A stretch of 64,000 nt of DNA from a virus, in the IMG/VR virus record IMGVR_UViG_3300027770_003399, positions 1 through 64,000 of that record. One strand, given 5' to 3'. Below the pieces are notes generated by a model. It saw only the letters and a list, made by a program, of their open reading frames with translations, did no database searches and was not told the DNA's origin. A program made the translations under genes and the position numbers. Positions 1-64,000 of the stretch are shown piece after piece. Each line of letters starts with the position of its first letter. Position 1 is the first letter of the stretch.

Positions 1-1061
1 TCAAGAATAGACGACCCATTGTGTTGTAATGAGTTTAATTTATCAAATAAGTAAGCTACTTGTTCAGAATGATGTTTATTAATTTTAGCAATACTTTCCT
101 GCTTAATAATATCATTGCCGTGGTGGCTTAATTCATGGTGGCCCTCTTTAACTTCTATTTTAGGATAGGGTCTATTGCTTCCTTCATCAGCTAGTACCAG
201 CGAAACCACTCTGGTAGAATCTGTTAAAAGGGCCAATCCTATAAGATCAATCAAAATCTTACAGTGGTCATCAAAAAATTCAGGAATATCAGAATATAAT
301 TCTCTTTGGCCAGATAATTCTTTGGGCTTAGACTCTTCCATTTCAATACGTCTTTCAATATCTCTAACACTATTGATATACTCTTCTAGCTTACGTTTAT
401 CTGAGCCTGAGAGGTCTTTATTTAAAAGATCCACCTCCCGACTAACCCCATCTAAAATACTCTTTTTATAAAGAATTCGCTCTTTACTTTGTGGAGTATT
501 TCCACCATAAATTCTTTCAAATATACTTCGTGGATTGTTATCTTTGGGCAACGGGGAGGTTGCACTATTCCAAGATATTGTGGATGAATAAGCACAACTA
601 TAACCACTATCACAATTACCAGACTGTTTACCAGACTCACACCCTAATTCTAAAGATCCAAATCTTGTTATAGACCTATAATGTTTAGCTGCTATTTGAT
701 CAGCAGAAATTCCCCCACTAATATTTTTACCATCAGTTTTTTTAATCTGAACACCAGTTAAATAAGTACTCATAGATCTTGCGTGATCTCCACCCCCATC
801 ACCATTAGCTCTTGCTTTTGTTTGAGCAAGGCCAGAAAGAATTAAAATCTTATCTTTATAATTATTAAAGGGTTGTAGAGTTGGTGGTAACTCATTTAAA
901 ACCCCAACATCTTTAGGGGTCCAACTATTCATATTCATACCATTAGGACTAAATACAAATACTAATCTTTTTTTATTTTCAATAATATCTCCCAAAGACT
1001 CTAATAATGGTAGTCCTAATAATGATCCTGATCCAACTATAAATTTTCTTCTATTAATCAT
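1..1061 (-). CDS. DUF1552 family protein, Tat-like N-terminus, cut by window edge
   Basis: I translated this by hand: the frame opens with ATG at 1061 and is still open at the window edge, giving 353 codons. Full members are usually about 430-460 aa, so the C-terminus is missing. It begins MINRRKF followed by a Gly/Ser/Leu-rich stretch ending LPLLESLG, which resembles a twin-arginine export signal. Family hallmarks follow in the right order: FSPNGMNMNSW near residue 37, GGGDHARSMSTYLTG near 89, GNCDSGYSCAYSSTISW near 150, DSTRVVSLVLADEGSNR near 285 and EGHHELSHH near 309. DUF1552 is known mainly from Planctomycetes and some myxobacteria; its biochemical role is not established. The start overlaps the stop of the upstream sulfotransferase-like gene (ATGA), so it is the last visible gene of the late fibre operon. 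Recognition is firm; a function in the phage is unknown. Confidence 0.93.
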   Translation of the reverse strand, partial: MINRRKFIVGSGSLLGLPLLESLGDIIENKKRLVFVFSPNGMNMNSWTPKDVGVLNELPPTLQPFNNYKDKILILSGLAQTKARANGDGGGDHARSMSTYLTGVQIKKTDGKNISGGISADQIAAKHYRSITRFGSLELGCESGKQSGNCDSGYSCAYSSTISWNSATSPLPKDNNPRSIFERIYGGNTPQSKERILYKKSILDGVSREVDLLNKDLSGSDKRKLEEYINSVRDIERRIEMEESKPKELSGQRELYSDIPEFFDDHCKILIDLIGLALLTDSTRVVSLVLADEGSNRPYPKIEVKEGHHELSHHGNDIIKQESIAKINKHHSEQVAYLFDKLNSLQHNGSSIL

Positions 1062-1570
1062 AAAGATTCCCACAATTCTATGTCTTCTTTTAAAAGACCC
1101 CTAATAATTTCTAATTCTGCCCCAGATAATTCTGGCTTATTTTCAGGATTTGATGGAGAGATATGTTCTACATTACCATAAATACCAAGAAATTCAAACA
1201 TTGATTGAAATCCATTCTCAAACTTAAAATGCACACACCTATTATTAATTAGATTCATACCATAAAGAGTCTCATATGATCCATTTTGCAAAGAGTCTAT
1301 TAGCATAGAAACAGATAGATTCTTTTTTGAACATAAAGACCGTAATCTTTCTATGGGGTTTCTTACCATTACTCCAACATTATATTCTTGGTCTAGAGTT
1401 GTAACAGATAAAAATGTTGTTGGGTGGCGACCACTAGTGTCTTGTTGATATTCAATAAATTTATCTGGATAAAAATCCCTAAGTAAACAATGGGCTATTG
1501 AGTGACTACCACTACGAGTTACCATAGCTAATTTATTATTATTTGGAGCTTGATATAGTACTGTTATCAT
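1058..1570 (-). CDS. Small sulfotransferase-like protein
   Basis: 170 aa. The N-terminus carries VTRSGSHSIAH (about residues 18-28), which fits the 5'-phosphosulfate-binding loop of PAPS-dependent sulfotransferases. GVMVRNPIERLRS (about 66-78) fits the 3'-phosphate-binding arginine/serine motif. The protein is shorter than cellular enzymes (250-300 aa) and similar in size to other phage sulfotransferase-like proteins. It overlaps the glycine-rich fibre gene upstream (4 bp) and the DUF1552 gene downstream (ATGA), so it is translated with tail-fibre genes. A role in modifying fibre or host surface glycans is inference. The motif match is moderate and activity is unproven. Confidence 0.7.
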   Translation of the reverse strand: MITVLYQAPNNNKLAMVTRSGSHSIAHCLLRDFYPDKFIEYQQDTSGRHPTTFLSVTTLDQEYNVGVMVRNPIERLRSLCSKKNLSVSMLIDSLQNGSYETLYGMNLINNRCVHFKFENGFQSMFEFLGIYGNVEHISPSNPENKPELSGAELEIIRGLLKEDIELWESL

Positions 1571-3072
1571 GTGAAATATAGGACTAATGCCCCATTGCCT
1601 CCGGGAGTTGTAAAAGTATCATAAGCTCCTCTGCCGCCATATCCAGCAGTTTTAGTTAAGGCGCTATTATATTTATTAACATATCCTGCTGATCCAAAAG
1701 CTGCTGTTGCTCCGCAAGTTTCTGTTGTGCTTACTCCAGCTAAAGTTAGGGCTGCGAATAATCCACTAATATCTGTAGCTGGTTTTCTTCCACAAGCAGT
1801 AGTCGTAGCAGAATCTCCACCAACAGCTCCTCCCGGACCACCATAAGCTCCAGATCCTCCGTTTGCTCCACCATCTCCTCCACTATAGCCTCCTGCATCT
1901 GCTAAGGGGTAGACGGAATTATTGCCGTTTCCTCCTGTGATAGTTACTGAGCTATATGTTGCTGTTGATTTTGTTGAAAGGGTACTAGTGTTTATTGCTC
2001 CTACTCCTAGAGCATAAGAGATAGATGCACCAGATACAGACCATGTTTTATACGCACAACCTCCACCATAACTTAAGCTTCCAGGACTACATCCTCCACC
2101 TCCAACGACCCAAGCTTTCATAGTGGTGGCCCCAGCAGGAATAGAGTAGCTTGTGCCAGAAGTTAATAAAACCGCTTGTGGGGTAAATGACACAGGAGTA
2201 AGATATCTAATAATAACAATTCCAGATCCTCCAGCACCACCAGTTCCATTAGTTCTTTCTCCTCCACCACCACCACCTCCAGTATTTGCTGCTGCTGCTA
2301 ATGCACTACCAGATCCAACCCCAGCAGTTCCTCCTCCAGATCCTCCAGCTCCAGGTGTTCCTCCTGCATATGTAGATCCTCCTCCTCCTCCACAATAAGT
2401 TGTTGATATTCCACTAATGCTGCTAGCTGTTCCAGTTCCACCAGCTCCACCAGTAGTGGTTGTTCCGTTTCCTCCCGCACTAGTAGATCCTCCTCCTCCA
2501 CCAGAACCATAATTTCCAGATGTACCTGCTGTTCCTCCATTTTTTCCTTGTCCAACAGTGCCAACTCCGCCAACATTAGAGCCATAACAGGCTCCTCCTC
2601 CAGAAGCTTTTGTACCTAAAGACGCTTGAGTAGGAGGAGTTGTTGGATAGTTGTACCAACTAGCACCTCCTTGGCCTCCTAAACTAGTAATACTGCTAAA
2701 TATAGAACTAGCTCCATTATTTCCCTGAGCAGTAGTAGCTATTCCTCCTAATCCCACAGTAACGGGATATGTTCCATTAGTAACAGCAAATCCAGTTCCT
2801 GTTTGAAATCCTCCTGCTCCTCCACCACCACCATGATAAGTTCCTCCTCCTGAGCCTCCTCCTCCTATAACTAAATATTCAACTGATAAAGATTGCAAAG
2901 CAATAAAATTACTACCAGATGATAAAAATGTATGAACCGTATATAATCCATCATAAGTTATGGTTCCTCCTGTTGCCAAAGATGCATGAGTCCATATTTT
3001 AAGAGTTGATGATGTTCCACTCCCTATTTTTAATAATCCTCCTGTAGTACGACCTATTTTAAATGTTGTCAT
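1567..3072 (-). CDS. Glycine-rich tail fibre/adhesin
   Basis: 501 aa, dominated by glycine. After a short N-terminal segment (KIGRTTGGLLKIGSGTSS) come two glycine-rich domains, each opening with a V(V/I)GGGG-type strand: EYLVIGGGGSGGGTYHGGGG near residue 65 and MKAWVVGGGGCSPGSLSYGG near 325. The long Gly/Ser/Thr stretches with periodic aromatic residues match the glycine-rich domains found at the tips of phage tail fibres. It overlaps the chaperone gene upstream and the sulfotransferase-like gene downstream by 4 bp each. Most likely a receptor-binding tip or accessory fibre. The family is recognisable; the receptor is not predictable. Confidence 0.85.
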   Translation of the reverse strand: MTTFKIGRTTGGLLKIGSGTSSTLKIWTHASLATGGTITYDGLYTVHTFLSSGSNFIALQSLSVEYLVIGGGGSGGGTYHGGGGGAGGFQTGTGFAVTNGTYPVTVGLGGIATTAQGNNGASSIFSSITSLGGQGGASWYNYPTTPPTQASLGTKASGGGACYGSNVGGVGTVGQGKNGGTAGTSGNYGSGGGGGSTSAGGNGTTTTGGAGGTGTASSISGISTTYCGGGGGSTYAGGTPGAGGSGGGTAGVGSGSALAAAANTGGGGGGGERTNGTGGAGGSGIVIIRYLTPVSFTPQAVLLTSGTSYSIPAGATTMKAWVVGGGGCSPGSLSYGGGCAYKTWSVSGASISYALGVGAINTSTLSTKSTATYSSVTITGGNGNNSVYPLADAGGYSGGDGGANGGSGAYGGPGGAVGGDSATTTACGRKPATDISGLFAALTLAGVSTTETCGATAAFGSAGYVNKYNSALTKTAGYGGRGAYDTFTTPGGNGALVLYFT

Positions 3073-3407
3073 GGTTCAATAGGCCATTCTATATTAGATG
3101 GATCATTTTGCAGATTAGGAAGATCTCTAAGATTTTGTCTATAAATTATCCAATCTTCTTTATTATTTCCAACATCTGGTAAAACTCTCCAGTCGCATTT
3201 AGATAATAAAAGATCTCTTTCTGCTCGAACTGCTACCCAAAGCTTTTCGATAGGCCAGTTTAAAATCAAAGAGTCTATCTGAACCTGTTGGTCTGGAGTT
3301 GGTTGGTCATCTTTATAATCTATTCTAAATTCATTATTTTCAAGATCAGCTATGCCATGTATTGGTATAATATTATTAATTTTTGTATGGAGTATATTTA
3401 TTAACAT
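3069..3407 (-). CDS. Tail fibre assembly chaperone-like protein
   Basis: 112 aa. The C-terminal half reads RAERDLLLSKCDW, then a variable spacer, then W-x2-YRQNLRDLP. This is the signature of the phage tail assembly chaperone family that sits beside fibre genes. The N-terminus (HTKINNIIPIHGI) is not recognisable. It lies between the large repeat fibre (7 bp overlap) and the glycine-rich fibre (4 bp overlap), the usual place for a chaperone that helps trimerise or attach fibres. The family call is good; which fibre it serves is unknown. Confidence 0.8.
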   Translation of the reverse strand: MLINILHTKINNIIPIHGIADLENNEFRIDYKDDQPTPDQQVQIDSLILNWPIEKLWVAVRAERDLLLSKCDWRVLPDVGNNKEDWIIYRQNLRDLPNLQNDPSNIEWPIEP

Positions 3408-5875
3408 AAGAATAATCCTTGTTCCATGTTGACGTTTGTAAAACTAGTATTAGCAGATATTCCTTTTTCTAAAGATTGTATATAGTGATATCCAATTTGA
3501 GGATCAAAAGTAGCTGATGTGCTAAAAGTTCTATAATCTGTAGTGCTTGTTTTTGTTAAAATTAGATTTGTGGGAGTAGTAATACTATCAAGAGCTAGGG
3601 CTATATTTCCACATGTAAAAGAACTATTAAGATTTACACTAATAGCATCTTCTGCGAGTCCCGTAACAAACTCAAACCTTCCTTCTCCAGGTGTGGTATT
3701 AGAGTTAAAAGCTCTCCAAGTAGCAGTAGCATATGAATGAATTGAATATTGCCCAGCATAGATAGCATGAGGCACCCTATTATTATAATTCCATACAAAT
3801 CTCCTTTTTTTACTATCTTCGGTTGTTGTTGATGATGTTGTTCTTAATGTTCCTACATATCTATATGATTTATCACTAGTTTTAACATAAACTCCATCTT
3901 GTAAAGATATTGCTGTTGCTCGTGTAGTATCACTAGCCCAAATATTAATACTTAAAGCCATCTCATTAGGAGTACCAATATAATTTATAAATAAATCATA
4001 ATTAGCATCAGCAGTAACAGCAGGAGTATCAAGACGAACGGTAGAAACATTAAGACCTCCAGCAGAATTGGAGATTGAATATGGAACCCAAACAGAATTA
4101 GTTGTATCATACAAACCAATATAACCATGTGTAAAATGGTAATATCTAATAATAATATTCCCTGTACGATCAGCATCTGGAATTATTCCTCCTCCTAGAC
4201 TACTAGCTTGAACAGAAATTCTCCCTCCAGCTAGTCTACTAGCAAATAAAGAATCATAAGCTTGAACATTAGTTCCTATAGCTAATCCAAGAGTTGTTCG
4301 AGATGTACTAGCATCAGCATCGTCAACTAAGCTTCGTGCAAAAGTTGTTATAGCTCCTGTTGTATAAACATCATTAGCTGTAGCATAAAGATAACTACCA
4401 GAAGCTGTTGTTAATCCAGCAATACTGAGTAATCCAGCATCATATGCTTGAACATTAGTTCCTATGACTAATCCACTAGTATTAATTGTTGCTGTGTCAG
4501 TACCACTATTATATGAAAGAACAATACCTGTTCCAGCAGTAAGAGCAGCAGTAACAAATGACTCAACTCCTCCAGACGATGCTAATAAAGACCTGCCGTA
4601 CTCAGTATAGATACCAGTTGTATAAACATCATTAGCTGTTGTATAGAGATAACTGCCAGAAACTGTTGTTAATGCAGCAATACTAGTTAACCCAGCATCA
4701 TAAGCTTGAACATTAGTTCCAATAGTTAAGCTAAGAGAAGCAGCAGTTTGATCTCCAGTATTTGTTCCGCTAGACGTTCCAGAAAAAGTTCCACTTTGAG
4801 TTGCTAAAGTTCCCAATCCTAATGTTGTTCGACATGTACTAGCATCAGCATCGTCAACTAAGCTTCGTCCAAAAGAAGTAATGACTCCTGTTGTATAAAC
4901 ATCATTAGCTGTTGTATAAATATACCTATCTGCTGCTGTTGTTAATGCAGCAATACTAAGTAATCCAGCATCATATGCTTGAACATCTGTTCCAATAGCT
5001 AATCCTAATGTTGTTCGAGATGTACTAGCATCAGCATCATCAACTAAGCTTCGTCCAAAAGAAGTAATGACTCCTGTTGTATAAACATCATTAGCTGTAG
5101 CATAAATATAATTACCCGACTCTGTTGTTAATCCAGCAATACTTGTTAACCCAGCATCATTAGCTTGAGCATTAGTCCCGATGGTTAAACCAAGAGAAGC
5201 AGCAGTCTGATCTCCAGTATTTGTTCCACTAGACGTTCCAGAAAAAGTTCCACTTTGAGTAGCTAAGGTCCCCAACCCTAATGTTGTTCGAGATGTACTA
5301 GCATCAGCATCATCAACTAAGCTTCGTCCAAAAGAAGTAATGACTCCTGTTGTATAAACATCATTAGCTGTAGCATAAATATAATTACCCGACTCTGTTG
5401 TTAATCCAGCAATACTTGTTAACCCAGCATCATTAGCTTGAGCATTAGTCCCGATGGTTAAACCAAGAGAAGCAGCAGTCTGATCTCCAGTATTTGTTCC
5501 ACTAGACGTTCCAGAAAAAGTTCCACTTTGAGTAGCTAAGGTCCCCAACCCTAATGTTGTTCGTGCTGTACTAGCATCAGCATCATCAACTAAACTTCTT
5601 CCAAAAGTTGTAATAGTTCCTGTTGTGTAAACATCATTAGCTGTAGCATAAAGATAACTACCAGAAGCTGTTGTTAATGAAGCAATACTAAGTAAACCAG
5701 CATCTCCAACCCCCACATTACTACTCAAACTAGTCCAAGTTGAAGTTCCATCTCCAATTTTTAGCAGATTATTAGTAGTATCAAAACCCGGTTCGCCACT
5801 AGCTAATACTGGATTAGTATTAGACCACTGAGTTGCTGACCCTCTTCTAACTTGTATTTGATTGGTTCTAGCCAT
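3401..5875 (-). CDS. Large repetitive tail fibre 3 (824 aa)
   Basis: Residues 1-55 (MARTNQIQVRRGSATQW, then GEPGFDTTNNLLKIGDGTS) form the Mtd-N-like attachment domain found on many phage fibres. Residues 55 to about 540 are tandem modules with recurring words QAYDAGL-SIA-LTT, YATANDVYTTG, FGRSLVDDADAS-RTTLGL and GTNTGDQTAASL. Two modules are nearly identical in DNA with a 273-bp period (about 5011-5565). The C-terminal head (from about residue 560) contains DTTNSVWVPYS, DGVYVKTSDKSYRYVGT and a WNYNNR segment, a fibre tip domain shared with the next gene. One of three paralogous fibres in a row. The receptor is unknown. Confidence 0.9.
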   Translation of the reverse strand: MARTNQIQVRRGSATQWSNTNPVLASGEPGFDTTNNLLKIGDGTSTWTSLSSNVGVGDAGLLSIASLTTASGSYLYATANDVYTTGTITTFGRSLVDDADASTARTTLGLGTLATQSGTFSGTSSGTNTGDQTAASLGLTIGTNAQANDAGLTSIAGLTTESGNYIYATANDVYTTGVITSFGRSLVDDADASTSRTTLGLGTLATQSGTFSGTSSGTNTGDQTAASLGLTIGTNAQANDAGLTSIAGLTTESGNYIYATANDVYTTGVITSFGRSLVDDADASTSRTTLGLAIGTDVQAYDAGLLSIAALTTAADRYIYTTANDVYTTGVITSFGRSLVDDADASTCRTTLGLGTLATQSGTFSGTSSGTNTGDQTAASLSLTIGTNVQAYDAGLTSIAALTTVSGSYLYTTANDVYTTGIYTEYGRSLLASSGGVESFVTAALTAGTGIVLSYNSGTDTATINTSGLVIGTNVQAYDAGLLSIAGLTTASGSYLYATANDVYTTGAITTFARSLVDDADASTSRTTLGLAIGTNVQAYDSLFASRLAGGRISVQASSLGGGIIPDADRTGNIIIRYYHFTHGYIGLYDTTNSVWVPYSISNSAGGLNVSTVRLDTPAVTADANYDLFINYIGTPNEMALSINIWASDTTRATAISLQDGVYVKTSDKSYRYVGTLRTTSSTTTEDSKKRRFVWNYNNRVPHAIYAGQYSIHSYATATWRAFNSNTTPGEGRFEFVTGLAEDAISVNLNSSFTCGNIALALDSITTPTNLILTKTSTTDYRTFSTSATFDPQIGYHYIQSLEKGISANTSFTNVNMEQGLFLC

Positions 5876-5894
5876 TATAATTCCATATTAAATA

Positions 5895-8303
5895 TTAACA
5901 TAATAGAGAGCTTTCTATAGCAAATGAGGTAAACGATGAACTAGCAGTAGTTCCATATTCCACCCCTTGTACAAAATGATATCCTATCTGTTGAGTAAAA
6001 GCTCCAACAGCACTAGCTGCGCTACTATAGGTGGTTGAGGCTTCGACTAATATAGAACTATTAGAGGCTGTACTTGTTGTGTCTAATCCTAATCCGACAT
6101 TTCCATATACTATCTGACCATAGTACATAAGAGATATAGAGTCTTCATTGAAGCCAGAAACAAATTCTATTCTGGTACTACCAAGAGTTGTATTATTATT
6201 CCATGATCTCCAAGTAGCTGTAGAATAAACATGAACACTAGATAGATAGCAATAAACTTTTTTATATCTTCTGTTATTATAGTTCCATAACAATCTTTGA
6301 GCAGCAGTATCTACTGTTGTGGTTGTTGTTACTGTTCTAAAAGTTCCTAAATAACGATATGATTTATCACTAGTTTTAACATAAACTCCATCTTGTAATG
6401 ATATTGCTGTTGCTCGTGCAGTATCACTTGTCCAAATACTAGATGCTAATGTTAGGGTTCCAGTATTGCTATACATAAAAACGTCATAATTATATCCACT
6501 GCTTAATGTTCCAAGAGCTAACGATCTTTGAGTAAAGCTGTATGGAACCCACACTAAATTTGTAGTATCATACAGTCCTATTGAAGAATTTACATATGGA
6601 GTATAATAAATAGTTGTTTTAGCGGATTGATCGGTGGTGCTTATTGGGACGCCACTTTCAAGAGTTAGTCTACCTCCAGCAAATGCACTAGCAAGCACAG
6701 AGTTATATGCTAGAACATCAGTTCCTATTACTAATCCTAATGTTGTTCGAGATGTACTAGAATCAGCATCGTCAACTAAGCTTCGTCCAAAAGCTGTTAT
6801 AACTCCGGTTGTATAAACATCACTAGCTGTAGCATAAATATAATTACCCGACCCTGTTGTTAGTCCAGCAATACTCTGTAAACCCGCATCATATGCTTGA
6901 ATATTGGTTCCTATTACTAATCCACTAGTATTAATTGTTGCTGTATCAGTAACACTATCATACGAAAGAACGATACCTGTTCCAGCAGTAAGAGTAGTGG
7001 TGATAAGCGACTCAACCCCGGATGATGCTAATAAAGACCTACCATACGCCGTAGAGGTACCTGTTGTATAAACATCATTAGCTGTAGCATAAAGATAACT
7101 ACCAGAAGCTGTTGTTAATGCAGCAATACTAGTTAATCCAGCATCGTAAGCTTGAGTATACGTTCCAATAGTTAAACTAAGAGAAGCAGCAGTCTGATCT
7201 CCAGTATTTGTTCCGCTAGAAGTTCCAGAAAAAGTTCCACTTTGAGTTGCTAAAGTACCCAATCCTAATGTTGTTCGTGCTGTACTAGCATCAGCATCGT
7301 CAACTAAGCTTCGTCCAAAAGTTGTTATAGCTCCTGTTGTATAAACATCATTAGCTGTAGTATAAATATATCTATCTGCTGCTGTTGTTAATCCAGCAAT
7401 ACTAAGTAATCCAGCATCATAAGCTTGAACATCTGTTCCAATAGCTAATCCAAGTGTTGTTCGAGATGTACTAGCATCAGCATCGTCAACTAAGCTTCGT
7501 CCAAAAGTTGTTATAGCTCCTGTTGTATAAACATCATTAGCTGTAGTATAAATATATCTATCTGCTGCTGTTGTTAATCCAGCAATACTAGTTAATCCAG
7601 CATCGTAAGCTTGAGTATACGTTCCAATAGTTAAACTAAGAGAAGCGGCAGTCTGATCTCCAGTATTTGTTCCGCTAGAAGTTCCAGAAAAAGTTCCACT
7701 TTGAGTTGCTAAAGTTCCCAATCCAAGAGTTGTTCGTGCTGTACTAGCATCAGCATCATCAACTAAGCTTCGTCCAAAAGTTGTTATAGCTCCTGTTGTA
7801 TAAACATCATTAGATGTTGTATAGATGTATCTGTCTGCTGCTGTTGTTAATCCAGCAATACTAGTTAGCCCAGCATCATAAGGTTGAATACCAAGAGAAA
7901 CTGAGGTCTGATCTCCAGTATTTGTTCCACTAGACGTTCCAGAAAAAGTTCCACTTTGAGTTGCTAAAGTTCCCAATCCTAATGTTGTTCGTGCTGTACT
8001 AGCATCAGCATCATCAACTAAGCTGCGACCAAAAGCTGTTATAACCCCCGTTGTATAAACATCATTAGCTGTAGCATAAAGATAACTACCAGAAACTGTT
8101 GTTAATCCAGCAATACTAAGTAAACCAGCATCTCCAACCCCCACATTACTACTCAAGCTACTCCACGCTGAAGTTCCATCTCCAACTTTTAACAGACTAT
8201 TGGTAGTATCAAAACCCGGTTCTCCACTAGCTAATACCGGATTAGTATTAGACCACTGAGTCGCCGTTCCTCTTCTAACTTGTATTTGATTGGTCCTGGC
8301 CAT
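5895..8303 (-). CDS. Large repetitive tail fibre 2 (802 aa)
   Basis: Paralogue of the 3401-5875 gene with the same plan. It has an N-terminal attachment domain (MARTNQIQVRRGTATQW, KVGDGTS), a long shaft of YTTGAITTFGRSLVDDADAS and GTLATQSGTFSGTSSGTNTG modules, and a C-terminal head with YYTPYVNSSIGLYDTT, DGVYVKTSDKSYRYLGT and LLWNYNNR. The shaft shares long near-identical DNA stretches with its neighbours while the head diverges, as expected where fibre heads adapt to receptors. It is separated from the next fibre by 19 bp and from the previous one by 53 bp. Confidence 0.9.
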   Translation of the reverse strand: MARTNQIQVRRGTATQWSNTNPVLASGEPGFDTTNSLLKVGDGTSAWSSLSSNVGVGDAGLLSIAGLTTVSGSYLYATANDVYTTGVITAFGRSLVDDADASTARTTLGLGTLATQSGTFSGTSSGTNTGDQTSVSLGIQPYDAGLTSIAGLTTAADRYIYTTSNDVYTTGAITTFGRSLVDDADASTARTTLGLGTLATQSGTFSGTSSGTNTGDQTAASLSLTIGTYTQAYDAGLTSIAGLTTAADRYIYTTANDVYTTGAITTFGRSLVDDADASTSRTTLGLAIGTDVQAYDAGLLSIAGLTTAADRYIYTTANDVYTTGAITTFGRSLVDDADASTARTTLGLGTLATQSGTFSGTSSGTNTGDQTAASLSLTIGTYTQAYDAGLTSIAALTTASGSYLYATANDVYTTGTSTAYGRSLLASSGVESLITTTLTAGTGIVLSYDSVTDTATINTSGLVIGTNIQAYDAGLQSIAGLTTGSGNYIYATASDVYTTGVITAFGRSLVDDADSSTSRTTLGLVIGTDVLAYNSVLASAFAGGRLTLESGVPISTTDQSAKTTIYYTPYVNSSIGLYDTTNLVWVPYSFTQRSLALGTLSSGYNYDVFMYSNTGTLTLASSIWTSDTARATAISLQDGVYVKTSDKSYRYLGTFRTVTTTTTVDTAAQRLLWNYNNRRYKKVYCYLSSVHVYSTATWRSWNNNTTLGSTRIEFVSGFNEDSISLMYYGQIVYGNVGLGLDTTSTASNSSILVEASTTYSSAASAVGAFTQQIGYHFVQGVEYGTTASSSFTSFAIESSLLC

Positions 8304-8356
8304 ATTTCTCCCTTATAGTCTATCTTATTATTATAATAATAGATAAATATCTAAAA

Positions 8357-10684
8357 TCAAGGAGACCCACCATCTAGAGTTCCCCATGTTGGAACTCCAG
8401 CAACAACTTGTAATATATATCCATTAGATCCAGCAGCTAATTCAGAACCCACACTACTAGCTCCAACCATCAGAGCATTGGAGGCTAATGCTATTTTACC
8501 AACTGTTATTCCAGCAGTACTATTAACATCAGCATTTAATATAGTACCATCTAATATCATGGTGCTAGTAACTTTACCACTTCCAATAGCAGTAACTCCA
8601 GCATTAGTAATAGTAACATCTCCAGTAACACCAACAGATGTTGCTACGTTTGAAGCATTTCCCACTAATATATTAGCACTAGTTAAAGATGCCAACTTAC
8701 TAAAAGCTATAGCAGCACTACTATTAATATCAGCATTTACAATAACATCATTAGCAATACTAGTAGCATTACCCACACTAGTTACATCCCCAGTAAGATT
8801 AGCATTAGTAGTAACAGTACTAGCATTTCCAGTTAGGGCTCCAATAAAAGTACCAGCAACAAAAGTTTCACTTCCAACAGTCCACCTATTATTAGTTTCA
8901 TCCCATATCAATGAAACATTGGCATCTGTACCTCTTTCAATCTCAATACCAGCATCTTGCGTAGCTGAATATGTTTCATCGCTATTAAGAGTAATAATAG
9001 AATCCCCAATATTAACAGTATTACTATTTACTGTTGTTGTGGTACCATTAACTGTTAAATCTCCGCTTAGAATAAGCCCCGAAGCATTTACTGTTCCTGT
9101 AAAAGTTGGACTAGCAATAGGAGCAACATCTGTTCCTATAACCAATCCAAGTGTTGTCCTTTGTGCGGATGCGTCAGCATCGTCTAATAGGGCTTTGCCC
9201 GCAGTTGTTAAATCAAACACAGCAGCTGTGCCCGCTCCTGTAAATTGAATACCCTTATTAGCAGCAGACGTTAAGCCAGCGATAGCAGCAAGTTCAGCAT
9301 CATAGGCCTGAACATCAGTACCAATAGTTAATCCTAACGAAGTTTTTAATGTTGCTGCACTTTCAACAACAAAGTTAGTTCCATTGCCGATAATTACTCC
9401 GTTGTCTGTTGGACTTAATCCAGCAACGTCAGCTAACTGAGCATCATAAGCCTGAACATCTGTTCCTATAGCCAACCCTAATGTTGTTCTTTGTGCGGAT
9501 GCGTCAGCATCGTCTAATAGGGCTTTGCCCGCAGTTGTTAAATCAAATACAGCAGCTGTGCCTGCTCCTGTAAATTGGATGCCTTTATTAGCAGCAGACG
9601 TTAAACCCGCAATTGCAGCAAGTTCAGCGTCATAAGCCTGAACATCAGTACCAATAGTTAATCCTAACGAAGTTTTTAATGTTGCTGCACTTTCAACAAC
9701 AAAGTTAGTTCCATTGCCGATAATTACTCCGTTGTCTGTTGGACTTAATCCAGCAACGTCAGCTAACTGAGCATCATAAGCCTGAACATCTGTTCCTATA
9801 ACTAACCCAAGAGTTGTTCGACCTGCACTAGCATCAGTATCGTCAACTAAACTTCGCCCAAAAGCTGTTATAACTCCTGTTGTATAAGTATCATTAGCCG
9901 TAGCATATAGATAGCTACCAGAAGCCGTTGTTAATCCAGCAATGCTAGTTAAACCAGCATCATAAGCCTGAGTATACGTTCCAACAGTTAAATTAAGAGA
10001 AGCAGCAGTTGGTAGAGTCTGATCTCCAGTATTTGTTCCGCTAGACGTTCCAGAAAAAGTTCCATCTTGAGTAGCTAAGGTCCCCAAGCCGAGAGTTGTT
10101 CGACCCGCACTAGCATTAGCATCGTCAACTAAACTTCGTCCAAAAGCTGTTATAACCCCCGTTGTATAAACATCGCTAGCTGTAGCATAAAGATAATTGT
10201 CCGACCCTGTTGTTAATCCAGCGATGCTCTGTAACCCAGCATCATAAGCTTGAATGTTAGTTCCAATGCCACTAACAGCAATAGTCAACTGATGACCACT
10301 ATAAGTCAAATCAATATTAGACCCCTCTATGAGTCCACTCCCCACAATATCCATAACTTGATCAGAGCTAACTGTTCCAGCAGTTACTCTAGCATCAACA
10401 GCAGTATTAAAATCAGTAATACGACTGGATGGAATTCCAGTAACACTAATAGCTATCGTGGATCCATTAGTCCCCTTAGACAGTCCAATACCACTAACAC
10501 CCGTAAAATCAGTAGGTAGGGTAGCAGCATATGTTAAACTATTCCAAGCAGTTGTTCCGTCTCCAATCTTATACCTACCAGTTGTTGTATCATATCCCCA
10601 CTCTCCAGCAGACAAAACAATAGTACCAGCAGCCCACTCAACAGTTGTTCCACGACGAATCTGAATTAATGTTTTAACTGCCAT
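8357..10684 (-). CDS. Large repetitive tail fibre 1 (775 aa)
   Basis: Begins with the same attachment domain (IQIRRGTTVEWAAGT, GEWGYDTTTGRYKIGDGTTA). The shaft mixes the LTTASGSYLYATANDTYTTG module with a second module type (SPTDNGVIIGNGTNFVVESA, NKGIQFTGAGTAAVF) repeated at a 330-bp DNA period. From about residue 520 it switches to a SGDLTVNGTTTTVNSNTVN segment and a LTGDVTSVGNATSIANDVIV segment typical of phage fibre shafts. Unlike its paralogues it lacks the VYVKTSDKSYRY head and ends GTLDGGSP. It could be a proximal shaft part of a multi-subunit fibre; that is inference. Confidence 0.88.
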   Translation of the reverse strand: MAVKTLIQIRRGTTVEWAAGTIVLSAGEWGYDTTTGRYKIGDGTTAWNSLTYAATLPTDFTGVSGIGLSKGTNGSTIAISVTGIPSSRITDFNTAVDARVTAGTVSSDQVMDIVGSGLIEGSNIDLTYSGHQLTIAVSGIGTNIQAYDAGLQSIAGLTTGSDNYLYATASDVYTTGVITAFGRSLVDDANASAGRTTLGLGTLATQDGTFSGTSSGTNTGDQTLPTAASLNLTVGTYTQAYDAGLTSIAGLTTASGSYLYATANDTYTTGVITAFGRSLVDDTDASAGRTTLGLVIGTDVQAYDAQLADVAGLSPTDNGVIIGNGTNFVVESAATLKTSLGLTIGTDVQAYDAELAAIAGLTSAANKGIQFTGAGTAAVFDLTTAGKALLDDADASAQRTTLGLAIGTDVQAYDAQLADVAGLSPTDNGVIIGNGTNFVVESAATLKTSLGLTIGTDVQAYDAELAAIAGLTSAANKGIQFTGAGTAAVFDLTTAGKALLDDADASAQRTTLGLVIGTDVAPIASPTFTGTVNASGLILSGDLTVNGTTTTVNSNTVNIGDSIITLNSDETYSATQDAGIEIERGTDANVSLIWDETNNRWTVGSETFVAGTFIGALTGNASTVTTNANLTGDVTSVGNATSIANDVIVNADINSSAAIAFSKLASLTSANILVGNASNVATSVGVTGDVTITNAGVTAIGSGKVTSTMILDGTILNADVNSTAGITVGKIALASNALMVGASSVGSELAAGSNGYILQVVAGVPTWGTLDGGSP

Positions 10685-10711
10685 AGTAATATCTTTCTTT
10701 TAAAAATTAGT

Positions 10712-10975
10712 TTAAGGGGAACCACAATCAAAATCATAATCATCTAGATAAGTATTTAATCCATCTATTCTAGCAACACTCAAATTACCAGTAATCTTAC
10801 TCATAGGAATATCTGGAAGGTCACTAACAGATATAATATCTCTATCACTAATTATATTTACACTATTATATCCAAATTTCTCAATTTCTACAACCCCAAT
10901 ATTATCAATATAGCTAGTTTCCAGACTTATGATATTCGGCTCAATATTTTCAATAACTACAATAAATTCGCTCAT
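10712..10975 (-). CDS. Small fibre-associated protein
   Basis: 87 aa, starting at ATG 10975, which overlaps the upstream stop as ATGA; a longer TTG start at 10984 is possible but less likely. The middle (SDLPDIPMSKITGNLSVARI) resembles linker segments in phage fibres. The end, DCGSP, recalls the DGGSP end of the next fibre. It sits between the adaptor-like protein and the first large fibre, so a role as fibre linker or baseplate-proximal piece is plausible. No catalytic motif seen. Confidence 0.65.
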   Translation of the reverse strand: MSEFIVVIENIEPNIISLETSYIDNIGVVEIEKFGYNSVNIISDRDIISVSDLPDIPMSKITGNLSVARIDGLNTYLDDYDFDCGSP

Positions 10976-11370
10976 GGTTGACAACTTAATAGGGTGTCGC
11001 TATTTCTACGAATTATTTTTACACCGCCAAAAATCAACCTTATTATTTCTTTGCCTCCCCCAGTATACATAGCAGAAGGACTTTCTAGCTCAAGATCATA
11101 CTTTGCGCTATCAAATAAGAAGTTGTTCGTAACACTAGCAGGAAATTGCAATAATAGTTTGCCTTCTGCTCCAGTAATTGTAAATTTATAAAGAGTATAA
11201 TCAAGATTAGTGGTACTAAATACCTGTACAATTCCCTTGCTGGTTGTCCATATCAATCTGGCACACCAACCGGTAATATTAATGGGTATCTCACTACTAT
11301 CTTTATATATTAAGGATAGCTTAAAGGAAGATCCTTGTTCTATTGTGAAGTCATATTTGCCAGCTGCCAT
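10972..11370 (-). CDS. Adaptor/baseplate-like protein with beta-sandwich domain
   Basis: 132 aa. The pattern YDFTIEQGSSFKLSLIYKD, then INITGWCARLIW, then KYDLELESP and IRLIFGGVKIIR is a recurring domain in phage upper-baseplate and fibre-adaptor proteins: a beta-sandwich in which a user-specified property is expressed as displacement from a default. It ends in an ATGA overlap with the small fibre-associated gene. The position just upstream of the fibres supports a role in fibre attachment. The domain is recognised by pattern; the exact role is not known. Confidence 0.6.
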   Translation of the reverse strand: MAAGKYDFTIEQGSSFKLSLIYKDSSEIPINITGWCARLIWTTSKGIVQVFSTTNLDYTLYKFTITGAEGKLLLQFPASVTNNFLFDSAKYDLELESPSAMYTGGGKEIIRLIFGGVKIIRRNSDTLLSCQP

Positions 11371-11439
11371 ATTATTTGACCTTCATGGAATGGGTGGCCT
11401 ATATATTTAGTGATAATAAGTTTATATAAAATAATACAC

Positions 11440-13134
11440 CTATAAGCAAGAATAAATCCACTTAGCTTGTCCACAATCCCATATTTTGAATAATCCATGA
11501 TCATATCCAGAATTTCCCGGAAACCTTAATCTATTCAATGTAATTTGGCCATCTGTCCATTTAAAGCTAGGATATGTATGATTATATTTAAATCCTAAAT
11601 CAGACAAATAAGACCCATCCCCATATCTTAGATCTATAAATGTCATAATAGAAGATGGATTAATTTGTTCTATAGCATAATTTAATAGTTTTGAAAATCC
11701 CCCAACAACTCCAGTTCCTTTTGAGCAGCAGAATCTTGATACTTCATAGTCTTTATCTTTTAATCTTTTAAGCCTTAAACAGCTTACAATCTCATTATCA
11801 TATAATAAACAATAGGTTTGTCCCCTACCTTTTCCCATAAGATGATTAATCTCATAAAACTGATCAGCCTCCTTATTGGACAATACTCCTATAGAGCACT
11901 TTCTAGCAAAAATCCTATTAGATTTGCCCAGTCGATTTAGTATGATAGATTTAATAATATCAAACTTATCGTTCAATTCATCTTCCCTAAAAAATAATGA
12001 TCTAAAATTATTACTAGAATATACTAGCCTCTTCATGATATGATAGTTTTTATCTAATTTAGTAGCATCACTATGCCAGTATAGTCCATCTATTTCTATT
12101 AATAAATTATCTATTTTAAAGTCTGATATATAAACCCCATTATCATGAGAAACCCTATGTTGTTGAGAATAACTAATATTTTCTTCATCTAACCAGTTTT
12201 TTAAAATTTGCTCTAGAGAACTATATCTATTACCCTTTTCCATAGTGGTAGCAACTTCAAAACCATATTGAGATACCAACTGATTAAATCTACTGAGACA
12301 ATATCCTGTTTCTTCTGCCCACTCTTTACTATTTTTATTTTCATAAAATCTAGCATTACCATTAGAAATCATAGTATTAACAATCTTCTTTTTAACCTCT
12401 ATATTCTTAGTAGCACTAGTATATCCATATCTTTTTAAATTAGTTTCTTTAGTGGCCTCTTTAAATATTTCTACCTGAGCTACATTTTTGACCCCGTACT
12501 TAATTAGATTAGTATTTTGTTTCAATATCTCATTATTAGGATCTTTTGCATGATGACTAACTCCCCGAACCCTAAGATTAGTATCTTTAATTTTTTGTTT
12601 AATATCTTCATTCTGAAACACATTATCTGTACCAAATCTCTCTAGATTAGTTCTATTTCTATTTTCTGATATTTTTATCTTATATGATGGTCCATACTTT
12701 TCTATTAGGGTTTTATCTTTTTTATCCTGTAGTTTACCCTTAGTATCTAGACCCCAGCTCTTTATGGTTCTATTCAGAGATGATCTTGGAATACCCAGTT
12801 TATTAGATATATTAGATATAGACCACCCCTCTGAGATCATAAGAATAATATCGTCCTTATTACTATTTATTTTAAGACTTTTAGGATTATCTAATCTTTG
12901 AGATGAATTCTTCACTCCGTGCAACAATAGACTTATTTCTTCTCTTTTTTTAAATCTACATTGTTCACAACAATCTTTATCTAGTACCTTGTTCTGAATA
13001 TATCTAGCCTTATTACTTTTAATAATATGCTTATGGCAGTAATCACAATCAACTATAATGCTCTTGTTAGAACACTTGCTAAGGTCTTGTGGATAGTATT
13101 TATATTCACTGTATGTTATATCATTTTGTATCAT
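11440..13134 (-). CDS. Free-standing homing endonuclease, Vsr/EDxHD-like with GNAT-like C-terminus
   Basis: 564 aa. The N-terminus has a four-cysteine zinc module (CDYCHKH, CCEQC). It is followed by an HTH-like segment (GWSISNISNKLGIPRSSLNR) and by repeats of the form LERFGTDNVFQN / IKYGVKNVAQ / LKRYGYTSATKN, a DNA-binding repeat seen in phage homing nucleases. A Vsr-like nuclease core follows (SSLEQILKNWLDEENI, then DFKIDNLLIEIDGLYWHSD). The last 130 residues (GVLSNKEADQFYEINHLMG to IDLRYGDGSYLSDLGF) look like the Mom/GNAT-like domain often fused to these nucleases. It has its own promoter and interrupts the late operon between capsid and fibre genes, as expected for a selfish insertion. Confidence 0.82.
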   Translation of the reverse strand: MIQNDITYSEYKYYPQDLSKCSNKSIIVDCDYCHKHIIKSNKARYIQNKVLDKDCCEQCRFKKREEISLLLHGVKNSSQRLDNPKSLKINSNKDDIILMISEGWSISNISNKLGIPRSSLNRTIKSWGLDTKGKLQDKKDKTLIEKYGPSYKIKISENRNRTNLERFGTDNVFQNEDIKQKIKDTNLRVRGVSHHAKDPNNEILKQNTNLIKYGVKNVAQVEIFKEATKETNLKRYGYTSATKNIEVKKKIVNTMISNGNARFYENKNSKEWAEETGYCLSRFNQLVSQYGFEVATTMEKGNRYSSLEQILKNWLDEENISYSQQHRVSHDNGVYISDFKIDNLLIEIDGLYWHSDATKLDKNYHIMKRLVYSSNNFRSLFFREDELNDKFDIIKSIILNRLGKSNRIFARKCSIGVLSNKEADQFYEINHLMGKGRGQTYCLLYDNEIVSCLRLKRLKDKDYEVSRFCCSKGTGVVGGFSKLLNYAIEQINPSSIMTFIDLRYGDGSYLSDLGFKYNHTYPSFKWTDGQITLNRLRFPGNSGYDHGLFKIWDCGQAKWIYSCL

Positions 13135-13156
13135 AGAAAATTTCCTCTTTTGACTT

Positions 13157-13184
13157 ATAATACAGCAAATGCTTTGTTTGTCAA
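13157..13184 (-). promoter_or_regulatory. Promoter of the homing endonuclease gene
   Basis: Read on the minus strand: TTGACA (13184-13179), a 16-bp spacer, then TATTAT (13162-13157), followed by AAGAGGA upstream of the ATG at 13134. It lies downstream of the capsid terminator, so the nuclease gene is transcribed on its own. Confidence 0.75.
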
Positions 13185-13206
13185 GGCATAGAGTCTATGT
13201 ATGACT

Positions 13207-13236
13207 AGAAAAAAGGACCAGTATTTCTACTAGTCC
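13207..13236 (-). terminator. Rho-independent terminator after the major capsid gene
   Basis: On the minus strand there is a perfect 9-bp stem (13236-13228 with 13223-13215, one G-T pair) closed by a GAAA tetraloop and followed by a run of six T. It lies 29 bp after the capsid stop and should end or reduce late transcription there. Confidence 0.92.
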
Positions 13237-13264
13237 AGTTTTCGTTAATAATAAATAAAAGGTA

Positions 13265-14275
13265 TTAGAGTGAACCTATGATAACTCTACGATTATCTAG
13301 TACGGCGAAGCCCAGTTCTGCCCATCCGTAGAATCCAGCTCTCTTCTGACGATGAAGAGTATCATCTTCAAAAATCTGAACTTCTTGGCGAATTGGCATG
13401 ATGAAACTATCTCTCTTGCGCATATCTAGACCTACCACAACTTCAGTATCTCCACCGGGCATACTTGCAGCCAAGGAGGTAGTGAAGAATGCTTGGTATT
13501 CTTGACCAACACCAAGTTCATCTAGATCATGAAGATTGACTCCGAATACACGATTTAGACTACCGTCTGCTGCTGTATAAATCTCTCGACGAGTAATTTC
13601 GTCAATTTGATCAATACCCCAGTTTCGAATATCTTCCATCGCTTCTGGAGATACAAAAAGATCAGTTAGCATTCCACGATTAGCACTGGTACTATTACCG
13701 CCGCCGTTTCGTCTCATGACTGTTTTCATCAAACTTACCAATCTCTTGGTAAATTGACTAGCAGAAGCATCAGAATCATAAACAACGATATTTCGATCAA
13801 CACCAGCAGCTAACAAAGTATGCCAGCCGTCATCATTCATCTTCTTAACAAAGGAGCCCTCTAAAGCTTCCATTGCTCTGCCAACAACATCCCACCTAGC
13901 ATCTCTAGCATACTTTAGCAAGTAGTCGATAGATGAACCAATGTCGTAGGTTGGAACCATAACATAGTCACCTTCAACATGACGCTCTGGAATATATCCG
14001 TGATTAGGCAAAGTATATGCAACAAAGTCTTTTTCGGTACCTGGTGCAAGAAAATCTAATGGAAATTCTGGAGTAGCACTTTGAGCAAGCTTGATAGGCT
14101 CAAATATGCCGTCTAAAATATCTCCACTTAGTAAACCCTGACGAAGAGGCAATTCTAGTGCTTTTGCAAATTCTGCATTAGCGGCTAATGCTACTTCTCT
14201 ATTTGGCGAACCAGAACGCATCAAAAGATCTGTTAATTCTGGTGTTGGCTGAAATCTCTCTGTTTTAGCTGACAT
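13265..14275 (-). CDS. Major capsid protein
   Basis: 336 aa. The length, the place directly after decoration and protease/scaffold genes, and the strong terminator behind it fit an HK97-fold capsid protein. Features include an N-terminal helix region (LTDLLMRSGSPNREVALAANA), EGDYVMVPTYDIG (about 100-115), a long central helix region RWDVVGRAMEALEGSF, and a C-terminal IMPIRQEVQIFEDDTLHRQK / GFYGWAELGFAVLDNRRVI strand region typical of P-domain ends. Codon use is more GC-rich than its neighbours, as is common for very highly expressed structural genes. The call is by context and fold-type pattern; confidence is high. Confidence 0.9.
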   Translation of the reverse strand: MSAKTERFQPTPELTDLLMRSGSPNREVALAANAEFAKALELPLRQGLLSGDILDGIFEPIKLAQSATPEFPLDFLAPGTEKDFVAYTLPNHGYIPERHVEGDYVMVPTYDIGSSIDYLLKYARDARWDVVGRAMEALEGSFVKKMNDDGWHTLLAAGVDRNIVVYDSDASASQFTKRLVSLMKTVMRRNGGGNSTSANRGMLTDLFVSPEAMEDIRNWGIDQIDEITRREIYTAADGSLNRVFGVNLHDLDELGVGQEYQAFFTTSLAASMPGGDTEVVVGLDMRKRDSFIMPIRQEVQIFEDDTLHRQKRAGFYGWAELGFAVLDNRRVIIGSL

Positions 14276-14307
14276 GTTTTATCTCTCCCTGTGATTTAAA
14301 AAAAAAC

Positions 14308-14760
14308 TTATAGATTAACTGATACTTTTGCATAACCGTCTGCGTCTGTAGCACTTAAGAATTGACCAATTTGAACAGCATTAGTACTACTAGTACCTAT
14401 ATTGCCGTTTGCACCAACATAAGCCTTGGCTCCTGCACTTGGAGTGCCAGCAAGGAAATTAGTTGTAACCTGCCCATTTCTGAGTATTGTTACCTTTCCT
14501 CCTACCTGGACCTCATCTTTGTGCCAATTGATATGTTGTTTTGTTAGGTCAATATTTACAACATCATTTAGCAGAATTCCTACGGGTAATGAACCAGATG
14601 CTACTGAAGCATAAGCAACAACAGCATTGGCATCATCCATAGATACTCCCAACCCGGAAGTAGCGACATTAACACTAACCACACCACCGCGTGTTGCAGT
14701 TGTATTCATGAAAAAAGAAACATCAGTCAATAGTTCAATACGATCAGATTTTAAGGCCAT
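14308..14760 (-). CDS. Head decoration/stabilisation protein
   Basis: 150 aa, beta-rich, without signal or membrane segment. Motifs such as TRGGVVSVNVATSG, GILLNDVVNID and VQVGGKVTILRNGQ resemble small capsid-associated proteins encoded just before the capsid gene. It is separated from the capsid gene by 32 bp and from the protease by 28 bp. The call rests mainly on context and composition. Confidence 0.72.
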   Translation of the reverse strand: MALKSDRIELLTDVSFFMNTTATRGGVVSVNVATSGLGVSMDDANAVVAYASVASGSLPVGILLNDVVNIDLTKQHINWHKDEVQVGGKVTILRNGQVTTNFLAGTPSAGAKAYVGANGNIGTSSTNAVQIGQFLSATDADGYAKVSVNL

Positions 14761-14788
14761 TGTAATTTCTCCAGTAAATATTTAGGGA

Positions 14789-16333
14789 CTATTTATTTTT
14801 CTTGTTACCTAGTTTGCTGTACACGAATTCTACCAAAGCTGCTCTTGTGGAATTTAATGAAGACTCAGCTGATTCTTCACTAACGCTTAAGCTTACAGAG
14901 TCTTCTACTTCAACGTCTTCAAGGACAGATATATCGCTATTGTCTTCAGAAGCTTTCTTCTTAGGATCTTCCTTCTTAGGATCTTCCTTCTTGGTGCCAT
15001 CTTTTTCTTTCTTGTACTTTTCTAGCCAAGGAGGCAGACCAGCAGCAAAAAGAAAAGTCATAGCATCAAAAGCTTCATCTTCCATAGCATCAAATTTTTC
15101 CAATATGCTAGCAACAATTTCAGCATCTAGACCTTTGTCTACTAATGATGCTTTTCTAAGCATGTTCTTTTCTTTCTTCATCATAGCGGCTTCAGCAGCT
15201 CGATATGTCTCAATGATACTATTGGCAGTATCTAGTTCTAATCTTATAGCCTGTATAGCAGCTTCAGAATCGTCTTCCATTTTATCCATTTCTTCTTGCA
15301 TCTTTTTGATCTGCTCTTTGGTCTTTTTTGCAGCCTGAGCCATTTCGTCTTCCATTTCAAGATTGGCCGATGCGAGACCAGCAATTTTGGCTTGAATGCT
15401 GTCAGATGCTTCTTTGGTATAGACAACATCATCACTCACTGTTAGCTCTATTTCTTCAGCGACGGTTACCTTCTCTTTTGAACTCATAATAGTATTCTCC
15501 GAATTAGTGTTGGCCTGAGTAATAAATACACCTGATTTTATAATTTCTTCTTTTTTTTCCAAAGTACAACTATTGGATTTTTTGTTATCGGTCTCAGATA
15601 ATAAGTTCTTAGTAAATATTATACTATCCTGATTAGCTGGTCTGTCAACAAAACCCTTGCCAGAAAACGTTATATTTCGCAAGACTCTTCCAATTTTATA
15701 ATTTTCATGTTCACCAAGACCCCCATAAGACCGCAAATATTTGCTTAAATACGCAGTCTCATTATTTCGAGATAATATTTTATATGTTCCAGTATTTTTT
15801 TCTATTAGACCATAATCAAACCCCTTAAAGAAACATTCCATACTAACATACTTAGTACCGTCTTGTATTTCAGCTATTAGTTTTTCGGATCTGTCTTTAA
15901 GTTCTGGATTAGTAAAAGATTTATATATTACTGATCCTGTTAATATATGATATTTTTCTGGTAGATCTTCCACTTCGGTATTTTCATCTATAAGAATACC
16001 TTCCTCTGTAATAGGCCAATTTGATGTGATGTGTCCTATTATTATATTCTCATCATGTTCTAAATTAGTGGGTTTGTCTTCTGGAGTATTTTTTGCTATC
16101 CAGACTTCTTTTTTATCAAAGATATCGTCATTTTTATTCCAACTAGAACTAACAAGTATAGACTGCACATAATACAGATCATCATCACTGAAAGATGCTA
16201 GACTATGAATATTTTTTTTAATATCTTCAGATTTATGCTCTATTGGCTCTGCTATACAAGCATAAGATATTGAGGCAGAAGAGGATAACTGGGCCTCTAA
16301 CCCATCTATTTTTTCTTGGTCAAATATATGCAT
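14789..16333 (-). CDS. Prohead protease fused to scaffold
   Basis: 514 aa in two parts. Residues 1 to about 240 look like a phage prohead protease. A histidine region (NLEHDENIIIGHITSNWPI, about 94-112) and a serine region (TKYVSMECFFKGFDYG, about 168-183) could supply the catalytic pair. GKGFVDRPANQDSIIF closes the domain. Residues 260-514 are strongly helical, acidic and coiled coil (EDEMAQAAKKTKEQIKKMQE), with a KEDPKKEDPKK linker and a Ser-rich tail, as in scaffolds that are cleaved during maturation. It lies between portal and decoration genes. Assignment of the catalytic residues is inference. Confidence 0.78.
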   Translation of the reverse strand: MHIFDQEKIDGLEAQLSSSASISYACIAEPIEHKSEDIKKNIHSLASFSDDDLYYVQSILVSSSWNKNDDIFDKKEVWIAKNTPEDKPTNLEHDENIIIGHITSNWPITEEGILIDENTEVEDLPEKYHILTGSVIYKSFTNPELKDRSEKLIAEIQDGTKYVSMECFFKGFDYGLIEKNTGTYKILSRNNETAYLSKYLRSYGGLGEHENYKIGRVLRNITFSGKGFVDRPANQDSIIFTKNLLSETDNKKSNSCTLEKKEEIIKSGVFITQANTNSENTIMSSKEKVTVAEEIELTVSDDVVYTKEASDSIQAKIAGLASANLEMEDEMAQAAKKTKEQIKKMQEEMDKMEDDSEAAIQAIRLELDTANSIIETYRAAEAAMMKKEKNMLRKASLVDKGLDAEIVASILEKFDAMEDEAFDAMTFLFAAGLPPWLEKYKKEKDGTKKEDPKKEDPKKKASEDNSDISVLEDVEVEDSVSLSVSEESAESSLNSTRAALVEFVYSKLGNKKNK

Positions 16334-16351
16334 AATGATTAACCCTTATGT

Positions 16352-18556
16352 TTAATTACCTGCCTCATCATACACCAGACAATAGAAAGAAGCTTTTGCT
16401 TGCTCATTCTCACTAACGGATAGTTGTCTACCCAGATCTCCCTGAATAGCTTTTAGCCAAATATAAAATTTAGAGACTATCTTGCTATTAGTCTCCATGT
16501 TGTGAAAAGATTCCACTACTTGAGAACTCCCAATGGTGCAGTAAGGGATAAGATTAAGAAGAATATTGGTTTTAACCTGTTCTAGCTCTTGGGACTCTGC
16601 ACTAGTTAAACTTCTTAAATTTTTCTTATTATAGAATTCTAACATTAGTGGGTTCATAATTTCCCCTATTTTATTCTGAGCTGATGTCGCCCACATTAAC
16701 ATCTTGGCCCCTGTTCTGGGTATAAAGGTCTTGGGCGCTCGCTTTTTCTTATCTTTTGATAGTTTAGGCCTTCCGTCGCCAGATTCTTTCGGCAACGAAT
16801 CCGATGACGGATCGTTTGCCAACTTCGTTGGTTGTGGTGCTGTTGCTGCTTTCATCTCAAGGGATGTTTTTTCTCCGGGTTTCTTTTTGGGAAGATCAAG
16901 TCCTACTTGACTAGGAGCCACTATCCCCAATTGCAGAGATATTTTTTTCAAAGAGTTCTCAAACTGAGGATCAAACCAAGGCCCAGCTTTATCTACCATT
17001 CTACTTGTTTTTCTGTCTCGGAATTCTCTGTTCAGTCTGTATTTCTCCATATCTGGATCAAATCCAAATCTTGTTTGTATTAGCTCATCAGATACTAAGT
17101 TTCTATCAGCTAGCTGAATGAGTAAAGCCTTTTCTGTGTCTTCATTGGATAAATCCATTCTGTCAAACTCAATTTTTCCAGGATATTGAAATCCCATAGC
17201 TTGTTGGACTAATTCTAGTTCCTTTTCCCAGAAACTAACTAGTATGTCTCTGCCGTACTGAAGTCTTTGGGTCAGTGTTTTAAGGCTTATAAAATTGTTT
17301 GTTGTTCCACTAGCTCCGAAAGTACCTGTTAAGGTTGGTGGAATACCTAGACCAGCATAAATAGCGTTCAAGTGGGGAATGTATTTTCCTTCGCCCAAGA
17401 ATTGATGAACATTAGTTTTTGATTCAAGAAGCTCTATATCTGGACCCCACACAAGATCCATTGTTCCTCCCCCAACATTATTTCCAAGTATTTGAGCTAA
17501 CTTCGCCGTTGCTGCTTTTGTAGGGGCTATTTTGTGTTCTAGGCTCCCTAGTTTAAATATTCTAATATTTGATATAGCTCCATCTAAAGCTGCCATATCC
17601 GCGAGTTTCAGCTTTTCTATAACATTGATATCATCCATGATAGCATACATCATAGGAAATGCCCAAGCCTGCCAATCATCTTTCTTATAATGAAAAACCA
17701 TTGTCTTTTCAGGATCCAAAGGATAGGATTTCTTCTTTTGGGCCGCTTCGACAATTTCTGCTGGCAGACCACTAACTACCAAGGCTTCTGCCTCATTCTT
17801 TGGAGCATTTATGATTCTTCTAAGACTAGCTGGTAGAATAAGTTGATACTGCTTTTTTTCTACAAATGAAGATAATGGTCCTCCAGCAACTTCAACAAAT
17901 ACAGGATCCATAAAAGTATATCGCCAAGGTATTTCTCTTTTTTCCAACTTAATACTATTTAAATCAGCAATATCAAAATTAGGAGCAGAAGCAGATCTAT
18001 ATAGTTTTTCAGCAACCTTTACACTAATTTTCCCAGTTTGTTTGTTAATTACAACATTTCCCACCTTATATAAATTATTTAAAAATCTCTCACTCCTATC
18101 TTTCCCCCCAATCTTCTTGAACCACTGTCTATAAAATCTCTCTATCCTTTTATTCTTATGAACAATCCTGACACCCTGAGCAGCAAAATCTCCCATAAGA
18201 TCAATAACATTTTTAACCAAGCCGATTCTCTGATAAATATCTTCTGCTCTGCGCAGGATAGCCTTAATATTTCCTCTAGGAACAGCTTCGTCTGGTCTGA
18301 AAAAATCGTAATCGTCCCTTGTTAATCCTGGTCTTCCCGAAGTTCCAGTGCCGTCAAGATTAGAGTAATCAAAACCGTGTCGTCTTGCTGCTGAACCTGT
18401 TGATTTTTGTATGCCAACATACTCCTCCAAAGACTCTGAGGAAGTATGAAGGGCAATCTTCTTGCTTTCCAAGTCTTCGCCCCATGTAACATAGGCTTCT
18501 TGGCCGATTATGGTAGAATCTTGGTTTGCTTCGCTTTTTGGATATTTTTTAGTCAT
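16352..18556 (-). CDS. Portal protein
   Basis: 734 aa, located directly after the large terminase and before the protease, the canonical portal position. The segment RRAEDIYQRIGLVKNVIDLM / FAAQGVRIVHKNKRI near the N-terminus resembles the start of phage portals. A central IPHLNAIYAGLGIPPTLTG region and the helical ISLKTLTQRLQYGRDILVSF are typical of the portal stem and crown. The C-terminus after about residue 560 is Lys/Pro-rich and probably less ordered. The call rests on size, position and local similarity. Confidence 0.88.
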   Translation of the reverse strand: MTKKYPKSEANQDSTIIGQEAYVTWGEDLESKKIALHTSSESLEEYVGIQKSTGSAARRHGFDYSNLDGTGTSGRPGLTRDDYDFFRPDEAVPRGNIKAILRRAEDIYQRIGLVKNVIDLMGDFAAQGVRIVHKNKRIERFYRQWFKKIGGKDRSERFLNNLYKVGNVVINKQTGKISVKVAEKLYRSASAPNFDIADLNSIKLEKREIPWRYTFMDPVFVEVAGGPLSSFVEKKQYQLILPASLRRIINAPKNEAEALVVSGLPAEIVEAAQKKKSYPLDPEKTMVFHYKKDDWQAWAFPMMYAIMDDINVIEKLKLADMAALDGAISNIRIFKLGSLEHKIAPTKAATAKLAQILGNNVGGGTMDLVWGPDIELLESKTNVHQFLGEGKYIPHLNAIYAGLGIPPTLTGTFGASGTTNNFISLKTLTQRLQYGRDILVSFWEKELELVQQAMGFQYPGKIEFDRMDLSNEDTEKALLIQLADRNLVSDELIQTRFGFDPDMEKYRLNREFRDRKTSRMVDKAGPWFDPQFENSLKKISLQLGIVAPSQVGLDLPKKKPGEKTSLEMKAATAPQPTKLANDPSSDSLPKESGDGRPKLSKDKKKRAPKTFIPRTGAKMLMWATSAQNKIGEIMNPLMLEFYNKKNLRSLTSAESQELEQVKTNILLNLIPYCTIGSSQVVESFHNMETNSKIVSKFYIWLKAIQGDLGRQLSVSENEQAKASFYCLVYDEAGN

Positions 18557-18606
18557 AGGTATTCCAATTACAATAGGAATGCAATCAATATGTAACTATA
18601 CACTAT

Positions 18607-20628
18607 CTATCGATATATTCCCTTGTAAATATCATCGTTTGCTCCAGAAGTGAACCATTCTGGCCCACGATACATATCTCCTGAATTCTTGGTCATATTT
18701 CTGGCATTTCCTCCTACCACATCATATGTTAGGGGTTGAAAAATTCTCTGCATTTGTCTAGCTATCATATTAGCTATTATTAAAGAACTATATCTATCTT
18801 TTCTAAGTCTACCCTTTTTCCCATTTGGCATCTTTATCTCTGGAGTATCCCACCTATCTCTTGAATTTGCGGATGAACTAGTTTGACTCATTACAATAGT
18901 TGTTAATTCATTTTTTAGCTCTTCTATCTCTAGAACACATTCGCTAAGACTGTCGTAGACTCGATTTAAATCAGTGGACATGATATCTTTACCTTCTCTA
19001 TCCAAAGCTAGACCCAGAGTGAGATTATCGAATCTTGGAAACAATAAAATTTTATCCTCTAGATCTTTTCTTAGTCCGTGATTAGCTTGGGCCGTCCATT
19101 CTGCTTTAGCAAACTGTACAAGCTCCAATATATGTAAACCAGCTTGGTCATCAGTTTCTTTTCTCTTATTTTCCTCTATGATCGGCCATATAAGATTTTC
19201 CCCATTTTCTAATCTTGATGGATCATGTAGAGCCTCTTCAATAGCTACTCCTCCACCCTGAGCATCCATTCCTAATCTTGCTGGAGGAAATACCTTCATT
19301 AAATTTCTTATTTTTCTAGCACAGAATCCATAAAAATCATGCTCATTAACCAGGCCTATCTTTTGTCTATCTTTAAAATTATTCCTATTTGTTGTCCAGC
19401 AATATACTAACCTGTGATGGTTATCATGAATTTCTAAAATGACTATACTAAAATTATCTTGTTCTGAAGCTGGATCTATCCCATAAATATATTTACAACT
19501 TAAATTACCCTGAGTAACAGCATCAAAACTAATTTCTTTCCCACCTACAGATATTGGAGTTGAATCATTCGTAACACAACTCTCTATTAAAGATCTTTTA
19601 AAGAATCCAGCACTATCATTAATAAAACATGCAGCATACTCCATATTATAAATAGCAGTATGAATAGTAACCTTCGCCCTAGATACTTGTCTATCATCCA
19701 TAAATCCCTTTGGTATTAATTCATAGGGGATTCTTATTATAGAATAATCTTGCCAATTAAAGTTTGGAGGAACTTCGCCCTGAAATATATCTTCTAATAT
19801 CCTAACATTACCCTGACTCTCTATTATAGCTTTATATCTTTTCCAATAGGCTGCAAAATGCTTAAACCCATAATCTGCTGTTCCTGAGATAATAGCTTGA
19901 TTACCCATTCTAGTATTAAGAGCTTCTAATTCATCGTTCCACAAGCCTTTGTCTCTCATGGCCTTTTTCTTAGCTTGTTCTTTTACGTTCTGAATTGGAC
20001 TCGCACTAACAGCAGCAAATCCAGATACAACAGTTTCATATATATCTGAGCTAATGGATGCAAATTCATCCGCTATAATAATGTGCGCTCGAAGTCCTCT
20101 GATCTTACTACCATCACCAAGAGGAATAGCTATAGCCCAACTATCGCCCAATCTCATCGTACATCTATCAACATCTCTTCTTGGTCCATCACTATTTCCA
20201 GTAAATATACTTCTGAGAATAGAGCTATTTCTCCAAATAGTTTCCATGTATTCAAAAATAATTTTACTCTGTCTAAAACCTGATCCAACGATAACTATTT
20301 TAGTGCCCGGGCTAAATAAACACTTTAACACAGAATACAGAGCTAAAAGAAAACTCTTTCCCCAACCTCTGCTTGCTATATACATAGGGAATGGTCTTAT
20401 CCAAAACTCTTGCAATATTGCTACTTGCATAGGATGTAACTCTATGTCAAATAGCAGTTTGCAAGTTGACCCTACGTATTTAGGATCTCTTAATATTCTA
20501 AGAAGATGTAGATCTGGATTTTCTATGTCTTTTTCTATTCGATTGATCATTATGTTTCGATCAATCTGAATTAACGATGTATCTCCAAGATCTAACCAAG
20601 CACTATCAAACTCATTGTTACGAGACAT
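18607..20628 (-). CDS. Terminase large subunit
   Basis: 673 aa. The ATPase domain has Walker A ASRGWGKS (85-92) and Walker B IIIADEFAS with D187-E188. The adaptive region LHPMQVAILQEFW precedes it. The nuclease half begins at YIYGIDPASEQDN (about 390), with a first acidic residue, and continues with RLGMDAQGGGVAIEEAL (about 455), consistent with an RNase H-like fold that cuts concatemeric DNA at the portal. It overlaps the previous gene by 11 bp and precedes the portal. All expected motor residues are present, so it is probably active. Confidence 0.94.
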   Translation of the reverse strand: MSRNNEFDSAWLDLGDTSLIQIDRNIMINRIEKDIENPDLHLLRILRDPKYVGSTCKLLFDIELHPMQVAILQEFWIRPFPMYIASRGWGKSFLLALYSVLKCLFSPGTKIVIVGSGFRQSKIIFEYMETIWRNSSILRSIFTGNSDGPRRDVDRCTMRLGDSWAIAIPLGDGSKIRGLRAHIIIADEFASISSDIYETVVSGFAAVSASPIQNVKEQAKKKAMRDKGLWNDELEALNTRMGNQAIISGTADYGFKHFAAYWKRYKAIIESQGNVRILEDIFQGEVPPNFNWQDYSIIRIPYELIPKGFMDDRQVSRAKVTIHTAIYNMEYAACFINDSAGFFKRSLIESCVTNDSTPISVGGKEISFDAVTQGNLSCKYIYGIDPASEQDNFSIVILEIHDNHHRLVYCWTTNRNNFKDRQKIGLVNEHDFYGFCARKIRNLMKVFPPARLGMDAQGGGVAIEEALHDPSRLENGENLIWPIIEENKRKETDDQAGLHILELVQFAKAEWTAQANHGLRKDLEDKILLFPRFDNLTLGLALDREGKDIMSTDLNRVYDSLSECVLEIEELKNELTTIVMSQTSSSANSRDRWDTPEIKMPNGKKGRLRKDRYSSLIIANMIARQMQRIFQPLTYDVVGGNARNMTKNSGDMYRGPEWFTSGANDDIYKGIYR

Positions 20629-21196
20629 TCATCAGTGCTTCTGTCTTTTTAACAGATTGAGATATGGCCCTATTAACCATCATCTTTGCTACTGTTTCAA
20701 TAAACGGAAGATTTCTCTTGGAGCTTTCATCTTTCAACCATTCCAAGATAGTGCTCATATTATTCTTGCACCATTCTGGTCCTTGCTCATTCATCTGTAG
20801 AGCATGTCTTCGACAGCTACATGTTGAACTACTCTTAATCCCAAGAGTACTAATCATATTAGTTAAAATAGTTCCTGGGCCTGTTGGATCTTCCTCAAGA
20901 GTTTTAGGATATAAAGCCCTTAATGTTTTACCAATATCTTCTCCTAGATATGATCTAAGTCTTCCCTCAATATATTCTTGAGTATAATCTCCAATACCAA
21001 CATACTCATCTGAACCTATAATAGTCATACCATGAGGAATGCCTTGTATATTAACAGATACTGTTTGACGTAATGGACTATCACTGTATGTTGGATCTAG
21101 TACTCCGTCAAAAACAATTGTCTCTGGCTGTACTATCTTATCATTGTGATCAGTGTATGGAGGTGGCGTAACAGATACTTTTCCTTGAATAAACAT
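20618..21196 (-). CDS. Conserved Cys-motif protein next to terminase
   Basis: 192 aa. The N-terminal two thirds have no recognisable domain (a VSVNIQGIPHGMTIIGSDEY segment looks beta-rich). The C-terminus has CSCRRHALQMNEQGPEWC followed by ILEWLKDESSKRNLPF, a small Cys-rich helical motif seen as an appendage on various bacterial and phage proteins. It could bind a metal. It ends inside the terminase start (11 bp overlap), so coupled translation with packaging genes is likely. Function unknown. Confidence 0.6.
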   Translation of the reverse strand: MFIQGKVSVTPPPYTDHNDKIVQPETIVFDGVLDPTYSDSPLRQTVSVNIQGIPHGMTIIGSDEYVGIGDYTQEYIEGRLRSYLGEDIGKTLRALYPKTLEEDPTGPGTILTNMISTLGIKSSSTCSCRRHALQMNEQGPEWCKNNMSTILEWLKDESSKRNLPFIETVAKMMVNRAISQSVKKTEALMNVS

Positions 21197-21209
21197 ATGT
21201 AATATCTCC

Positions 21210-21683
21210 CTATTTAGCTTCTTTTGTTAAATGATAAATTTTCTTTAAAATAATTTCCGCAACTTTTTCCGCATCGCTAGGACTACCACAAAACATAACT
21301 TTTATATTATGTTCAAGTTCCCAATCTAAAACATGCTTCATTATAAAAGCAGGACTTATTTTTACTTTGTCCCACAATCTTTTTGGCAGGTCTGACCCAA
21401 TAGGATAACTCAAAATATCTTTTATACTAAACTCTAAAAGCAAAAAAGCATGTTTATGTTGAGCTAATCTTGATATCGCATCTTTAAATCTTGGTTCAAT
21501 AATATTATTAGCTATTTCAGTAACACTCTTTTTTCTTTCTATCGCCAAAATAGTCTCTAGTCCCTCAATACTATAGTCACCAGCATCTAATTTATGGTGC
21601 GATGTTGTATAGTTATCAAAAGTCCAAGGCTGTTGTTCTCTAGTATCTACTATAATAGTAAAATCATCGTATTCTTTTGTCAT
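21210..21683 (-). CDS. ERCC4-type (XPF-like) nuclease
   Basis: 157 aa, a single nuclease domain. It shows DTREQQPW at residues 13-20, LDAGDYSIEG around 32-41 and LAIERKKSVTE around 47-57. Together these are the metal-binding acidic residues and ERK motif of the XPF/Mus81 nuclease family. There is no C-terminal HhH dimerisation domain, as in many phage members that act on branched or flapped DNA in replication, recombination or packaging. Start and stop overlap or nearly abut the neighbours in the late operon. Confidence 0.87.
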   Translation of the reverse strand: MTKEYDDFTIIVDTREQQPWTFDNYTTSHHKLDAGDYSIEGLETILAIERKKSVTEIANNIIEPRFKDAISRLAQHKHAFLLLEFSIKDILSYPIGSDLPKRLWDKVKISPAFIMKHVLDWELEHNIKVMFCGSPSDAEKVAEIILKKIYHLTKEAK

Positions 21684-21952
21684 GGTGGAAATGCTTTATT
21701 TTGGAGTATTTTTATAAAAACGGCCTCATAAATATTCTCTATTCCTGATATCATCTTATGATGATTTTTGCATAAAGTAATACCATTATTAACTTCAAAT
21801 CTTAATCCCGGAAAATCCGCCCATGTTCTTATGTGATGAGCATTTAGTTTCTTTTTAACATTACATCCCAACCATTGGCAAGTATGGTTATCTCTTTTAT
21901 ACACCAGTTTTCGCCACTTTTTGTATTGTGGATCATTAAAGTCTCTAGACAT
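21680..21952 (-). CDS. Small HNH endonuclease
   Basis: 90 aa. Zinc ligands CQWLGC and LCKNHH bracket the catalytic core LNAHHIRTWADFPGLR with NNGITLC, a complete HNH motif. Phages often carry such a protein beside the terminase, where it assists DNA cleavage in packaging; here it lies four genes upstream of TerL. It overlaps both neighbours (ATGA-type with the ERCC4 nuclease, 8 bp with gmd). It could also be a homing nuclease remnant, but it is intact and co-transcribed with packaging genes. Confidence 0.85.
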   Translation of the reverse strand: MSRDFNDPQYKKWRKLVYKRDNHTCQWLGCNVKKKLNAHHIRTWADFPGLRFEVNNGITLCKNHHKMISGIENIYEAVFIKILQNKAFPP

Positions 21953-23021
21953 AAAGACACCTATTATCAGAGTCCACCATTTCTATTACTAGTTGATCAA
22001 ATGAAATATCCGGGGTCCAATTCATCTTTGATCTGGCTTTGCTCGAATCTCCCCTTAAATATTCAACCTCTGCGGGTCTGAATAATAGGGGGTCTATAAT
22101 CATATATTGTTTATAATCTAACTGGACATGATTAAAAGAGGTTGTTAAAAAATCCTGAACCGATTTTGTTACTCCTGTAGAAATTACATAGTCTTCTGGA
22201 GTGTCCTGTTGTAATATCATCCACATAGCCTTTATATAATCTTTAGCATGTCCCCAGTCTCTTTGTGCAGAGATATTGCCTAGTTTAAGCTTGGGGAATT
22301 TATTTTCTTCATCTGTCGACCAAACATCTACTAAATATAGGTTATCTTCTGACGATACTGTTTTATCTGTACGGATCGCATGTTTCTCGCACCATGATAG
22401 GTATTCTCCGATCCATTTTGTTATTTTTCTGGTGACAAAATTTTCACCTCTTCTGGGAGACTCATGATTAAACAATATGCCGCAAGAACCAAAGATACCA
22501 TATCCGTCTCTATAGATTCTTGTCATATCGTGAGATGCTAATTTTGATATTCCATAGGGGCTTTGTGGTGAAAACTGAGTATTCTCATCTTGATATTTAG
22601 AACCGTCAGCAGAATCCACATCGTAGTTATACCCAAACATCTCGCTTGTACTAGCTTGGTAAAATCTTGTTGCAGGAGAAAATACTCTGATGCCCTCTAA
22701 AATATTAATGACCCCGATAGTATTAACATGTACAGTAGTAATCGGTTGATTAAATGAAGTTGCAACATGACTCTGAGCAGCAAGATTATAAAATTCATCT
22801 GGCTTAGTATCTTTAATTATATTATTAATGGAACTAGGATCTGTTAAGTCAAATTCAAGCAATTTGAACTGGGCGTTATTTAAAAGATGATTAATTCTAG
22901 ATAAATTATAATTACTCGTTCGTCTATAAAGCCCAAAGACCCTATAATCATGATCTAATAAAAACTCTGCGAGATATGACCCGTCTTGGCCAGAGACCCC
23001 TGTTATGACTGCTGTTTTCAT
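21945..23021 (-). CDS. gmd: GDP-mannose 4,6-dehydratase
   Basis: 358 aa, the usual length. The NAD(P)-binding loop is TGVSGQDGSYLAEFLL (8-23) and YNLAAQSHV lies near residue 78. The catalytic region has ASTSEMFG and SPQSPYGISKLASH with Tyr-x3-Lys. FNHESPRRGENFVTRKI is the family fingerprint. The enzyme converts GDP-mannose to GDP-4-keto-6-deoxymannose. GDP-L-fucose synthase is encoded just across the divergent promoter (25041), so together they can make GDP-L-fucose. Phage-encoded sugar nucleotide enzymes usually serve surface glycan or virion modification; the target here is unknown. Confidence 0.95.
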   Translation of the reverse strand: MKTAVITGVSGQDGSYLAEFLLDHDYRVFGLYRRTSNYNLSRINHLLNNAQFKLLEFDLTDPSSINNIIKDTKPDEFYNLAAQSHVATSFNQPITTVHVNTIGVINILEGIRVFSPATRFYQASTSEMFGYNYDVDSADGSKYQDENTQFSPQSPYGISKLASHDMTRIYRDGYGIFGSCGILFNHESPRRGENFVTRKITKWIGEYLSWCEKHAIRTDKTVSSEDNLYLVDVWSTDEENKFPKLKLGNISAQRDWGHAKDYIKAMWMILQQDTPEDYVISTGVTKSVQDFLTTSFNHVQLDYKQYMIIDPLLFRPAEVEYLRGDSSKARSKMNWTPDISFDQLVIEMVDSDNRCLYV

Positions 23022-23857
23022 AATTTTTCTTCCGTATTTTGAACTACTGTGTCTGGTGTTAAAAATGGGCGATCTAAAGTATTATCTTGATAAGTATGAT
23101 ACTCACTAAGTTTATCTAAACTTTTTTTTGTTGCCATATTTATAATTTCCATCTCTCTACCTTCTCGTTCTCTTGTTTCTTCATCTTCCAACATTCTTAT
23201 TAATCCGACCCAACTGCTCTTACCATCCTCGATCCTTTTAATTCTTTGTTCTCTTGTTGCTTTTAGATCCTTGCTTATTTTTTGCTGTTCATTTAAAAGC
23301 TTCGTATATTCATTTGTATAACTAGCTATACTATTTCTAGCAAATCCCAATTGTGTTTCTAGTTGCATCAGTTTGCTATAGTCTTTTGTATCATCTGATT
23401 TATTAGACTCTTTGTCAACTGCTTTTTGAAGTTTTTCTGTTTCTGATAGGTGCCGTTTTCTTTCTTTCATGCTTCTATTTATAAGAATATCTATAGTTAT
23501 AAATTGTTTTATTTGAAGTTCTTCTGCTGGTAAAACATCTTCTCTAAACTGCTTAATTAATCCTATCCAAGTATTTATAAAATAAGTAAGTTCTCCTGAC
23601 TCATCATCAAACTGTCTTTCAATTTCTCCCCAAAATGTTTTTCCATATAATTTATGTTTTAAAAAATCGTCACTAGTAACATCTTCTTTGGAAGATACTA
23701 AATTATTTTCTTTAATATATCTTTCTATAGGAGCAGTTCCCCTATTAAGATAATTAGCTATTTCCACTACTGATAAAGTTGTTACTTTTTCCCCTATAAA
23801 TTTTTCTTCTTCTAAACTTAGCTGTCCTCTTTTTTTGGGGGGAGTTGTTTTGTCCAT
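23018..23857 (-). CDS. HTH and coiled-coil protein, possible small terminase
   Basis: 279 aa. Residues 13-52 (LSLEEEKFIGEKVTTLSVVE, then IANYLNRGTAPIERYIKENN) look like a helix-turn-helix. The rest is charged and helical with long coiled-coil stretches (residues 140-215) and no catalytic motif. It overlaps gmd by 4 bp and the sigma-like gene by 40 bp. A DNA-binding, oligomerising protein upstream of TerL could be the small terminase subunit, but five genes intervene and no sequence signature proves it. Confidence 0.5.
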   Translation of the reverse strand: MDKTTPPKKRGQLSLEEEKFIGEKVTTLSVVEIANYLNRGTAPIERYIKENNLVSSKEDVTSDDFLKHKLYGKTFWGEIERQFDDESGELTYFINTWIGLIKQFREDVLPAEELQIKQFITIDILINRSMKERKRHLSETEKLQKAVDKESNKSDDTKDYSKLMQLETQLGFARNSIASYTNEYTKLLNEQQKISKDLKATREQRIKRIEDGKSSWVGLIRMLEDEETREREGREMEIINMATKKSLDKLSEYHTYQDNTLDRPFLTPDTVVQNTEEKL

Positions 23858-24576
23858 TTTTGTTCCTCCATTATTTTTGAGATATGAGCTTGAAGACGAG
23901 ATAGTTCTTGTTTTTGTATTTTTGTCCCGTGTTTTAATTTAAGATAAGATTCTCTGTATTCTTGTTGAATATATTGATCCAAAAAATCTATGATTTCTTT
24001 ATTTTCAGTTGTTTTTACAGTATCCTTAGTTTTGTCAGCATGAAATCCATCATCAATAATATTAGAGGGTTGGATAATATTCTTCTTAGCATCATTTCTT
24101 TTGCTCCAAGAAGCATATGGTTGACAGTCATCTTTGTTTAAAAACTTGCTACATTGATTGGAGGAATTTTTATAAGCTTTGTCAAATAGGGGACAAGTAA
24201 GACATGGCTTGTCTGGTCTTTGAAAATTATTTCTTTTATAATTAAATAGCCTATTCCTAACATGAGTCCATAAGAAATTTTCCAGCGGTCTGCTGTTGTC
24301 GTATTTTTCAAGTCCCTCTATTGCAAAAATAGCAGCTTGTTGTTTCATATCATCAAAATTGTGATATGCAAATCTAAACTTGTATGCTAATCTTTTGCTT
24401 ATATTATCTAGTACTCTTAAAAAATCTTTTTCATCAACCCCTTTTGGCAATTGGTTTTCTTTGGGTTTTATTTTGGGTTTTGCTTTGGGTTTTGTTTTGA
24501 GTTTTTCCTTGGGTTTTTTAAGAATCTTTAATTTGGGGGTTTTCTTCTTTGGTGTCTTGCTGGGTTTTTTGTTCAT
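23818..24576 (-). CDS. Sigma70-region-2-like factor with Cys cluster
   Basis: 252 aa. Residues 1-42 are a Lys/Pro-rich tail (KPKAKPKIKPKENQ). Residues 58-105 match sigma70 region 2: FAYHNFDDMKQQAAIFAIEG, then LEKYDNSRPLENFLWTHVRN and RLFNYKR, corresponding to the core-binding and -10 recognition helices. A Cys cluster follows (CLTCPLF, QCSKFL, DDC) and may bind zinc. Region 4 is not obvious; the C-terminus is helical. At the head of the late operon it could redirect host RNA polymerase to late promoters. Role inferred; the region 2 pattern is convincing. Confidence 0.72.
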   Translation of the reverse strand: MNKKPSKTPKKKTPKLKILKKPKEKLKTKPKAKPKIKPKENQLPKGVDEKDFLRVLDNISKRLAYKFRFAYHNFDDMKQQAAIFAIEGLEKYDNSRPLENFLWTHVRNRLFNYKRNNFQRPDKPCLTCPLFDKAYKNSSNQCSKFLNKDDCQPYASWSKRNDAKKNIIQPSNIIDDGFHADKTKDTVKTTENKEIIDFLDQYIQQEYRESYLKLKHGTKIQKQELSRLQAHISKIMEEQKWTKQLPPKKEDS

Positions 24577-24706
24577 TTAATAGGCATGAAATGCTTTGTC
24601 CTGTTGGAAGATCAAGGTCTTTTAAAACTTCTGAATCTAGTATTTCAGATGCTCGGACCGATAATACTGAATCTATAAGATTGTTATCAAAGTTATCTGG
24701 TGACAT
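24518..24706 (-). CDS. Small acidic protein, first gene of the late operon
   Basis: 62 aa starting at ATG 24706, chosen because AAGGAG lies six bases upstream; an in-frame start nine codons earlier lacks such a site. The product (MSPDNFDNNLIDSVLSV to QIKDS) is acidic with no known domain. It overlaps the sigma-like gene by 59 bp. It is the first gene after the leftward promoter. Function unknown. Confidence 0.62.
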   Translation of the reverse strand: MSPDNFDNNLIDSVLSVRASEILDSEVLKDLDLPTGQSISCLLNEQKTQQDTKEENPQIKDS

Positions 24707-24741
24707 TTTTTCTCCTTGCTGTAAACTCGCCAAGTAATAGT

Positions 24742-24770
24742 ATAGTATGACGTAACCAATAGTTTGTCAA
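24742..24770 (-). promoter_or_regulatory. Leftward promoter of the structural operon
   Basis: On the minus strand: TTGACA (24770-24765), 17-bp spacer, TACTAT (24747-24742). Initiation would be near 24735, about 30 bp before the first start codon. It lies in the 92-bp divergent gap and drives the packaging and structural genes. Confidence 0.8.
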
Positions 24771-24798
24771 TACTAATAACACCAAAGGGGCTTTATAA

Positions 24799-25029
24799 AT
24801 GGGAAATTATAAAAAGTGGACAGATGTGGAAATTGATTATATTAAGCAACACCACAACACAGTTGCTGACGAGGATCTTGCTCAAAAGCTAAGTCAGTTG
24901 TCTTCTCAGTCTGTTACAACAGCTATGATTAGGCGACAAAGACGAAAGTTAAGGCTAAGTAAGCCACGGGGTAGGCCTCGCAAGACTAAGCAGGTAGTTT
25001 TGGGGGCTGTACAGAAAGAAAAGGAATAA
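24799..25029 (+). CDS. Small AT-hook DNA-binding protein
   Basis: 76 aa. The N-terminus (KKWTDVEIDYIKQHHNTVAD, then EDLAQKL) resembles a SANT/Myb-like helical domain. Near the end is LSKPRGRPRKTKQ, a textbook AT-hook (PRGRPRK) for minor-groove binding. It is first gene of the rightward metabolic operon, beside the divergent promoter, so it may regulate that region. AAAGG precedes the ATG. The DNA-binding call is good; the target is unknown. Confidence 0.72.
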   Translation: MGNYKKWTDVEIDYIKQHHNTVADEDLAQKLSQLSSQSVTTAMIRRQRRKLRLSKPRGRPRKTKQVVLGAVQKEKE

Positions 25030-25040
25030 GGGCCTAATAG

Positions 25041-25982
25041 ATGAAAATATTAGTAACTGGGGGATCTGGGTTTTTGGGGAAATCTGTTATAGGGGCATTA
25101 TATAATAGTTGTTTTAAATATGATGATGTTTTTATATGTAGAAAAAAGGATTTTGACCTTACTAATAATGATGATGTTAAAAGATTATACTCTACCTATC
25201 AACCTAATGCTGTTATTCATTTAGCAGCAGAGGTTGGTGGGATAGGGGCAAATATGGCCAATCCCGGAAGATTTTTCTATGCTAATATGTCTATGGGAAT
25301 TAATATGGTCGAAAACGCCCGTATATTTAATCTGGAGAAATTTATTTTTGTTGGTACAGTTTGTTCGTATCCAAAATTTTGTAAGGCTCCTTTCCTTGAA
25401 GAATCTATATGGGACGGATATCCAGAAGAAACTAATGCTCCTTATGGAATAGCTAAAAAAAGTATTATGGTAATGCTTCAGTCTTATAATAAACAGTATG
25501 GGTTAAAATCTTGTGTTATCTTGCCAACTAATATGTATGGGCCTAATGATAACTTTAAAGATGAAAGTAGTCATGTTATTCCAAGTTTGATAAAAAAGTT
25601 TGTGGGGGCAAAATTAAATAATGAGGAATCTGTAACTTGTTGGGGAAGTGGACAAGCTACTAGGGAGTTTTTATATGTGGGGGATTGTGCAAGGGGAATA
25701 GTTAGTGGGTTAAAATTAATAGATGAGCCGGTTCCTATTAATATGGGTGGGGGAGTTGAAATTAGTATGTGGGATTTGGCCTATAAAATTAAAGATAGTG
25801 TTGGATATGGGGGATCTATCTTGTGGGATAAGTCTAAGCCTGATGGTCAACCAAGACGGTTATTAAATATTGATAGGGCAAAAAAATTATTAGGGTGGGA
25901 AAGCTTGGTGAATTTTGATGAGGGTTTAAAAGAGACGGTGGAATGGTATGAACAAACTTTAAAAGGGGAAAATAATGGTTGA
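25041..25982 (+). CDS. fcl: GDP-L-fucose synthase-like epimerase/reductase
   Basis: 313 aa, the usual length. The Rossmann loop TGGSGFLGKS starts at residue 7, HLAAEVGGIGANMANPG lies near 60-76, and the catalytic GTVCSYPK with APYGIAKK supplies Ser, Tyr and Lys. NMYGPNDNF is a family hallmark. It converts GDP-4-keto-6-deoxymannose to GDP-L-fucose, the step after gmd, which is encoded on the opposite strand 2 kb away. It overlaps speD by 8 bp. Confidence 0.93.
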   Translation: MKILVTGGSGFLGKSVIGALYNSCFKYDDVFICRKKDFDLTNNDDVKRLYSTYQPNAVIHLAAEVGGIGANMANPGRFFYANMSMGINMVENARIFNLEKFIFVGTVCSYPKFCKAPFLEESIWDGYPEETNAPYGIAKKSIMVMLQSYNKQYGLKSCVILPTNMYGPNDNFKDESSHVIPSLIKKFVGAKLNNEESVTCWGSGQATREFLYVGDCARGIVSGLKLIDEPVPINMGGGVEISMWDLAYKIKDSVGYGGSILWDKSKPDGQPRRLLNIDRAKKLLGWESLVNFDEGLKETVEWYEQTLKGENNG

Positions 25983-26379
25983 AAATATTAAGAAGAGACC
26001 TTTCGGTTATAGTTATTTTTTAGATATGTATGATTGTGAGGATACTACAGCAGATGATATGGAATTGGTTTATAGATTTTTAGAAAGATTAGTTGATGAG
26101 ATTGGAATGACTCGAATGACTCCTCCTATTGTTATTCATGGGCCAACTGATCATGGTAGGGAAATTTATGCAGATAAGTGGGGGGTTAGTGGGTGGGTAG
26201 GATTAATAGAGAGTGGAATTCAAATTCATGCTATAGAGGCAAAACATTTTATTAGTCTAGATGTCTATTCGTGTGCTGAATTTAAACCAGAGGTTGTATT
26301 AGATTTTGCTAAGAAAACTTTTGGGTTCAAGAAGCATGAGGCTCACTTCTTAGAGAGAGGAATTGATTATCATGAGTGA
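25975..26379 (+). CDS. speD: S-adenosylmethionine decarboxylase-like protein
   Basis: 134 aa, the size of prokaryotic SpeD proenzymes. The self-cleavage region reads GLIESGIQIHAIEAKHFISL. The Ser after Glu (pyruvoyl precursor) and the His of QIH are kept, although the residue after Ser is Gly rather than the usual His. DVYSCAEF keeps the catalytic Cys. It would make decarboxylated AdoMet for spermidine synthesis, possibly to balance charge on packaged DNA. Start and stop overlap fcl and thyX. Confidence 0.82.
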   Translation: MVENIKKRPFGYSYFLDMYDCEDTTADDMELVYRFLERLVDEIGMTRMTPPIVIHGPTDHGREIYADKWGVSGWVGLIESGIQIHAIEAKHFISLDVYSCAEFKPEVVLDFAKKTFGFKKHEAHFLERGIDYHE

Positions 26380-27070
26380 TGGTAGTGATAATATGTCTCC
26401 TATAATGATGAAACCTGAAGTAAAACTTATTAGTGTTACTCCTGATGCAGAAAAGCATATGGCTTATTGTGCTCGGGTTAGCAATCCTAATAATCAGGAG
26501 AATGATAATTTTTCTGGATTACTAAAGTATTGTATTGATCACCAACATTGGAGTATTTTTGAACAGGCTTTTCTTACTGTTGAGATTAATACTAGTCGGG
26601 GGATTGCTGCTCAAATATTGAGACATAGATCATTTACATTTCAAGAGTTCTCACAGCGTTATGCTGATAGTTCTCTTTTGGGTGAGATTCCTCTTCCAGA
26701 GCTTCGTAGACAAGACACAAAGAATAGGCAAAATTCTACAGATGATCTTGATCCAGATCTTGCTGGTCAACTATATTCTGAGATGCAAAATCATTTTAAG
26801 GCTTGTCAGGATTTGTACAAAAGACTTTTAGATGCTGGGGTAGCAAAAGAGTGTGCGAGATTTGTTCTTCCTCTTGCTACTCCTACAAGACTCTATATGA
26901 CGGGTTCTGTAAGGTCTTGGATTCATTATATAGGGCTTCGCTCAGGTCACGGAACACAAAAAGAACATAAGCATATTGCTGAACTTATTCGTAATATCTT
27001 TACTTGTGAGTTTCCCGTAATAGCTAAAGCGCTTTATGGGTGGGAGATTAAATATTTGTGGGACAAATGA
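26372..27070 (+). CDS. thyX: Flavin-dependent thymidylate synthase
   Basis: 232 aa. The signature RHRSFTFQEFSQRYAD (ThyX motif RHRx7S) is complete, and upstream AYCARVSNPNNQEN and HWSIFEQAFLTVEI fit the family. The C-terminal region GLRSGHGTQKEHKHIAELI contains the conserved Arg and substrate contacts. ThyX methylates dUMP to dTMP using methylenetetrahydrofolate, FAD and NADPH, supplying nucleotides for replication. ATG 26372 is preferred to the TTG at 26363 because an AGAGAGG site precedes it. The last nine codons lie in a 43-bp repeat shared with the 28003 gene. Confidence 0.95.
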   Translation: MSDGSDNMSPIMMKPEVKLISVTPDAEKHMAYCARVSNPNNQENDNFSGLLKYCIDHQHWSIFEQAFLTVEINTSRGIAAQILRHRSFTFQEFSQRYADSSLLGEIPLPELRRQDTKNRQNSTDDLDPDLAGQLYSEMQNHFKACQDLYKRLLDAGVAKECARFVLPLATPTRLYMTGSVRSWIHYIGLRSGHGTQKEHKHIAELIRNIFTCEFPVIAKALYGWEIKYLWDK

Positions 27071-27088
27071 TCCAACTTTTATAATGGT
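27046..27088 (+). repeat. 43-bp direct repeat, copy 1
   Basis: Matches 28061-28103 in 41 of 43 positions, including 25 consecutive identical bases from 27064. It covers the thyX 3' end and the first bases after its stop. It brackets the sulfotransferase gene. Confidence 0.93.
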
Positions 27089-27117
27089 GTCAATAATCTA
27101 ATCTAAGGGGTTGTAAA

Positions 27118-27978
27118 ATGAAAACAATAGGTATATTATCATATGAGCGAGCTGGAACCACATGGCTGACTCATGTCTTTCATACGGAAGGGGTCCTTTG
27201 CTTATATGAGATATTCTCTAGAAATCCAGCTCAATATTATTGGAATATTCTAAATCTAATGAAGACCACTGATTGTATTCCAGAGGTAGCAATAGAAGCA
27301 TTTGAAAAAATATTTCATCCTGAAAATATGAGAGTTGATCCGCTATCGTATCGAAAAATTAAACGAAAAATGCTGGCTTCCAATCCATACTCTATCGAAT
27401 TACTGAAAACGTATCAAGAAGAGGCATATAAAAGAAATAAGATGCTTTGCTTTAAAATTTTCCCATATCATTTACAAGAGAATATTCGTGTCGAAGATGT
27501 TATAGATTTATGCGACTATATTATTATAACATATAGGGATAATATTCTAGAAACTTTTTTAAGCTGGAAATTAGCAATCAAAACTGGTGAATGGACTAAA
27601 AAAAGTTTAAGAAGAGATCAACAAGATGGATCTACGCCAGCTAAGGTTTCATGGAATGAGGTAGAGTATAGGGCGTTTTATCAAGACATATGTGGATATA
27701 TTAATGAGTGGAAAAGAGCTAGCTCTAATAGTAAGAGAGAGATTCTTATGTATGAAGATATTCATAATATGGGATATACTATTGATCAAAAATTGAGACT
27801 TGTACAAAAGACTATAGATTCTCTGGGTATAAATATGTCTGTCTATAATGGACAGAATATAGAGAAGCAAGCAGATTATTCTGATCTTTCTAAAATAATT
27901 GATAATTTTGCCGATTTTATTATTTCTAAAGATAATATCCCTATCTTTTATCACACTTCACTTGAGCGGAATATTTAA
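27118..27978 (+). CDS. Sulfotransferase family protein
   Basis: 286 aa. The start has ILSYERAGTTWLTHVFH, the 5'-phosphosulfate loop of PAPS-dependent sulfotransferases. DYIIITYRDNILETFLSWK (about 138-156) is the 3'-phosphate motif with Arg and Ser. The length matches the family. AAGGGG precedes the ATG. It may decorate host or phage glycans, perhaps together with the fucose pathway encoded upstream; that link is inference. The gene lies between two copies of a 43-bp repeat, suggesting a later insertion. Confidence 0.82.
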   Translation: MKTIGILSYERAGTTWLTHVFHTEGVLCLYEIFSRNPAQYYWNILNLMKTTDCIPEVAIEAFEKIFHPENMRVDPLSYRKIKRKMLASNPYSIELLKTYQEEAYKRNKMLCFKIFPYHLQENIRVEDVIDLCDYIIITYRDNILETFLSWKLAIKTGEWTKKSLRRDQQDGSTPAKVSWNEVEYRAFYQDICGYINEWKRASSNSKREILMYEDIHNMGYTIDQKLRLVQKTIDSLGINMSVYNGQNIEKQADYSDLSKIIDNFADFIISKDNIPIFYHTSLERNI

Positions 27979-28002
27979 ACTTGTAATATAAAGGAGATTA
28001 TT

Positions 28003-28329
28003 ATGCAGAAAAGAAGATTATATGTGGGGGTTTTAGTATTTATATTAGTAATGGTTGGGGGATTAAATGTTTGTGGGGCAAATGATCCAACTTTTATAAT
28101 GGTTGAGAGGGGATATGTTGTTCAAACTAATATGGTAGTTATGGTTCCTCAAACTATTGTTTATGTGCCGATGGTTAATCATACGATATCTTATTATTAT
28201 CCTGTTGCTCCATTGATTCAGGTTGTTCCAATGGTTGGAATAGTGCCAGCTTATAGGGGGGTGGGGCTTTTTCATAGACAGAGGGTTCCAGTTGGGGTTC
28301 CTGTATATTTTTATGGAAATAATTATTAA
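28003..28329 (+). CDS. Small secreted protein, Val/Pro/Tyr-rich
   Basis: 108 aa. A clear signal peptide: MQKRRLYVGVLVFILVMVGG then LNVCGAN, cleaved near residue 26, or lipidated if the Cys acts as a lipobox (weak match). The mature part is rich in Val, Pro, Tyr and Met with no known domain. AAGGAG precedes the ATG. Codons 20-34 lie in the 43-bp repeat shared with the thyX end. Function unknown; periplasm or envelope is likely. Confidence 0.72.
   Translation: MQKRRLYVGVLVFILVMVGGLNVCGANDPTFIMVERGYVVQTNMVVMVPQTIVYVPMVNHTISYYYPVAPLIQVVPMVGIVPAYRGVGLFHRQRVPVGVPVYFYGNNY
28061..28103 (+). repeat. 43-bp direct repeat, copy 2
   Basis: Second copy of the 27046-27088 repeat (two mismatches). Here it is read in another frame, around the signal-peptide cleavage region of the secreted protein. 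Confidence 0.93.
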
Positions 28330-28393
28330 AGTGGCTAATTAAATATTAAACTGGCCAATTATTTTTTAGGGTTCGTATCGTTTATGGACCACC

Positions 28394-28556
28394 CCCGACT
28401 TTATCGCAAAAACTCGGGAGTCCTTTGGCAAACAAAAAAACCCCCTCTCTTGCGGGGGACCTTCTATTGGGGGGGTAGCCAATACCATAGAGGGGTCTTA
28501 TATTGGAGCCCCTCTTGCGGAGCCCCTTCTATTGGAGGGATAGCCAATACCATAGT
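28394..28556. repeat. Non-coding tandem hairpins and terminator-like stem
   Basis: The 680-bp gap 28330-29006 shows no convincing gene. This part holds CCCCC-N8-GGGGG at about 28441-28458 next to a run of A (terminator on the minus strand). It also has two copies of CTTCTATTGG followed by a GGGATAGCCAATACCATAG motif, each able to fold by TATTGG/CCAATA pairing. A third degenerate copy is near 28740-28780. Confidence 0.7.
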
Positions 28557-28586
28557 AGACCCGACCCGTATGTTGAGACCCGAATA

Positions 28587-28955
28587 TAAGTTCTTACGCT
28601 GTAAGGAGTTACGACAAGCTTTCGCCCGCCCGAAAGTTGTAAGTTCTTTGGTACCAACGACTTAGAGCAAGTGCCCTGTGCAAATATCGTGCCAAACTTT
28701 CTACAAAAAAAAATTTTATTTCGCATTCTACTGATACCTTATTGGGGGGGACCTCTATTGGGGGGATAGCTATATCGTAGGTGGGGTATCGTAAACGCAA
28801 CTCGATTGCATTCTATATATCGACAACTTCTCAACATTTTTGAGCACAAAAAAAAAGATTTTTTGAGACGTAAAGCCTTGCTACCCAACAGGTTACGTCA
28901 AAGCAAAAACATTTTTATATTTCCTATTGGACAAAGCGAATGATGTCGATATAAT
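28587..28955 (+). repeat. Regulatory cassette A, copy 1 (split)
   Basis: The stem-loop part (28587-28705, core CTTTCG/CGAAAG) is separated by an insertion of about 220 bp from its promoter, TTGGAC 28927, 17 bp, TATAAT 28950. A purine-rich leader leads into the 29007 gene. This is the only copy split in this way. Confidence 0.85.
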
Positions 28956-29006
28956 ACGTAGAGAAGAAGAAAAGAAGAAAAAGAAAAGAAAGAAAAGAGA
29001 AAAACA

Positions 29007-29261
29007 ATGAATATCGAAAAGATCAAAAAGACGTACGGAACAGATTGCCAGACTTGTGAGCAAGTATGGAATCAAGCGGTTGAAGCCTACAAGAACGACT
29101 TCACCTTTGCTGAACATGTTGACGAGTTCAACAATGATCGTTTTGAGTTCAACTCGCCTGAAGCGATTGAAGCCTACGAACTCAGCGAATACTTTGAAGA
29201 ACACGTTGAAGAATATTATCTTCCAGAGGCTTGGGAACAATACGATTATGAAACAAGATGA
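29007..29261 (+). CDS. Small acidic protein
   Basis: 84 aa, rich in Glu, Tyr and Phe (TFAEHVDEFNNDRFEFNSPE, then SEYFEEHVEEYYLPEAWEQY). No domain recognised. It is first gene behind cassette copy 1 with the standard GAAAAAGAAAAG-type leader. Acidic small phage proteins of this kind often bind and inhibit host factors, but nothing specific is visible. Confidence 0.7.
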   Translation: MNIEKIKKTYGTDCQTCEQVWNQAVEAYKNDFTFAEHVDEFNNDRFEFNSPEAIEAYELSEYFEEHVEEYYLPEAWEQYDYETR

Positions 29262-29292
29262 GTCTAGTAAAGAAAGAAAAGAGAAAAGCATT

Positions 29293-29544
29293 ATGAAAAA
29301 AAACAACGGTCTATCAAAAGTATTTCTAGGAAAAGGTTTCTTTCATATGGAAGAAAAGATGGTAGCGGTAGTGGAAGGAATCGAGACGCCAGTGTTCTGT
29401 CATGGCTCTTTCGGATCCTACTTGATTGTGAGTTCAACCCATTGGAAAAACGGAGGGTTGCGAACTATCGAAGAAGATTGCGTTGTGAAAGGTTTAGCTC
29501 ATCAAACGATTTTAGACTTTCATGGAAAAAGGAAAACAGTATGA
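29293..29544 (+). CDS. GFFHM-E-M/CHG paralogue family protein, copy 1
   Basis: 83 aa. It shares with two other genes here (33137, 33759) the pattern NNGLSKVFLGKGFFHMEEKM, a short V-V-EG segment, then VFCHGSFGSYLIVSSTHW. The ATG at 29293 is chosen by comparison with these paralogues, all starting M-x-N-(D/N)G. The longer frame upstream overlaps the 29007 gene. The C-terminus is shorter than in the paralogues. Function unknown; the His/Cys pattern might bind metal. Confidence 0.75.
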   Translation: MKKNNGLSKVFLGKGFFHMEEKMVAVVEGIETPVFCHGSFGSYLIVSSTHWKNGGLRTIEEDCVVKGLAHQTILDFHGKRKTV

Positions 29545-29759
29545 ATAACTTTGACGATGTTCCTCTAGCGTTGACAACTATCATTGACAACAGAAAAGAA
29601 AAAGAAAACCTATCATTCTTTGAACATTTTGATATGGATGCTTTTCTATTAGATCAGGATGAGTCCGAGTCCGACTATATACCGGGCTATGATGATGGCG
29701 AATGGGATAATAACGAAGAAGTATATGATACATTCGTAGACGTTAATGAGCGGGCGTGA
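29541..29759 (+). CDS. Acidic protein with DYIPGYDDGEWD motif
   Basis: 72 aa, overlapping the previous stop as ATGA. The N-terminal half (MNNFDDVPLALTTIIDN) and the last 14 residues (EEVYDTFVDVNERA) are shared with the 31262 gene. The middle ESDYIPGYDDGEWDNNEE is shared with the 34404 gene, so this copy looks like the parent or a mosaic of both. Strongly acidic; function unknown. Confidence 0.72.
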   Translation: MNNFDDVPLALTTIIDNRKEKENLSFFEHFDMDAFLLDQDESESDYIPGYDDGEWDNNEEVYDTFVDVNERA

Positions 29760-29775
29760 TAACTACTCCTTGCGG

Positions 29776-30050
29776 GGGGGGGATAGTGTACAAACGCTAC
29801 CCCCCTATGAGGGGATACCATTACCCCCCCAACGGACTAGAACTTAAACCCTTACAGCGTAAGAACTTACGACAAGCTTTCGCCCGCCCGAAAGTTGTAA
29901 GTTGTTTGATACCAACGACTTAGAGCAAGTGCTCAGAGCAAATGTTGTGCCAAACTTTGTACAAAAGATTTATTTTGTTTTGGCATGAGAAATTATTCCG
30001 AGAAATTTCTTTTTAGCTATTGCAAAAGCCTAGAAGTGTCGATATAATAC
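29776..30050 (+). repeat. Regulatory cassette A, copy 2
   Basis: Opens with a hairpin of GGGGGGATAG and CTACCCCCC directly after the upstream stop. CTTAC/GTAAG arms start at 29846, with hairpin core CTTTCG/CGAAAG. AGAAATT/AATTTCT-TTTT terminator. Promoter TTGCAA 30020, 17 bp, TATAAT 30043. The reference copy for the family. Confidence 0.9.
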
Positions 30051-30100
30051 GTAGAGAAGAAGAAAAGAAGAAAAAGAAAAGAAAGAAGAAGGATTTTAAG

Positions 30101-30328
30101 ATGAATATTTTTGTGATAGTTGGTTACATTGCGATCTCCGCACTAGTTTTAATCGGTGTCGGCAATGTATTGTTTTACCTTGTCATTCAAGTGCTTGGCC
30201 GTCTTGACAATATGATCCAAAAAGGTGGATACACTTTTCATGGTTGTATTGGAGAGGCACCGAAGATGCCGGAAGTCTGGAAAGATTCCAACGGAGATGA
30301 GTGGACAATATCTTCTTGCGAAGATTGA
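30101..30328 (+). CDS. Small membrane protein
   Basis: 75 aa with one N-terminal membrane helix (VIVGYIAISALVLIGVGNVL) and a soluble tail containing GGYTFHGCIGEAP. The start is set by AAGGA seven bases upstream, at the end of the cassette leader; the longer frame begins inside the promoter. The helix and its VGY-AI start resemble the 32379 gene. Inner membrane, function unknown. Confidence 0.72.
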   Translation: MNIFVIVGYIAISALVLIGVGNVLFYLVIQVLGRLDNMIQKGGYTFHGCIGEAPKMPEVWKDSNGDEWTISSCED

Positions 30329-30363
30329 TTGTTACATGATCTGCGGGTCAGATAGTATCTTCT

Positions 30364-30636
30364 GGGGGATAGTGTACAAACGCTACCCCCCTATGAGGGT
30401 ATACCATTACCCCCCCAACGTACTAGAACTTAAACCCTTACAGCGTAAGAACTTACGACAAGCTTTCGCCCGCCCGAAAGTTGTAAGTCCTTTGATACCA
30501 ACGACTTAGAGCGAGTGCCCTGTGCAAATACCGTGCCAAACTTTGTGTAAAAGATTTATTTTGTTTTGGCATGAGAAATTATTCCGAGAAATTTCTTTTT
30601 CCCTATTGCAAAAGCCTAGAGATGACGATATAATAC
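30364..30636 (+). repeat. Regulatory cassette A, copy 3
   Basis: GC hairpin at 30364-30391, arms from 30432, core CTTTCG/CGAAAG, AT-rich terminator, promoter TTGCAA 30606, 17 bp, TATAAT 30629. Nearly identical to copy 2. Confidence 0.9.
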
Positions 30637-30673
30637 ACAGAGAAGAAGAAAAGAAGAAAAAGAAAAGAAAGAA

Positions 30674-31000
30674 ATGAGAAAGACGATGATGAAGAAAAAG
30701 AGTTATCTAAATTGCGAAGTAGTTGTGAACTATAAAGGTAAGAGGATCGAGGGTGCTGTAGTTGGAGTAGATCGCAATCTTCATCGTATTGGCGAAAGTC
30801 TCGGTACGCGATTGCTCATTCAAACAGAATGGAAAGGCTCTTTCCTAAGAGGTACAGAAACCATTTGCGAAAAGTCTGTTTACAAGTCCGTCTACCTTGA
30901 TCAGGCTGAAGGATTCCGCGTTATTGAACGTGCGGATCACTATACTGGAAAAGATGAGCCTTGTGATGCTGTAAGAGATTATCGTCGAGTTAATAACTAA
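30674..31000 (+). CDS. Hypothetical basic protein
   Basis: 108 aa, mixed charge, beta-type pattern (LNCEVVVNYKGKRIEGAVVG, then VDRNLHRIGESLG). It resembles small SH3-like or Tudor-like barrels in layout, but no family is recognised. First gene behind cassette copy 3; an alternative start is ATG 30686. Function unknown. Confidence 0.7.
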   Translation: MRKTMMKKKSYLNCEVVVNYKGKRIEGAVVGVDRNLHRIGESLGTRLLIQTEWKGSFLRGTETICEKSVYKSVYLDQAEGFRVIERADHYTGKDEPCDAVRDYRRVNN

Positions 31001-31018
31001 AGAAAAGAGAAAAAGAAA

Positions 31019-31231
31019 ATGCTTGCGACGAATTCGAAAAATGTAACAAATAACCTTGATAAGATTTTCACTGCTATGCGAAACGGTAAGTATAATAGCG
31101 TGATTGATACAAGAGGCCGTGTTCACATGGGTATCATCAACGCTATCATGCGTGAAGACGGTAGCGGAAAGAATTGGATTGTAACAGTGACAGGTGCGGT
31201 AAGCGAAAAAGTATTCATTCACGCCTCTTGA
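31019..31231 (+). CDS. Hypothetical small protein
   Basis: 70 aa (KIFTAMRNGKYNSVIDTRGR, then GSGKNWIVTVTG). Follows the previous gene by 18 bp after an AAAGAGAAAAAGA leader. No domain recognised. Confidence 0.65.
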   Translation: MLATNSKNVTNNLDKIFTAMRNGKYNSVIDTRGRVHMGIINAIMREDGSGKNWIVTVTGAVSEKVFIHAS

Positions 31232-31261
31232 AAAAAGTAAAAAAAAAGAAAGAAAAAGAAA

Positions 31262-31432
31262 ATGGATATGAATCATTTTGAAGATGTTCTACTCGCCCTT
31301 GAAGATATTATCAACAGCAGAAAGATTAAAGAAAACCTATCATCCTTTGAAAATTTTGATATGGATACGCTCACCGAACATGAGGACGAAGAAGTATATG
31401 ATACATTCGTAGATGTTAATGAGCGGGCGTGA
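31262..31432 (+). CDS. Short paralogue of the 29541 protein
   Basis: 56 aa, starting at ATG 31262 behind a GAAAAAGAAAA leader. It shares the start (FEDVLLALEDIINSRKIKEN) and end (EEVYDTFVDVNERA) with the 29541 gene, but the DYIPGYDDGEWD middle is deleted. The DNA just after the stop (about 20 bp) is also shared, so gene and cassette were duplicated together. Confidence 0.72.
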   Translation: MDMNHFEDVLLALEDIINSRKIKENLSSFENFDMDTLTEHEDEEVYDTFVDVNERA

Positions 31433-31446
31433 TAACTACTCCTTGT

Positions 31447-31721
31447 GGGGGGATAGTGTACAAACGCTACCCCCCTATGAGGGTATACCATTACCCCCCC
31501 AACGGACTAGAACTTAAACCCTTACAGCGTAAGAACTTACGGCAAGCGGGGGCCCGCCCGAAAGTTGTAAGTTGTTTGATACCAACGACTTACGGCAAGT
31601 GCCATGTGCAAATGGTGTGCCAAACTTTGTACAAAATATTTATTTTGTTTTGGCATGAAAAATTATTCCGAGAAATTTCTTTTTTCCCTATTGCAAAAAC
31701 ATAGAACGGACGATATAATAC
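31447..31721 (+). repeat. Regulatory cassette A, copy 4
   Basis: GC hairpin 31447-31475, arms from 31516. The core changes to GCGGGGGCCCGC in place of the CTTTCG stem. Promoter TTGCAA 31691, 17 bp, TATAAT 31714. Confidence 0.9.
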
Positions 31722-31760
31722 ATAGAGAAGAAGAAAACAACTAAAAGAAAGAGAAAGACT

Positions 31761-32114
31761 ATGACCATGACACTATCAAATTTTAATCAGAACCACTATA
31801 AGATGACGACCGGGTTTATTGAGGACGAACAGGGTCTTACCGGAGTCGTTGGAATGATTATATCTTTCGGAGTCTATGACGACTCCCATGATAGCAATGA
31901 AGAGTCATTTTCGTATGACGATGGTCTCGTGAAAAGGTATTACGAGATCGCTCCCTACTACTGTGTAGTAGATGAGAACGGGCCAGTCACTGATGATAAC
32001 GGTACTCTTAAAGTTTTCCCTATTCTTATCGGCGGATGGGGCCACCCGCCCACCGTAGCCTTGATCAGCCTGATCGAGCAAGAAATAGACCGAATGTTTT
32101 CCATCAACTACTAG
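31761..32114 (+). CDS. Hypothetical protein
   Basis: 117 aa, acidic, with a central YYEIAPYYCVVDENGPV and a C-terminal IGGWGHPPTVALISLIEQEI helix. No known family. First gene behind cassette copy 4. More GC-rich codon use than the 44-53 kb genes. Confidence 0.72.
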   Translation: MTMTLSNFNQNHYKMTTGFIEDEQGLTGVVGMIISFGVYDDSHDSNEESFSYDDGLVKRYYEIAPYYCVVDENGPVTDDNGTLKVFPILIGGWGHPPTVALISLIEQEIDRMFSINY

Positions 32115-32177
32115 AAAGTTTACAATGTCCCTCCCGTATACCATTGCAATTGTTAAAAGTATCAACTCTAAAAAGAA

Positions 32178-32354
32178 ATGAATAAAATGAAAAATCGAAG
32201 AAAAGTATCGAATTATGAGAAAGCCCAAGCCCTAATGGAAGAGGCCACCCGTATAGGTATGAACAAAAAGATAACCTATCAAAAATGCCTCTGCCCCATT
32301 TGTATCGAAGCTCGGAGCAAGCCCCACAGTGTTAAAGTTGTAATAGAGTCTTGA
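32178..32354 (+). CDS. Small CxCPxC protein
   Basis: 58 aa. Basic N-terminal helix (NYEKAQALMEEATRIGMNKK) and a CLCPICIEA motif that could hold a zinc knuckle or redox site. Start ATG 32178, with an in-frame ATG three codons later. Function unknown. Confidence 0.6.
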   Translation: MNKMKNRRKVSNYEKAQALMEEATRIGMNKKITYQKCLCPICIEARSKPHSVKVVIES

Positions 32355-32378
32355 GTTTAGTATCAATAGAAAAAAGGT

Positions 32379-32588
32379 ATGTATATGAATATGTTTGAAG
32401 TTGTTGGGTATCTGGCGATTGTTTGGTTGCTCGGTTGTATAGTTTTCCTTCCGTGTTATGCTATCGTATGGTATTTTGTTAGTATGAAAAATAATAAGAT
32501 ACCGATGAGTAGTGATAGCGTGTGGGTTAATGGTGTTAATATTCACCATGATACCAATGGTAACATCTCTAGTTTTGCAAAAGATTAG
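32379..32588 (+). CDS. Small membrane protein
   Basis: 69 aa (67 if the ATG at 32385 is used). One long hydrophobic segment (VVGYLAIVWLLGCIVFLPCY) followed by a polar tail. Similar layout to the 30101 gene. Inner membrane, function unknown. Confidence 0.68.
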   Translation: MYMNMFEVVGYLAIVWLLGCIVFLPCYAIVWYFVSMKNNKIPMSSDSVWVNGVNIHHDTNGNISSFAKD

Positions 32589-32601
32589 ATATGCTACCTA
32601 C

Positions 32602-32852
32602 GGGGGGATAGTGTACAAATGCTACCCCCCTGAGATACTAGGTCTTAAACCCTTACAGCGTAAGGACTTACGACAAGCGGGGGCCCGCCCGAAAGTTGTA
32701 AGTTGTTTGGTAGCAACGACTTAGGGCGAATGACCAGTGCAAATACCGTGCCAAACTTTGTGTAAAAGATTTATTTTGTTTTGGCATGAGAAATTATTCC
32801 GAGAAATTTCTTTTTTAGCTATTGCAAAGGGTTAGAATAGTCGATATAATAC
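32602..32852 (+). repeat. Regulatory cassette A, copy 5
   Basis: GC hairpin 32602-32630, arms from 32647, GC-rich core of the GCGGGGGCCCGC type. Promoter TTGCAA 32822, 17 bp, TATAAT 32845. Confidence 0.9.
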
Positions 32853-32894
32853 TTAGAGAAGAAGAAAAGAAGAAAAAGAAAAAAGGAAAAGAAA

Positions 32895-33125
32895 ATGGAT
32901 ATGGATAAAGATAGCATCGAAATGGAACTTAAATACAGAGGGTATTCTCTCGTTCCCAGACTTGCGGGAAATGATCCTCACCTCAAAGCGGAGAATCTTA
33001 GGTGGAGAGTAACTTCCAATCATATCGATTGGGATTGGGATTTTAAGACTCTGGAAGAAGTGGTAGAGTTTATCGGTAAGGAAAAACAAATATTCAAACA
33101 GGTATGTCGCAGGTTATCAAAATAA
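32895..33125 (+). CDS. Hypothetical small protein
   Basis: 76 aa. MELKYRGYSLVPRLAGNDPH and SNHIDWDWDFKTLEEVVEFI suggest one small alpha/beta domain. First gene of its cassette unit. Function unknown. Confidence 0.7.
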   Translation: MDMDKDSIEMELKYRGYSLVPRLAGNDPHLKAENLRWRVTSNHIDWDWDFKTLEEVVEFIGKEKQIFKQVCRRLSK

Positions 33126-33136
33126 GGAGAATGATT

Positions 33137-33421
33137 ATGAATGATGGTATTGCAAAAAAGATGGGTGACCGGGGTTTCTTCCACATGATGGAAAAGATGA
33201 TGGTTAATGTTGATGGTGTTGTGCAAGAAGTTGTATGTCATGGTACATTTAACGATCAACTAATGTTAAGTTCATCCGATTGGTATGGTATCAAAATGGT
33301 TGATATTGATAAAATCAGATGTCGGCCTTATCATCCTAGCTTTGAGAGTATTGTTGATGGTGAGTCGGATCAAGACTATTACAACTATATCGACGCGATT
33401 GATCAGGCTTTTCGTGATTGA
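33137..33421 (+). CDS. GFFHM-E-M/CHG paralogue family protein, copy 2
   Basis: 94 aa. MNDGIAKKMGDRGFFHMMEK, VVCHGTFNDQLMLSSSDW and CRPYHPSF are shared with the 33759 gene, and the first two blocks with 29293. ATG 33137 is chosen because AAGGAG sits seven bases upstream; ATG 33131 is too close. The acidic tail differs from the paralogues. Confidence 0.75.
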   Translation: MNDGIAKKMGDRGFFHMMEKMMVNVDGVVQEVVCHGTFNDQLMLSSSDWYGIKMVDIDKIRCRPYHPSFESIVDGESDQDYYNYIDAIDQAFRD

Positions 33422-33460
33422 GCACAAACACTACCCCCTGTATGAGGGGGACACTCTTGT

Positions 33461-33710
33461 GGGGGGATAGTGTACAAACGCTACCCCCCTGAGACACTAG
33501 ATCTTAAACCCTTACAGCGTAAGGACTTACGATTTTGGGGCGGGCCCCCGCAAGCTGTAAGTTCTTTGATACCAACGACTTAGAGCAAGCGTCCAGAGCA
33601 AATGGTGTGCCAAACTTTGTACAAAAGATTTATTTTGTTTTGGCATGAGAAATTATTCCGATAAATTTCTTTTTAGCTATTGCAAAAGCTGAGAATGGAC
33701 GATATAGTGC
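33461..33710 (+). repeat. Regulatory cassette A, copy 6
   Basis: GC hairpin 33461-33489, arms from 33506. The core is inverted in composition (GGGGCGGGCCCCCGC after GATTTT). Promoter TTGCAA 33680, 17 bp, TATAGT 33703: a weaker -10 than its siblings. Confidence 0.88.
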
Positions 33711-33758
33711 TTAGAGAGTAACAAGAGAAGAAAACGAAAATAAGAAAAGAGAAAAAAG

Positions 33759-34163
33759 ATGACAAAGAACAACGACGGTCTTGCAAAAAAGTTCGGTGAT
33801 GTGGGTTTCTTCCACATGTTGGAAAGAATGATGGTCACGATTGAGGGCGAGAAAGAGCAGGTTGTGTGCCACGGCACGTTCGGAAGCCAGTTGCTTCTGA
33901 GTTCTCAAAAATGGGATGGAATCAAGATGGTCGATGTCGATAGCATTGTCTGTCGCCCTTTTCATCCGGTCTTCACCAGCATTATGCTGGGAGATCAAAG
34001 CAAGGAAAATCTTCTGGAATACTGGCATTGGGTCGGTCTGCCTCAAGACCATCTCTATGTCGATTGGGACGTGATGTATTTGAGCGAAATGGAAGCGATC
34101 TGTATGGACGGACTACAAGAGGAGGACTACCCTCTTAATTGCGAAGCTGATTGGGGGAAGTAA
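33759..34163 (+). CDS. GFFHM-E-M/CHG paralogue family protein, copy 3
   Basis: 134 aa, longest member. It has NNDGLAKKFGDVGFFHMLER, VVCHGTFGSQLLLSSQKWDG and VDSIVCRPFHPVF, then an extra C-terminal region (YWHWVGLPQDHLYVDWDVMY). Its stop codon overlaps the next cassette. Function unknown. Confidence 0.77.
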   Translation: MTKNNDGLAKKFGDVGFFHMLERMMVTIEGEKEQVVCHGTFGSQLLLSSQKWDGIKMVDVDSIVCRPFHPVFTSIMLGDQSKENLLEYWHWVGLPQDHLYVDWDVMYLSEMEAICMDGLQEEDYPLNCEADWGK

Positions 34164-34366
34164 ACCCTTACAGCGTAAGAACTTAGAGCAAGCAGGGGCC
34201 CGCCCGAAAGTTGTAAGTTGTTTGATACCAACGACTTAGAGCAAACGCCCAGAGCAAATACCGTGCCAAACTTTGTACAAAAGAATTATTTTTATTTGGC
34301 ATGAGAAATTATTCCGATAAATTTCTTTTTTCCTATTGCAAAAGAATAGAATGGTCGATATAATGC
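34162..34366 (+). repeat. Regulatory cassette A, copy 7
   Basis: Lacks the leading GC hairpin; the arms begin inside the upstream stop codon. GC core of the GGGGCCCGCCC type. Promoter TTGCAA 34336, 17 bp, TATAAT 34359. Confidence 0.9.
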
Positions 34367-34403
34367 TTAGAGAAGAAGAAATCACCACAACGGAGAGAAA
34401 AAC

Positions 34404-34622
34404 ATGTCACATTACGAAAACGACGATTATGAGTGTGCAGACGATCCTTTTTGTCCTCCTGCTTTCCCCATCTCTGATGAGTCGGACTATATGCCCGGCT
34501 ATGATGACGGAGCATATGATGCTGACGAGGTTGACGAAGATGAGTCTGACTATATGCCCGGATGGGATGATGGCGAATGGGATGATCATGAGAGTCTGTG
34601 CGGCGAAGAGGATTTCGCCTAG
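34404..34622 (+). CDS. Acidic protein with two DYMPG-DDG repeats
   Basis: 72 aa, extremely acidic. It contains DESDYMPGYDDGAYD and DESDYMPGWDDGEWDD, an internal duplication of the motif in the 29541 protein. The leader GAGAAGAAGAAATCACCACAA is almost the same as before the 37392 gene. Composition suggests DNA mimicry or an interaction tail; that is inference. Confidence 0.73.
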   Translation: MSHYENDDYECADDPFCPPAFPISDESDYMPGYDDGAYDADEVDEDESDYMPGWDDGEWDDHESLCGEEDFA

Positions 34623-34629
34623 TACCTGT

Positions 34630-34972
34630 GGGGGGATAGTGTACAAACGCTACCCCCCTATGAGGGTATGCCATTACCCAGGTATGCTTATAGTCTCACC
34701 AAATCCACGGAGATTGACTAAATTGGCTATAGTCAGCGAGAATCACCCCCCCACAACATACTAGATCTTAAACCCTTACCCCGTAAGGAGTTACGAAAAG
34801 CTTTCGCCCGCCCGAAAGTTGTAAGTTGTTTGGTAGCAACGACTTAGAGCAAGCGTCCTGTGCAAATACTGTGCCAAACTTTCTCAAAAGAATTATTTTA
34901 TTTGGCATGGTAAATTATTTCCCGAATTTCTTTTTTTCCTATTGCAAAATCATAGGATGGTCGATATAATCT
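34630..34972 (+). repeat. Regulatory cassette A, copy 8, with family B insertion
   Basis: GC hairpin 34630-34658, then a family B element (34688-34743), then arms from 34770 with the CTTTCG core. Promoter TTGCAA 34942, 17 bp, TATAAT 34965. It shows that family B can sit inside family A. Confidence 0.88.
34688..34743 (+). repeat. Structured repeat family B, copy 1
   Basis: Starts TTATAGTCTCACCAAATCC, folds by AATCC/GGATT-type pairing (one mismatch here), has a second GACTA/TAGTC stem, and ends in the conserved TATAGTCAGCGAG tail. Confidence 0.85.
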
Positions 34973-34997
34973 TTAGAGAAAAGAAAAGAGAAAAAAG

Positions 34998-35333
34998 ATG
35001 AACAAGATGGTAAGAAAAGCGAAACGATTGGCTCGCAAATGTTTTCTAGGGATCGCTATTCCCACCCTTAAAAAATCAGTCGATGGTGGTTGGGTCGAGT
35101 GTGAAAAAGTTTGGAAGTTTAACCGAATTTCTTTATTGTCTCCACCTACCAAAAAGACGAGTAAAAAGCAACTGGTAAACCCAGCAGCAGACTTGGCCTT
35201 TGTAAAAGCTGGTCGTCCCGGAAGCAAGGAACGAATGGAATCATATAAGCTTCAATACGAAGCTATTGAGGAGAAAGATGAATATGGCATGACTATTATT
35301 CCTGAAGGAAATATGTCGTTGTTTGCTGAATAG
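34998..35333 (+). CDS. Basic hypothetical protein
   Basis: 111 aa. Basic N-terminus (MNKMVRKAKRLARKCFLG), a middle WVECEKVWKFNRISLL, and an acidic end (EAIEEKDEYGMTIIPEGNMS). No known family. First gene behind cassette copy 8. Confidence 0.68.
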   Translation: MNKMVRKAKRLARKCFLGIAIPTLKKSVDGGWVECEKVWKFNRISLLSPPTKKTSKKQLVNPAADLAFVKAGRPGSKERMESYKLQYEAIEEKDEYGMTIIPEGNMSLFAE

Positions 35334-35337
35334 GGTA

Positions 35338-35365
35338 TTGACAAGAAAATAATTTAAGGTATAAC
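35338..35365 (+). promoter_or_regulatory. Promoter for 35383-36100 genes
   Basis: TTGACA 35338, 16-bp spacer, TATAAC 35360, followed by AAGGAG before ATG 35383. Not part of cassette family A. Confidence 0.75.
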
Positions 35366-35382
35366 GGAAACAAGGAGAAATT

Positions 35383-35679
35383 ATGATGACAAAAGATGAG
35401 CTAGTACAGGTTGAGAGCTATAATGGTTGGAAAAATTATGAGACTTGGAATGTTTCCCTCTGGATAGTGAATGATGAGAGGTACTATAACATTGCCAAAA
35501 AAACACGAGATTATACATATTTTTTATATGCTCTTGAGAGGGAGTATCATCTACAGCCCTCATGGCACTGCGGATTACCGAACGGGCTTATCAAGAACAC
35601 AACTCCTGACGGTGTTTCTTGGATCGACCGTAGAATTGATGTTGGTGCGATCAATAAGATGCTAGGAGAATTGGCATAA
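35383..35679 (+). CDS. DUF7249-like protein
   Basis: 98 aa. YNGWKNYETWNVSLWIVNDE with a following YYNIAK is the hallmark of a small phage and bacterial protein family annotated as DUF7249. The C-terminus DRRIDVGAINKMLGEL fits too. AAGGAG lies upstream of the ATG; an in-frame second Met follows immediately. Function of the family unknown. Confidence 0.8.
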   Translation: MMTKDELVQVESYNGWKNYETWNVSLWIVNDERYYNIAKKTRDYTYFLYALEREYHLQPSWHCGLPNGLIKNTTPDGVSWIDRRIDVGAINKMLGELA

Positions 35680-35837
35680 TGACTTATAAAGAATTGCTCG
35701 ATAGGTTACAAGAACTTGATCAAGAAAAGTTAAGTGGGCCTGTTAAGGTGTGGAATGATAATGATAGTCAATATATGGAACTGTTGACTTTCAACGATAT
35801 AGAAGTTTTTTGGGCCAGTTTTCCGACCATATTTTAG
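35679..35837 (+). CDS. Hypothetical small protein
   Basis: 52 aa (TYKELLDRLQELDQEKLSGP, then LTFNDIEVFWASFP). Overlaps the previous stop as TAATG, so it is translationally coupled. Resembles short phage proteins predicting protein-protein interaction; no family assigned. Confidence 0.65.
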   Translation: MTYKELLDRLQELDQEKLSGPVKVWNDNDSQYMELLTFNDIEVFWASFPTIF

Positions 35838-35847
35838 GGGAAATAGT

Positions 35848-35967
35848 ATGATGATGGAAGTATATCTAGGTATTGTTTTTGTAACGTCTTTAATTGGGGC
35901 GTTTGGTATTGGTGTTACTGGTACTCTCTTGTATGTTATTTATAAGGAGGATAAGATTGGATATTGA
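35848..35967 (+). CDS. Tiny single-pass membrane protein
   Basis: 39 aa: MMMEVYLGIVFVTSLIGAFG continues as a hydrophobic helix to LLYVIY, then a charged end KEDKIGY. AGGGGA precedes the ATG. Function unknown. Confidence 0.6.
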   Translation: MMMEVYLGIVFVTSLIGAFGIGVTGTLLYVIYKEDKIGY

Positions 35968-36100
35968 TAATATTGAAAATCTTTATGAGATGGAAGATAG
36001 TCTCTATCGTAATGTTGAAATGGAATGTCCTGAATATCTGGTAGGTGATAACTTGTGTGATTATAATTCAGAAACAGACAGTTATCATTATAAGTATTGA
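35957..36100 (+). CDS. Acidic hypothetical protein with TTG start
   Basis: 47 aa. The TTG at 35957 is chosen because a perfect AAGGAGG lies six bases upstream; no ATG is suitably placed. The product (IDNIENLYEMEDSLYRNVEM) is acidic and Tyr-rich. It overlaps the end of the membrane-protein gene by 11 bp. Confidence 0.6.
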   Translation: MDIDNIENLYEMEDSLYRNVEMECPEYLVGDNLCDYNSETDSYHYKY

Positions 36101-36120
36101 TTTATTATACTACCACCCGT

Positions 36121-36326
36121 AAACCCTTTGGTCGTAAGAACTTAGGGCAAGCGGGGGCCCGCCCGGAAGTTGTAAGTTCTTTGGCAGCAACGACTTAGAG
36201 CGAATGCCCCGTGCAAATACTGTGCCAAACTTTGTACAAAAGATTTATTTTGTTTTGGCATGAGAAATTATTCCGAGAAATTTCTTTTTTAGCTATTGCA
36301 AAAGATTAGAAGTGTCGATATAATAC
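36121..36326 (+). repeat. Regulatory cassette A, copy 9
   Basis: No leading GC hairpin. First arms changed to CCCTTT-GTAAG-CTTAGGG; GC core GCGGGGGCCCGC. AT-rich terminator kept. Promoter TTGCAA 36296, 17 bp, TATAAT 36319. Confidence 0.9.
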
Positions 36327-36366
36327 ATGGAGAAGAAGAAAACAAGAAAAGGAAAAGGAAAAGAAA

Positions 36367-36756
36367 ATGTACGATCTACAAAAAGCGGTCAGAGAAAAAG
36401 AGAGAGCAATGAAAGCACTAGAATATGCACAAAACGAATTCGAGATTTGTGAGGCTCAGTTGGAAAGTGTGCTAAAAGACATGAAGAAAAATTGGATAGC
36501 GGCGGAGAAAAAATGGGCGAGTAGTGTTCTGAATCTCGTAGAGGCTCGCAAAGCTGCCAGTGCTGCGGCTCTTGTGCGAAGCGTCGGAATCCCAATAGTA
36601 ACGTCTCAAAGCGTTAAAGATTGGCAGCAAGAGGTAATAGAAACTAGGAACGATGTTGCAAGAGAACACAATGCCTACCTATTGGCCTGCGAATGTGCGG
36701 GGGTTGTCCGAGAGGGCAAAATCAATGAGGGAACGGGTCTTGCTTTATTGTCCTGA
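36367..36756 (+). CDS. Coiled-coil protein
   Basis: 129 aa. Residues 1-60 form a continuous charged helix (LQKAVREKERAMKALEYAQN, then EICEAQLESVLKDM). A second helical region follows (DWQQEVIETRNDVAREHNAY). No catalytic motif. First gene behind cassette copy 9. Function unknown. Confidence 0.72.
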   Translation: MYDLQKAVREKERAMKALEYAQNEFEICEAQLESVLKDMKKNWIAAEKKWASSVLNLVEARKAASAAALVRSVGIPIVTSQSVKDWQQEVIETRNDVAREHNAYLLACECAGVVREGKINEGTGLALLS

Positions 36757-36800
36757 GTCTAAAGAGTTGTAATTAAAGAAAAAGAAAAGAGAAAAAGAAA

Positions 36801-37208
36801 ATGAAACTAGAAACATACGAAGCAGCAATAGCAGCGATTGAGAAAACTCGAAACAAAGTATCCAAGAGAGTGTCGGCCAATACTACCCTCTACAAAATTG
36901 TGGCTGTGGATGGTACGGTAACTGTGGGAGTAAAACTCTATGATACATTTGTGGTCATCATGCACCCGGATCATTCGGTATTATTTTCGGGAGGTTATAA
37001 AACCAGCACTACAAAAAAGAGAATCAATAACTATAGCTTGTGTTCGATATTTCAAAAAGACTTTGAATGGTTTGTGAAAGATGGTACCCCTTTTGAGGAG
37101 GGGATCGTAGTAGATCGTGGGGGGGCATTGCTATCTTTGACTCCTCAGAGTTTAGAGTGTGCATCATTTATACTCCCGCCCCTAACTCCTTTGGTCATAG
37201 GAACTTAG
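36801..37208 (+). CDS. Hypothetical protein ending inside a cassette
   Basis: 135 aa. Helical start (TYEAAIAAIEKTRNKVSKRV) and a beta-type middle (YKIVAVDGTVTVGVKLYDTF, HPDHSVLFSGGYKTSTTKKR), a pattern shared with unassigned phage proteins. The last residues (TPLVIGT) and the stop are encoded by the first arm of cassette copy 10, so the cassette may have replaced the original 3' end. Confidence 0.72.
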   Translation: MKLETYEAAIAAIEKTRNKVSKRVSANTTLYKIVAVDGTVTVGVKLYDTFVVIMHPDHSVLFSGGYKTSTTKKRINNYSLCSIFQKDFEWFVKDGTPFEEGIVVDRGGALLSLTPQSLECASFILPPLTPLVIGT

Positions 37209-37353
37209 GGCAAGCGGGCCCCCGCCCGGAAGTTGTAAGTTGTTTGATACCAACGACTTAGAGCGAATACCCAGTGCAAATGGTGTGCCAAAAAAATATT
37301 TTAATAAATTTCTTTTTAGCTATTGCAAAAGAATAGAAGAGACGATATAATAC
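37183..37353 (+). repeat. Regulatory cassette A, copy 10 (shortened)
   Basis: Arms start inside the 36801 gene. GC core GCGGGCCCCCGC. The middle is deleted (TGTGCCAAAAAAATATTTTAATAAATTTC replaces the longer terminator; given here only in outline). Promoter TTGCAA 37323, 17 bp, TATAAT 37346. Confidence 0.87.
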
Positions 37354-37391
37354 GTAGAGAAGAAGAAATCACACCACAGGGAGAGAAAAAC

Positions 37392-37661
37392 GTGTTCAAT
37401 ACGCCATATGCTTTGTCGGATCGTACAACTCGGACGATTACCGCAGTGGACATGATCGAGTTTAGTGGGCTGTCCACTAGCGGTAGTAAATTCAAAATAG
37501 TCACTAAACTTGAGGATGCCCAGCGTTGGGTCAACGGAGAGTTCATTCAAAATTGTTTCCCTTATCTCAATGCTGATGAGCGTGAAATTCTGATGACGGG
37601 AATCGACGCTCAGACTTGGGAAACCATGTTAGTAGGAATGCAGGAGGAAGAGGAAGTATGA
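37392..37661 (+). CDS. Hypothetical protein with GTG start
   Basis: 89 aa. The GTG at 37392 is chosen because the leader (GGGAGAGAAAAACGTG) aligns base for base with GGAGAGAAAAACATG before the 34404 gene; upstream in-frame starts lie in the promoter. The product has ITAVDMIEFSGLSTSGSKF and an acidic end (GMQEEEEV). A second promoter begins 15 bp after the stop. Function unknown. Confidence 0.7.
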   Translation: MFNTPYALSDRTTRTITAVDMIEFSGLSTSGSKFKIVTKLEDAQRWVNGEFIQNCFPYLNADEREILMTGIDAQTWETMLVGMQEEEEV

Positions 37662-37675
37662 ATACCGATACCTAA

Positions 37676-37704
37676 TTGCAAAAGAACAGAAGAGATGATA
37701 TAAT
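37676..37704 (+). promoter_or_regulatory. Cassette-type promoter without stem-loops
   Basis: TTGCAA 37676, 17 bp, TATAAT 37699. Same sequence class as the cassette promoters but lacking the structured part upstream. It drives the structured leader and the LexA-like gene. Confidence 0.88.
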
Positions 37705-37705
37705 A

Positions 37706-37832
37706 CATATATTCCGGTACCATCCCGAATACGGGTGGTGGAGCGAATTAACGCCACGGCGCTACACCCGTGTCTTATCACTAATCAGGTAAGATCGCTG
37801 AATTAACAGCCGGACACCGCACACAGAGGAAA
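37706..37832 (+). ncRNA. Structured leader RNA before the LexA-like gene
   Basis: Between promoter and ATG 37850 lies a leader of about 140 bases. It can fold with a 7-bp stem ACGGGTG/CACCCGT (about 37732 and 37771) enclosing GTGG/CCAC, and a TCTTA/TAAGA hairpin (about 37780-37800). It ends in CAGCCGGACACCG, a block repeated at 38849 at the end of the next structured RNA. It may control the regulator gene or be processed. No known riboswitch class fits. Confidence 0.55.
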
Positions 37833-37849
37833 AGAAAAAAGGAAAAAAA

Positions 37850-38482
37850 ATGAAACCGCTCACCGAACGACAAACTGCTATCTACGAATTCATTCGAGAG
37901 AAGATTCAGTCTCGCGGATATGGTCCGACCATCAGGGAAATCGGTGATGCTTTCCAAATTCATTCACTCAATGGAGTGATATGCCACCTAAAAGCTCTGG
38001 AGAAAAAGGGGTGGATTACACGTGGAAAGAAAATGTCAAGAGCAATCCAACTCCTTGGTGAGCCACCGATGGTATATACGACTCAGCATAAAGTTGCTGT
38101 TGCCATGATTGAATCGACGTATGAAGCCTATAAAGACTGGAAAAGTCATGATAAGGAATATTTGACCGACGAATTAAATAACTATAATGACAACATTCCA
38201 GTATGGCGAGATATGGATGATAACACCAAGTGCGCAGCGATTGAATACGTATACAACAAGCGTGATACTATTGAGCTTCATTCTGATATTGTTGAATCTT
38301 GGGTACAAGCAACAGCGTATTTTATGTTATATAATTTTTGTAGTGATATTACAAATGGAGAAGAGCCAGATTTGGAAATGTTTTTTGATGATCTGGATTT
38401 TATGTTGGACGAAGAAATTCTCAACGATAGTGATGTTCAAAAGATAATGGGAATAAGTTCAGATTTTACAAAAAAGTTCTAA
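37850..38482 (+). CDS. LexA-type DNA-binding domain fused to unknown domain
   Basis: 210 aa. Residues 1-70 match the LexA winged helix: LTERQTAIYEFIREKIQSRG, YGPTIREIGDAF, then NGVICHLKALEKKGW and SRAIQL. The RGYGPT and NGV-CHLKALEKKG words are as in planctomycete LexA. The C-terminal 135 residues carry no Ala-Gly cleavage site or Ser/Lys peptidase; instead they are acidic and helical (VESWVQATAYFMLYNFCSDI). So it could bind SOS-like operators without being cleaved by RecA. Targets and effect are inference. Confidence 0.78.
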   Translation: MKPLTERQTAIYEFIREKIQSRGYGPTIREIGDAFQIHSLNGVICHLKALEKKGWITRGKKMSRAIQLLGEPPMVYTTQHKVAVAMIESTYEAYKDWKSHDKEYLTDELNNYNDNIPVWRDMDDNTKCAAIEYVYNKRDTIELHSDIVESWVQATAYFMLYNFCSDITNGEEPDLEMFFDDLDFMLDEEILNDSDVQKIMGISSDFTKKF

Positions 38483-38512
38483 TGAAACTACGCTCCTCTT
38501 TCTTCTCTCCGT

Positions 38513-38682
38513 AAACCCTTTGATCGTAAGAACTTAGGGCGAGCGGGGGCCCGCCCGAAAGTTGTAAGTCCTTTGATAGCAACGACTTAGAGCAAACACC
38601 CAGAGCAAATACTGTGCCAAAAAAATATTTTAATAAATTTCTTTTTCCCTATTGCAAAAGAACAGAAGAGACGATATAATAC
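38513..38682 (+). repeat. Regulatory cassette A, copy 11 (shortened)
   Basis: Arms from 38513, GC core GCGGGGGCCCGC, the same middle deletion as copy 10. Promoter TTGCAA 38652, 17 bp, TATAAT 38675. It drives a non-coding transcript rather than a gene. Confidence 0.88.
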
Positions 38683-38862
38683 ATACATAGGCCAGTAACT
38701 GCGAGAGGGAAGCAGGGCGACGAGATTAAAAAATCTCTAAGGACCAGTGCCGTGGGCAGTTCCAGTATTGATGCTTTCGAGCAGGGAGAAATTTCCCTAG
38801 ATACTGATTATAGAACCGGATCGTAAATGGTTCGCTGGTAACAATACAACAGCCGGATACCG
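38683..38862 (+). ncRNA. Promoter-driven structured RNA of unknown class
   Basis: About 180 bases directly behind a cassette promoter with no reading frame. Predicted helices by eye: CTGC/GCAG hairpin, GAGAT/ATCTC hairpin, a CAGTAT/ATACTG helix (about 38771-38805) enclosing a GCT-TTCG-AGC hairpin and an AGGGA/TCCCT hairpin (a three-way junction), and GAACC/GGTTC. It ends in CAGCCGGATACCG like the 37706 leader, then runs into three family B repeats. It is not a tRNA or any class I recognise. Confidence 0.6.
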
Positions 38863-39047
38863 TTTAGTCTCACCAAATCCACGGGGATTGGCTAAATTGG
38901 CTATAGTCAGCGAGAATGCGGGGCCGTTTAGTCTCACCAAATCCACGGGGATTGGCTAAATTGGCTATAGTCAGCGAGAATGCGGGGCCGTTTAGTCTCA
39001 CCAAATCCACGGGGATTGGCTAAATTGGTTATAGTCAGCGAGAATCC
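38860..39047 (+). repeat. Structured repeat family B, three tandem copies
   Basis: Three units with an exact 64-bp period (starts 38860, 38924, 38988), almost identical to one another. Each has AATCC/GGATT hairpin, GGCTA/TAGTC stem and the TATAGTCAGCGAGAAT tail. A spacer GCGGGGCCG joins the units. They follow the structured RNA and precede cassette copy 12. Confidence 0.92.
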
Positions 39048-39067
39048 CCCCGAACATACTAGATCTT

Positions 39068-39247
39068 AAACCCTTACCACGTAAGGACTTACGAAAAGCT
39101 TTCGCCCGCCCGGAAGTTGTAAGTTCTTTGATACCAACGACTTAGGGCGAACTCGCTGTGCAAATACTGTGCCAAACTTTGTACAAAAGATTTTCACAAT
39201 AATTCATGCTAGAGCCTATTGACAACCGATAATAGGTATGGTATAAC
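39068..39247 (+). repeat. Regulatory cassette A, copy 12, with different promoter
   Basis: Arms from 39068 with the CTTTCG core. The terminator and TTGCAA promoter are replaced by TTGACA 39219, 17 bp, TATAAC 39242. Confidence 0.85.
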
Positions 39248-39272
39248 GATGGAAAGAGAAAGAGGAGAAAGA

Positions 39273-39479
39273 ATGTTCCCAACAAAATTTATGGATCACT
39301 CGGCCTACATGAAGAAGGTCAAACGAATGACTCAGGCTGAATTGGAATATACCATCAAAGATTGTAAAGAGGTATTGGCCGTGTGGGTTGACCACCCCAA
39401 TTGTGGGTACTATTCAGATGAGATATGTTACTGTTCGACGGAACTACACAGAAGGAAAGTAAAGGCCCAAAATGTATAA
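39273..39479 (+). CDS. Hypothetical small protein
   Basis: 68 aa. ATG 39273 lies behind AGAGGAG and downstream of the promoter at 39219; the longer frame starts upstream of transcription. MTQAELEYTIKDCKEVLAVW and CGYYSDEICYCSTEL contain four Cys that might bind metal. It overlaps the next gene by 8 bp. Confidence 0.68.
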   Translation: MFPTKFMDHSAYMKKVKRMTQAELEYTIKDCKEVLAVWVDHPNCGYYSDEICYCSTELHRRKVKAQNV

Positions 39480-39864
39480 AGTAAGATTTCACCTCGGTGC
39501 TGGTAAACATTACAAGCATTGGCAGATTCGGTCGGAATGCGGAGTGTCGTATTACTGGCCTATCGAGGTTCAACTCTTTTTGTTTAACTGTGTGCTAAAA
39601 AGCAATAAGAAGAAAGCATACAAGGTATATGCTGAACAGGTGCGTGACGTGTGTGGTTGGGTCGAGTGTGACAATGTTAAAGTCGAAGATATGACTTTTG
39701 CATATGAGCCTATTACAGTGGAGGGATTGCCAAGGATCACATATGATCCGAAGGTAACGCCGTATTGGAAGATCGAGGGAGATAGCGATAATTATGAAAT
39801 GTTAAGAGTACAAAGAGTAGTATCAAATGGTAATAAATTATTTATGAGAGAGAGCTATGTATGA
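39472..39864 (+). CDS. Hypothetical protein
   Basis: 130 aa. The start (YKVRFHLGAGKHYKHWQIRS) and the block CGWVECDNVKVED resemble an unassigned family of phage and bacterial proteins. The stop codon shares two bases with the tRNA-Arg gene that follows. Function unknown. Confidence 0.68.
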   Translation: MYKVRFHLGAGKHYKHWQIRSECGVSYYWPIEVQLFLFNCVLKSNKKKAYKVYAEQVRDVCGWVECDNVKVEDMTFAYEPITVEGLPRITYDPKVTPYWKIEGDSDNYEMLRVQRVVSNGNKLFMRESYV

Positions 39865-39936
39865 TCCCGTAGCTCAAATGGATAGAGCAACAACCTTCTA
39901 AGTTGTGGGTTGCAAGTTCAAGTCTTGCCGGGGTTA
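39863..39936 (+). tRNA. tRNA-Arg (anticodon TCT)
   Basis: Full cloverleaf by eye: acceptor GATCCCG/CGGGGTT (with wobble), D stem GCTC/GAGC, anticodon stem ACAAC/GTTGT with loop CTTCTAA, T stem GCAAG/CTTGC with loop TTCAAGT. No encoded CCA. It reads AGA codons, which are frequent in these AT-rich genes. Confidence 0.9.
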
Positions 39937-39964
39937 TTGACAAAGTGTTTTTTTGTGGTAAAAT
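39937..39964 (+). promoter_or_regulatory. Promoter after tRNA-Arg
   Basis: TTGACA 39937, 16-bp spacer, TAAAAT 39959. It begins one base after the tRNA and drives the 40010 gene. Confidence 0.72.
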
Positions 39965-40009
39965 GTCGTAGTGTTCTAAGTTGTTCGATTGTTCAAAGGG
40001 AGAGTTTTT

Positions 40010-40402
40010 ATGAGTAGTATGGAATTGGCTTATGTTGTTGGTGTTTTTAGTTTGACCTCTGGCCTTATTGGTGGGTTGGTCGCTATGTATCTGAATGGGA
40101 CTTATATTCCTCTGAAGGAAGCCCATCCCGGTGATGTTGTGAATTTTGTTTATCTCCAACCTGCTGCTGGACAACCCGAAAGGTATCTGGCTAAAGTTGT
40201 TGGAGTAAGTAAGTTGACGCAAGAACAAATTGCTCGACTTGATAAGAAAAGTTATTATCGATCTAAGGATGTTGCTTTCAAGAGAACAGAGCACCTTATC
40301 AAATGTGTTATGAAAGACGGTACGTTGAGAAATTTCTATGCGGAACGAACAGTAGATTGTAAAAAAGTCCCGTTCGGAGGAATTTTCCACAAAGTATCTT
40401 GA
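40010..40402 (+). CDS. Membrane-anchored hypothetical protein
   Basis: 130 aa, ATG 40010 after AAAGGGAGAG. One N-terminal membrane helix (LAYVVGVFSLTSGLIGGLVA) then a soluble domain with PGDVVNFVYLQPAAGQPERY and TEHLIKCVMKDGTLRNFYAE. Function unknown. Confidence 0.7.
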   Translation: MSSMELAYVVGVFSLTSGLIGGLVAMYLNGTYIPLKEAHPGDVVNFVYLQPAAGQPERYLAKVVGVSKLTQEQIARLDKKSYYRSKDVAFKRTEHLIKCVMKDGTLRNFYAERTVDCKKVPFGGIFHKVS

Positions 40403-40417
40403 TACTCCCTGCCTCGC

Positions 40418-40554
40418 AAACCCTCTGTGCGTAAGCACTTAGGGCGAGCGGGCCCCCGCCCGGAAGTTGCAAGTTCTTATGGGGTAAGACTTTGCATCAT
40501 ATTATTTTTTCCTAAAGATTTCCTCTTGACAAGTCGATTTATATCGTATACAAT
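40418..40554 (+). repeat. Regulatory cassette A, copy 13 (divergent)
   Basis: Arms CCCTCTGTGCGTAAGC / CTTAGGG, GC core GCGGGCCCCCGC. The terminator part is lost. Promoter is TTGACA 40526, 17 bp, TACAAT 40549, with TCGAT in the spacer. Confidence 0.82.
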
Positions 40555-40580
40555 AATCAGACACAAAGGGAGAAAATCTA

Positions 40581-41291
40581 ATGCAGTCAAGTAAGGGAAA
40601 TGATAAACTCGGAACGGGTTGTAGAGTTGTTAGCAGAGCGGTTGGTGATAGCTGCCCGCCAACGTGCGATTTTCTAGGCATAGATTGTTATGCTGAGGGT
40701 ACCGAGCGAATTTTTAAGGCTTCGCGAGCGGTGGGCTTGCGAAATATGATCACCGAAGCGGGCAAAATCCGAAGTTTGATTCTTACCACTATCGAAGAAA
40801 AAAGATCATTACGCTGGCACGAACGTGGCGACCTGCTGAAAAACGGGCAACTAGACTTGGAATATATCGGCAATATTGTAAAGGCTTGTGAAAGTATTCT
40901 AGCCGACGGTATCGCATTACCTCATATGTGGATGTATTCTCATGTTTATGATAGCCGTGTTGTTGATATGCTAGGAAAGTATATTGTACTGTATGCTAGT
41001 ATCCACAATAAAGAGCATAAAGAGCAAGCTATAAAAGCGGGGTATACTCTATTCGCATGGTGTGATACCTTAAAAGTTTATAGTCCCAAAAAGCCTCGCG
41101 GCAAAAAAGCCGTGGAATGGAAAAAAGCTCTTCCTAAGCTGGCCATAATTGACGGTGACAAATATGTTACCTGCCCAGAAATGCGACGGGGTCGAGAGGA
41201 GGGTGGGGTAACTTGCACCGGGACAAAAGATTCGATACCATGTAATTTGTGTGTTAAGGGCTTGGCGAATGTTTTATTTTTGAACCACTAA
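40581..41291 (+). CDS. Cys-rich protein, GP88-like
   Basis: 236 aa. The start VVSRAVGDSCPPTCDFLGID followed by CYAEGTERIF resembles a phage family (GP88-like) in which several Cys precede a RWHERGD block; here RWHERGDLLKN is present. The C-terminus has further Cys (VTCPEMRRGREEGGVTC, IPCNLCVKG). The Cys set may hold an iron-sulfur cluster or zinc. Function of the family is not established. AAAGGGAG precedes the ATG. Confidence 0.68.
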   Translation: MQSSKGNDKLGTGCRVVSRAVGDSCPPTCDFLGIDCYAEGTERIFKASRAVGLRNMITEAGKIRSLILTTIEEKRSLRWHERGDLLKNGQLDLEYIGNIVKACESILADGIALPHMWMYSHVYDSRVVDMLGKYIVLYASIHNKEHKEQAIKAGYTLFAWCDTLKVYSPKKPRGKKAVEWKKALPKLAIIDGDKYVTCPEMRRGREEGGVTCTGTKDSIPCNLCVKGLANVLFLNH

Positions 41292-41305
41292 AAGAAAGAG
41301 TGTCT

Positions 41306-41470
41306 ATGAATTATAGTATTGAAACGTCTGAAAGTATACAGGAAGATATACTTACTTGTATTGAGGGGTTTTCTGTCAAGGGGAAGATTACAGATATTGA
41401 ACGGCTGAATGATGCTTTATGTCAGATTATTGTAGACAGAAGGAAGTTATTAAATAAAGGAACTTTGTAA
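41306..41470 (+). CDS. Hypothetical small protein
   Basis: 54 aa (SIQEDILTCIEGFSVKGKIT). ATG 41306 after AAAGAAAGAG, and its stop overlaps the next start (TAATG). No domain recognised. Confidence 0.6.
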   Translation: MNYSIETSESIQEDILTCIEGFSVKGKITDIERLNDALCQIIVDRRKLLNKGTL

Positions 41471-41808
41471 TGGGAAAATACTATGTTACTTGTGGAACAT
41501 TGGAAGTTATAGTTCAGGCAGATAATCCCCAACATGCAGTTTGTACTGCATTAGACCAAGCAAATAAAAATGACGAATTAGATGATGGTATAGTTGTAGA
41601 TGAAAGAGGTTTTAGGTATCTTGATCCAGTAAAGGTAGCTAGAAACGAAGCTCCGCCAATGTCTGATGTAGTAAAATGGTTATGGGAAAATGATAATATA
41701 GAAAAATCGGAAAATGTTATGTTCTTTGTACCACAACATTATTTTAGCTTGGAAAATTTTATGGAAGTTATGGGTGATGATGATGATGATGATTTTGAAG
41801 ATGAATAA
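41470..41808 (+). CDS. Hypothetical acidic protein
   Basis: 112 aa. A compact start (YYVTCGTLEVIVQADNPQHA) and a C-terminal DDDDDDFEDE tail. The N-terminal half resembles small phage proteins of unknown function. Coupled to the gene before it. Confidence 0.7.
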   Translation: MGKYYVTCGTLEVIVQADNPQHAVCTALDQANKNDELDDGIVVDERGFRYLDPVKVARNEAPPMSDVVKWLWENDNIEKSENVMFFVPQHYFSLENFMEVMGDDDDDDFEDE

Positions 41809-41815
41809 ATAGTGG

Positions 41816-42013
41816 TGGCCCTAAGTCCTTTGTGCTTAAACACTTAGGACAAACGGGCGGGGCCCCGAAATTTGTAAGTTCTTTAGTACCAACGACTTAC
41901 GACTCTTAAAATATTTTTATTTTTTCTAAAAGAATTATTGTTATTTGGCACGGGAAATTATTCCGAAAAATTTCTAAACTAGGGCTTGCATTAAGTCGAT
42001 GATATGGTAGAAT
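41816..42013 (+). repeat. Regulatory cassette A, copy 14 (divergent)
   Basis: Arms CCTAAG / CTTAGG, core CGGGCGGGGCCCCG, AT-rich terminator partly kept. Promoter TTGCAT 41986, 16 bp, TAGAAT 42008, with GTCGAT in the spacer. Confidence 0.82.
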
Positions 42014-42063
42014 CATGTTATGGGAACGAATGACGGTAAACACTTTTTGAAAGGGATGATGCT

Positions 42064-43008
42064 ATGAGTCATGCAGTAGAGACGATGTTTTTTGTTCGAG
42101 AGACCCCTTGGCACGGGCTTGGGGTAAAGTTGGAGGAAGCACCGACTGTGTCGGAAGCGATTGTCGCTGCTGGTCTCGATTGGACTGTAGGGTTGAAAGA
42201 CCTGTTCACCGCCGAAGGTCAACCAGTTCCAGCAAAGGCGACGTATCGTGAGACGGACGGGTCTATTCTGGGTGTTGTTGGCCCACGGTATAGCCCGCTC
42301 CAAAATGCTTCGGCATTTGACTGGTTTCAGCCTTTTATCGACTCCGGCGAAGTATCGTTGCATACTGCCGGTAGTTTGAACGAGGGTTGCAAGGTATGGG
42401 TGTTGGCCGAGTTAAATCGTGAAAAGTCCGAGATCGTGAAGGGTGACGAGATTGCAAAGTTTGTACTCTTGTCAAATTCTCACGATGGTACGACCGCGAT
42501 TAGGGTCGGGTATACCCCGATCAGGGTGGTATGTGCAAACACGATGGCGATGGCCCATAGTTGCAAGGAATCTAAGCTGTTGCGTGTTCGACATACAAAG
42601 TCGAGTGCTCAAAAGCTCGAAGATATACGAGGCATTATGAATAACATAAACGCCGAGTTCGAGGCAACTGCGGAACAGTACAAATATCTTGCAAGCAAGA
42701 TGTTCAATAGTGCTGACCTTCTTAAGTATGTTAAGATCATTCTGGACATTGAATTGTCTACTCCGAGTTCTGAGATTAAAACCAGAACAAAGAATATCAT
42801 GAATGATATACTATCAAGGGTCGAGGGGCCAAAGCAAACGATGGCGGGTGTTAATGGTACATGGTGGGCCGCTTATAATGGGGTTAATGAGTACCTCAAT
42901 TATGAGAAGGGTCGAAGTGCTAATAACAGACTGGACTCGTTGTGGTTCGGGCTGAATGCTAACAGTAACAAAAGAGCTTTTGATACTGCACTAGCACTGG
43001 CTAGCTAA
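42064..43008 (+). CDS. DUF932 phage/plasmid-like protein
   Basis: 314 aa, the usual size. MFFVRETPWHGLGVKLEEAP at the start, TYRETDGSILGVVGPRYSPL near residue 60, then FVLLSNSHDGTTAIRVGYTP and IRVVCANTMAMA are the signature of the DUF932 family found on phages and plasmids. The molecular role is unknown; members are often expressed early. AAAGGGATG lies before the ATG. GC-richer codon use than its downstream neighbours. Confidence 0.9.
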   Translation: MSHAVETMFFVRETPWHGLGVKLEEAPTVSEAIVAAGLDWTVGLKDLFTAEGQPVPAKATYRETDGSILGVVGPRYSPLQNASAFDWFQPFIDSGEVSLHTAGSLNEGCKVWVLAELNREKSEIVKGDEIAKFVLLSNSHDGTTAIRVGYTPIRVVCANTMAMAHSCKESKLLRVRHTKSSAQKLEDIRGIMNNINAEFEATAEQYKYLASKMFNSADLLKYVKIILDIELSTPSSEIKTRTKNIMNDILSRVEGPKQTMAGVNGTWWAAYNGVNEYLNYEKGRSANNRLDSLWFGLNANSNKRAFDTALALAS

Positions 43009-43013
43009 TTCGA

Positions 43014-43087
43014 GGGGGTGTAGCTCAACTGGTTAGAGCGTCGGCTTGTCACGCCGAAGGTTGCGGGTTCGAGTCCCGTCACTCCCG
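43014..43087 (+). tRNA. tRNA-Asp (anticodon GTC)
   Basis: Cloverleaf: acceptor GGGGGTG/CACTCCC, D stem GCTC/GAGC, anticodon stem TCGGC/GCCGA with loop TTGTCAC, T stem GCGGG/CCCGT with loop TTCGAGT, discriminator G. No encoded CCA. The best formed of the four tRNAs and more GC-rich than its surroundings. Confidence 0.95.
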
Positions 43088-43112
43088 CTTAATTTCACAA
43101 AACCGAGAGTCG

Positions 43113-43253
43113 TAAACCCTTACCACCAAAGGACTTACGATTTTCGGGCGGGGGCAAAATTTTTGTAAGTTGTTGTGGGATAAGGACTTATGAAAATTAT
43201 CTCAATTTCTTCAGACTTAGGCTCTTGACATTTGCTCTAAGTGTCGATATACT
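43113..43253 (+). repeat. Regulatory cassette A, copy 15 (terminal, divergent)
   Basis: Arms from 43113 (CCCTTACCACCAAAGGACTTACG), core CGGGCGGGGGC. No AT-rich terminator. Promoter TTGACA 43225, 17 bp with GTGTCGA next to TATACT 43248. The last copy in the window. Confidence 0.82.
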
Positions 43254-43448
43254 AGTAATGGAAGTTGTTGGTGTGTATGGGTTTAGGAAGATTTCTAAAA
43301 TGACTTATGGAAAGGGGATCGGTCGTAAGTCTAAATCTTACAAAATTAAATATCTAATCTTACCCATCTTAACATATCGAGATCAAGTCTCATAACAGGC
43401 CACTCTACCCGGCCACAAATTTTAACCATAGTCAGGATTTTTCAGAGG

Positions 43449-43507
43449 CCCCTTTTGTTATTGCTAATCCCCCCGGATTGGTGGGCTTGGTGATAGTCAG
43501 CGAGATT
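43449..43507 (+). repeat. Structured repeat family B, 5' leader copy
   Basis: CCCCTTTTGTTATTGCT, then AATCC-CCCC-GGATT hairpin and GGTGATAGTCAGCGAG tail. It lies in the long leader (about 280 bases) between the copy 15 promoter and ATG 43539. Confidence 0.85.
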
Positions 43508-43538
43508 CGTAGACCCTTTTATTTTAAGGAATTATTAA

Positions 43539-43886
43539 ATGAATGATCTTGGAAAGAGACTGTCAGCTAAAGAGATGGACATACTGTTGGATCGACTCTC
43601 GATGGGAGAAAATATCAGCGAGTCGATAGAGAGGGATGTCGATCAGGAGGCGGAGAGTCTATATAATCTTATAAAAGATACAAGAAGGCTCCCACCGCAC
43701 CTAACAGAATCGAGTAAAGAGATTCTATTAAATGCAATAGAATGTTCTACGGTCTGTGATATGTATGGAAAGGCCAATAGGCGGGTGGTATTTAGTTTAG
43801 TAGATAAAATGGTAGCTGCTGGGATTGATGATCATATTTATATCCCTAATTATGGTCGGAGGCCGTGTCCATTCGGCTGTTCCTGA
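43539..43886 (+). CDS. Hypothetical protein
   Basis: 115 aa, helical (LGKRLSAKEMDILLDRLSMG, then IERDVDQEAESLYNLIKD), ending RRPCPFGCS. TAAGGA precedes the ATG. No known family. Confidence 0.7.
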   Translation: MNDLGKRLSAKEMDILLDRLSMGENISESIERDVDQEAESLYNLIKDTRRLPPHLTESSKEILLNAIECSTVCDMYGKANRRVVFSLVDKMVAAGIDDHIYIPNYGRRPCPFGCS

Positions 43887-43944
43887 ATGTGATCTTCCTG
43901 CTACACAAAACCACCTTTAGGACTTACCAACATGACATATTGTA

Positions 43945-43995
43945 TTTCCTTATCTATCAAGATTGCTGGCCTTGATGATAGTCAGCGAGATTCGT
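43945..43995 (+). repeat. Structured repeat family B, copy before promoter
   Basis: TTTCCTTATCTATCAAGAT(TG) hairpin variant followed by CTTGATGATAGTCAGCGAG. The 250-bp gap 43887-44137 otherwise holds the promoter at 44065 and no gene. Confidence 0.78.
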
Positions 43996-44064
43996 GGCCC
44001 TCTTCAGATCGAACTTGTGACTCAATCTTACAAGTTGGCCCCACAAAATAAATTAAAGTGGGTC

Positions 44065-44093
44065 TTGACAAGTGTCGATGAGTATGGTATATT
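44065..44093 (+). promoter_or_regulatory. Promoter for 44138-45692 genes
   Basis: TTGACA 44065, 17-bp spacer starting AGTGTCGAT and ending TATGG (extended -10), TATATT 44088. Confidence 0.82.
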
Positions 44094-44137
44094 GGGATTG
44101 TGGATAAAAATTTATTATGCAAAGGAAAGGTTTAGAT

Positions 44138-44311
44138 ATGTCTAATAGTGCTGTTTTTACTTTGAGTGGTGGTCTTCTGGATGTTGTTAGTATTCCTAAG
44201 GGTATGGAAGTTATTGTAAGGGATTATGATCAGGATGAGGTTGACCCAGAACTCTTGTGTATTGATAAAGATGGTGGGAGATATATTGAGATTGTATATG
44301 ATGGGGAATGA
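44138..44311 (+). CDS. Hypothetical small protein
   Basis: 57 aa. ATG 44138 chosen because AAAGGAAAGG lies seven bases upstream. GMEVIVRDYDQDEVDPELLC followed by DKDGGRYIEIVYDGE resembles small unassigned proteins of phages and mobile elements. Function unknown. Confidence 0.68.
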   Translation: MSNSAVFTLSGGLLDVVSIPKGMEVIVRDYDQDEVDPELLCIDKDGGRYIEIVYDGE

Positions 44312-44359
44312 TAGTTGTATAATAAATTGGTCTAATAATTAAATTAAAGGGGAATGATT

Positions 44360-44737
44360 ATGGGAATGGGTGCTAGTCCTTGCTCTGGTTGGGTTATTGG
44401 TTATAATGATCTTAAAAAGATTTGTCCAAAAGAAGTAGACCTTGTCGAAGGCGATGAGGAATTTGAGGATTGGGGTGAGGTATCTAGGGCATTTGAGTTC
44501 GATGAATTACCCGATAGTATTAAAAAATCTGTAGAAGATTTGGTTGGGAAATTCGGAATAAATACCAACCTAACCCTAAGTCTGGGGTTCTATGATGAAG
44601 AGGGTGGAGATAGATATGATCAGGTAGACTCTCACGAAGGCTGCGTCTTCTTTGTTGATGGGATGGTTTCGCTAACGCCCGCTGGGAAGAAGTTCAAGGA
44701 TGTTGTAAGAGAGCGACTTTGGACACAATATGGATAA
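44360..44737 (+). CDS. Hypothetical acidic protein
   Basis: 125 aa. GASPCSGWVIGYNDLKKICP at the start and LTLSLGFYDEEGGDRYDQVD in the middle. AAAGGGG lies seven bases before ATG 44360; ATG 44354 is an alternative. No known domain. Overlaps the next gene by 8 bp. Confidence 0.68.
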   Translation: MGMGASPCSGWVIGYNDLKKICPKEVDLVEGDEEFEDWGEVSRAFEFDELPDSIKKSVEDLVGKFGINTNLTLSLGFYDEEGGDRYDQVDSHEGCVFFVDGMVSLTPAGKKFKDVVRERLWTQYG

Positions 44738-44897
44738 ATTTAAGGGGGATTATAATAAGGATGATAATTATATTATATTTACTTCTCAATATCTCAAGGA
44801 GTTAGGTGAGTGTTGTGGTGGTCAGTGTGAGAATTGTCCTTATAATCCTAAATATAAAATAGGATGTAAAACTATAAAAAATGATAAAAAGACGTAA
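44730..44897 (+). CDS. DUF5522-like CCG-C-NCPY protein
   Basis: 55 aa. NYIIFTSQYLKELGECCGGQ followed by CENCPYNP matches the DUF5522 pattern (a Tyr/Thr strand, then CCG-x2-C-x2-CPY). Four Cys probably bind metal. Family function unknown; members are widespread tiny proteins. Overlaps the upstream gene, and starts with ATG 44730. Confidence 0.75.
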   Translation: MDKFKGDYNKDDNYIIFTSQYLKELGECCGGQCENCPYNPKYKIGCKTIKNDKKT

Positions 44898-44917
44898 GTC
44901 CCCCCTTGTTTTTACAC

Positions 44918-45115
44918 ATGACAACCATTACAATATCTATTGATGCAGGAGATAGTAGTCAGGAAGATATAAGGGACTATATGGAAGAATTAGCTTCTAG
45001 TATCAATATAAAAAATATTATGGGGGATTATAAATCCTTCTGGCAATTAAAAGATTATAAAATAACTAATGGGGAGGATACTCTTATTCATATATATCCT
45101 GATTATAATTTATGA
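44918..45115 (+). CDS. Hypothetical small protein
   Basis: 65 aa (TTITISIDAGDSSQEDIRDY). ATG 44918, ending in an ATGA overlap with the next gene. The upstream TTG at 44906 is possible. No family recognised. Confidence 0.65.
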   Translation: MTTITISIDAGDSSQEDIRDYMEELASSINIKNIMGDYKSFWQLKDYKITNGEDTLIHIYPDYNL

Positions 45116-45339
45116 TTACAATTCCCCTGTCTACTAATTTGGATGGTCAGAGTTTATTAAAGTCTATTCAAGAACTTATTAACCTGCATAATAAAGATGG
45201 TAATGATATATCCCAACATGTTTTGGTAATAGAGGTTAAACCAACTGTTGATGTTGATCCTGAGTTTGGGAAACAAATGAAGGTAGCCAAACAAGTTATG
45301 TTAGAAGATCAAGAATCTCTAAGGAGGATGGGTCTATGA
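45112..45339 (+). CDS. Hypothetical small protein
   Basis: 75 aa (LDGQSLLKSIQELINLHNKD, then HVLVIEVKPTVDVDPEFGKQ). Coupled by ATGA overlaps to both neighbours. Unknown. Confidence 0.68.
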   Translation: MITIPLSTNLDGQSLLKSIQELINLHNKDGNDISQHVLVIEVKPTVDVDPEFGKQMKVAKQVMLEDQESLRRMGL

Positions 45340-45692
45340 ATGGGGAAATATTATCTGGGTCTTGGGTAAATAATTTAGATCATTTTACTGAATTAAATAT
45401 TAGAATACATGAGTTGGAAAAGGCTATTAGAAGTCATCAGAAGAATTTTAATGATCTTTATAATATTGCCATGTCTTCACGTTTTGTATTCCTTAATGAC
45501 CCGACTAATTTAGATATTAATAAAACTTTATGGGCTAGTGTAGATGATTCTGTCTGCAACCTATATGAGCCTCGCAATCCGTCGAAAAATGATTTTTACC
45601 CGGCACAGCGGCCTAATTTTAATGAAAAGGAGGTTATCGCTGACGATCTGATCCAGCGGTATACCAACTCCTTGAACGAACTCTCGAAATGA
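45336..45692 (+). CDS. Hypothetical protein
   Basis: 118 aa, helical start (ELNIRIHELEKAIRSHQKNF) and LNDPTNLDINKTLWASVDD in the middle. ATGA overlap with the gene before. No known family. Last gene before a 410-bp non-coding stretch. Confidence 0.68.
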   Translation: MNGEILSGSWVNNLDHFTELNIRIHELEKAIRSHQKNFNDLYNIAMSSRFVFLNDPTNLDINKTLWASVDDSVCNLYEPRNPSKNDFYPAQRPNFNEKEVIADDLIQRYTNSLNELSK

Positions 45693-45742
45693 ACGAACCC
45701 GATCCACTGATGGGAGAGTAAGAGATGATCGACGACCCTAAG

Positions 45743-45797
45743 CCCCGATTGTATGAGAATTAATCTATATTTCGTCTGTTTTCTCATATGATTGGGG
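45743..45797 (+). other. Long inverted repeat
   Basis: 17-base arms at 45743-45759 and 45781-45797 (14 of 17 complementary, CCCCGAT...TATGAGAA) with a 21-base loop. It lies between the 45336 gene and the family B array and could act as a transcript-end structure or protein site. Confidence 0.72.
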
Positions 45798-45805
45798 AGG
45801 CTACT

Positions 45806-46062
45806 GTACCATTTAGTTGCAACCGACCAAATGGTCAACAATTAGTCAGAGAATTTAGTAGACCCTTTTGTTTTTCCTAATGCGCCCAGATAGGCGGTCT
45901 TGGTGATAGTCAGCGAGTTTGGTAGACCCTTTTGTTTTTGCTAATCCACCGGGATTGGTAGTCTTGGTGATAGTCAGCGAGTTTAGTAGGCCCGTTTAAA
46001 AGGTGGGAGACTGTCTTGCCCTATCTACCAAGATTGGTTTCTGTGGTGATAGTCAGCGAGAT
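45806..46062 (+). repeat. Structured repeat family B, four-copy array
   Basis: Units near 45806-45857, 45864-45922, 45925-45985 and 46010-46062. Hairpin stems differ but stay paired: GACC/GGTC, CGCC/GGCG, AATCC/GGATT, ACCA/TGGT. The tail GATAGTCAGCGAG is constant in three units and is TTAGTCAGAG in the first. Two units share GTAGACCCTTTTGTTTTT at their start. No gene is visible in 45693-46102. Confidence 0.88.
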
Positions 46063-46102
46063 TTGAAGTTTAATTTAGTATTATATTAGGCAAGGAGGCC
46101 AC

Positions 46103-46219
46103 ATGAAAGTTCATACGGTACTATTAGTTTTTCTAATACTGGGAATCATATTAGTTTTATTTATAGAATATAATAGTGTAGGATTAGTGGGATCAACCTT
46201 TATAGAAACATCATTATAA
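46103..46219 (+). CDS. Tiny membrane protein
   Basis: 38 aa: MKVHTVLLVFLILGIILVLF then IEYNS. One membrane helix. AAGGAGG lies directly upstream. Function unknown. Confidence 0.68.
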   Translation: MKVHTVLLVFLILGIILVLFIEYNSVGLVGSTFIETSL

Positions 46220-46270
46220 TTATATGGTGCAGGTAAGAAATTAACATGGGGAATAATTAATATTATATTT

Positions 46271-46465
46271 ATGAATAATCATCATCACCTTAAATTCACC
46301 GACTGTTTATTTTTGACCCTTTTATTATGGGTGGGGTTTGGTACATTATATATTAGTAGTAAATATACTGTTGTTCTATTTGATACTGGTATGAATTGGT
46401 ATAGTAGAGCCTTGATTCAGAGTTTATATGAAAATGATTTAATAATTGGGGATACTAATGATTGA
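46271..46465 (+). CDS. Small membrane protein
   Basis: 64 aa, one or two membrane segments (CLFLTLLLWVGFGTLYISSK). N-terminal NHHHLKF. No clear ribosome site upstream of the ATG. Function unknown. Confidence 0.55.
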   Translation: MNNHHHLKFTDCLFLTLLLWVGFGTLYISSKYTVVLFDTGMNWYSRALIQSLYENDLIIGDTND

Positions 46466-46492
46466 CCATAATAATTATTATTAAAAAACCCC

Positions 46493-46521
46493 TTGACTTA
46501 TTACTTTCCCCACTGTATAAT
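46493..46521 (+). promoter_or_regulatory. Promoter before the Cys/Lys-rich gene
   Basis: TTGACT 46493, 17-bp spacer, TATAAT 46516. Confidence 0.8.
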
Positions 46522-46604
46522 ATATAAGATAGACTACCCATATTGACCAGTATAGATTTGGGAATATTTAATCCTATATTTATTTTATAGAAAGACTTAT
46601 AATT

Positions 46605-46760
46605 ATGGCTTGCAACAAGAAAATCCCTTGTAACAAAGATAAAAAGAGTGGTGCAGATAAAAAGGTTTGTAAAAAATCATGTAAGAAAGTTTGTGATAAA
46701 AATAAATCCCCCACTAATTTCTTTACCAGAGTGAAAAATTGGATATTGGGTATAAATTAA
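46605..46760 (+). CDS. Cys/Lys-rich small protein
   Basis: 51 aa. ACNKKIPCNKDKKSGADKK then VCKKSCKKVCDKNK: six Cys and about fifteen Lys in the first 36 residues, then TNFFTRVKNWILGIN. It could bind nucleic acid, metal or membranes by its charge; metallothionein-like or antimicrobial-like readings are equally speculative. It has its own strong promoter and is followed after two bases by another gene. Confidence 0.68.
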   Translation: MACNKKIPCNKDKKSGADKKVCKKSCKKVCDKNKSPTNFFTRVKNWILGIN

Positions 46761-46762
46761 CC

Positions 46763-46942
46763 ATGACTATAAATAATCCTCAAAAAGAACAAAATACTAT
46801 CAATAGTCTCATATTTGTGGTACTAATCACTATAGGTTCTATGATTCTAATAGAAATATTAGTTCCAAACTTAAATAATTTTATATATAACCCCACTATT
46901 TCCCATACTACAATTCTAGATCATCCTGATTCCCCTGAATAA
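46763..46942 (+). CDS. Small membrane protein
   Basis: 59 aa. One membrane helix (SLIFVVLITIGSMILIEILV) between polar ends. ATG 46763 starts two bases after the preceding stop. Gap 46943-47152 behind it shows nothing recognisable. Confidence 0.62.
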   Translation: MTINNPQKEQNTINSLIFVVLITIGSMILIEILVPNLNNFIYNPTISHTTILDHPDSPE

Positions 46943-47152
46943 TAATACTTTATGAACCTGAATATTGATTATATTAACTTAATTTCTCCTTATTTTAAGA
47001 CCCCGTGATAGATTATAGGGAAGAATGAGGAATACTAGGGGCAAAATAATAGTGATAATAATGGTCTTATAGTATCTAGGAAAAAATGGGTCAATAGGTA
47101 TCTTTAGTGTTATGTATGGTATTGGTAATAATAGTAATAAATAGCTTAATAT

Positions 47153-47326
47153 ATGTATAAAAATGTCTTATTGACCGTTAAAGAAATCAACCTTTTGAGT
47201 GGTATTTTAGACCAATATATTAGTCAAAATAGTTCAAATAAAAGTATACAATTAACCAACTTGACCATATTATCAAACACTTTAAATAGAGTTATTGATT
47301 ACAAAAAACCACCCATTATCTCCTAA
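47153..47326 (+). CDS. Hypothetical small protein
   Basis: 57 aa (VKEINLLSGILDQYISQNSS, then LTNLTILSNTLNRVIDYK). Helical and neutral, resembling small phage proteins without assignment. No strong ribosome site seen. Moderate confidence that it is real. Confidence 0.5.
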   Translation: MYKNVLLTVKEINLLSGILDQYISQNSSNKSIQLTNLTILSNTLNRVIDYKKPPIIS

Positions 47327-47373
47327 TCAGAATCTAATCAAATCATAATCAACCTATAATAATAAAGAATCAA

Positions 47374-48012
47374 ATGCCTCATAAAGATAAAGAAGAACGA
47401 AGAGAATACAAAAAAAAATACAATAAAAAATATCGTTTAGAACATATAGAAGAAAAAGAAGAACGAAGAGAATACAATAAAAAATATTATTTACAACATA
47501 AGGACAGAATAAGCACAACCACTAAAGAATATCGTTTAGAACATAAGGGTGAGAGGAAACCATATCAAAAAAAATGGTATTCAGAACATAAAGAAGAAAA
47601 AAGGGCTACAAACCGAAAATGGCGAAAAAATAAACATGATAACGATCCAATATATAAAAGAGTACATAATATAAAAAGTATATTTAAATACATACTCCTC
47701 AAGATAATAACAAATGGTAATATTACAGATAGGAATGATAGTCAGTGTTTGAAATATTTTGGAACTACTGTTGATGGGTTCAAAAAACATATTGAAAGTC
47801 AGTTTACCGACACTATGAGTTGGTACAATCATGGACAGATTTACAATCCTGATGCGTGGCAACTTGACCACATTATACGAATAGGAAGTTTTGACTTTAC
47901 TATTGAAGAAAACTTTACCAAAGCATTTCACTATACTAATACTCAGCCATTAATGTCGTCGGATCACCTAGAAAAAAGTAATAAAGAAAAAGGGGAAAAA
48001 TATGATAAATAA
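47374..48012 (+). CDS. HNH endonuclease with basic repeat N-terminus
   Basis: 212 aa. The first 95 residues are Lys/Arg/Glu/Tyr repeats (REYNKKYYLQHKDRI, EYRLEHKGERKPYQKKWYSE), a DNA-binding arm common in phage HNH proteins. The core has FGTTVDGFKKHIESQFTDTM, SWYNHG, WQLDHIIRIGSFDF and NTQPLMSSDHLEKSNKEKG, with the His-Asn-His residues in place. Probably a free-standing homing-type nicking or cutting enzyme. It overlaps the next gene by 11 bp. Confidence 0.87.
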   Translation: MPHKDKEERREYKKKYNKKYRLEHIEEKEERREYNKKYYLQHKDRISTTTKEYRLEHKGERKPYQKKWYSEHKEEKRATNRKWRKNKHDNDPIYKRVHNIKSIFKYILLKIITNGNITDRNDSQCLKYFGTTVDGFKKHIESQFTDTMSWYNHGQIYNPDAWQLDHIIRIGSFDFTIEENFTKAFHYTNTQPLMSSDHLEKSNKEKGEKYDK

Positions 48013-48565
48013 TGCTACAGAAATTTCTAACAACGAAGTAATAATCTTTGATGTTCCACAAATAGATTTTGAGTTACTAGAAACTAATGCTAAAAAAGCA
48101 GCAATTGGGGGAAAGTCTCAAATTAGAAGAAATGAAAATAGAAAACAGTATCTATACGAAGATCAATTAGTGGGGCAAATAGCCAATTATGCAGCATCGG
48201 TGGTTTTAACAAAATCTTCAGGGGGATATAAAGAGGCTAGGGAAATAGCTAATAATAATCCTTATAAGGGAGATGATGGGGTGGATATTATAGGATTGTC
48301 TAATGTGGATGTTAAGGGGAGTTTAATGAGATATTCTTCTGATCCATTAAGTTATAGACTTCTTGTGAGGCCAAGAGAACGACATGAAAATTGGATTTAT
48401 GTATTATGCTTGGTGCCGAAGGATATGAAAAGGTGTTATGTGGTTGGGTGGATTAAAGACGAGGACTTGCCAGCAAAAACTTATGAGGGGCCAATTGAAT
48501 CTCTACATGGGGCTTTTGTGGTTCCTGCGAAAAAATTAGAAAAAATGTCGGATTTCCCGATATAA
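48002..48565 (+). CDS. PD-(D/E)XK-like nuclease
   Basis: 187 aa. YKGDDGVDIIGLSNVDVKGS has the Asp-x-Lys core (GVD-DVKGS) of the PD-(D/E)XK fold. LYEDQLVGQIANYAASVVLT may carry the preceding helix with Glu. The C-terminal beta/helix part has ENWIYVLCLVPKDMKRCYVV and GWI. Overlap with the HNH gene suggests a pair of nucleases expressed together. A restriction-like or repair role is open. Confidence 0.68.
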   Translation: MINNATEISNNEVIIFDVPQIDFELLETNAKKAAIGGKSQIRRNENRKQYLYEDQLVGQIANYAASVVLTKSSGGYKEAREIANNNPYKGDDGVDIIGLSNVDVKGSLMRYSSDPLSYRLLVRPRERHENWIYVLCLVPKDMKRCYVVGWIKDEDLPAKTYEGPIESLHGAFVVPAKKLEKMSDFPI

Positions 48566-48599
48566 TAAATCTATTACTATCGAAAGAATCGAACTATAT

Positions 48600-49289
48600 A
48601 TGAAAAAAGATATTATTCTTGTAGAAAATTTTTATAATGAGCCTCATAAAATAAGAGACTACGCTCTAAATGAATTAAAAACTAATAATTATTTACCGTA
48701 TGGATCACCTAGTTGGTATGCTTCTAAGTTCAAAGAATGGAACGAATGTCCATTTAAATCTTCTGAATCCTTAATAAATAGACTGAACGATATAGTTGAC
48801 GAAGAAATTGATTTAGACTTTTGGCGACAAGGCTATCCGGCTCATGGAAGTAGGGAAGACTCAATAAGAAATAATAATAAGAGTTGTAAATGGAACTGCA
48901 CCTTTCATATTAAACCTTTAACGGGACAAAAATTGGGCCAAGGAGTCCACAACCATGTAACAGACACTTGGAACTCCGTTGAAGAAAACGGATGGGTGGG
49001 ATTAATATACTTAAATCCAGATGCTCCAATTTATTCTGGCCTGTCTCTTTGGAACAATATAAATCAAGAAAAAAATTATGATTGGATGACCTCAGAAGAC
49101 AACTGGAGTCTCATAGATTCTTTAGGGGCTGTATTTAATAGATTAATATTATGCAGAGGCAGCAGGCCGCACAGTGGAGCGGATGGATTTTCTAATACTT
49201 TTGAAGAAGGACGATTGTATCAAACCTTTTTCTTTAAAACAAAACCTTCTACTGCTAAGGTTTATCAGTCGGTATCTATAAATACATAA
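48600..49289 (+). CDS. DUF6445 / 2OG-oxygenase-like protein
   Basis: 229 aa. VHNHVTDTWNSVEENGWVGL then IYLNPDAPIYSGLSLW, and RLILCRGSRPHSG with LYQTFFFK, follow the double-stranded beta-helix pattern with His-x-Asp...His of the DUF6445 group (2-oxoglutarate/Fe(II) oxygenase-like). It starts with a typical IILVENFYNEPHKIRDYAL. The substrate is unknown; phage members are thought to hydroxylate proteins or sugars, unproven. Confidence 0.78.
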   Translation: MKKDIILVENFYNEPHKIRDYALNELKTNNYLPYGSPSWYASKFKEWNECPFKSSESLINRLNDIVDEEIDLDFWRQGYPAHGSREDSIRNNNKSCKWNCTFHIKPLTGQKLGQGVHNHVTDTWNSVEENGWVGLIYLNPDAPIYSGLSLWNNINQEKNYDWMTSEDNWSLIDSLGAVFNRLILCRGSRPHSGADGFSNTFEEGRLYQTFFFKTKPSTAKVYQSVSINT

Positions 49290-49334
49290 TGAAATGGATT
49301 ATCAGAAAAAATGTCGGATTTCCCTAAATTCTAG

Positions 49335-49362
49335 TTGACAAGCAGTCGATATGTGGTATGAT
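49335..49362 (+). promoter_or_regulatory. Promoter for 49394 gene
   Basis: TTGACA 49335, 16-bp spacer AGCAGTCGATATGTGG, TATGAT 49357. Confidence 0.78.
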
Positions 49363-49393
49363 GATGGTCTATCAATAATTAAGGAACATATCT

Positions 49394-49633
49394 ATGAAAC
49401 ATCCAACAAATAAAGAAAAGATAAAAAGGTACGAAGACTTATTCCATGCTATTAATCTCGCTATTGTAGGTTGTAATAATGATCTTATAAATATTTATAT
49501 TGGACAAATTGATAGCTGGAGTTATGCTCACAGAATTGGTAATGGACAATTATCTGAAAGTAAACAGAAAAGAATAATAACAAATGCTTTTTACAGATTA
49601 GGAGAAACTGATACTTATGATGAACATGAATAG
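49394..49633 (+). CDS. Hypothetical small protein
   Basis: 79 aa, helical (NKEKIKRYEDLFHAINLAIV, then QLSESKQKRIITNAFYRLGE). AAGGA precedes the ATG. Function unknown. Confidence 0.7.
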   Translation: MKHPTNKEKIKRYEDLFHAINLAIVGCNNDLINIYIGQIDSWSYAHRIGNGQLSESKQKRIITNAFYRLGETDTYDEHE

Positions 49634-49781
49634 TGACAATGTGGGAGATTTATTCTCTTACTATAAGGACTATCTGGATAGATTAGAAGATAATAATATT
49701 ATCAATAATACAACTGATCATCCTTTGAACTTTATGACTTGGTGGGAGGAAGTATACTATCCATTGACTCTGGGTGGGTGA
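49620..49781 (+). CDS. Hypothetical small acidic protein
   Basis: 53 aa (SDNVGDLFSYYKDYLDRLED, then FMTWWEEVYYPLTLGG). Overlaps the previous gene by 14 bp in another frame. Function unknown. Confidence 0.6.
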   Translation: MNMNSDNVGDLFSYYKDYLDRLEDNNIINNTTDHPLNFMTWWEEVYYPLTLGG

Positions 49782-49851
49782 ATTTCTTGTTGTTAGGGGT
49801 TTTAAATTGATTTGTGGGGCAAAATACTATTATTTTAAATAAGGGTTAAAA

Positions 49852-50073
49852 ATGAAAAAGAATGACGATCTGGGAATTATCAGTGTTGGATCATCGGTTA
49901 ATCTAACTGGTGATGTTATGGGGGTTATTATTAGTATTAATATTAAATATAACAATCATATTACTTATGAGTGTTCGTGGTGGAATGGACGGAATCACGA
50001 AACAAAATGGTTTGAAGAATTTGAGTTGACAAAAGCTGTTGGACAGGATAAAACAACGATAGGATTTTTGTGA
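49852..50073 (+). CDS. Hypothetical small SH3-like protein
   Basis: 73 aa. VGSSVNLTGDVMGVIISINI and YECSWWNGRNHETKWFEEFE form the strand pattern of a small barrel seen in phage proteins that begin with a short polar stretch. No assigned family. GTGA overlap with the next tiny frame. Confidence 0.68.
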   Translation: MKKNDDLGIISVGSSVNLTGDVMGVIISINIKYNNHITYECSWWNGRNHETKWFEEFELTKAVGQDKTTIGFL

Positions 50074-50153
50074 AATATAGGAATATCTTAATAAGAATAA
50101 TTATCGTGATCCTATGTTTTATTGTGGGATATATTATTGGCAACTGCTTATAA
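50070..50153 (+). CDS. Tiny membrane peptide with GTG start
   Basis: 27 aa: MKYRNILIRIIIVILCFIVG then YIIGNCL. One membrane helix after a basic start. GTG overlaps the preceding stop. Could be chance, but the topology is typical of tiny phage membrane proteins. Confidence 0.45.
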   Translation: MKYRNILIRIIIVILCFIVGYIIGNCL

Positions 50154-50179
50154 GAACAATCAGGGATTAGAAAGAGACA

Positions 50180-50207
50180 TTGACAGAATTTGTATTTTCT
50201 GTATAAT
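50180..50207 (+). promoter_or_regulatory. Promoter for 50301 gene
   Basis: TTGACA 50180, 16-bp spacer, TATAAT 50202; leader of about 90 bases. Confidence 0.82.
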
Positions 50208-50300
50208 CATACAGACGATCCGAGGAAAAATCAAGATCGAAAAAGAAAGTTTATATTCGGGTAGAATATATATTAGTAACTATTTATAAGGAGATTTAAA

Positions 50301-50519
50301 ATGGGAGATAAGCTGTATACTGCTACTAGACTGCATTTCGAGGCGAAGCAATCAGAGGCTATTGCTACGTTAGACGTTTATTTTAATAAAGCCGCTGGAA
50401 TAGGTGAGCATTCTGACTTGTTGACGGAGATCATCAAATGGACTGATATTTTAGCAGCATCTAGTGACGCATTAGAGAGACTAGCCACTTATTTCAATAC
50501 TGATGGCAGTGCAAAATGA
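50301..50519 (+). CDS. Hypothetical helical protein
   Basis: 72 aa (LYTATRLHFEAKQSEAIATL, then LTEIIKWTDILAASSDALER). AAGGAG precedes the ATG. All-helical; function unknown. Confidence 0.7.
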   Translation: MGDKLYTATRLHFEAKQSEAIATLDVYFNKAAGIGEHSDLLTEIIKWTDILAASSDALERLATYFNTDGSAK

Positions 50520-50573
50520 ATCGCTGAGAGAACATACGTCTTCTTTAAAAACAAGATTTTTGTGATCATGCTA

Positions 50574-50602
50574 TTGACAAAGCTGTGGCATTGTGGTAAA
50601 AT
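50574..50602 (+). promoter_or_regulatory. Promoter for 50625-51324 genes
   Basis: TTGACA 50574, 17-bp spacer ending TTGTGG, TAAAAT 50597. Confidence 0.8.
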
Positions 50603-50624
50603 CAGTAAACAAGGAGAAAAAGAG

Positions 50625-50816
50625 ATGTTTTATTTTACAGATGGCGGTGTTCGGGGCAGTTGTGAACATAAACACAAGACTGTAGAGACGGCCCAAAGAT
50701 GTTTAGACTCTGATCATATCGGTTGTCACTATCAGGGTGGGTATTCGGATCGATCTATCTATTCTCAAGATGGTGATAGAGTAGAGTTAATTGGTTATGG
50801 AGCAGATGACGAATGA
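50625..50816 (+). CDS. Hypothetical small protein
   Basis: 63 aa. ATG 50625 after AAGGAGAAAAAG; upstream in-frame Met codons lie within the promoter. FYFTDGGVRGSCEHKHKTVE contains Cys and His that might bind metal. ATGA overlap with the next gene. Confidence 0.7.
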   Translation: MFYFTDGGVRGSCEHKHKTVETAQRCLDSDHIGCHYQGGYSDRSIYSQDGDRVELIGYGADDE

Positions 50817-51007
50817 AAGAATTTCTAATAGTAAATGCTAACACCAATCAGATATTGGGCAATGAAAATAGTAGAGACAAAGCATTAGATTTTGTCAACG
50901 CGATTTTGCTCAAGTCTGATCTAGAGCGTGTCGATATAGTGGTATATGAAGCAACACCTCTCATGTGGAATCCCCATAGGAAAAAAGTGTATGCTAACTA
51001 CCAATAG
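50813..51007 (+). CDS. Hypothetical small protein
   Basis: 64 aa (EFLIVNANTNQILGNENSRD, then LERVDIVVYEATPLM). Compact alpha/beta pattern. Function unknown. Confidence 0.66.
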   Translation: MKEFLIVNANTNQILGNENSRDKALDFVNAILLKSDLERVDIVVYEATPLMWNPHRKKVYANYQ

Positions 51008-51015
51008 GGTGTATT

Positions 51016-51324
51016 ATGAAGGAGTTTTGGAAAATGACCGCTCAGATTTTGTATGTGGTGTTAAGTATCTGTTGTCTATATTATGCTGATTTTTTACACA
51101 AGAATATAAAACCTGCCGAGTCCCCACCAGCAAACATAGAAAAAAAAGATTTTATTCCTTCATGGGAATACTATTGGGCCGCTTACGACAAAAACAATAA
51201 CAAAACCTACTACTATTATAACGGATTATGGTATGACAAGCCAACACAAATACGACAATATCCAAATCAAGATCAAAAAGTTCTGGGAACAGCGAACTGG
51301 ACACAATCCACATATCTCAGGTAG
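51016..51324 (+). CDS. Membrane-anchored hypothetical protein
   Basis: 102 aa with an N-terminal helix (MTAQILYVVLSICCLYYADF) and an outside Pro/Tyr-rich part (NNNKTYYYYNGLWYDKPTQI). Probably anchored in the inner membrane. Function unknown. Confidence 0.66.
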   Translation: MKEFWKMTAQILYVVLSICCLYYADFLHKNIKPAESPPANIEKKDFIPSWEYYWAAYDKNNNKTYYYYNGLWYDKPTQIRQYPNQDQKVLGTANWTQSTYLR

Positions 51325-51389
51325 TGGACAACACAATTCTATCCCTAAAAAAGAACGCACAAGGGCAGAATCTAAGAAGGAATCGATAA

Positions 51390-51473
51390 ATGAATGGAAC
51401 GGTATTTGAAATATTTCTCTTGATCGCTCTGGTTTGTGGTATCATAAGCGTTCTTATTAAGAGATATTCTTAA
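51390..51473 (+). CDS. Tiny membrane peptide
   Basis: 27 aa: MNGTVFEIFLLIALVCGIIS then VLIKRYS. One helix with basic end; AGAAGGA lies upstream. Plausible but short. Confidence 0.5.
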   Translation: MNGTVFEIFLLIALVCGIISVLIKRYS

Positions 51474-51506
51474 TTCTTAAAAATATTTTTCTGAAATATT
51501 CACCTA

Positions 51507-51535
51507 TTGACAAGCGTTGTTTGGTCTGGTAGAAT
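51507..51535 (+). promoter_or_regulatory. Promoter for 51554-54178 genes
   Basis: TTGACA 51507, 17-bp spacer ending TCTGG, TAGAAT 51530. Confidence 0.82.
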
Positions 51536-51553
51536 ACTATCATGGAGATAAAA

Positions 51554-51703
51554 ATGCCATTTGAGTTCAGCGAAGTCCTTGAAGATAGCTTGGAAGAGTT
51601 TGTTTATGAGGGTTCTAGTTTTTCTTTTTCTAAAGAAGAAGAATCGGACTATTCAGAATGGCTTAACTATTACAAGGATCAGGCAATAGACTTTATAGAT
51701 TGA
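51554..51703 (+). CDS. Hypothetical acidic protein
   Basis: 49 aa (PFEFSEVLEDSLEEFVYEGS, then EESDYSEWLNYYKDQAIDFI). GGAGATAAAA precedes the ATG. Function unknown. Confidence 0.62.
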   Translation: MPFEFSEVLEDSLEEFVYEGSSFSFSKEEESDYSEWLNYYKDQAIDFID

Positions 51704-51707
51704 TAAA

Positions 51708-52280
51708 ATGTCTAATAAACTACTACCTATTGAAGATTGGCGTAAGACCGATAGCGGCGAGTATATTGCTGCTACCGATCATACTGGAACAATCCTTAAT
51801 CATCGTAGCAGAAATAAGATCATAGATAAGGCTGTTTGTGAACTTGCTCCAATAGTACATAGGTTTGAAAGTATTGTCTGTTGTGGAACAAGTGGTCTAA
51901 TGGTTGTGCCACAAATAGCGGAAAGACTAAGAAAGAATATAGTTGTAATTCGTAAAGGAACTGAAAATTGTTATTCTGACTTTATGATTGAGGGGCCACA
52001 GCCAAGAAGATTTATTATTGTGGATGATTTAATCTGTTCTGGAAATACTATCAAACATATATTATCTCAAATTAGTATAGAATATAATACAAATGTTTGC
52101 TATCCTGTTGGGATATATTGCTATCTTCCTGAACATTGTTACTATGGATCGTCTTCGCTTGCTTATTACGATAATCCAGACGCTGCGGCAATGAATTTCC
52201 ACAGGAAGTATAAGTTTCATTATCTAAATAGTTATGGAATAAATAAATTGCTAGGATTACCAGCTATTAAAAATGTTTAG
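51708..52280 (+). CDS. Type I phosphoribosyltransferase-like protein
   Basis: 190 aa. FIIVDDLICSGNTIKHI (about 101-117) is the PRPP-binding motif of type I phosphoribosyltransferases (hydrophobic strand, DD, then S/T-G-N/T-T). FESIVCCGTSGLMVVPQIAE (about 53-72) fits the pyrophosphate loop strand. It may act in nucleotide salvage; the substrate cannot be read from sequence. Overlaps the next gene by 8 bp. Confidence 0.78.
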   Translation: MSNKLLPIEDWRKTDSGEYIAATDHTGTILNHRSRNKIIDKAVCELAPIVHRFESIVCCGTSGLMVVPQIAERLRKNIVVIRKGTENCYSDFMIEGPQPRRFIIVDDLICSGNTIKHILSQISIEYNTNVCYPVGIYCYLPEHCYYGSSSLAYYDNPDAAAMNFHRKYKFHYLNSYGINKLLGLPAIKNV

Positions 52281-52521
52281 TTTTCAAGAAATAAAAAAGT
52301 GGGCAAAGCAACAAGGATACAACACCATTAAAGAAGAGGATGGGTATTACTGGACTAAAAATAATAATATAGAATCTAGTGGGGTATCTAAGAGTGTTAG
52401 TAAACTAGCTAGAGATATTTTTAATCATATAACAAACAACAAATGGATTGATTATCAGGCCGAGTATTTGAAGACTATTACAAAAGAGATCGATTTTAAA
52501 TCTTTACAAGGATACCAATAA
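52273..52521 (+). CDS. Hypothetical small protein
   Basis: 82 aa (FSFQEIKKWAKQQGYNTIKE, then VSKLARDIFNHITNNKWIDY). Possibly a small DNA- or protein-binding helical fold. Coupled to both neighbours by overlap. Confidence 0.65.
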   Translation: MFSFQEIKKWAKQQGYNTIKEEDGYYWTKNNNIESSGVSKSVSKLARDIFNHITNNKWIDYQAEYLKTITKEIDFKSLQGYQ

Positions 52522-52850
52522 TGTCATCATTTAAATCATTCTGCGAAACATTAGAAAATAGTGTTGGGGAAAGTAAAGTAGACGACAATCTTCATATAAT
52601 CAGAAAGATGTATGATAAATATGCGACTGCTGAACAAGTGTTGCTTAGACTAGCTAAAGAAGATACATCATTACTTGTTGAGAATTGTGCTACTGTAGAG
52701 TATGAGAGTTTATTTACTCTAAATATTAATGATAAGGTGATGGTTGGGAAAGATTGTGGTAAAGTTGAATCTGTCTTATCTTCGGGTTATAATATAAAGT
52801 TAGATAATGGAGCAAAATATTATTTAGCCTCTGTGAAAGTTCATATCTAA
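52521..52850 (+). CDS. Hypothetical protein with SH3-like end
   Basis: 109 aa. Helical first half, then LNINDKVMVGKDCGKVESVL and YNIKLDNGAKYYLASVKV, a barrel-like pattern. Shares one base with the preceding stop (TAATG). Function unknown. Confidence 0.66.
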   Translation: MSSFKSFCETLENSVGESKVDDNLHIIRKMYDKYATAEQVLLRLAKEDTSLLVENCATVEYESLFTLNINDKVMVGKDCGKVESVLSSGYNIKLDNGAKYYLASVKVHI

Positions 52851-52887
52851 ATTATGTGTAATCATTCTTATCTATTGGAGAGGCCCA

Positions 52888-53061
52888 ATGACTCTTATTA
52901 ATATAACATTAATATTATTTGCTATATATATGACTATGGGTTTGCTACTATTGGTTATTATGCTATGTGTAATGATCTATGTTGTTTATGAAATTAATCG
53001 GAAACATATTATCCCCACCAAATTAAAGGAGAAAAAATGTCTAAAAACAAATATTCAGTAA
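52888..53061 (+). CDS. Small membrane protein
   Basis: 57 aa: ITLILFAIYMTMGLLLLVIM then LCVMIYVVYEINRK. One long or two short helices, basic tail. Overlaps the next gene by 25 bp, with GGAGAGG upstream. Function unknown. Confidence 0.58.
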   Translation: MTLINITLILFAIYMTMGLLLLVIMLCVMIYVVYEINRKHIIPTKLKEKKCLKTNIQ

Positions 53062-53267
53062 CCGCACAAGGAAAACTAATCAATCCCGGTTTGGATAATA
53101 AAGATTTAGACGGACAAACAATACTTCTGTATGATGATATTATAGCAGATACTATGGAGGAAGCAGAAGCTACTTTTAAAAAACTATTTGGATCAACCCA
53201 TGAAATTATTAGGGTTTATTCTGTTCATCTTATTACGAATGATAAAAAACTAGCAAAGGTAGCATAA
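53037..53267 (+). CDS. Hypothetical small protein
   Basis: 76 aa (NKYSVTAQGKLINPGLDNKD, then EEAEATFKKLFGSTHEIIRV). AAGGAG precedes the ATG. Function unknown. Confidence 0.68.
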   Translation: MSKNKYSVTAQGKLINPGLDNKDLDGQTILLYDDIIADTMEEAEATFKKLFGSTHEIIRVYSVHLITNDKKLAKVA

Positions 53268-53693
53268 ATGAGAGTAATAGCAATCCTTGTTTTATTGTTT
53301 TGTCTTTTCTCTTTTTTAGAAAATAACAAAGCATCAGAATATGATGATGTATTTGACGCTGCTAAAAATACCAAAGGGATCGTACTATTATATTTTACTG
53401 ATGAAAGTTGTTCTTGGTGTTATAAATTAAAGCCTATATTTAAAACCCCAGAAGTACAAAAGATTATAAGTAAATACTTCTTTGTAGAAATAGACATAAC
53501 AGATAATCCAGAATTATATAGTTTTTATAAGATTTCCTCTATACCAGCTTATATGTTGGTGGACGGTAACAAAAAGATTATTATTAGAGGAATGGGATAC
53601 AAGGACAAAACAAATTTTATAAATTGGTTACAAACTTATAAGAAAGAGGATACTAATGTCAGGAAAAGGATCAAATCCGCGACCAGTAAATAA
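53268..53693 (+). CDS. Secreted thioredoxin-like protein
   Basis: 141 aa. Signal peptide VIAILVLLFCLFSFLENNKA (residues 3-22). The thioredoxin fold has LLYFTDESCSWCYKLKPIF (active-site CSWC, about 41-59), then FFVEIDITDNPELYSFYKIS and the cis-Pro segment SSIPAYMLVDG. It would act in the periplasm on disulfides. Overlaps the next gene by 38 bp. Phage-encoded exported thioredoxins are uncommon; the target is unknown. Confidence 0.82.
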   Translation: MRVIAILVLLFCLFSFLENNKASEYDDVFDAAKNTKGIVLLYFTDESCSWCYKLKPIFKTPEVQKIISKYFFVEIDITDNPELYSFYKISSIPAYMLVDGNKKIIIRGMGYKDKTNFINWLQTYKKEDTNVRKRIKSATSK

Positions 53694-53865
53694 GAAACTC
53701 TATGATACTAATTATGAGCAGATATTTGGCAAAAAGACTAAAATAAAAACCAAACCCAAAAAACCTGCTGAATGGGATGCTGAAGATGTTGCTACAGCAG
53801 AATCTAGAGAAAATGAACCTAGTACAATATGGATAACACAAGATAACGATCAAACAGAAAGATAA
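53656..53865 (+). CDS. MSGKGSNPRP-type small basic protein
   Basis: 69 aa. The start (MSGKGSNPRPVNKKLYDTNY, then EQIFGKKTK) is a recurring small protein in phages of several hosts. A basic linker (KIKTKPKKPAEWDAED) and acidic end follow. Function unknown, but the start is widely conserved, which supports ATG 53656. Confidence 0.75.
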   Translation: MSGKGSNPRPVNKKLYDTNYEQIFGKKTKIKTKPKKPAEWDAEDVATAESRENEPSTIWITQDNDQTER

Positions 53866-53867
53866 TA

Positions 53868-54011
53868 ATGAGTAAGCCCCTGATTATTATAACTGGATTA
53901 ATTTATCTCTATGTTGCTGTGGAGCAATGGTACAATGGAAACAATGCTATGTGTTTAGCTTATGTAGGATATAGTTTTAGCAATGTTGGATTATATTTTT
54001 TAGCTCATTAG
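53868..54011 (+). CDS. Small membrane protein
   Basis: 47 aa with two short membrane segments (PLIIITGLIYLYVAVEQW and CLAYVGYSFSNVGLYFLAH). The starting Lys-Pro and the Tyr-rich helices are typical of tiny phage membrane proteins. Function unknown. Confidence 0.62.
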   Translation: MSKPLIIITGLIYLYVAVEQWYNGNNAMCLAYVGYSFSNVGLYFLAH

Positions 54012-54019
54012 GAGAATAA

Positions 54020-54178
54020 ATGAAACAACAACAAATAGTTATATTGAAAATTAGTTATGAAGACAAAAATAATCCTCCATCTTCTTGGCATTGGCCCACA
54101 ATAATAGGATGCGAAGATAATTGTGTAGAAATTATGAATTATGGGGGCGTGGAAGAAATTCCTGAAGTGGCCTCTTGA
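54020..54178 (+). CDS. Hypothetical small protein
   Basis: 52 aa (QQQIVILKISYEDKNNPPSS, then WHWPTIIGCEDNCVEIM). AGGAGAATAA precedes the ATG. Its stop overlaps the TTGACA of the tRNA-Asn promoter. Confidence 0.62.
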   Translation: MKQQQIVILKISYEDKNNPPSSWHWPTIIGCEDNCVEIMNYGGVEEIPEVAS

Positions 54179-54202
54179 CAATGCCGATATTCATGGTACA
54201 AT
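54175..54202 (+). promoter_or_regulatory. Promoter of tRNA-Asn and uvsE-like gene
   Basis: TTGACA 54175, 16-bp spacer ATGCCGATATTCATGG, TACAAT 54197. Confidence 0.8.
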
Positions 54203-54210
54203 TGTGTTTT

Positions 54211-54282
54211 TGCGGGATAGCATAATGGTAATGCACCAAACTGTTAATTTGCAAGATATAAGTTCGACTCTTATTCCCGCAG
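54211..54282 (+). tRNA. tRNA-Asn (anticodon GTT)
   Basis: Acceptor TGCGGGA/TCCCGCA, D stem GCAT/ATGC, anticodon stem with four pairs around loop CTGTTAA, T stem ATAAG/CTTAT with loop TTCGACT, discriminator G. No encoded CCA. The first anticodon-stem pair is a C-C mismatch. Confidence 0.87.
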
Positions 54283-54310
54283 TTGTTCTCCCTCTTAAAA
54301 GGATAAATCG

Positions 54311-55228
54311 ATGAGTTATGGTATCTGTTGTATAGTATTGTCTTTAGCCGATCAAGACCCGCCAGTCAAATTTCAGACCATGACATATAAAAGATTTTCC
54401 TCATTAGAAATTAGTGAGGCTCTTAATATTTTAGGTGGTAGAATTTTAAATAATATGAATGTTACTTTCGAGTGCATTAAGTTTTGTTTTCAGAATAATT
54501 ATACCTATCGGATTAGTAGTGATCTATTTCCAATTATGACTTATGACAGAGCAAATATTGAGTTGGGCGATCTTCCTCAATATGATGAGATTTTATCTGC
54601 TATGAGTAAGATTAAAGATTTTGTTACAGCTAATCCAACAAGGGTAAGTTGTCATCCTAGTGAATTTAATGTATTGGCATCTTTTAATAGTGTTGCAGTA
54701 GAGAAAACTATTAAGGAATTAAATTATTATAGTTGGTTTATGGACAAGATCGGTTGTTCACCTGATTATAACTCACCTATGAATATTCATATCCATTCAA
54801 ATGCGGGTGAGAGATCAGAAGTTATTGAGAGATTTATGATTAATTATAATAGATTAGATACTAATTGTAGGAATAGATTGGTTATTGAGAATGATGACAA
54901 GTTGAATTGTTGGAGCGTTAATAGGCTAATCAAATACTTGACCCCTGTTCATAATATACCTATCACATTCGACTACCTGCACCATAAATGTCATCCAGAT
55001 GGACTAACGGAACAAGAAGCATTTGAAATATGTGTAGATACTTGGGGACAATACAAGCCACTATTTCATTATAGTGAGAGTAGAATTCTTGGAGATAATC
55101 CTAGAGCACATGCTGATTATCTAACGTCTTTACCAGACACATACGGGGTGGATGTTGATATTGATCTAGAATTAAAGATGAAAGATAAATGTTTTGAATT
55201 TTTACCAGCAGGAGTAGTATTACAATGA
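54311..55228 (+). CDS. uvsE: UV damage endonuclease (UvdE/UvsE family)
   Basis: 305 aa, the usual length. It has CIKFCFQNNYTYRISSDLFP (about 55-74), VSCHPSEFNVLAS (about 116-128), MNIHIHSNAGERSEVIERF, LVIENDDKLNCWSV with the metal-binding Glu, and ITFDYLHHKCHP plus FHYSESR. These are the TIM-barrel metal ligands of UvdE, which nicks DNA 5' to UV photoproducts. It lies behind tRNA-Asn with an AAAAGGA site. Likely protects phage DNA from sunlight damage. Confidence 0.92.
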   Translation: MSYGICCIVLSLADQDPPVKFQTMTYKRFSSLEISEALNILGGRILNNMNVTFECIKFCFQNNYTYRISSDLFPIMTYDRANIELGDLPQYDEILSAMSKIKDFVTANPTRVSCHPSEFNVLASFNSVAVEKTIKELNYYSWFMDKIGCSPDYNSPMNIHIHSNAGERSEVIERFMINYNRLDTNCRNRLVIENDDKLNCWSVNRLIKYLTPVHNIPITFDYLHHKCHPDGLTEQEAFEICVDTWGQYKPLFHYSESRILGDNPRAHADYLTSLPDTYGVDVDIDLELKMKDKCFEFLPAGVVLQ

Positions 55229-55767
55229 ATAAATGTGGTTGTCAAGGACGGTGTTCTTGTGGTAGAGGCTATTCTGGATACCCTCATGTATGGGAAAAGA
55301 ATGACCCTTGGGACAAGACTTTAGATAATATTCCAAAAAATAAACAGATTGAATATGATGCCTATGGACAATATTCCAATTCTGATCCTGATGATTTATT
55401 CTTTAAGGGAACCAAACGAACTAAGCCAGTACCTATTCCATTAAAAGCTGTTGATGACTCTTGGAAATTAGATTATGAAAGAGAACTGAAAGACCCAATC
55501 AAAATTGTTTTTCCTCGATCAGCAGCAGAAGAGGCAGCAGAAAAGGCAGCAAAAGAGACAACATCTGTTGGGCCTGTTTCGATCTTAACTCTAAAAGGAG
55601 TTATCGCTGTTGACGTTAAAGTCGAATCGTTGAATGATTTGGTTATAGATAGTAAAATTTTCAAAATCAAAAGAGCTATACAAGAAAAACTATCTGAAAT
55701 CAAAGAGATTGATATTACTACAAACATTAGCATTGATCTTGTGGATTTGAAACAAACTATTACATAA
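55225..55767 (+). CDS. Hypothetical Cys/charged protein
   Basis: 180 aa. N-terminus MNKCGCQGRCSCGRGYSGYP has four Cys, possibly a metal site. The middle is Lys/Pro/Glu-rich with an alanine-rich helix (RSAAEEAAEKAAKETTSVGP). The C-terminus is a small alpha/beta part. ATGA overlap with uvsE. Function unknown. Confidence 0.65.
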   Translation: MNKCGCQGRCSCGRGYSGYPHVWEKNDPWDKTLDNIPKNKQIEYDAYGQYSNSDPDDLFFKGTKRTKPVPIPLKAVDDSWKLDYERELKDPIKIVFPRSAAEEAAEKAAKETTSVGPVSILTLKGVIAVDVKVESLNDLVIDSKIFKIKRAIQEKLSEIKEIDITTNISIDLVDLKQTIT

Positions 55768-55768
55768 C

Positions 55769-56227
55769 ATGAAGATTATAGATAAGTCTTTAAAAATAGC
55801 TTATGGATTATTCAAGCCTAATCCTTATCAGAGAAGGTATCATTTCGCTATAGCTTTCGATGGGAAAAAACCAATAGGTATTGGACAAAATAATCCTATT
55901 AAAATGAATGCTAAAGCTAAGATGATTGGGGACTTATTTAATATACAAACATATATTGAGTTTCCTTTTCTCCATGCTGAAGTTAATCTATTATGTAATT
56001 TATGGAATGAATACGAGAATATTGATCCATCATGGAAAGTTGTGGTATTGAGAATCAATCGCCCCGGTAAACTTATGATGAGTAAACCCTGCAATAATTG
56101 TGAAAAAATTCTATCTAAGGTTAATTTAAAAAAAATTATTTGGAGTGGAGAAAATGGAGTATTCTGTCAAAGAAGTAAGGATTCTTTCTCAAGTTTGGTC
56201 TTGACAAACCCGAATATAGAGGTATGA
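55769..56227 (+). CDS. Cytidine/dCMP deaminase-fold protein
   Basis: 152 aa. FPFLHAEVNLLCNLW contains the His-Ala-Glu zinc and catalytic site, and MMSKPCNNCEKILSKV the PC-x2-C zinc ligands: the full deaminase signature. The first part (RRYHFAIAFDGKKPIGIGQN) fits the family beta-hairpin. The substrate could be dCMP, cytidine or a modified base; phages commonly carry dCMP deaminase. Only 1 bp separates it from the previous gene. Confidence 0.85.
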   Translation: MKIIDKSLKIAYGLFKPNPYQRRYHFAIAFDGKKPIGIGQNNPIKMNAKAKMIGDLFNIQTYIEFPFLHAEVNLLCNLWNEYENIDPSWKVVVLRINRPGKLMMSKPCNNCEKILSKVNLKKIIWSGENGVFCQRSKDSFSSLVLTNPNIEV

Positions 56228-56228
56228 T
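56201..56228 (+). promoter_or_regulatory. Promoter for 56269-56684 genes
   Basis: TTGACA 56201, 16-bp spacer, TATGAT 56223, lying inside the 3' end of the deaminase gene. Confidence 0.75.
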
Positions 56229-56268
56229 TAAGACTGATTGAGGAATGACAGAAACTAGGAGATAGAAT

Positions 56269-56463
56269 ATGACGGTTTCAGAATTGATTCTGGCTCTGGA
56301 AAATTGCGATTGCGTAGACAAGGACAACACAGAGGTGTTGTTCGATCATCGCGGAAAACTTTCTTTTTTAAGTCCAGATGTTCGGTACGATTTGAGTTGT
56401 GCTACTACAACTCTATTTTTTGAAAGCAAACTCTCAAAAGAAGATTATGCGAGGTACACATGA
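56269..56463 (+). CDS. Hypothetical small protein
   Basis: 64 aa (TVSELILALENCDCVDKDNT, then EVLFDHRGKLSFLSPDV). This looks like a short strand-turn domain frequent in phage small proteins. AGGAG precedes the ATG. ATGA overlap with the next gene. Confidence 0.68.
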   Translation: MTVSELILALENCDCVDKDNTEVLFDHRGKLSFLSPDVRYDLSCATTTLFFESKLSKEDYARYT

Positions 56464-56684
56464 GATTATTCTGCTCATACTGTAGAGACGATGTTGATTC
56501 AGAAAGATATGATTTCTTGACAGAGCAAAATAGACCTATCGTATGCAAAGGATGTTCCACAGAAGGAAAAGCTATGGGATTTATGGACTATGGGCATAAA
56601 ACAGCCCCACAATTAGTGATGGTTCCTAGCAATGCCAAAGAAACTATCCGCATTTTACATAGGGCGAACAGAAGAGCCAGATAA
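56460..56684 (+). CDS. Small zinc-finger protein
   Basis: 74 aa. LFCSYCRDD and IVCKGCST give a four-Cys zinc finger, followed by MGFMDYGHKTAPQLVMVPSN, a conserved-looking block. Could bind nucleic acid. Basic C-terminus (HRANRRAR). Function unknown. Confidence 0.72.
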   Translation: MRLFCSYCRDDVDSERYDFLTEQNRPIVCKGCSTEGKAMGFMDYGHKTAPQLVMVPSNAKETIRILHRANRRAR

Positions 56685-56699
56685 ATTTTATAAGACCAC

Positions 56700-56728
56700 T
56701 TGACAAGCGATGATGCTCAAGATATACT
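56700..56728 (+). promoter_or_regulatory. Promoter for 56766-57813 genes
   Basis: TTGACA 56700, 17-bp spacer starting AGCGATGATG, TATACT 56723. Confidence 0.8.
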
Positions 56729-56765
56729 AAGAGAGATGAGACATAAACCTTCTGGAGAATAGATC

Positions 56766-57179
56766 ATGGGAAAAGGACAAAAACAGTGCGATAAATGTTT
56801 GACGCTAACTGGCCCAAGAGCATTTTGTTGCCCTTCTTGCAAGACTCCCTTTATTTTTAAGGTAAAATCAAAAGAAACAAAAACTACTAAGATTTTGCGT
56901 AATATTGATTGGAAAACTCTGGTATGTGGAGATAGAATAAAGGTAAATGGTGGGCCATACTATATTGGTAAAGACGGTGATTATATTCCTATGGGATACA
57001 GAGGAAAGTTTAGAGTAGAAAAAGTAGAGTTCAATGGGATTCATGCTTATGGAATAGATAAGCATACAGGATATGCTTTTATCTGGATGGGTAAAGATAT
57101 GAAAGATAAGGAGACGAATGTAAATAGGACTGCCCATAAAATAATCAAGTTTAAACTAAAGGAAAACGGTGGTGTATGA
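56766..57179 (+). CDS. Zinc-ribbon protein
   Basis: 137 aa. QCDKCLTLTGPRAFCCPSCK is a zinc ribbon (C-x2-C, C-x2-C). The rest has GDRIKVNGGPYYIGKDGDYI and FRVEKVEFNGIHAYGIDKHT, a small beta barrel. Possibly a DNA- or RNA-binding accessory protein. GGAGAATAG lies upstream. ATGA overlap with the next gene. Confidence 0.72.
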   Translation: MGKGQKQCDKCLTLTGPRAFCCPSCKTPFIFKVKSKETKTTKILRNIDWKTLVCGDRIKVNGGPYYIGKDGDYIPMGYRGKFRVEKVEFNGIHAYGIDKHTGYAFIWMGKDMKDKETNVNRTAHKIIKFKLKENGGV

Positions 57180-57451
57180 ATCGAAAAGAAGTTATTGATA
57201 AATTGGAAGATCACAGGGATGCTATCATAGCACATATGAAAGGCATTACAGATATTCTAAAGAACTCAGCACCAAAGCAACACACAAGAGCATACTCAAT
57301 TTGGATTCCCCAAATAATCACAGCATTAACAAGAAATACTAAGTGGCTACCTAGAGGAGACTATTGTATGCAAGATACTTTGGACGATCTCAGAGAAGTT
57401 TCCACCAAAAACAGTGGCAGTTTGTATAAAGTTGTTGGGGTTGAAAAATGA
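57176..57451 (+). CDS. Hypothetical helical protein
   Basis: 91 aa (KEVIDKLEDHRDAIIAHMKG, then WIPQIITALTRNTKWLPRGD). Coupled by ATGA to both neighbours. Function unknown. Confidence 0.68.
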   Translation: MNRKEVIDKLEDHRDAIIAHMKGITDILKNSAPKQHTRAYSIWIPQIITALTRNTKWLPRGDYCMQDTLDDLREVSTKNSGSLYKVVGVEK

Positions 57452-57813
57452 CAAAAAAATCATATGTAATTACTCACTTTGATAGCTTTGCAATAGACAT
57501 TAGAAAAGCAGTTGCTGATGCTCTTGTACACAGTAAATTTCCAGATGGTGAAAACACGACAATAGACCTTGATAGTTATATGACAATACATCAAGTTAAA
57601 GACATTATTAGAAATAATGCTCTAGAAGTTACTGATGATGATTGTCCTGTTGTTGATCTAAAAGGTATGGATAATGCTTGGACACAGATTGATACTGGAC
57701 TCTATAATGCGACACTGTCTAAACTAGCAGCTAGTGGACATATTGAATGTGGCTGGGATGAAAGTACAAATAATATGATGTTTTGGCCCAAAGAAAAAAA
57801 AGAAGAAAAATAA
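57448..57813 (+). CDS. Hypothetical protein
   Basis: 121 aa. SYVITHFDSFAIDIRKAVAD at the start, TIDLDSYMTIHQVKDIIRNN in the middle and a Lys/Glu tail. Possibly an alpha/beta fold. Function unknown. Confidence 0.68.
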   Translation: MTKKSYVITHFDSFAIDIRKAVADALVHSKFPDGENTTIDLDSYMTIHQVKDIIRNNALEVTDDDCPVVDLKGMDNAWTQIDTGLYNATLSKLAASGHIECGWDESTNNMMFWPKEKKEEK

Positions 57814-57822
57814 TTAAAGGAC

Positions 57823-57851
57823 TTGACAAGGTCTGATCGAACAGGTAGAAT
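57823..57851 (+). promoter_or_regulatory. Promoter of tRNA-Ile and DUF1501 gene
   Basis: TTGACA 57823, 17-bp spacer, TAGAAT 57846, ten bases before the tRNA. No other promoter or terminator is evident before the DUF1501 start. Confidence 0.82.
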
Positions 57852-57861
57852 AGATACATAT

Positions 57862-57937
57862 GGGGCGTAAGGTAAGCCGGTTGCATCCGTCACTCTTATA
57901 AGGTGATCATAGGTACGTTCAACTCGTACACGCCCTA
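57862..57937 (+). tRNA. tRNA-Ile-like (anticodon TAT), irregular D arm
   Basis: Acceptor GGGGCGT/ACGCCCT (one G-T), anticodon stem TCACT/GGTGA with loop CTTATAA, T stem GTACG/CGTAC with loop TTCAACT. The D stem keeps only two G-C pairs (GG/CC). It would read AUA, common in this AT-rich genome. The weak D arm lowers certainty. Confidence 0.72.
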
Positions 57938-57998
57938 TTTTATAGTTTTAGTGTATTCTTTTTTATATAGAAGATTACTTATTTTAAAAGGACATACC

Positions 57999-59243
57999 AT
58001 GAATCGTAGACATTTTCTAAGCCATGTTGCTGGAACAGCAGCAGTAGCAGCACCAATCTCTAATTTTGCAAATTCTATTTTAGCAAATGTTGCTGATCTT
58101 CGCAAAAGACACAAATCCGCTATTCTATTGTGGATGGGTGGTGGGCCAAGCACTATTGATCTATGGGATTTAAAATCTGGTACTCCTACAGCAGGCCAAT
58201 TTAAAAGCATCTCAACCAGTGCTGATGGAGTATCTATCTGTGAACACCTGCCTCTAATGTCCAAGCAGATGCACCACATGAGCATCGTGAGAAGCATGAG
58301 CACTAGAGAAGCCGATCATATGCGTGGAAGATATTATATGCACACAGGATATGTTCCAACTCCTAGTATTGATCATCCTAGTTATGGCAGCGTTATTTCT
58401 CACGAATTAATGGCATCTATTCCAGAACTAGAAATCCCTTCATTCGTTAGTGTTGGTGGAGGCAGTGTCGGCCCCGGCTTTTTAGGCATGGGCTATTCTC
58501 CATTTGTTGTAGATTCTAATGGAAACATTAGAGATTTAGATATGGGAATAGATAATGAAAGAGTTATGCAGAGGCTACAAATGCTATCTGCTATAGAGAA
58601 TAAATTTATTGCTGAAAATAGGGGAGGTGGAGCTTCTGATCATCTGAAAATTGTTGATAGAACAGTAAAGCTAATGACAAGTAAACAGATGGATGCTTTT
58701 AAAGTAAGCAAAGAACCAAAAGAGATGCTTGAAAAATATGGTAATACTGGTTTTGGAAAAGGTTGCTTGATGGCTAGGAGACTCGTTGAAATCGGAGTTC
58801 CTTTCATCGAAGTAGATTTAGGAGGATGGGATAATCATACTGATATTTTTAAAACACTAGAAAATCAAAAACTCCCAGAATTAGACAAAGCTATGAGTGC
58901 TTTAGTAAGTGATCTAAATGATAGGGGTCTATTAGAAGATACTGCCATTATTTGGATGGGGGAATTTGGTAGAACTCCCAATATCAATGCTAACGGAGGA
59001 CGAGATCACTGGGCAAAGAGTTGGAGTGTTGTTGTTGGTGGGGCAGGATTTAAGGGTGGGCTAGTGGTTGGAGAAACTAGCGAAGATGGCAAGGATGTTA
59101 TATCAGAGCCATATTCTTCACAGGATTTAATGGCTAGTGTTATAAAATCTCTTGGAATTTCTCTTGAAACTACTTTTACTTCTAAGAGTGGTAGACCTAT
59201 GAAGATTGCTAATTCTGGCAAAATTATAAAAGAATTATTCTAA
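57999..59243 (+). CDS. DUF1501 family protein with Tat-like signal
   Basis: 414 aa, close to the family length. MNRRHFLSHVAGTAAVAAP is a twin-arginine-type export signal. The core has LLWMGGGPSTIDLWDLK, DHMRGRYYMHTGY, SYGSVISHEL, FVSVGGGSVGPGFLGMGYSP, FIEVDLGGWDNHTDIF, AIIWMGEFGRTPNINA and GGRDHWAKSWSVVVGG. These supply the metal-ligand Asp/His pattern of this alkaline-phosphatase-superfamily branch. DUF1501 is abundant in Planctomycetes, often encoded with DUF1552-type or cytochrome-type partners. ATG 57999 follows AAAAGGA and is chosen over upstream frames that overlap the tRNA. Host-derived and apparently intact; its phage role is unknown. Confidence 0.93.
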   Translation: MNRRHFLSHVAGTAAVAAPISNFANSILANVADLRKRHKSAILLWMGGGPSTIDLWDLKSGTPTAGQFKSISTSADGVSICEHLPLMSKQMHHMSIVRSMSTREADHMRGRYYMHTGYVPTPSIDHPSYGSVISHELMASIPELEIPSFVSVGGGSVGPGFLGMGYSPFVVDSNGNIRDLDMGIDNERVMQRLQMLSAIENKFIAENRGGGASDHLKIVDRTVKLMTSKQMDAFKVSKEPKEMLEKYGNTGFGKGCLMARRLVEIGVPFIEVDLGGWDNHTDIFKTLENQKLPELDKAMSALVSDLNDRGLLEDTAIIWMGEFGRTPNINANGGRDHWAKSWSVVVGGAGFKGGLVVGETSEDGKDVISEPYSSQDLMASVIKSLGISLETTFTSKSGRPMKIANSGKIIKELF

Positions 59244-59277
59244 AAAACTAAAGTTTAGAAACCCATCAATCCGATAC

Positions 59278-59306
59278 TTGACAAGACGATTGATCTGTGG
59301 TAGAAT
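59278..59306 (+). promoter_or_regulatory. Promoter of the DNA ligase gene
   Basis: TTGACA 59278, 17-bp spacer AGACGATTGATCTGTGG, TAGAAT 59301. Confidence 0.83.
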
Positions 59307-59348
59307 GAGTTCTAGGAATAGAAGCATAGAAAAATTTGGAGAAGTATA

Positions 59349-60677
59349 ATGATCTTGGTCAATGCAAAAGCCTTGGACACAAAAGCCTTGTTGAGAGACT
59401 TGAATAATCTGTGCGTGGAACTACAATCCACAAGCAGCAGCAATGATAAGATTGCTATTCTTAAAAAACACCTAGTGACTAACTATCATAGTCAAGATTT
59501 AATTAAACTTGTTAGATATATTTATCATCCCACATATCAATTTTATGTGACCAGTGATAATCTGGTAAAGAAAAACCACCTAACAGGTTCCTCTTATGTT
59601 GACATATTTGACTTGTTGGACGATCTCAGAACAAGAAAGATTACTGGTCACGATGCTATTGGAGCAATTAATACTTTTGTCTCTAATTTCCCATCATACG
59701 CAGACCTTATCCACTGCATCATAGACAAAGACCTAAAGACTAGAGCGGGAGATAAGATTATCAATAAGGTTATTCCTGATCTTATTCCTATCTTTGAAGT
59801 TGCTCTTGCTGCTAGTTATGAAGATGCTAAGGTGGATTTTGCCGACAGGTGGTATTCATCTCAGAAAATGGACGGGGCGAGATGTATCGTAGTGGTTGAC
59901 GACAAAGGAAAAACAACTACTTTTTCAAGACAAGGCAAAATCTTTGAAACTCTTGGCTTGGTACAAGAAGCTATTGAGTCTCTAGGTTTAAAAGATGTTG
60001 TATTTGATGGGGAAATTTGTTTACTAGATTTTCAGGGCAAAGAGAGTTTTCAGGGAATAATGAAGTTGATAAGAAAGAAAGACTTTACTATTTCAAATCC
60101 TGTGTTTAAAATATTTGATCTATTGTCTTCCAAAGAGTTCTATGATAGAGTAGGTTCAAGAAGTTTAAGTGTAAGACTATCCAATCTTAATGATATTTTA
60201 TCTAAAAATGATAATCCAACACTAACTATTCTGACCCAAACTCTGATTAAAGATCAAAAACATTTTGAATATTTGATCCAAGAATCAGTAGAAAATAAGT
60301 GGGAGGGTCTTATTCTAAGGAAAGATGCTGGATATAAGGGGAAAAGGAGCAAAGATTTACTCAAGCAAAAATCTTTCTTTGATGATGAATACCAGATTAT
60401 GGATACAGAGATGGGTAAATTTAGGTATCTTAAAGAGGGTAAAGAATATGAAGAAACTATGCTATCTAGTATAATTATTCATCACAAGGGGAATTCGGTT
60501 GGGGTAGGTTCTGGGTTTACTGTGGATCAAAGACAAGAATTTTATAAAAACCCAAAAAAGATTCTGGGTAAGATTGCTACTATCCAATATTTTGAAGAAA
60601 CTAAAAATCAAAATGGGGGAATTTCTTTGAGGTTTCCAACATTTAAATATTTGCACGGTGAAGAAAGAGACACATAA
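59349..60677 (+). CDS. ATP-dependent DNA ligase
   Basis: 442 aa. The adenylation motif is WYSSQKMDGARC (Lys about 175), followed by VVFDGEICLLDF (motif III), NKWEGLILRKDAGYKGKRSK (motifs IV/V) and a C-terminal OB-fold region ending GGISLRFPTFKYLHGEERD. The N-terminal 150 residues are helical, with a family-typical KDLKTRAGDKIINKVIPDLI. The layout resembles T4-type phage ligases. It seals nicks in replication and repair; it lies near uvsE, the glycosylase-like and the DEDD genes. Confidence 0.93.
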   Translation: MILVNAKALDTKALLRDLNNLCVELQSTSSSNDKIAILKKHLVTNYHSQDLIKLVRYIYHPTYQFYVTSDNLVKKNHLTGSSYVDIFDLLDDLRTRKITGHDAIGAINTFVSNFPSYADLIHCIIDKDLKTRAGDKIINKVIPDLIPIFEVALAASYEDAKVDFADRWYSSQKMDGARCIVVVDDKGKTTTFSRQGKIFETLGLVQEAIESLGLKDVVFDGEICLLDFQGKESFQGIMKLIRKKDFTISNPVFKIFDLLSSKEFYDRVGSRSLSVRLSNLNDILSKNDNPTLTILTQTLIKDQKHFEYLIQESVENKWEGLILRKDAGYKGKRSKDLLKQKSFFDDEYQIMDTEMGKFRYLKEGKEYEETMLSSIIIHHKGNSVGVGSGFTVDQRQEFYKNPKKILGKIATIQYFEETKNQNGGISLRFPTFKYLHGEERDT

Positions 60678-60689
60678 TAAGTAGCCGCC

Positions 60690-60995
60690 AATTTTTCCAA
60701 ACAACATTTGATCTCTGAAATAATTTAAAACGTCATTCCAAAAGAATTTAAACCGTCATTATTTTTTGAGATTATATTTACTCTATCAGAATTTACGAAG
60801 TCATTCCACAAGAATTTATCACTTCATTCTGATAGAGTTAAAATATTTTCGTTTTTGTTAGTAAGAGTATAAGAATTTAGCCGGTCATTCCAAAAGAATT
60901 TACCGCCCCATTCTAAACTTTTGCTAACAAAGACGAGAATATATTTTGGAAAGGCACTTGACAAGATTATAGGGTTGATGTAAAATACGAAAAGA
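60690..60995 (+). repeat. 306-bp structured direct repeat R1
   Basis: Matches 62106-62411 along its whole length with scattered substitutions. Its first 40 bases encode, in frame, the fossil C-terminus NFSKQHLISEII of the DEDD gene that lies downstream. Then follow several TCATTCCAAAAGAATTTA-like words, a long hairpin (CTCTATCAGAAT pairing with ATTCTGATAGAG around GAAGT/ACTTC, about 60780-60838), a second hairpin bounded by GTTAG/CTAAC (about 60858-60928), and the promoter TTGACA 60958, 17 bp, TAAAAT 60981. Confidence 0.95.
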
Positions 60996-61059
60996 TACAA
61001 TGGCTCAACAGCGTTTAAGTTTTCCGTTTAAAGTTCTAAAAGGAGATAGTATATAAGTT

Positions 61060-62145
61060 ATGAATAAGTTAATGCTAACAGAAGATAAAAAAGCCAAGCA
61101 CAATATGTTACTTGAAAATGCGATAGTTCTTGATTGTGGCAAAAATACCGCTACTCTGTATGATCCCAAAACAGATACTTGTAAAATAATTAGTCACGAA
61201 GACATATTAAAACTTCCAGAAGAACTAGAGTCTGGTACAACTGTGGTTGTGGAACGCGCTCATCTTGGTTGCCCAAGGCAAGAGTATTCTTTAGCTCAAC
61301 CTTTTACTGAAAAAGAGTTGCTCGATCTTTACAAAAGGTTTGACTCAAATGATATTAAATTAAAACTATTTCCTCATGGGTCAACTCCAAGAGCAATAGC
61401 TTATTCTGAATCAAAAAAGTCTGATTTAAATGATCCAAAAGTAATATATTTTCTACTAAAGGCATTTCCTGAGATTTCAATGATGAATCCCAAAAAATCA
61501 TTTGAGGTTTCCGATATTTTACAAGATGGTTGGGAGTGGAAAGATATTACTAATAAGATATTAAATCAAGCCAGAGTAAATCATTACGAGGCAGATGACG
61601 ATCAAAACACAATATATATTAGAGAAAATATACAACATATTTATAATAGTTTGTCTCCTGTTGCTAGAGATGTTTTTGGACTTGAAGTGTCTAAGAAAAC
61701 ATCCAAAATAGCACCAGCAGGAACTGTTAAGATCAAACAGATAAATATGGTTCAAATATATTCTATCTTAGCAATATTAAGAGATACCGAAGCTAGATTA
61801 AGACTATTTAGAGAGACGGGTAAATTCCCCTCTAATAATTTTGTTAAAAGATATGTTCTTTGTATGACTCCAAATCATTTTGCAGGAGGGGTTGCACGAA
61901 GTAATTTACTTCATCACGGTATGAAAAACTGGATTATTAAAAAGGCTAAAGAGGATGAGAGCATAAACCTGAAAAGAAAAATCCCACTAACAGATAGAAG
62001 AGGAGAGTTTGAAGCAACAATTAACAGAGGAAATTTTACAAGCCAAGAGGACGCTATTTTTATCAAGTATAGAACGCAATACAGAAAATCAATGTATGAA
62101 CTTCTCAATTTTTTCAAACAACATTTGATCTCTGAAATAATTTAA
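61060..62145 (+). CDS. Possible RuvC-fold DEDD protein (IS110-like N-terminus)
   Basis: 361 aa. AIVLDCGKNTATLYDP gives Asp25 at the end of a hydrophobic strand. TTVVVERAHLGCPR gives Glu65. KLKLFPHGSTPRAIAYSESK then KSDLNDPKVIYFLL gives Asp122 and Asp125. The order D...E...D-x2-D, with K-S/T-D-x2-D after a strand, is the layout of IS110-family transposases and related RuvC-like nucleases. The C-terminal 200 residues (LRDTEARLRLFRETGKFPSN) are not recognised, and the serine domain of IS110 enzymes was not found. The gene sits exactly between repeats R1 and R2, and its last 13 codons are part of R2. A Holliday-junction or branched-DNA nuclease is the main alternative. Confidence 0.55.
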   Translation: MNKLMLTEDKKAKHNMLLENAIVLDCGKNTATLYDPKTDTCKIISHEDILKLPEELESGTTVVVERAHLGCPRQEYSLAQPFTEKELLDLYKRFDSNDIKLKLFPHGSTPRAIAYSESKKSDLNDPKVIYFLLKAFPEISMMNPKKSFEVSDILQDGWEWKDITNKILNQARVNHYEADDDQNTIYIRENIQHIYNSLSPVARDVFGLEVSKKTSKIAPAGTVKIKQINMVQIYSILAILRDTEARLRLFRETGKFPSNNFVKRYVLCMTPNHFAGGVARSNLLHHGMKNWIIKKAKEDESINLKRKIPLTDRRGEFEATINRGNFTSQEDAIFIKYRTQYRKSMYELLNFFKQHLISEII

Positions 62146-62411
62146 AACGTCATTCCAAAAGAATTTAACCCGTCATTATTTTTGAGATTATGTTTCCTCT
62201 GTCAGAATTTACCAAGTTATTCCACAAGAATTTAAGAGCTAATTCTGATAGAGTTAAAATATTTTCGTTTTTGTTAGTAAGAGTCTAAGAATTTAGCCGG
62301 TCATTCCAAAAGAATTTACCACCCCATTCTAAACTTTTGCTAACAAGGGCGAGAATATCTCATGCTAGAGGGCTTGACAAACCGATAGAGCTAGTGTAGA
62401 ATACGAAAAGA
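62106..62411 (+). repeat. 306-bp structured direct repeat R2
   Basis: Second copy: contains the live 3' end of the DEDD gene, the same ATTCC-AAGAATTTA words and hairpins, and promoter TTGACA 62374, 17 bp, TAGAAT 62397 feeding the 62449 gene. The outer pairing CTCTGTCAGAAT/ATTCTGATAGAG keeps pairing through a G-T, as expected for an RNA stem. Confidence 0.95.
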
Positions 62412-62448
62412 CAATATTATTGGTTGACCCCTTTTATTTGGAGATTCA

Positions 62449-63195
62449 ATGCTTGATTCCGTAGCCCCATCTGATTCAGCAGTTCCTTCTGATTCTCTAG
62501 TTTCAGCTACTCCAGTTGTAAAAAAGCCAGTAGTGATGGATAAGACTAAAGCTCAAAAATTCTTTGACAATTTTCCCAAAGACAAGATTGTGTCCTATAA
62601 AGAATATTGGGAAACAGTAAAGCCCAAGAACACAGATGACATATTTAGAAGGTATCTTTTTGCCTTTTGCAGCGTTCATACCACATGGGAGGGTAATGTT
62701 AGGGGATATAATGCTATTAAAAATTTTGATGAATGGACAGACAACAAAGATACCCTTAAAGAAAAACTACACAAATCTGGTGTAGGATTACATAACAATA
62801 GAACAGAATATATTTGGTCTTTTAAGGATAAGTTTTTTGCTAATCCAAAAGATTTTTATCTAACAACAAAGAAGTACCATGTAAAAAAGAGAGATAGTAT
62901 TGTGGATAAAATTAAGGGGTTGGGTCTAGCTAAAATTAGCTTTGCTCTTGAGATGACTCATCCCAATGAGGCAAGAGCATTGTGCTTAGACATTCATATG
63001 CTTCGTTTATATAATATGGACGGGTTGCAGTATACCAAATCTAAACATGGCATATCAGAGTACAAAAAGACGGAGCGTCATTGGTCTGTTAATTGTGGTA
63101 AGCTGGGGGTTCCTAGTTATATTGCAAGATCAATCTATTGGGATGGATTACAGAAACAGGAAGATAGTCGTTACTGGAGCTTTGTACTAGAATGA
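62449..63195 (+). CDS. HhH-GPD DNA glycosylase-like protein
   Basis: 248 aa. A low-complexity start (VAPSDSAVPSDSLVSATPVV) is followed by a helical body. IKGLGLAKISFALEMTHP (about 162-179) is a helix-hairpin-helix with the lysine position of HhH-GPD lyases, and ALCLDIHMLRLYN carries the following Asp. This resembles 8-oxoguanine or EndoIII-type glycosylases in phages. No iron-sulfur Cys cluster is seen. It would remove damaged bases. It is driven by the R2 promoter. Confidence 0.75.
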   Translation: MLDSVAPSDSAVPSDSLVSATPVVKKPVVMDKTKAQKFFDNFPKDKIVSYKEYWETVKPKNTDDIFRRYLFAFCSVHTTWEGNVRGYNAIKNFDEWTDNKDTLKEKLHKSGVGLHNNRTEYIWSFKDKFFANPKDFYLTTKKYHVKKRDSIVDKIKGLGLAKISFALEMTHPNEARALCLDIHMLRLYNMDGLQYTKSKHGISEYKKTERHWSVNCGKLGVPSYIARSIYWDGLQKQEDSRYWSFVLE

Positions 63196-63344
63196 AATGT
63201 AAAATTAAGATTGAAGATAAAGAATATGTGGGGGACATTACCCGAAGAATGGATGTTGGAACTTATGAGGTTTGGGTTGATGAACTTAAACAGAACTATT
63301 ATATAACTAAAAATAATATGATTGAGACAGATATTGATGACTAA
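63192..63344 (+). CDS. Hypothetical small protein
   Basis: 50 aa (KCKIKIEDKEYVGDITRRMD, then YEVWVDELKQNYYITKNN). Small beta-type pattern. ATGA overlap with the glycosylase-like gene; overlaps the next gene by 8 bp. Confidence 0.65.
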   Translation: MKCKIKIEDKEYVGDITRRMDVGTYEVWVDELKQNYYITKNNMIETDIDD

Positions 63345-63945
63345 TATTATTAGTAGGAAAGATTTAATCTCTAAATTAATCCCTCCAGATACAATAGGTA
63401 TTGAGGTTGGTATTTTTACTGGTACATTTACAAGAGAACTATTAGATGGTTGTAACCCCAAGAAAATACTATGTGTTGATTTGTGGGATAGCGGCAGAAT
63501 AGACTGGTTTGTACATAATAAAGAAACAAACACATGGAAATCAGAAGGGTCTTCTTCCTCAGATGCTCTGTCTGTTTTTAATATTAATATGAAAGAGGAG
63601 ATTGAAAGAAATATAGTGGTGCCTATTAGGGGTCGATCTCCAGAAATTCTACACTCATTAAGATCAGACTATTTTGATTGGATTTATTTAGACGGCCAAC
63701 ATGACTATAGGACTCTTTCTAAAGAATTAATAGAATCTAAAAGAATAGTAAAAAATGGTGGATATATTATGGGCCATGATTATTGTAGTTTATTCCCCGG
63801 TATAGTTAGAGCAGTAGATGAATTTGCAACTAGAGAAAAATTAGAACTTATTTTAACTAATGAAGAACCCTCTCCTGTCTGGAGGCCCAACCCAATTGAT
63901 GGAGAAACAGCCTCGTACAATTCTTTTATTTTCTGCAATACTTAG
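63337..63945 (+). CDS. SAM-dependent methyltransferase
   Basis: 202 aa, ATG 63337 (a TTG five codons upstream is less likely). IGIEVGIFTGTFTREL is the AdoMet-binding loop, ILCVDLWD the acidic end of strand 2, and DYFDWIYLDGQHDYRTLSKE with KNGGYIMGHDY are the class I methyltransferase core of the Methyltransf_24 type. Such enzymes commonly act on sugars or small molecules; the substrate is unknown. Confidence 0.8.
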   Translation: MTNIISRKDLISKLIPPDTIGIEVGIFTGTFTRELLDGCNPKKILCVDLWDSGRIDWFVHNKETNTWKSEGSSSSDALSVFNINMKEEIERNIVVPIRGRSPEILHSLRSDYFDWIYLDGQHDYRTLSKELIESKRIVKNGGYIMGHDYCSLFPGIVRAVDEFATREKLELILTNEEPSPVWRPNPIDGETASYNSFIFCNT

Positions 63946-63994
63946 CAGATAGGTGTATATACTATAGCTTCTTATATAAGAAAGGAATAAATAT

Positions 63995-64000
63995 ATGGTT
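63995..64000 (+). CDS. Possible start of a further gene
   Basis: AAAGGA at 63980-63985 region followed by ATG at 63995, two codons before the window ends. Nothing more can be said. Confidence 0.35.

What the first reader, a model, noticed from the sequence alone, without database searches (positions are those of the whole stretch)
1..1061. DUF1552 gene in the late tail-fibre operon of a phage
DUF1552 proteins are chromosomal, Tat-exported planctomycete proteins of unknown biochemistry. Here one is fused by ATGA coupling to fibre-region genes, so it should be made late, with virion proteins. It might be a virion component, an envelope modifier at exit, or an enzyme acting on host surface polymers.
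Basis: partly seen in the sequence, partly recalled or inferred. Interest (0 to 1): 0.82.

Follow-up and report, generated by a model that had tools for sequence, protein, structure and literature searches.

The report
Phage-borne planctomycete DUF1552 export enzyme
A large uncultured phage carries an intact gene for a secreted enzyme-like protein (DUF1552) otherwise known from planctomycetes and a few other bacteria; unrelated phages have taken this gene at least three times and always kept its export signal and putative active site, so phages probably use it to change the surface or periplasm of their hosts.

Summary
In detail: window 1-1061 (-) encodes a DUF1552 protein (PF07586, 314 bits). 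It overlaps the upstream gene by ATGA and lies inside the tail-fibre gene run. A second contig of the same phage (99.6% DNA identity) gives the complete 426-aa gene and the same junctions, so it is neither broken nor chimeric. It is not unique. An alignment-based scan found about 30 IMG/VR contigs with DUF1552 in unrelated phages (including contigs with T4-type tail-sheath and terminase genes); the tree requires at least three changes between host and phage. All 27 phage copies with an N-terminus keep the twin arginine, and all 29 keep the four HXXSHH-region histidines. The window phage also has three genes of the related family DUF1501, which is a core gene of its lineage (35 of 36 records; contigs up to 238 kb). 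Neither family was found in 50,697 isolated-phage records. Fold searches place both proteins in the alkaline phosphatase/sulfatase superfamily. The nearest phage relative has DUF1552 beside the DNA ligase, not among fibres, so 'virion component' is unlikely. Best reading: a Tat-exported hydrolase, captured from a PVC-type host, acting on envelope or surface glycans during infection. Substrate and host are unproven.

The parts
1..1061 (-). DUF1552 (PF07586, HXXSHH) gene, start ATG 1061, Tat-type N-terminus MINRRKFIVGSGSLLGLPLL; cut by the contig end, complete (426 aa) in L002
1058..1570 (-). 170-aa ORF of unknown function, overlaps DUF1552 by ATGA; a 31%-identical homologue lies in the fibre run of a related phage (G018)
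   Evidence: no Pfam match
1567..3072 (-). glycine-rich-domain protein (PF21722)
3069..3407 (-). tail-fibre assembly chaperone (PF16778; phrog_4912)
3401..10684 (-). three large repeat-rich fibre proteins, 3401-5875, 5895-8303 and 8357-10684 (Mtd_N domain found in the two scanned, 3401-5875 and 8357-10684; the third has nearly the same N-terminal sequence)
13265..20628 (-). structural anchor: major head protein (13265-14275), portal (16352-18556), terminase large subunit (18607-20628); shows that the contig is a tailed phage
57903..59243 (+). core DUF1501 gene (PF07394); likely start ATG 57999, Tat-type MNRRHFLSH; conserved through the phage lineage
59349..60677 (+). ATP-dependent DNA ligase; in L003 the DUF1552 gene sits between DUF1501 and this gene
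53268..53693 (+). thioredoxin-like protein with an N-terminal hydrophobic segment; may belong to the exported set (inference)

Best explanation
The gene is a functional, phage-owned DUF1552 protein of the alkaline phosphatase/sulfatase superfamily, taken from a bacterium of the planctomycete type. It is made in the infected cell, exported folded through the host Tat system, and works in the periplasm or envelope as a probably metal-dependent hydrolase or transferase on surface glycans or glycolipids. The likeliest use is receptor or envelope remodelling (keeping further phages off and stopping progeny from rebinding), with its specificity travelling with the fibre cassette. Shown: the gene is intact, under purifying selection, captured several times, and keeps its export signal and conserved His/Asp/Asn residues. 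Inferred: export, fold-based chemistry, glycan substrate, use.
For: Complete 426-aa frame in a second assembly. Purifying selection against the L003 copy: NG86 dN 0.38, dS 1.41, though dS is near saturation. G+C 34%, phage-like, against 49-57% in the host DUF1552 loci measured. Phage copies scatter over the DUF1552 tree with at least 3 starred changes; the window/L003 pair is a 100/100 clade. Twin arginine kept in 27/27 phage copies with an N-terminus; H93, H308, H309, H313, H314, H370, D121 and C150/C156 in 29/29. Foldseek best hits are choline sulfatase and an alkaline-phosphatase-superfamily protein for DUF1552 (best E 3.7e-5) and sulfatases and LtaS for DUF1501 (best E 1.7e-6). The two families are homologous to each other (hhalign 96.8%, E 2.5e-10). 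Glycan theme: fibre-run slots in relatives hold a GT25-sulfotransferase fusion (G005) and an RgpF-type protein (G016); in many contigs of the large marine clade an RmlA-type nucleotidyltransferase lies a short way upstream of DUF1552.
Against: No activity is known to me for any DUF1552 or DUF1501 protein, and no homologue is solved. The DUF1552 model is weak (mean pLDDT 66, TM 0.3-0.4). The sulfatase signature [CS]xPxR is absent from the phage copies, so sulfatase chemistry is not shown. The PSCyt3 cytochrome that adjoins DUF1552 in the host locus examined is missing from this phage. The L003 copy is outside the fibre run, so a link to fibre specificity is not general. The host is inferred only from gene relatives.
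Confidence: 0.55

Rival explanations
1. Auxiliary metabolism: the phage boosts a host periplasmic system (PSCyt cytochrome plus DUF1501/DUF1552) that draws energy, phosphorus or sulfur from carbohydrates; DUF1552 acts with the host's own PSCyt3 proteins.
For: Two phages carry a PSCyt1-PSCyt2-PSD1 protein in one co-directional run with two or three DUF1501 genes. The host DUF1552 gene examined adjoins a PSCyt3/PSD2-5/CBM60 cytochrome gene. He et al. proposed a role for PSCyt genes in carbohydrate metabolism (PMC5615132).
Against: The window phage has no cytochrome among its ORFs in the 122 kb held and places DUF1552 among fibre genes; the marine DUF1552 phages have no DUF1501 in the 13 records searched.
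Confidence: 0.3
2. Virion component: a tail-associated enzyme carried by the particle.
For: Position among fibre genes with an ATGA overlap.
Against: Tat signals kept in 27/27 phage copies; the nearest relative keeps the gene next to DNA ligase; in the large marine clade contigs inspected it is on the strand opposite to the tail and terminase genes.
Confidence: 0.06
3. Exit or lysis factor that weakens the envelope at release.
For: Late-type position and envelope location (inference).
Against: No similarity to lysis families found (PHROGs no match); the lineage has members without the gene.
Confidence: 0.07
4. Contig chimera or host DNA mis-sorted into a virus record.
For: The gene sits at a contig end.
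Against: A second assembly has the same junctions on both sides; a second phage with 56% identity carries it; phage-like G+C.
Confidence: 0.01

Closest known systems
PF07586 HXXSHH/DUF1552 (chromosomal copies in Planctomycetota, Verrucomicrobiota, Acidobacteriota, gammaproteobacterial MAGs)
   Same: Full-length profile match, Tat-type start, all invariant His/Asp/Asn/Cys residues
   Different: In a phage, 49% identity at best to a planctomycete copy in the genomes sampled, no PSCyt3 partner, fibre-gene context
PF07394 DUF1501
   Same: Homologous over nearly the whole length (hhalign 96.8%), same superfamily fold, Tat-type start
   Different: A separate family; core gene of this phage lineage, whereas DUF1552 is a rare accessory there
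Alkaline phosphatase/sulfatase superfamily (choline sulfatase, LtaS, YejM, MCR-1 domain)
   Same: Predicted fold
   Different: No sulfatase [CS]xPxR signature in the phage copies; conserved His-rich motif instead
Phage receptor-modifying or superinfection-exclusion genes (for example O-antigen-modifying genes of temperate phages; from general knowledge)
   Same: Proposed logic: an exported phage enzyme alters the surface that fibres recognise
   Different: Different protein family; phenotype not shown here

Membership tests
PF07586 DUF1552 (HXXSHH) | Profile score above the curated cut-off over the whole domain | tested here: met
   313.9 bits against 30, profile 1-307 of 307
PF07586 DUF1552 (HXXSHH) | H-x-x-S-H-H motif | tested here: met
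   HELSHH at residues 309-314; H309, H313 and H314 in all 70 sequences, S312 in 69
PF07586 DUF1552 (HXXSHH) | Twin-arginine N-terminus followed by a hydrophobic stretch | tested here: met
   MINRRKFIVGSGSLLGLPLL; RR in 27/27 phage and 41/41 host rows; export itself untested
PF07586 DUF1552 (HXXSHH) | Neighbouring PSCyt3/PSD cytochrome gene (usual in hosts, not strictly defining) | tested here: not met
   No heme-type CxxCH protein among ORFs of the 122 kb (the one CxxCH hit is a homing endonuclease); host example has it
Alkaline phosphatase superfamily | Shared fold | tested here: inconclusive
   Foldseek best hits all in the superfamily, E 3.7e-5, but pLDDT 66 and TM 0.35-0.40
Alkaline phosphatase superfamily | Type I sulfatase signature [CS]xPxR | tested here: not met
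   Absent from every phage DUF1552 row
Alkaline phosphatase superfamily | Metal-dependent ester hydrolysis | not testable with these tools
   Needs biochemistry
Virion tail protein | Present in particles | not testable with these tools
   Needs proteomics; Tat signal and gene position in relatives argue against

The most novel reading that the evidence does not exclude
Phages of planctomycete-type hosts have repeatedly turned these alkaline-phosphatase-like families (DUF1501, DUF1552, with PSCyt cytochromes in some) into an exported toolkit for rewriting the host surface; the fibre-linked DUF1552 erases or masks the very receptor that the neighbouring fibres recognise.
Probability: 0.3. Interest if true: 0.82.

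Novelty: new variant of a known kind. Interest (0 to 1): 0.64.

Why it matters
DUF1501 reaches over a hundred copies in single planctomycete genomes (133 in one), and He et al. write that nothing is known about the function of the associated PSCyt genes (PMC5615132). Phages that keep such genes under purifying selection, with the export signal always intact, offer a small genetic system for asking what these proteins do. The DUF1501 core gene also marks a widespread phage lineage, with contigs up to 238 kb, for which no close relative was found among 50,697 isolated-phage records.

Tried and rejected
Chimera or broken frame: rejected through a second contig of the same phage. 'Unique to this phage': rejected; narrow single-protein and two-sequence scans found only two contigs, but an 11-sequence alignment found about 30. 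Weak DUF1552 profile hits in marine DUF1501 phages (about 20 bits) overlap DUF1501 genes by coordinates and were not counted as DUF1552. The 170-aa neighbour looked sulfotransferase-like to me by eye; no Pfam, PHROGs or PDB support, so not claimed. Promoter and terminator scan near chance (42 against 41.1; 6 against 4.2), uninformative. Looking for the phage's terminase in 392 Planctomycetota genomes to fix the host gave only weak local matches. DUF1501 mention in a Pseudomonas phage paper is a weak hit on a 61-aa protein (PMC5418858). BFVD fold search gave nothing significant.

Full report
What is there. The window is the first 64 kb of a 122,120-base IMG/VR record. ORF 3-1061 on the minus strand matches PF07586 (DUF1552, HXXSHH) over the whole profile with 313.9 bits. 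Its ATG (1061-1059) overlaps the TGA (1060-1058) of a 170-aa ORF. Upstream on the same strand come a glycine-rich protein, a tail-fibre assembly chaperone and three large fibres (Mtd_N domain in the two scanned), then head, portal and terminase genes. So the contig is a tailed phage.

Integrity. IMGVR_UViG_3300027754_004528 (L002) is the same phage in another record: 99.6% DNA identity over 5.4 kb, 0 of 1059 differences inside the gene, and a 273-base length difference in a fibre repeat, which argues for a separate population or assembly. It gives the complete protein of 426 aa. After 13 bases it continues with proteins carrying CBM, fn3 and laminin-G domains. The gene is therefore embedded in the fibre region on both sides.

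Relatives in phages. A first scan found one further phage, L003 (56% identity), in which DUF1552 sits between a DUF1501 gene and DNA ligase. The window phage has the same DUF1501-ligase pair at 57903-60677 without DUF1552 between them, so the gene has moved. Scanning with an alignment that includes cellular copies returned 31 loci, most of them in a single clade. In that clade, several contigs (for example L266, L286) carry tail sheath, tail tube and terminase genes; in many of its contigs an RmlA-type nucleotidyltransferase lies a short way before DUF1552. L261 lies next to head-maturation protease and major head genes. None of 13 such records has DUF1501. The window protein and its DUF1501 had no match in 50,697 isolated-phage records.

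Phylogeny. With 41 cellular and 29 phage sequences, the window and L003 copies form a 100/100 clade, 25 others form a second, and L260 and L261 fall near Acidobacteriota and gammaproteobacterial copies. Starred branches force at least three changes between host and phage. Cellular diversity is far larger (160 of 392 Planctomycetota genomes have a match), so capture by phages is the natural direction (inference). Some long branches make exact placements uncertain.

Constraint. Every phage copy with an N-terminus has the twin arginine (27/27), and all 29 keep H93, H308, H309, H313, H314, H370, D121, C150, C156 and other invariant residues. dN/dS between the two lineage copies is about 0.27 with near-saturated dS. 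G+C of the gene is 34%, like the phage (35.5%), while the host DUF1552 loci measured have 49-57%. The gene is old in this lineage and selected as an exported protein.

The wider set. The record holds three DUF1501 genes: 57903-59243, 66133-67377 and 80126-81463; the last overlaps the start of a 628-aa protein with a weak VWA match. DUF1501 is present in 35 of 36 related records, one to four copies each. Twelve of the 36 have a terminase 52-100% identical to the window's, with contigs up to 238 kb. The DUF1501 tree needs at least five changes between host and phage. Two phages carry a PSCyt1-PSCyt2-PSD1 protein in one co-directional run with DUF1501 genes. DUF1552, by contrast, is present in only 3 of 49 records searched, which are two phages of this lineage.

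Chemistry. No member of either family is solved. AlphaFold models (mean pLDDT 66 for DUF1552, 79 for DUF1501) match the alkaline phosphatase/sulfatase superfamily in Foldseek, with modest TM-scores. Profile comparison shows that the two families are homologous. The [CS]xPxR sulfatase signature is missing from the phage copies, so the reaction is open; a metal-dependent hydrolase or transferase is an inference.

How it most likely works. Export through Tat places the protein in the periplasm or on the envelope of the infected cell. Genes in comparable fibre-run slots of relatives are glycan enzymes: a GT25-sulfotransferase fusion in G005 and an RgpF-type protein in G016; G018 has a homologue of the 170-aa ORF followed by an unassigned 196-aa ORF. 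I therefore favour surface-glycan remodelling tied to receptor use. Auxiliary metabolism is the main rival, because the host copy examined goes with a cytochrome and two phages took a cytochrome too. A virion role is unlikely for the reasons given.

Limits. The host was not shown; the terminase search in Planctomycetota gave only weak hits. Contigs are incomplete, so absences are provisional. Literature covered open-access papers only; no report of DUF1552 in phages was found there.

Noticed in passing
window 57903-59243; record positions 66133-67377 and 80126-81463 (L004): Three DUF1501 genes with Tat-type starts; the first is a core gene of a phage lineage with contigs up to 238 kb.
   Followed up: yes
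L020 3579-11927 and L017 6013-13421: Phages with DUF1501, a 624-aa membrane-type protein and a PSCyt1-PSCyt2-PSD1 cytochrome protein in one co-directional run.
   Followed up: partly
window 3401-5875 compared with L002 3460-5661: Fibre protein differs by a 273-base in-frame repeat unit between two records of the same phage (824 against 733 aa).
   Followed up: no
record 98000-115900 (L005, L006): Long run of ORFs that look by eye like sugar-nucleotide and glycosyl-transfer genes; suggests extensive surface-glycan rewriting. No family search was run on them.
   Followed up: no
window 11440-13134: Homing-endonuclease-like gene between the fibres and the major head protein; two similar genes follow DUF1552 in L261.
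   Followed up: no
L263 3512-4732: A contig with phage-type DUF1552 carries a full ammonium transporter (PF00909, 389 bits).
   Followed up: no
window 54311-55228; L004 8269-10893: UV-endonuclease UvdE and an RIIA-type lysis-inhibition protein.
   Followed up: no
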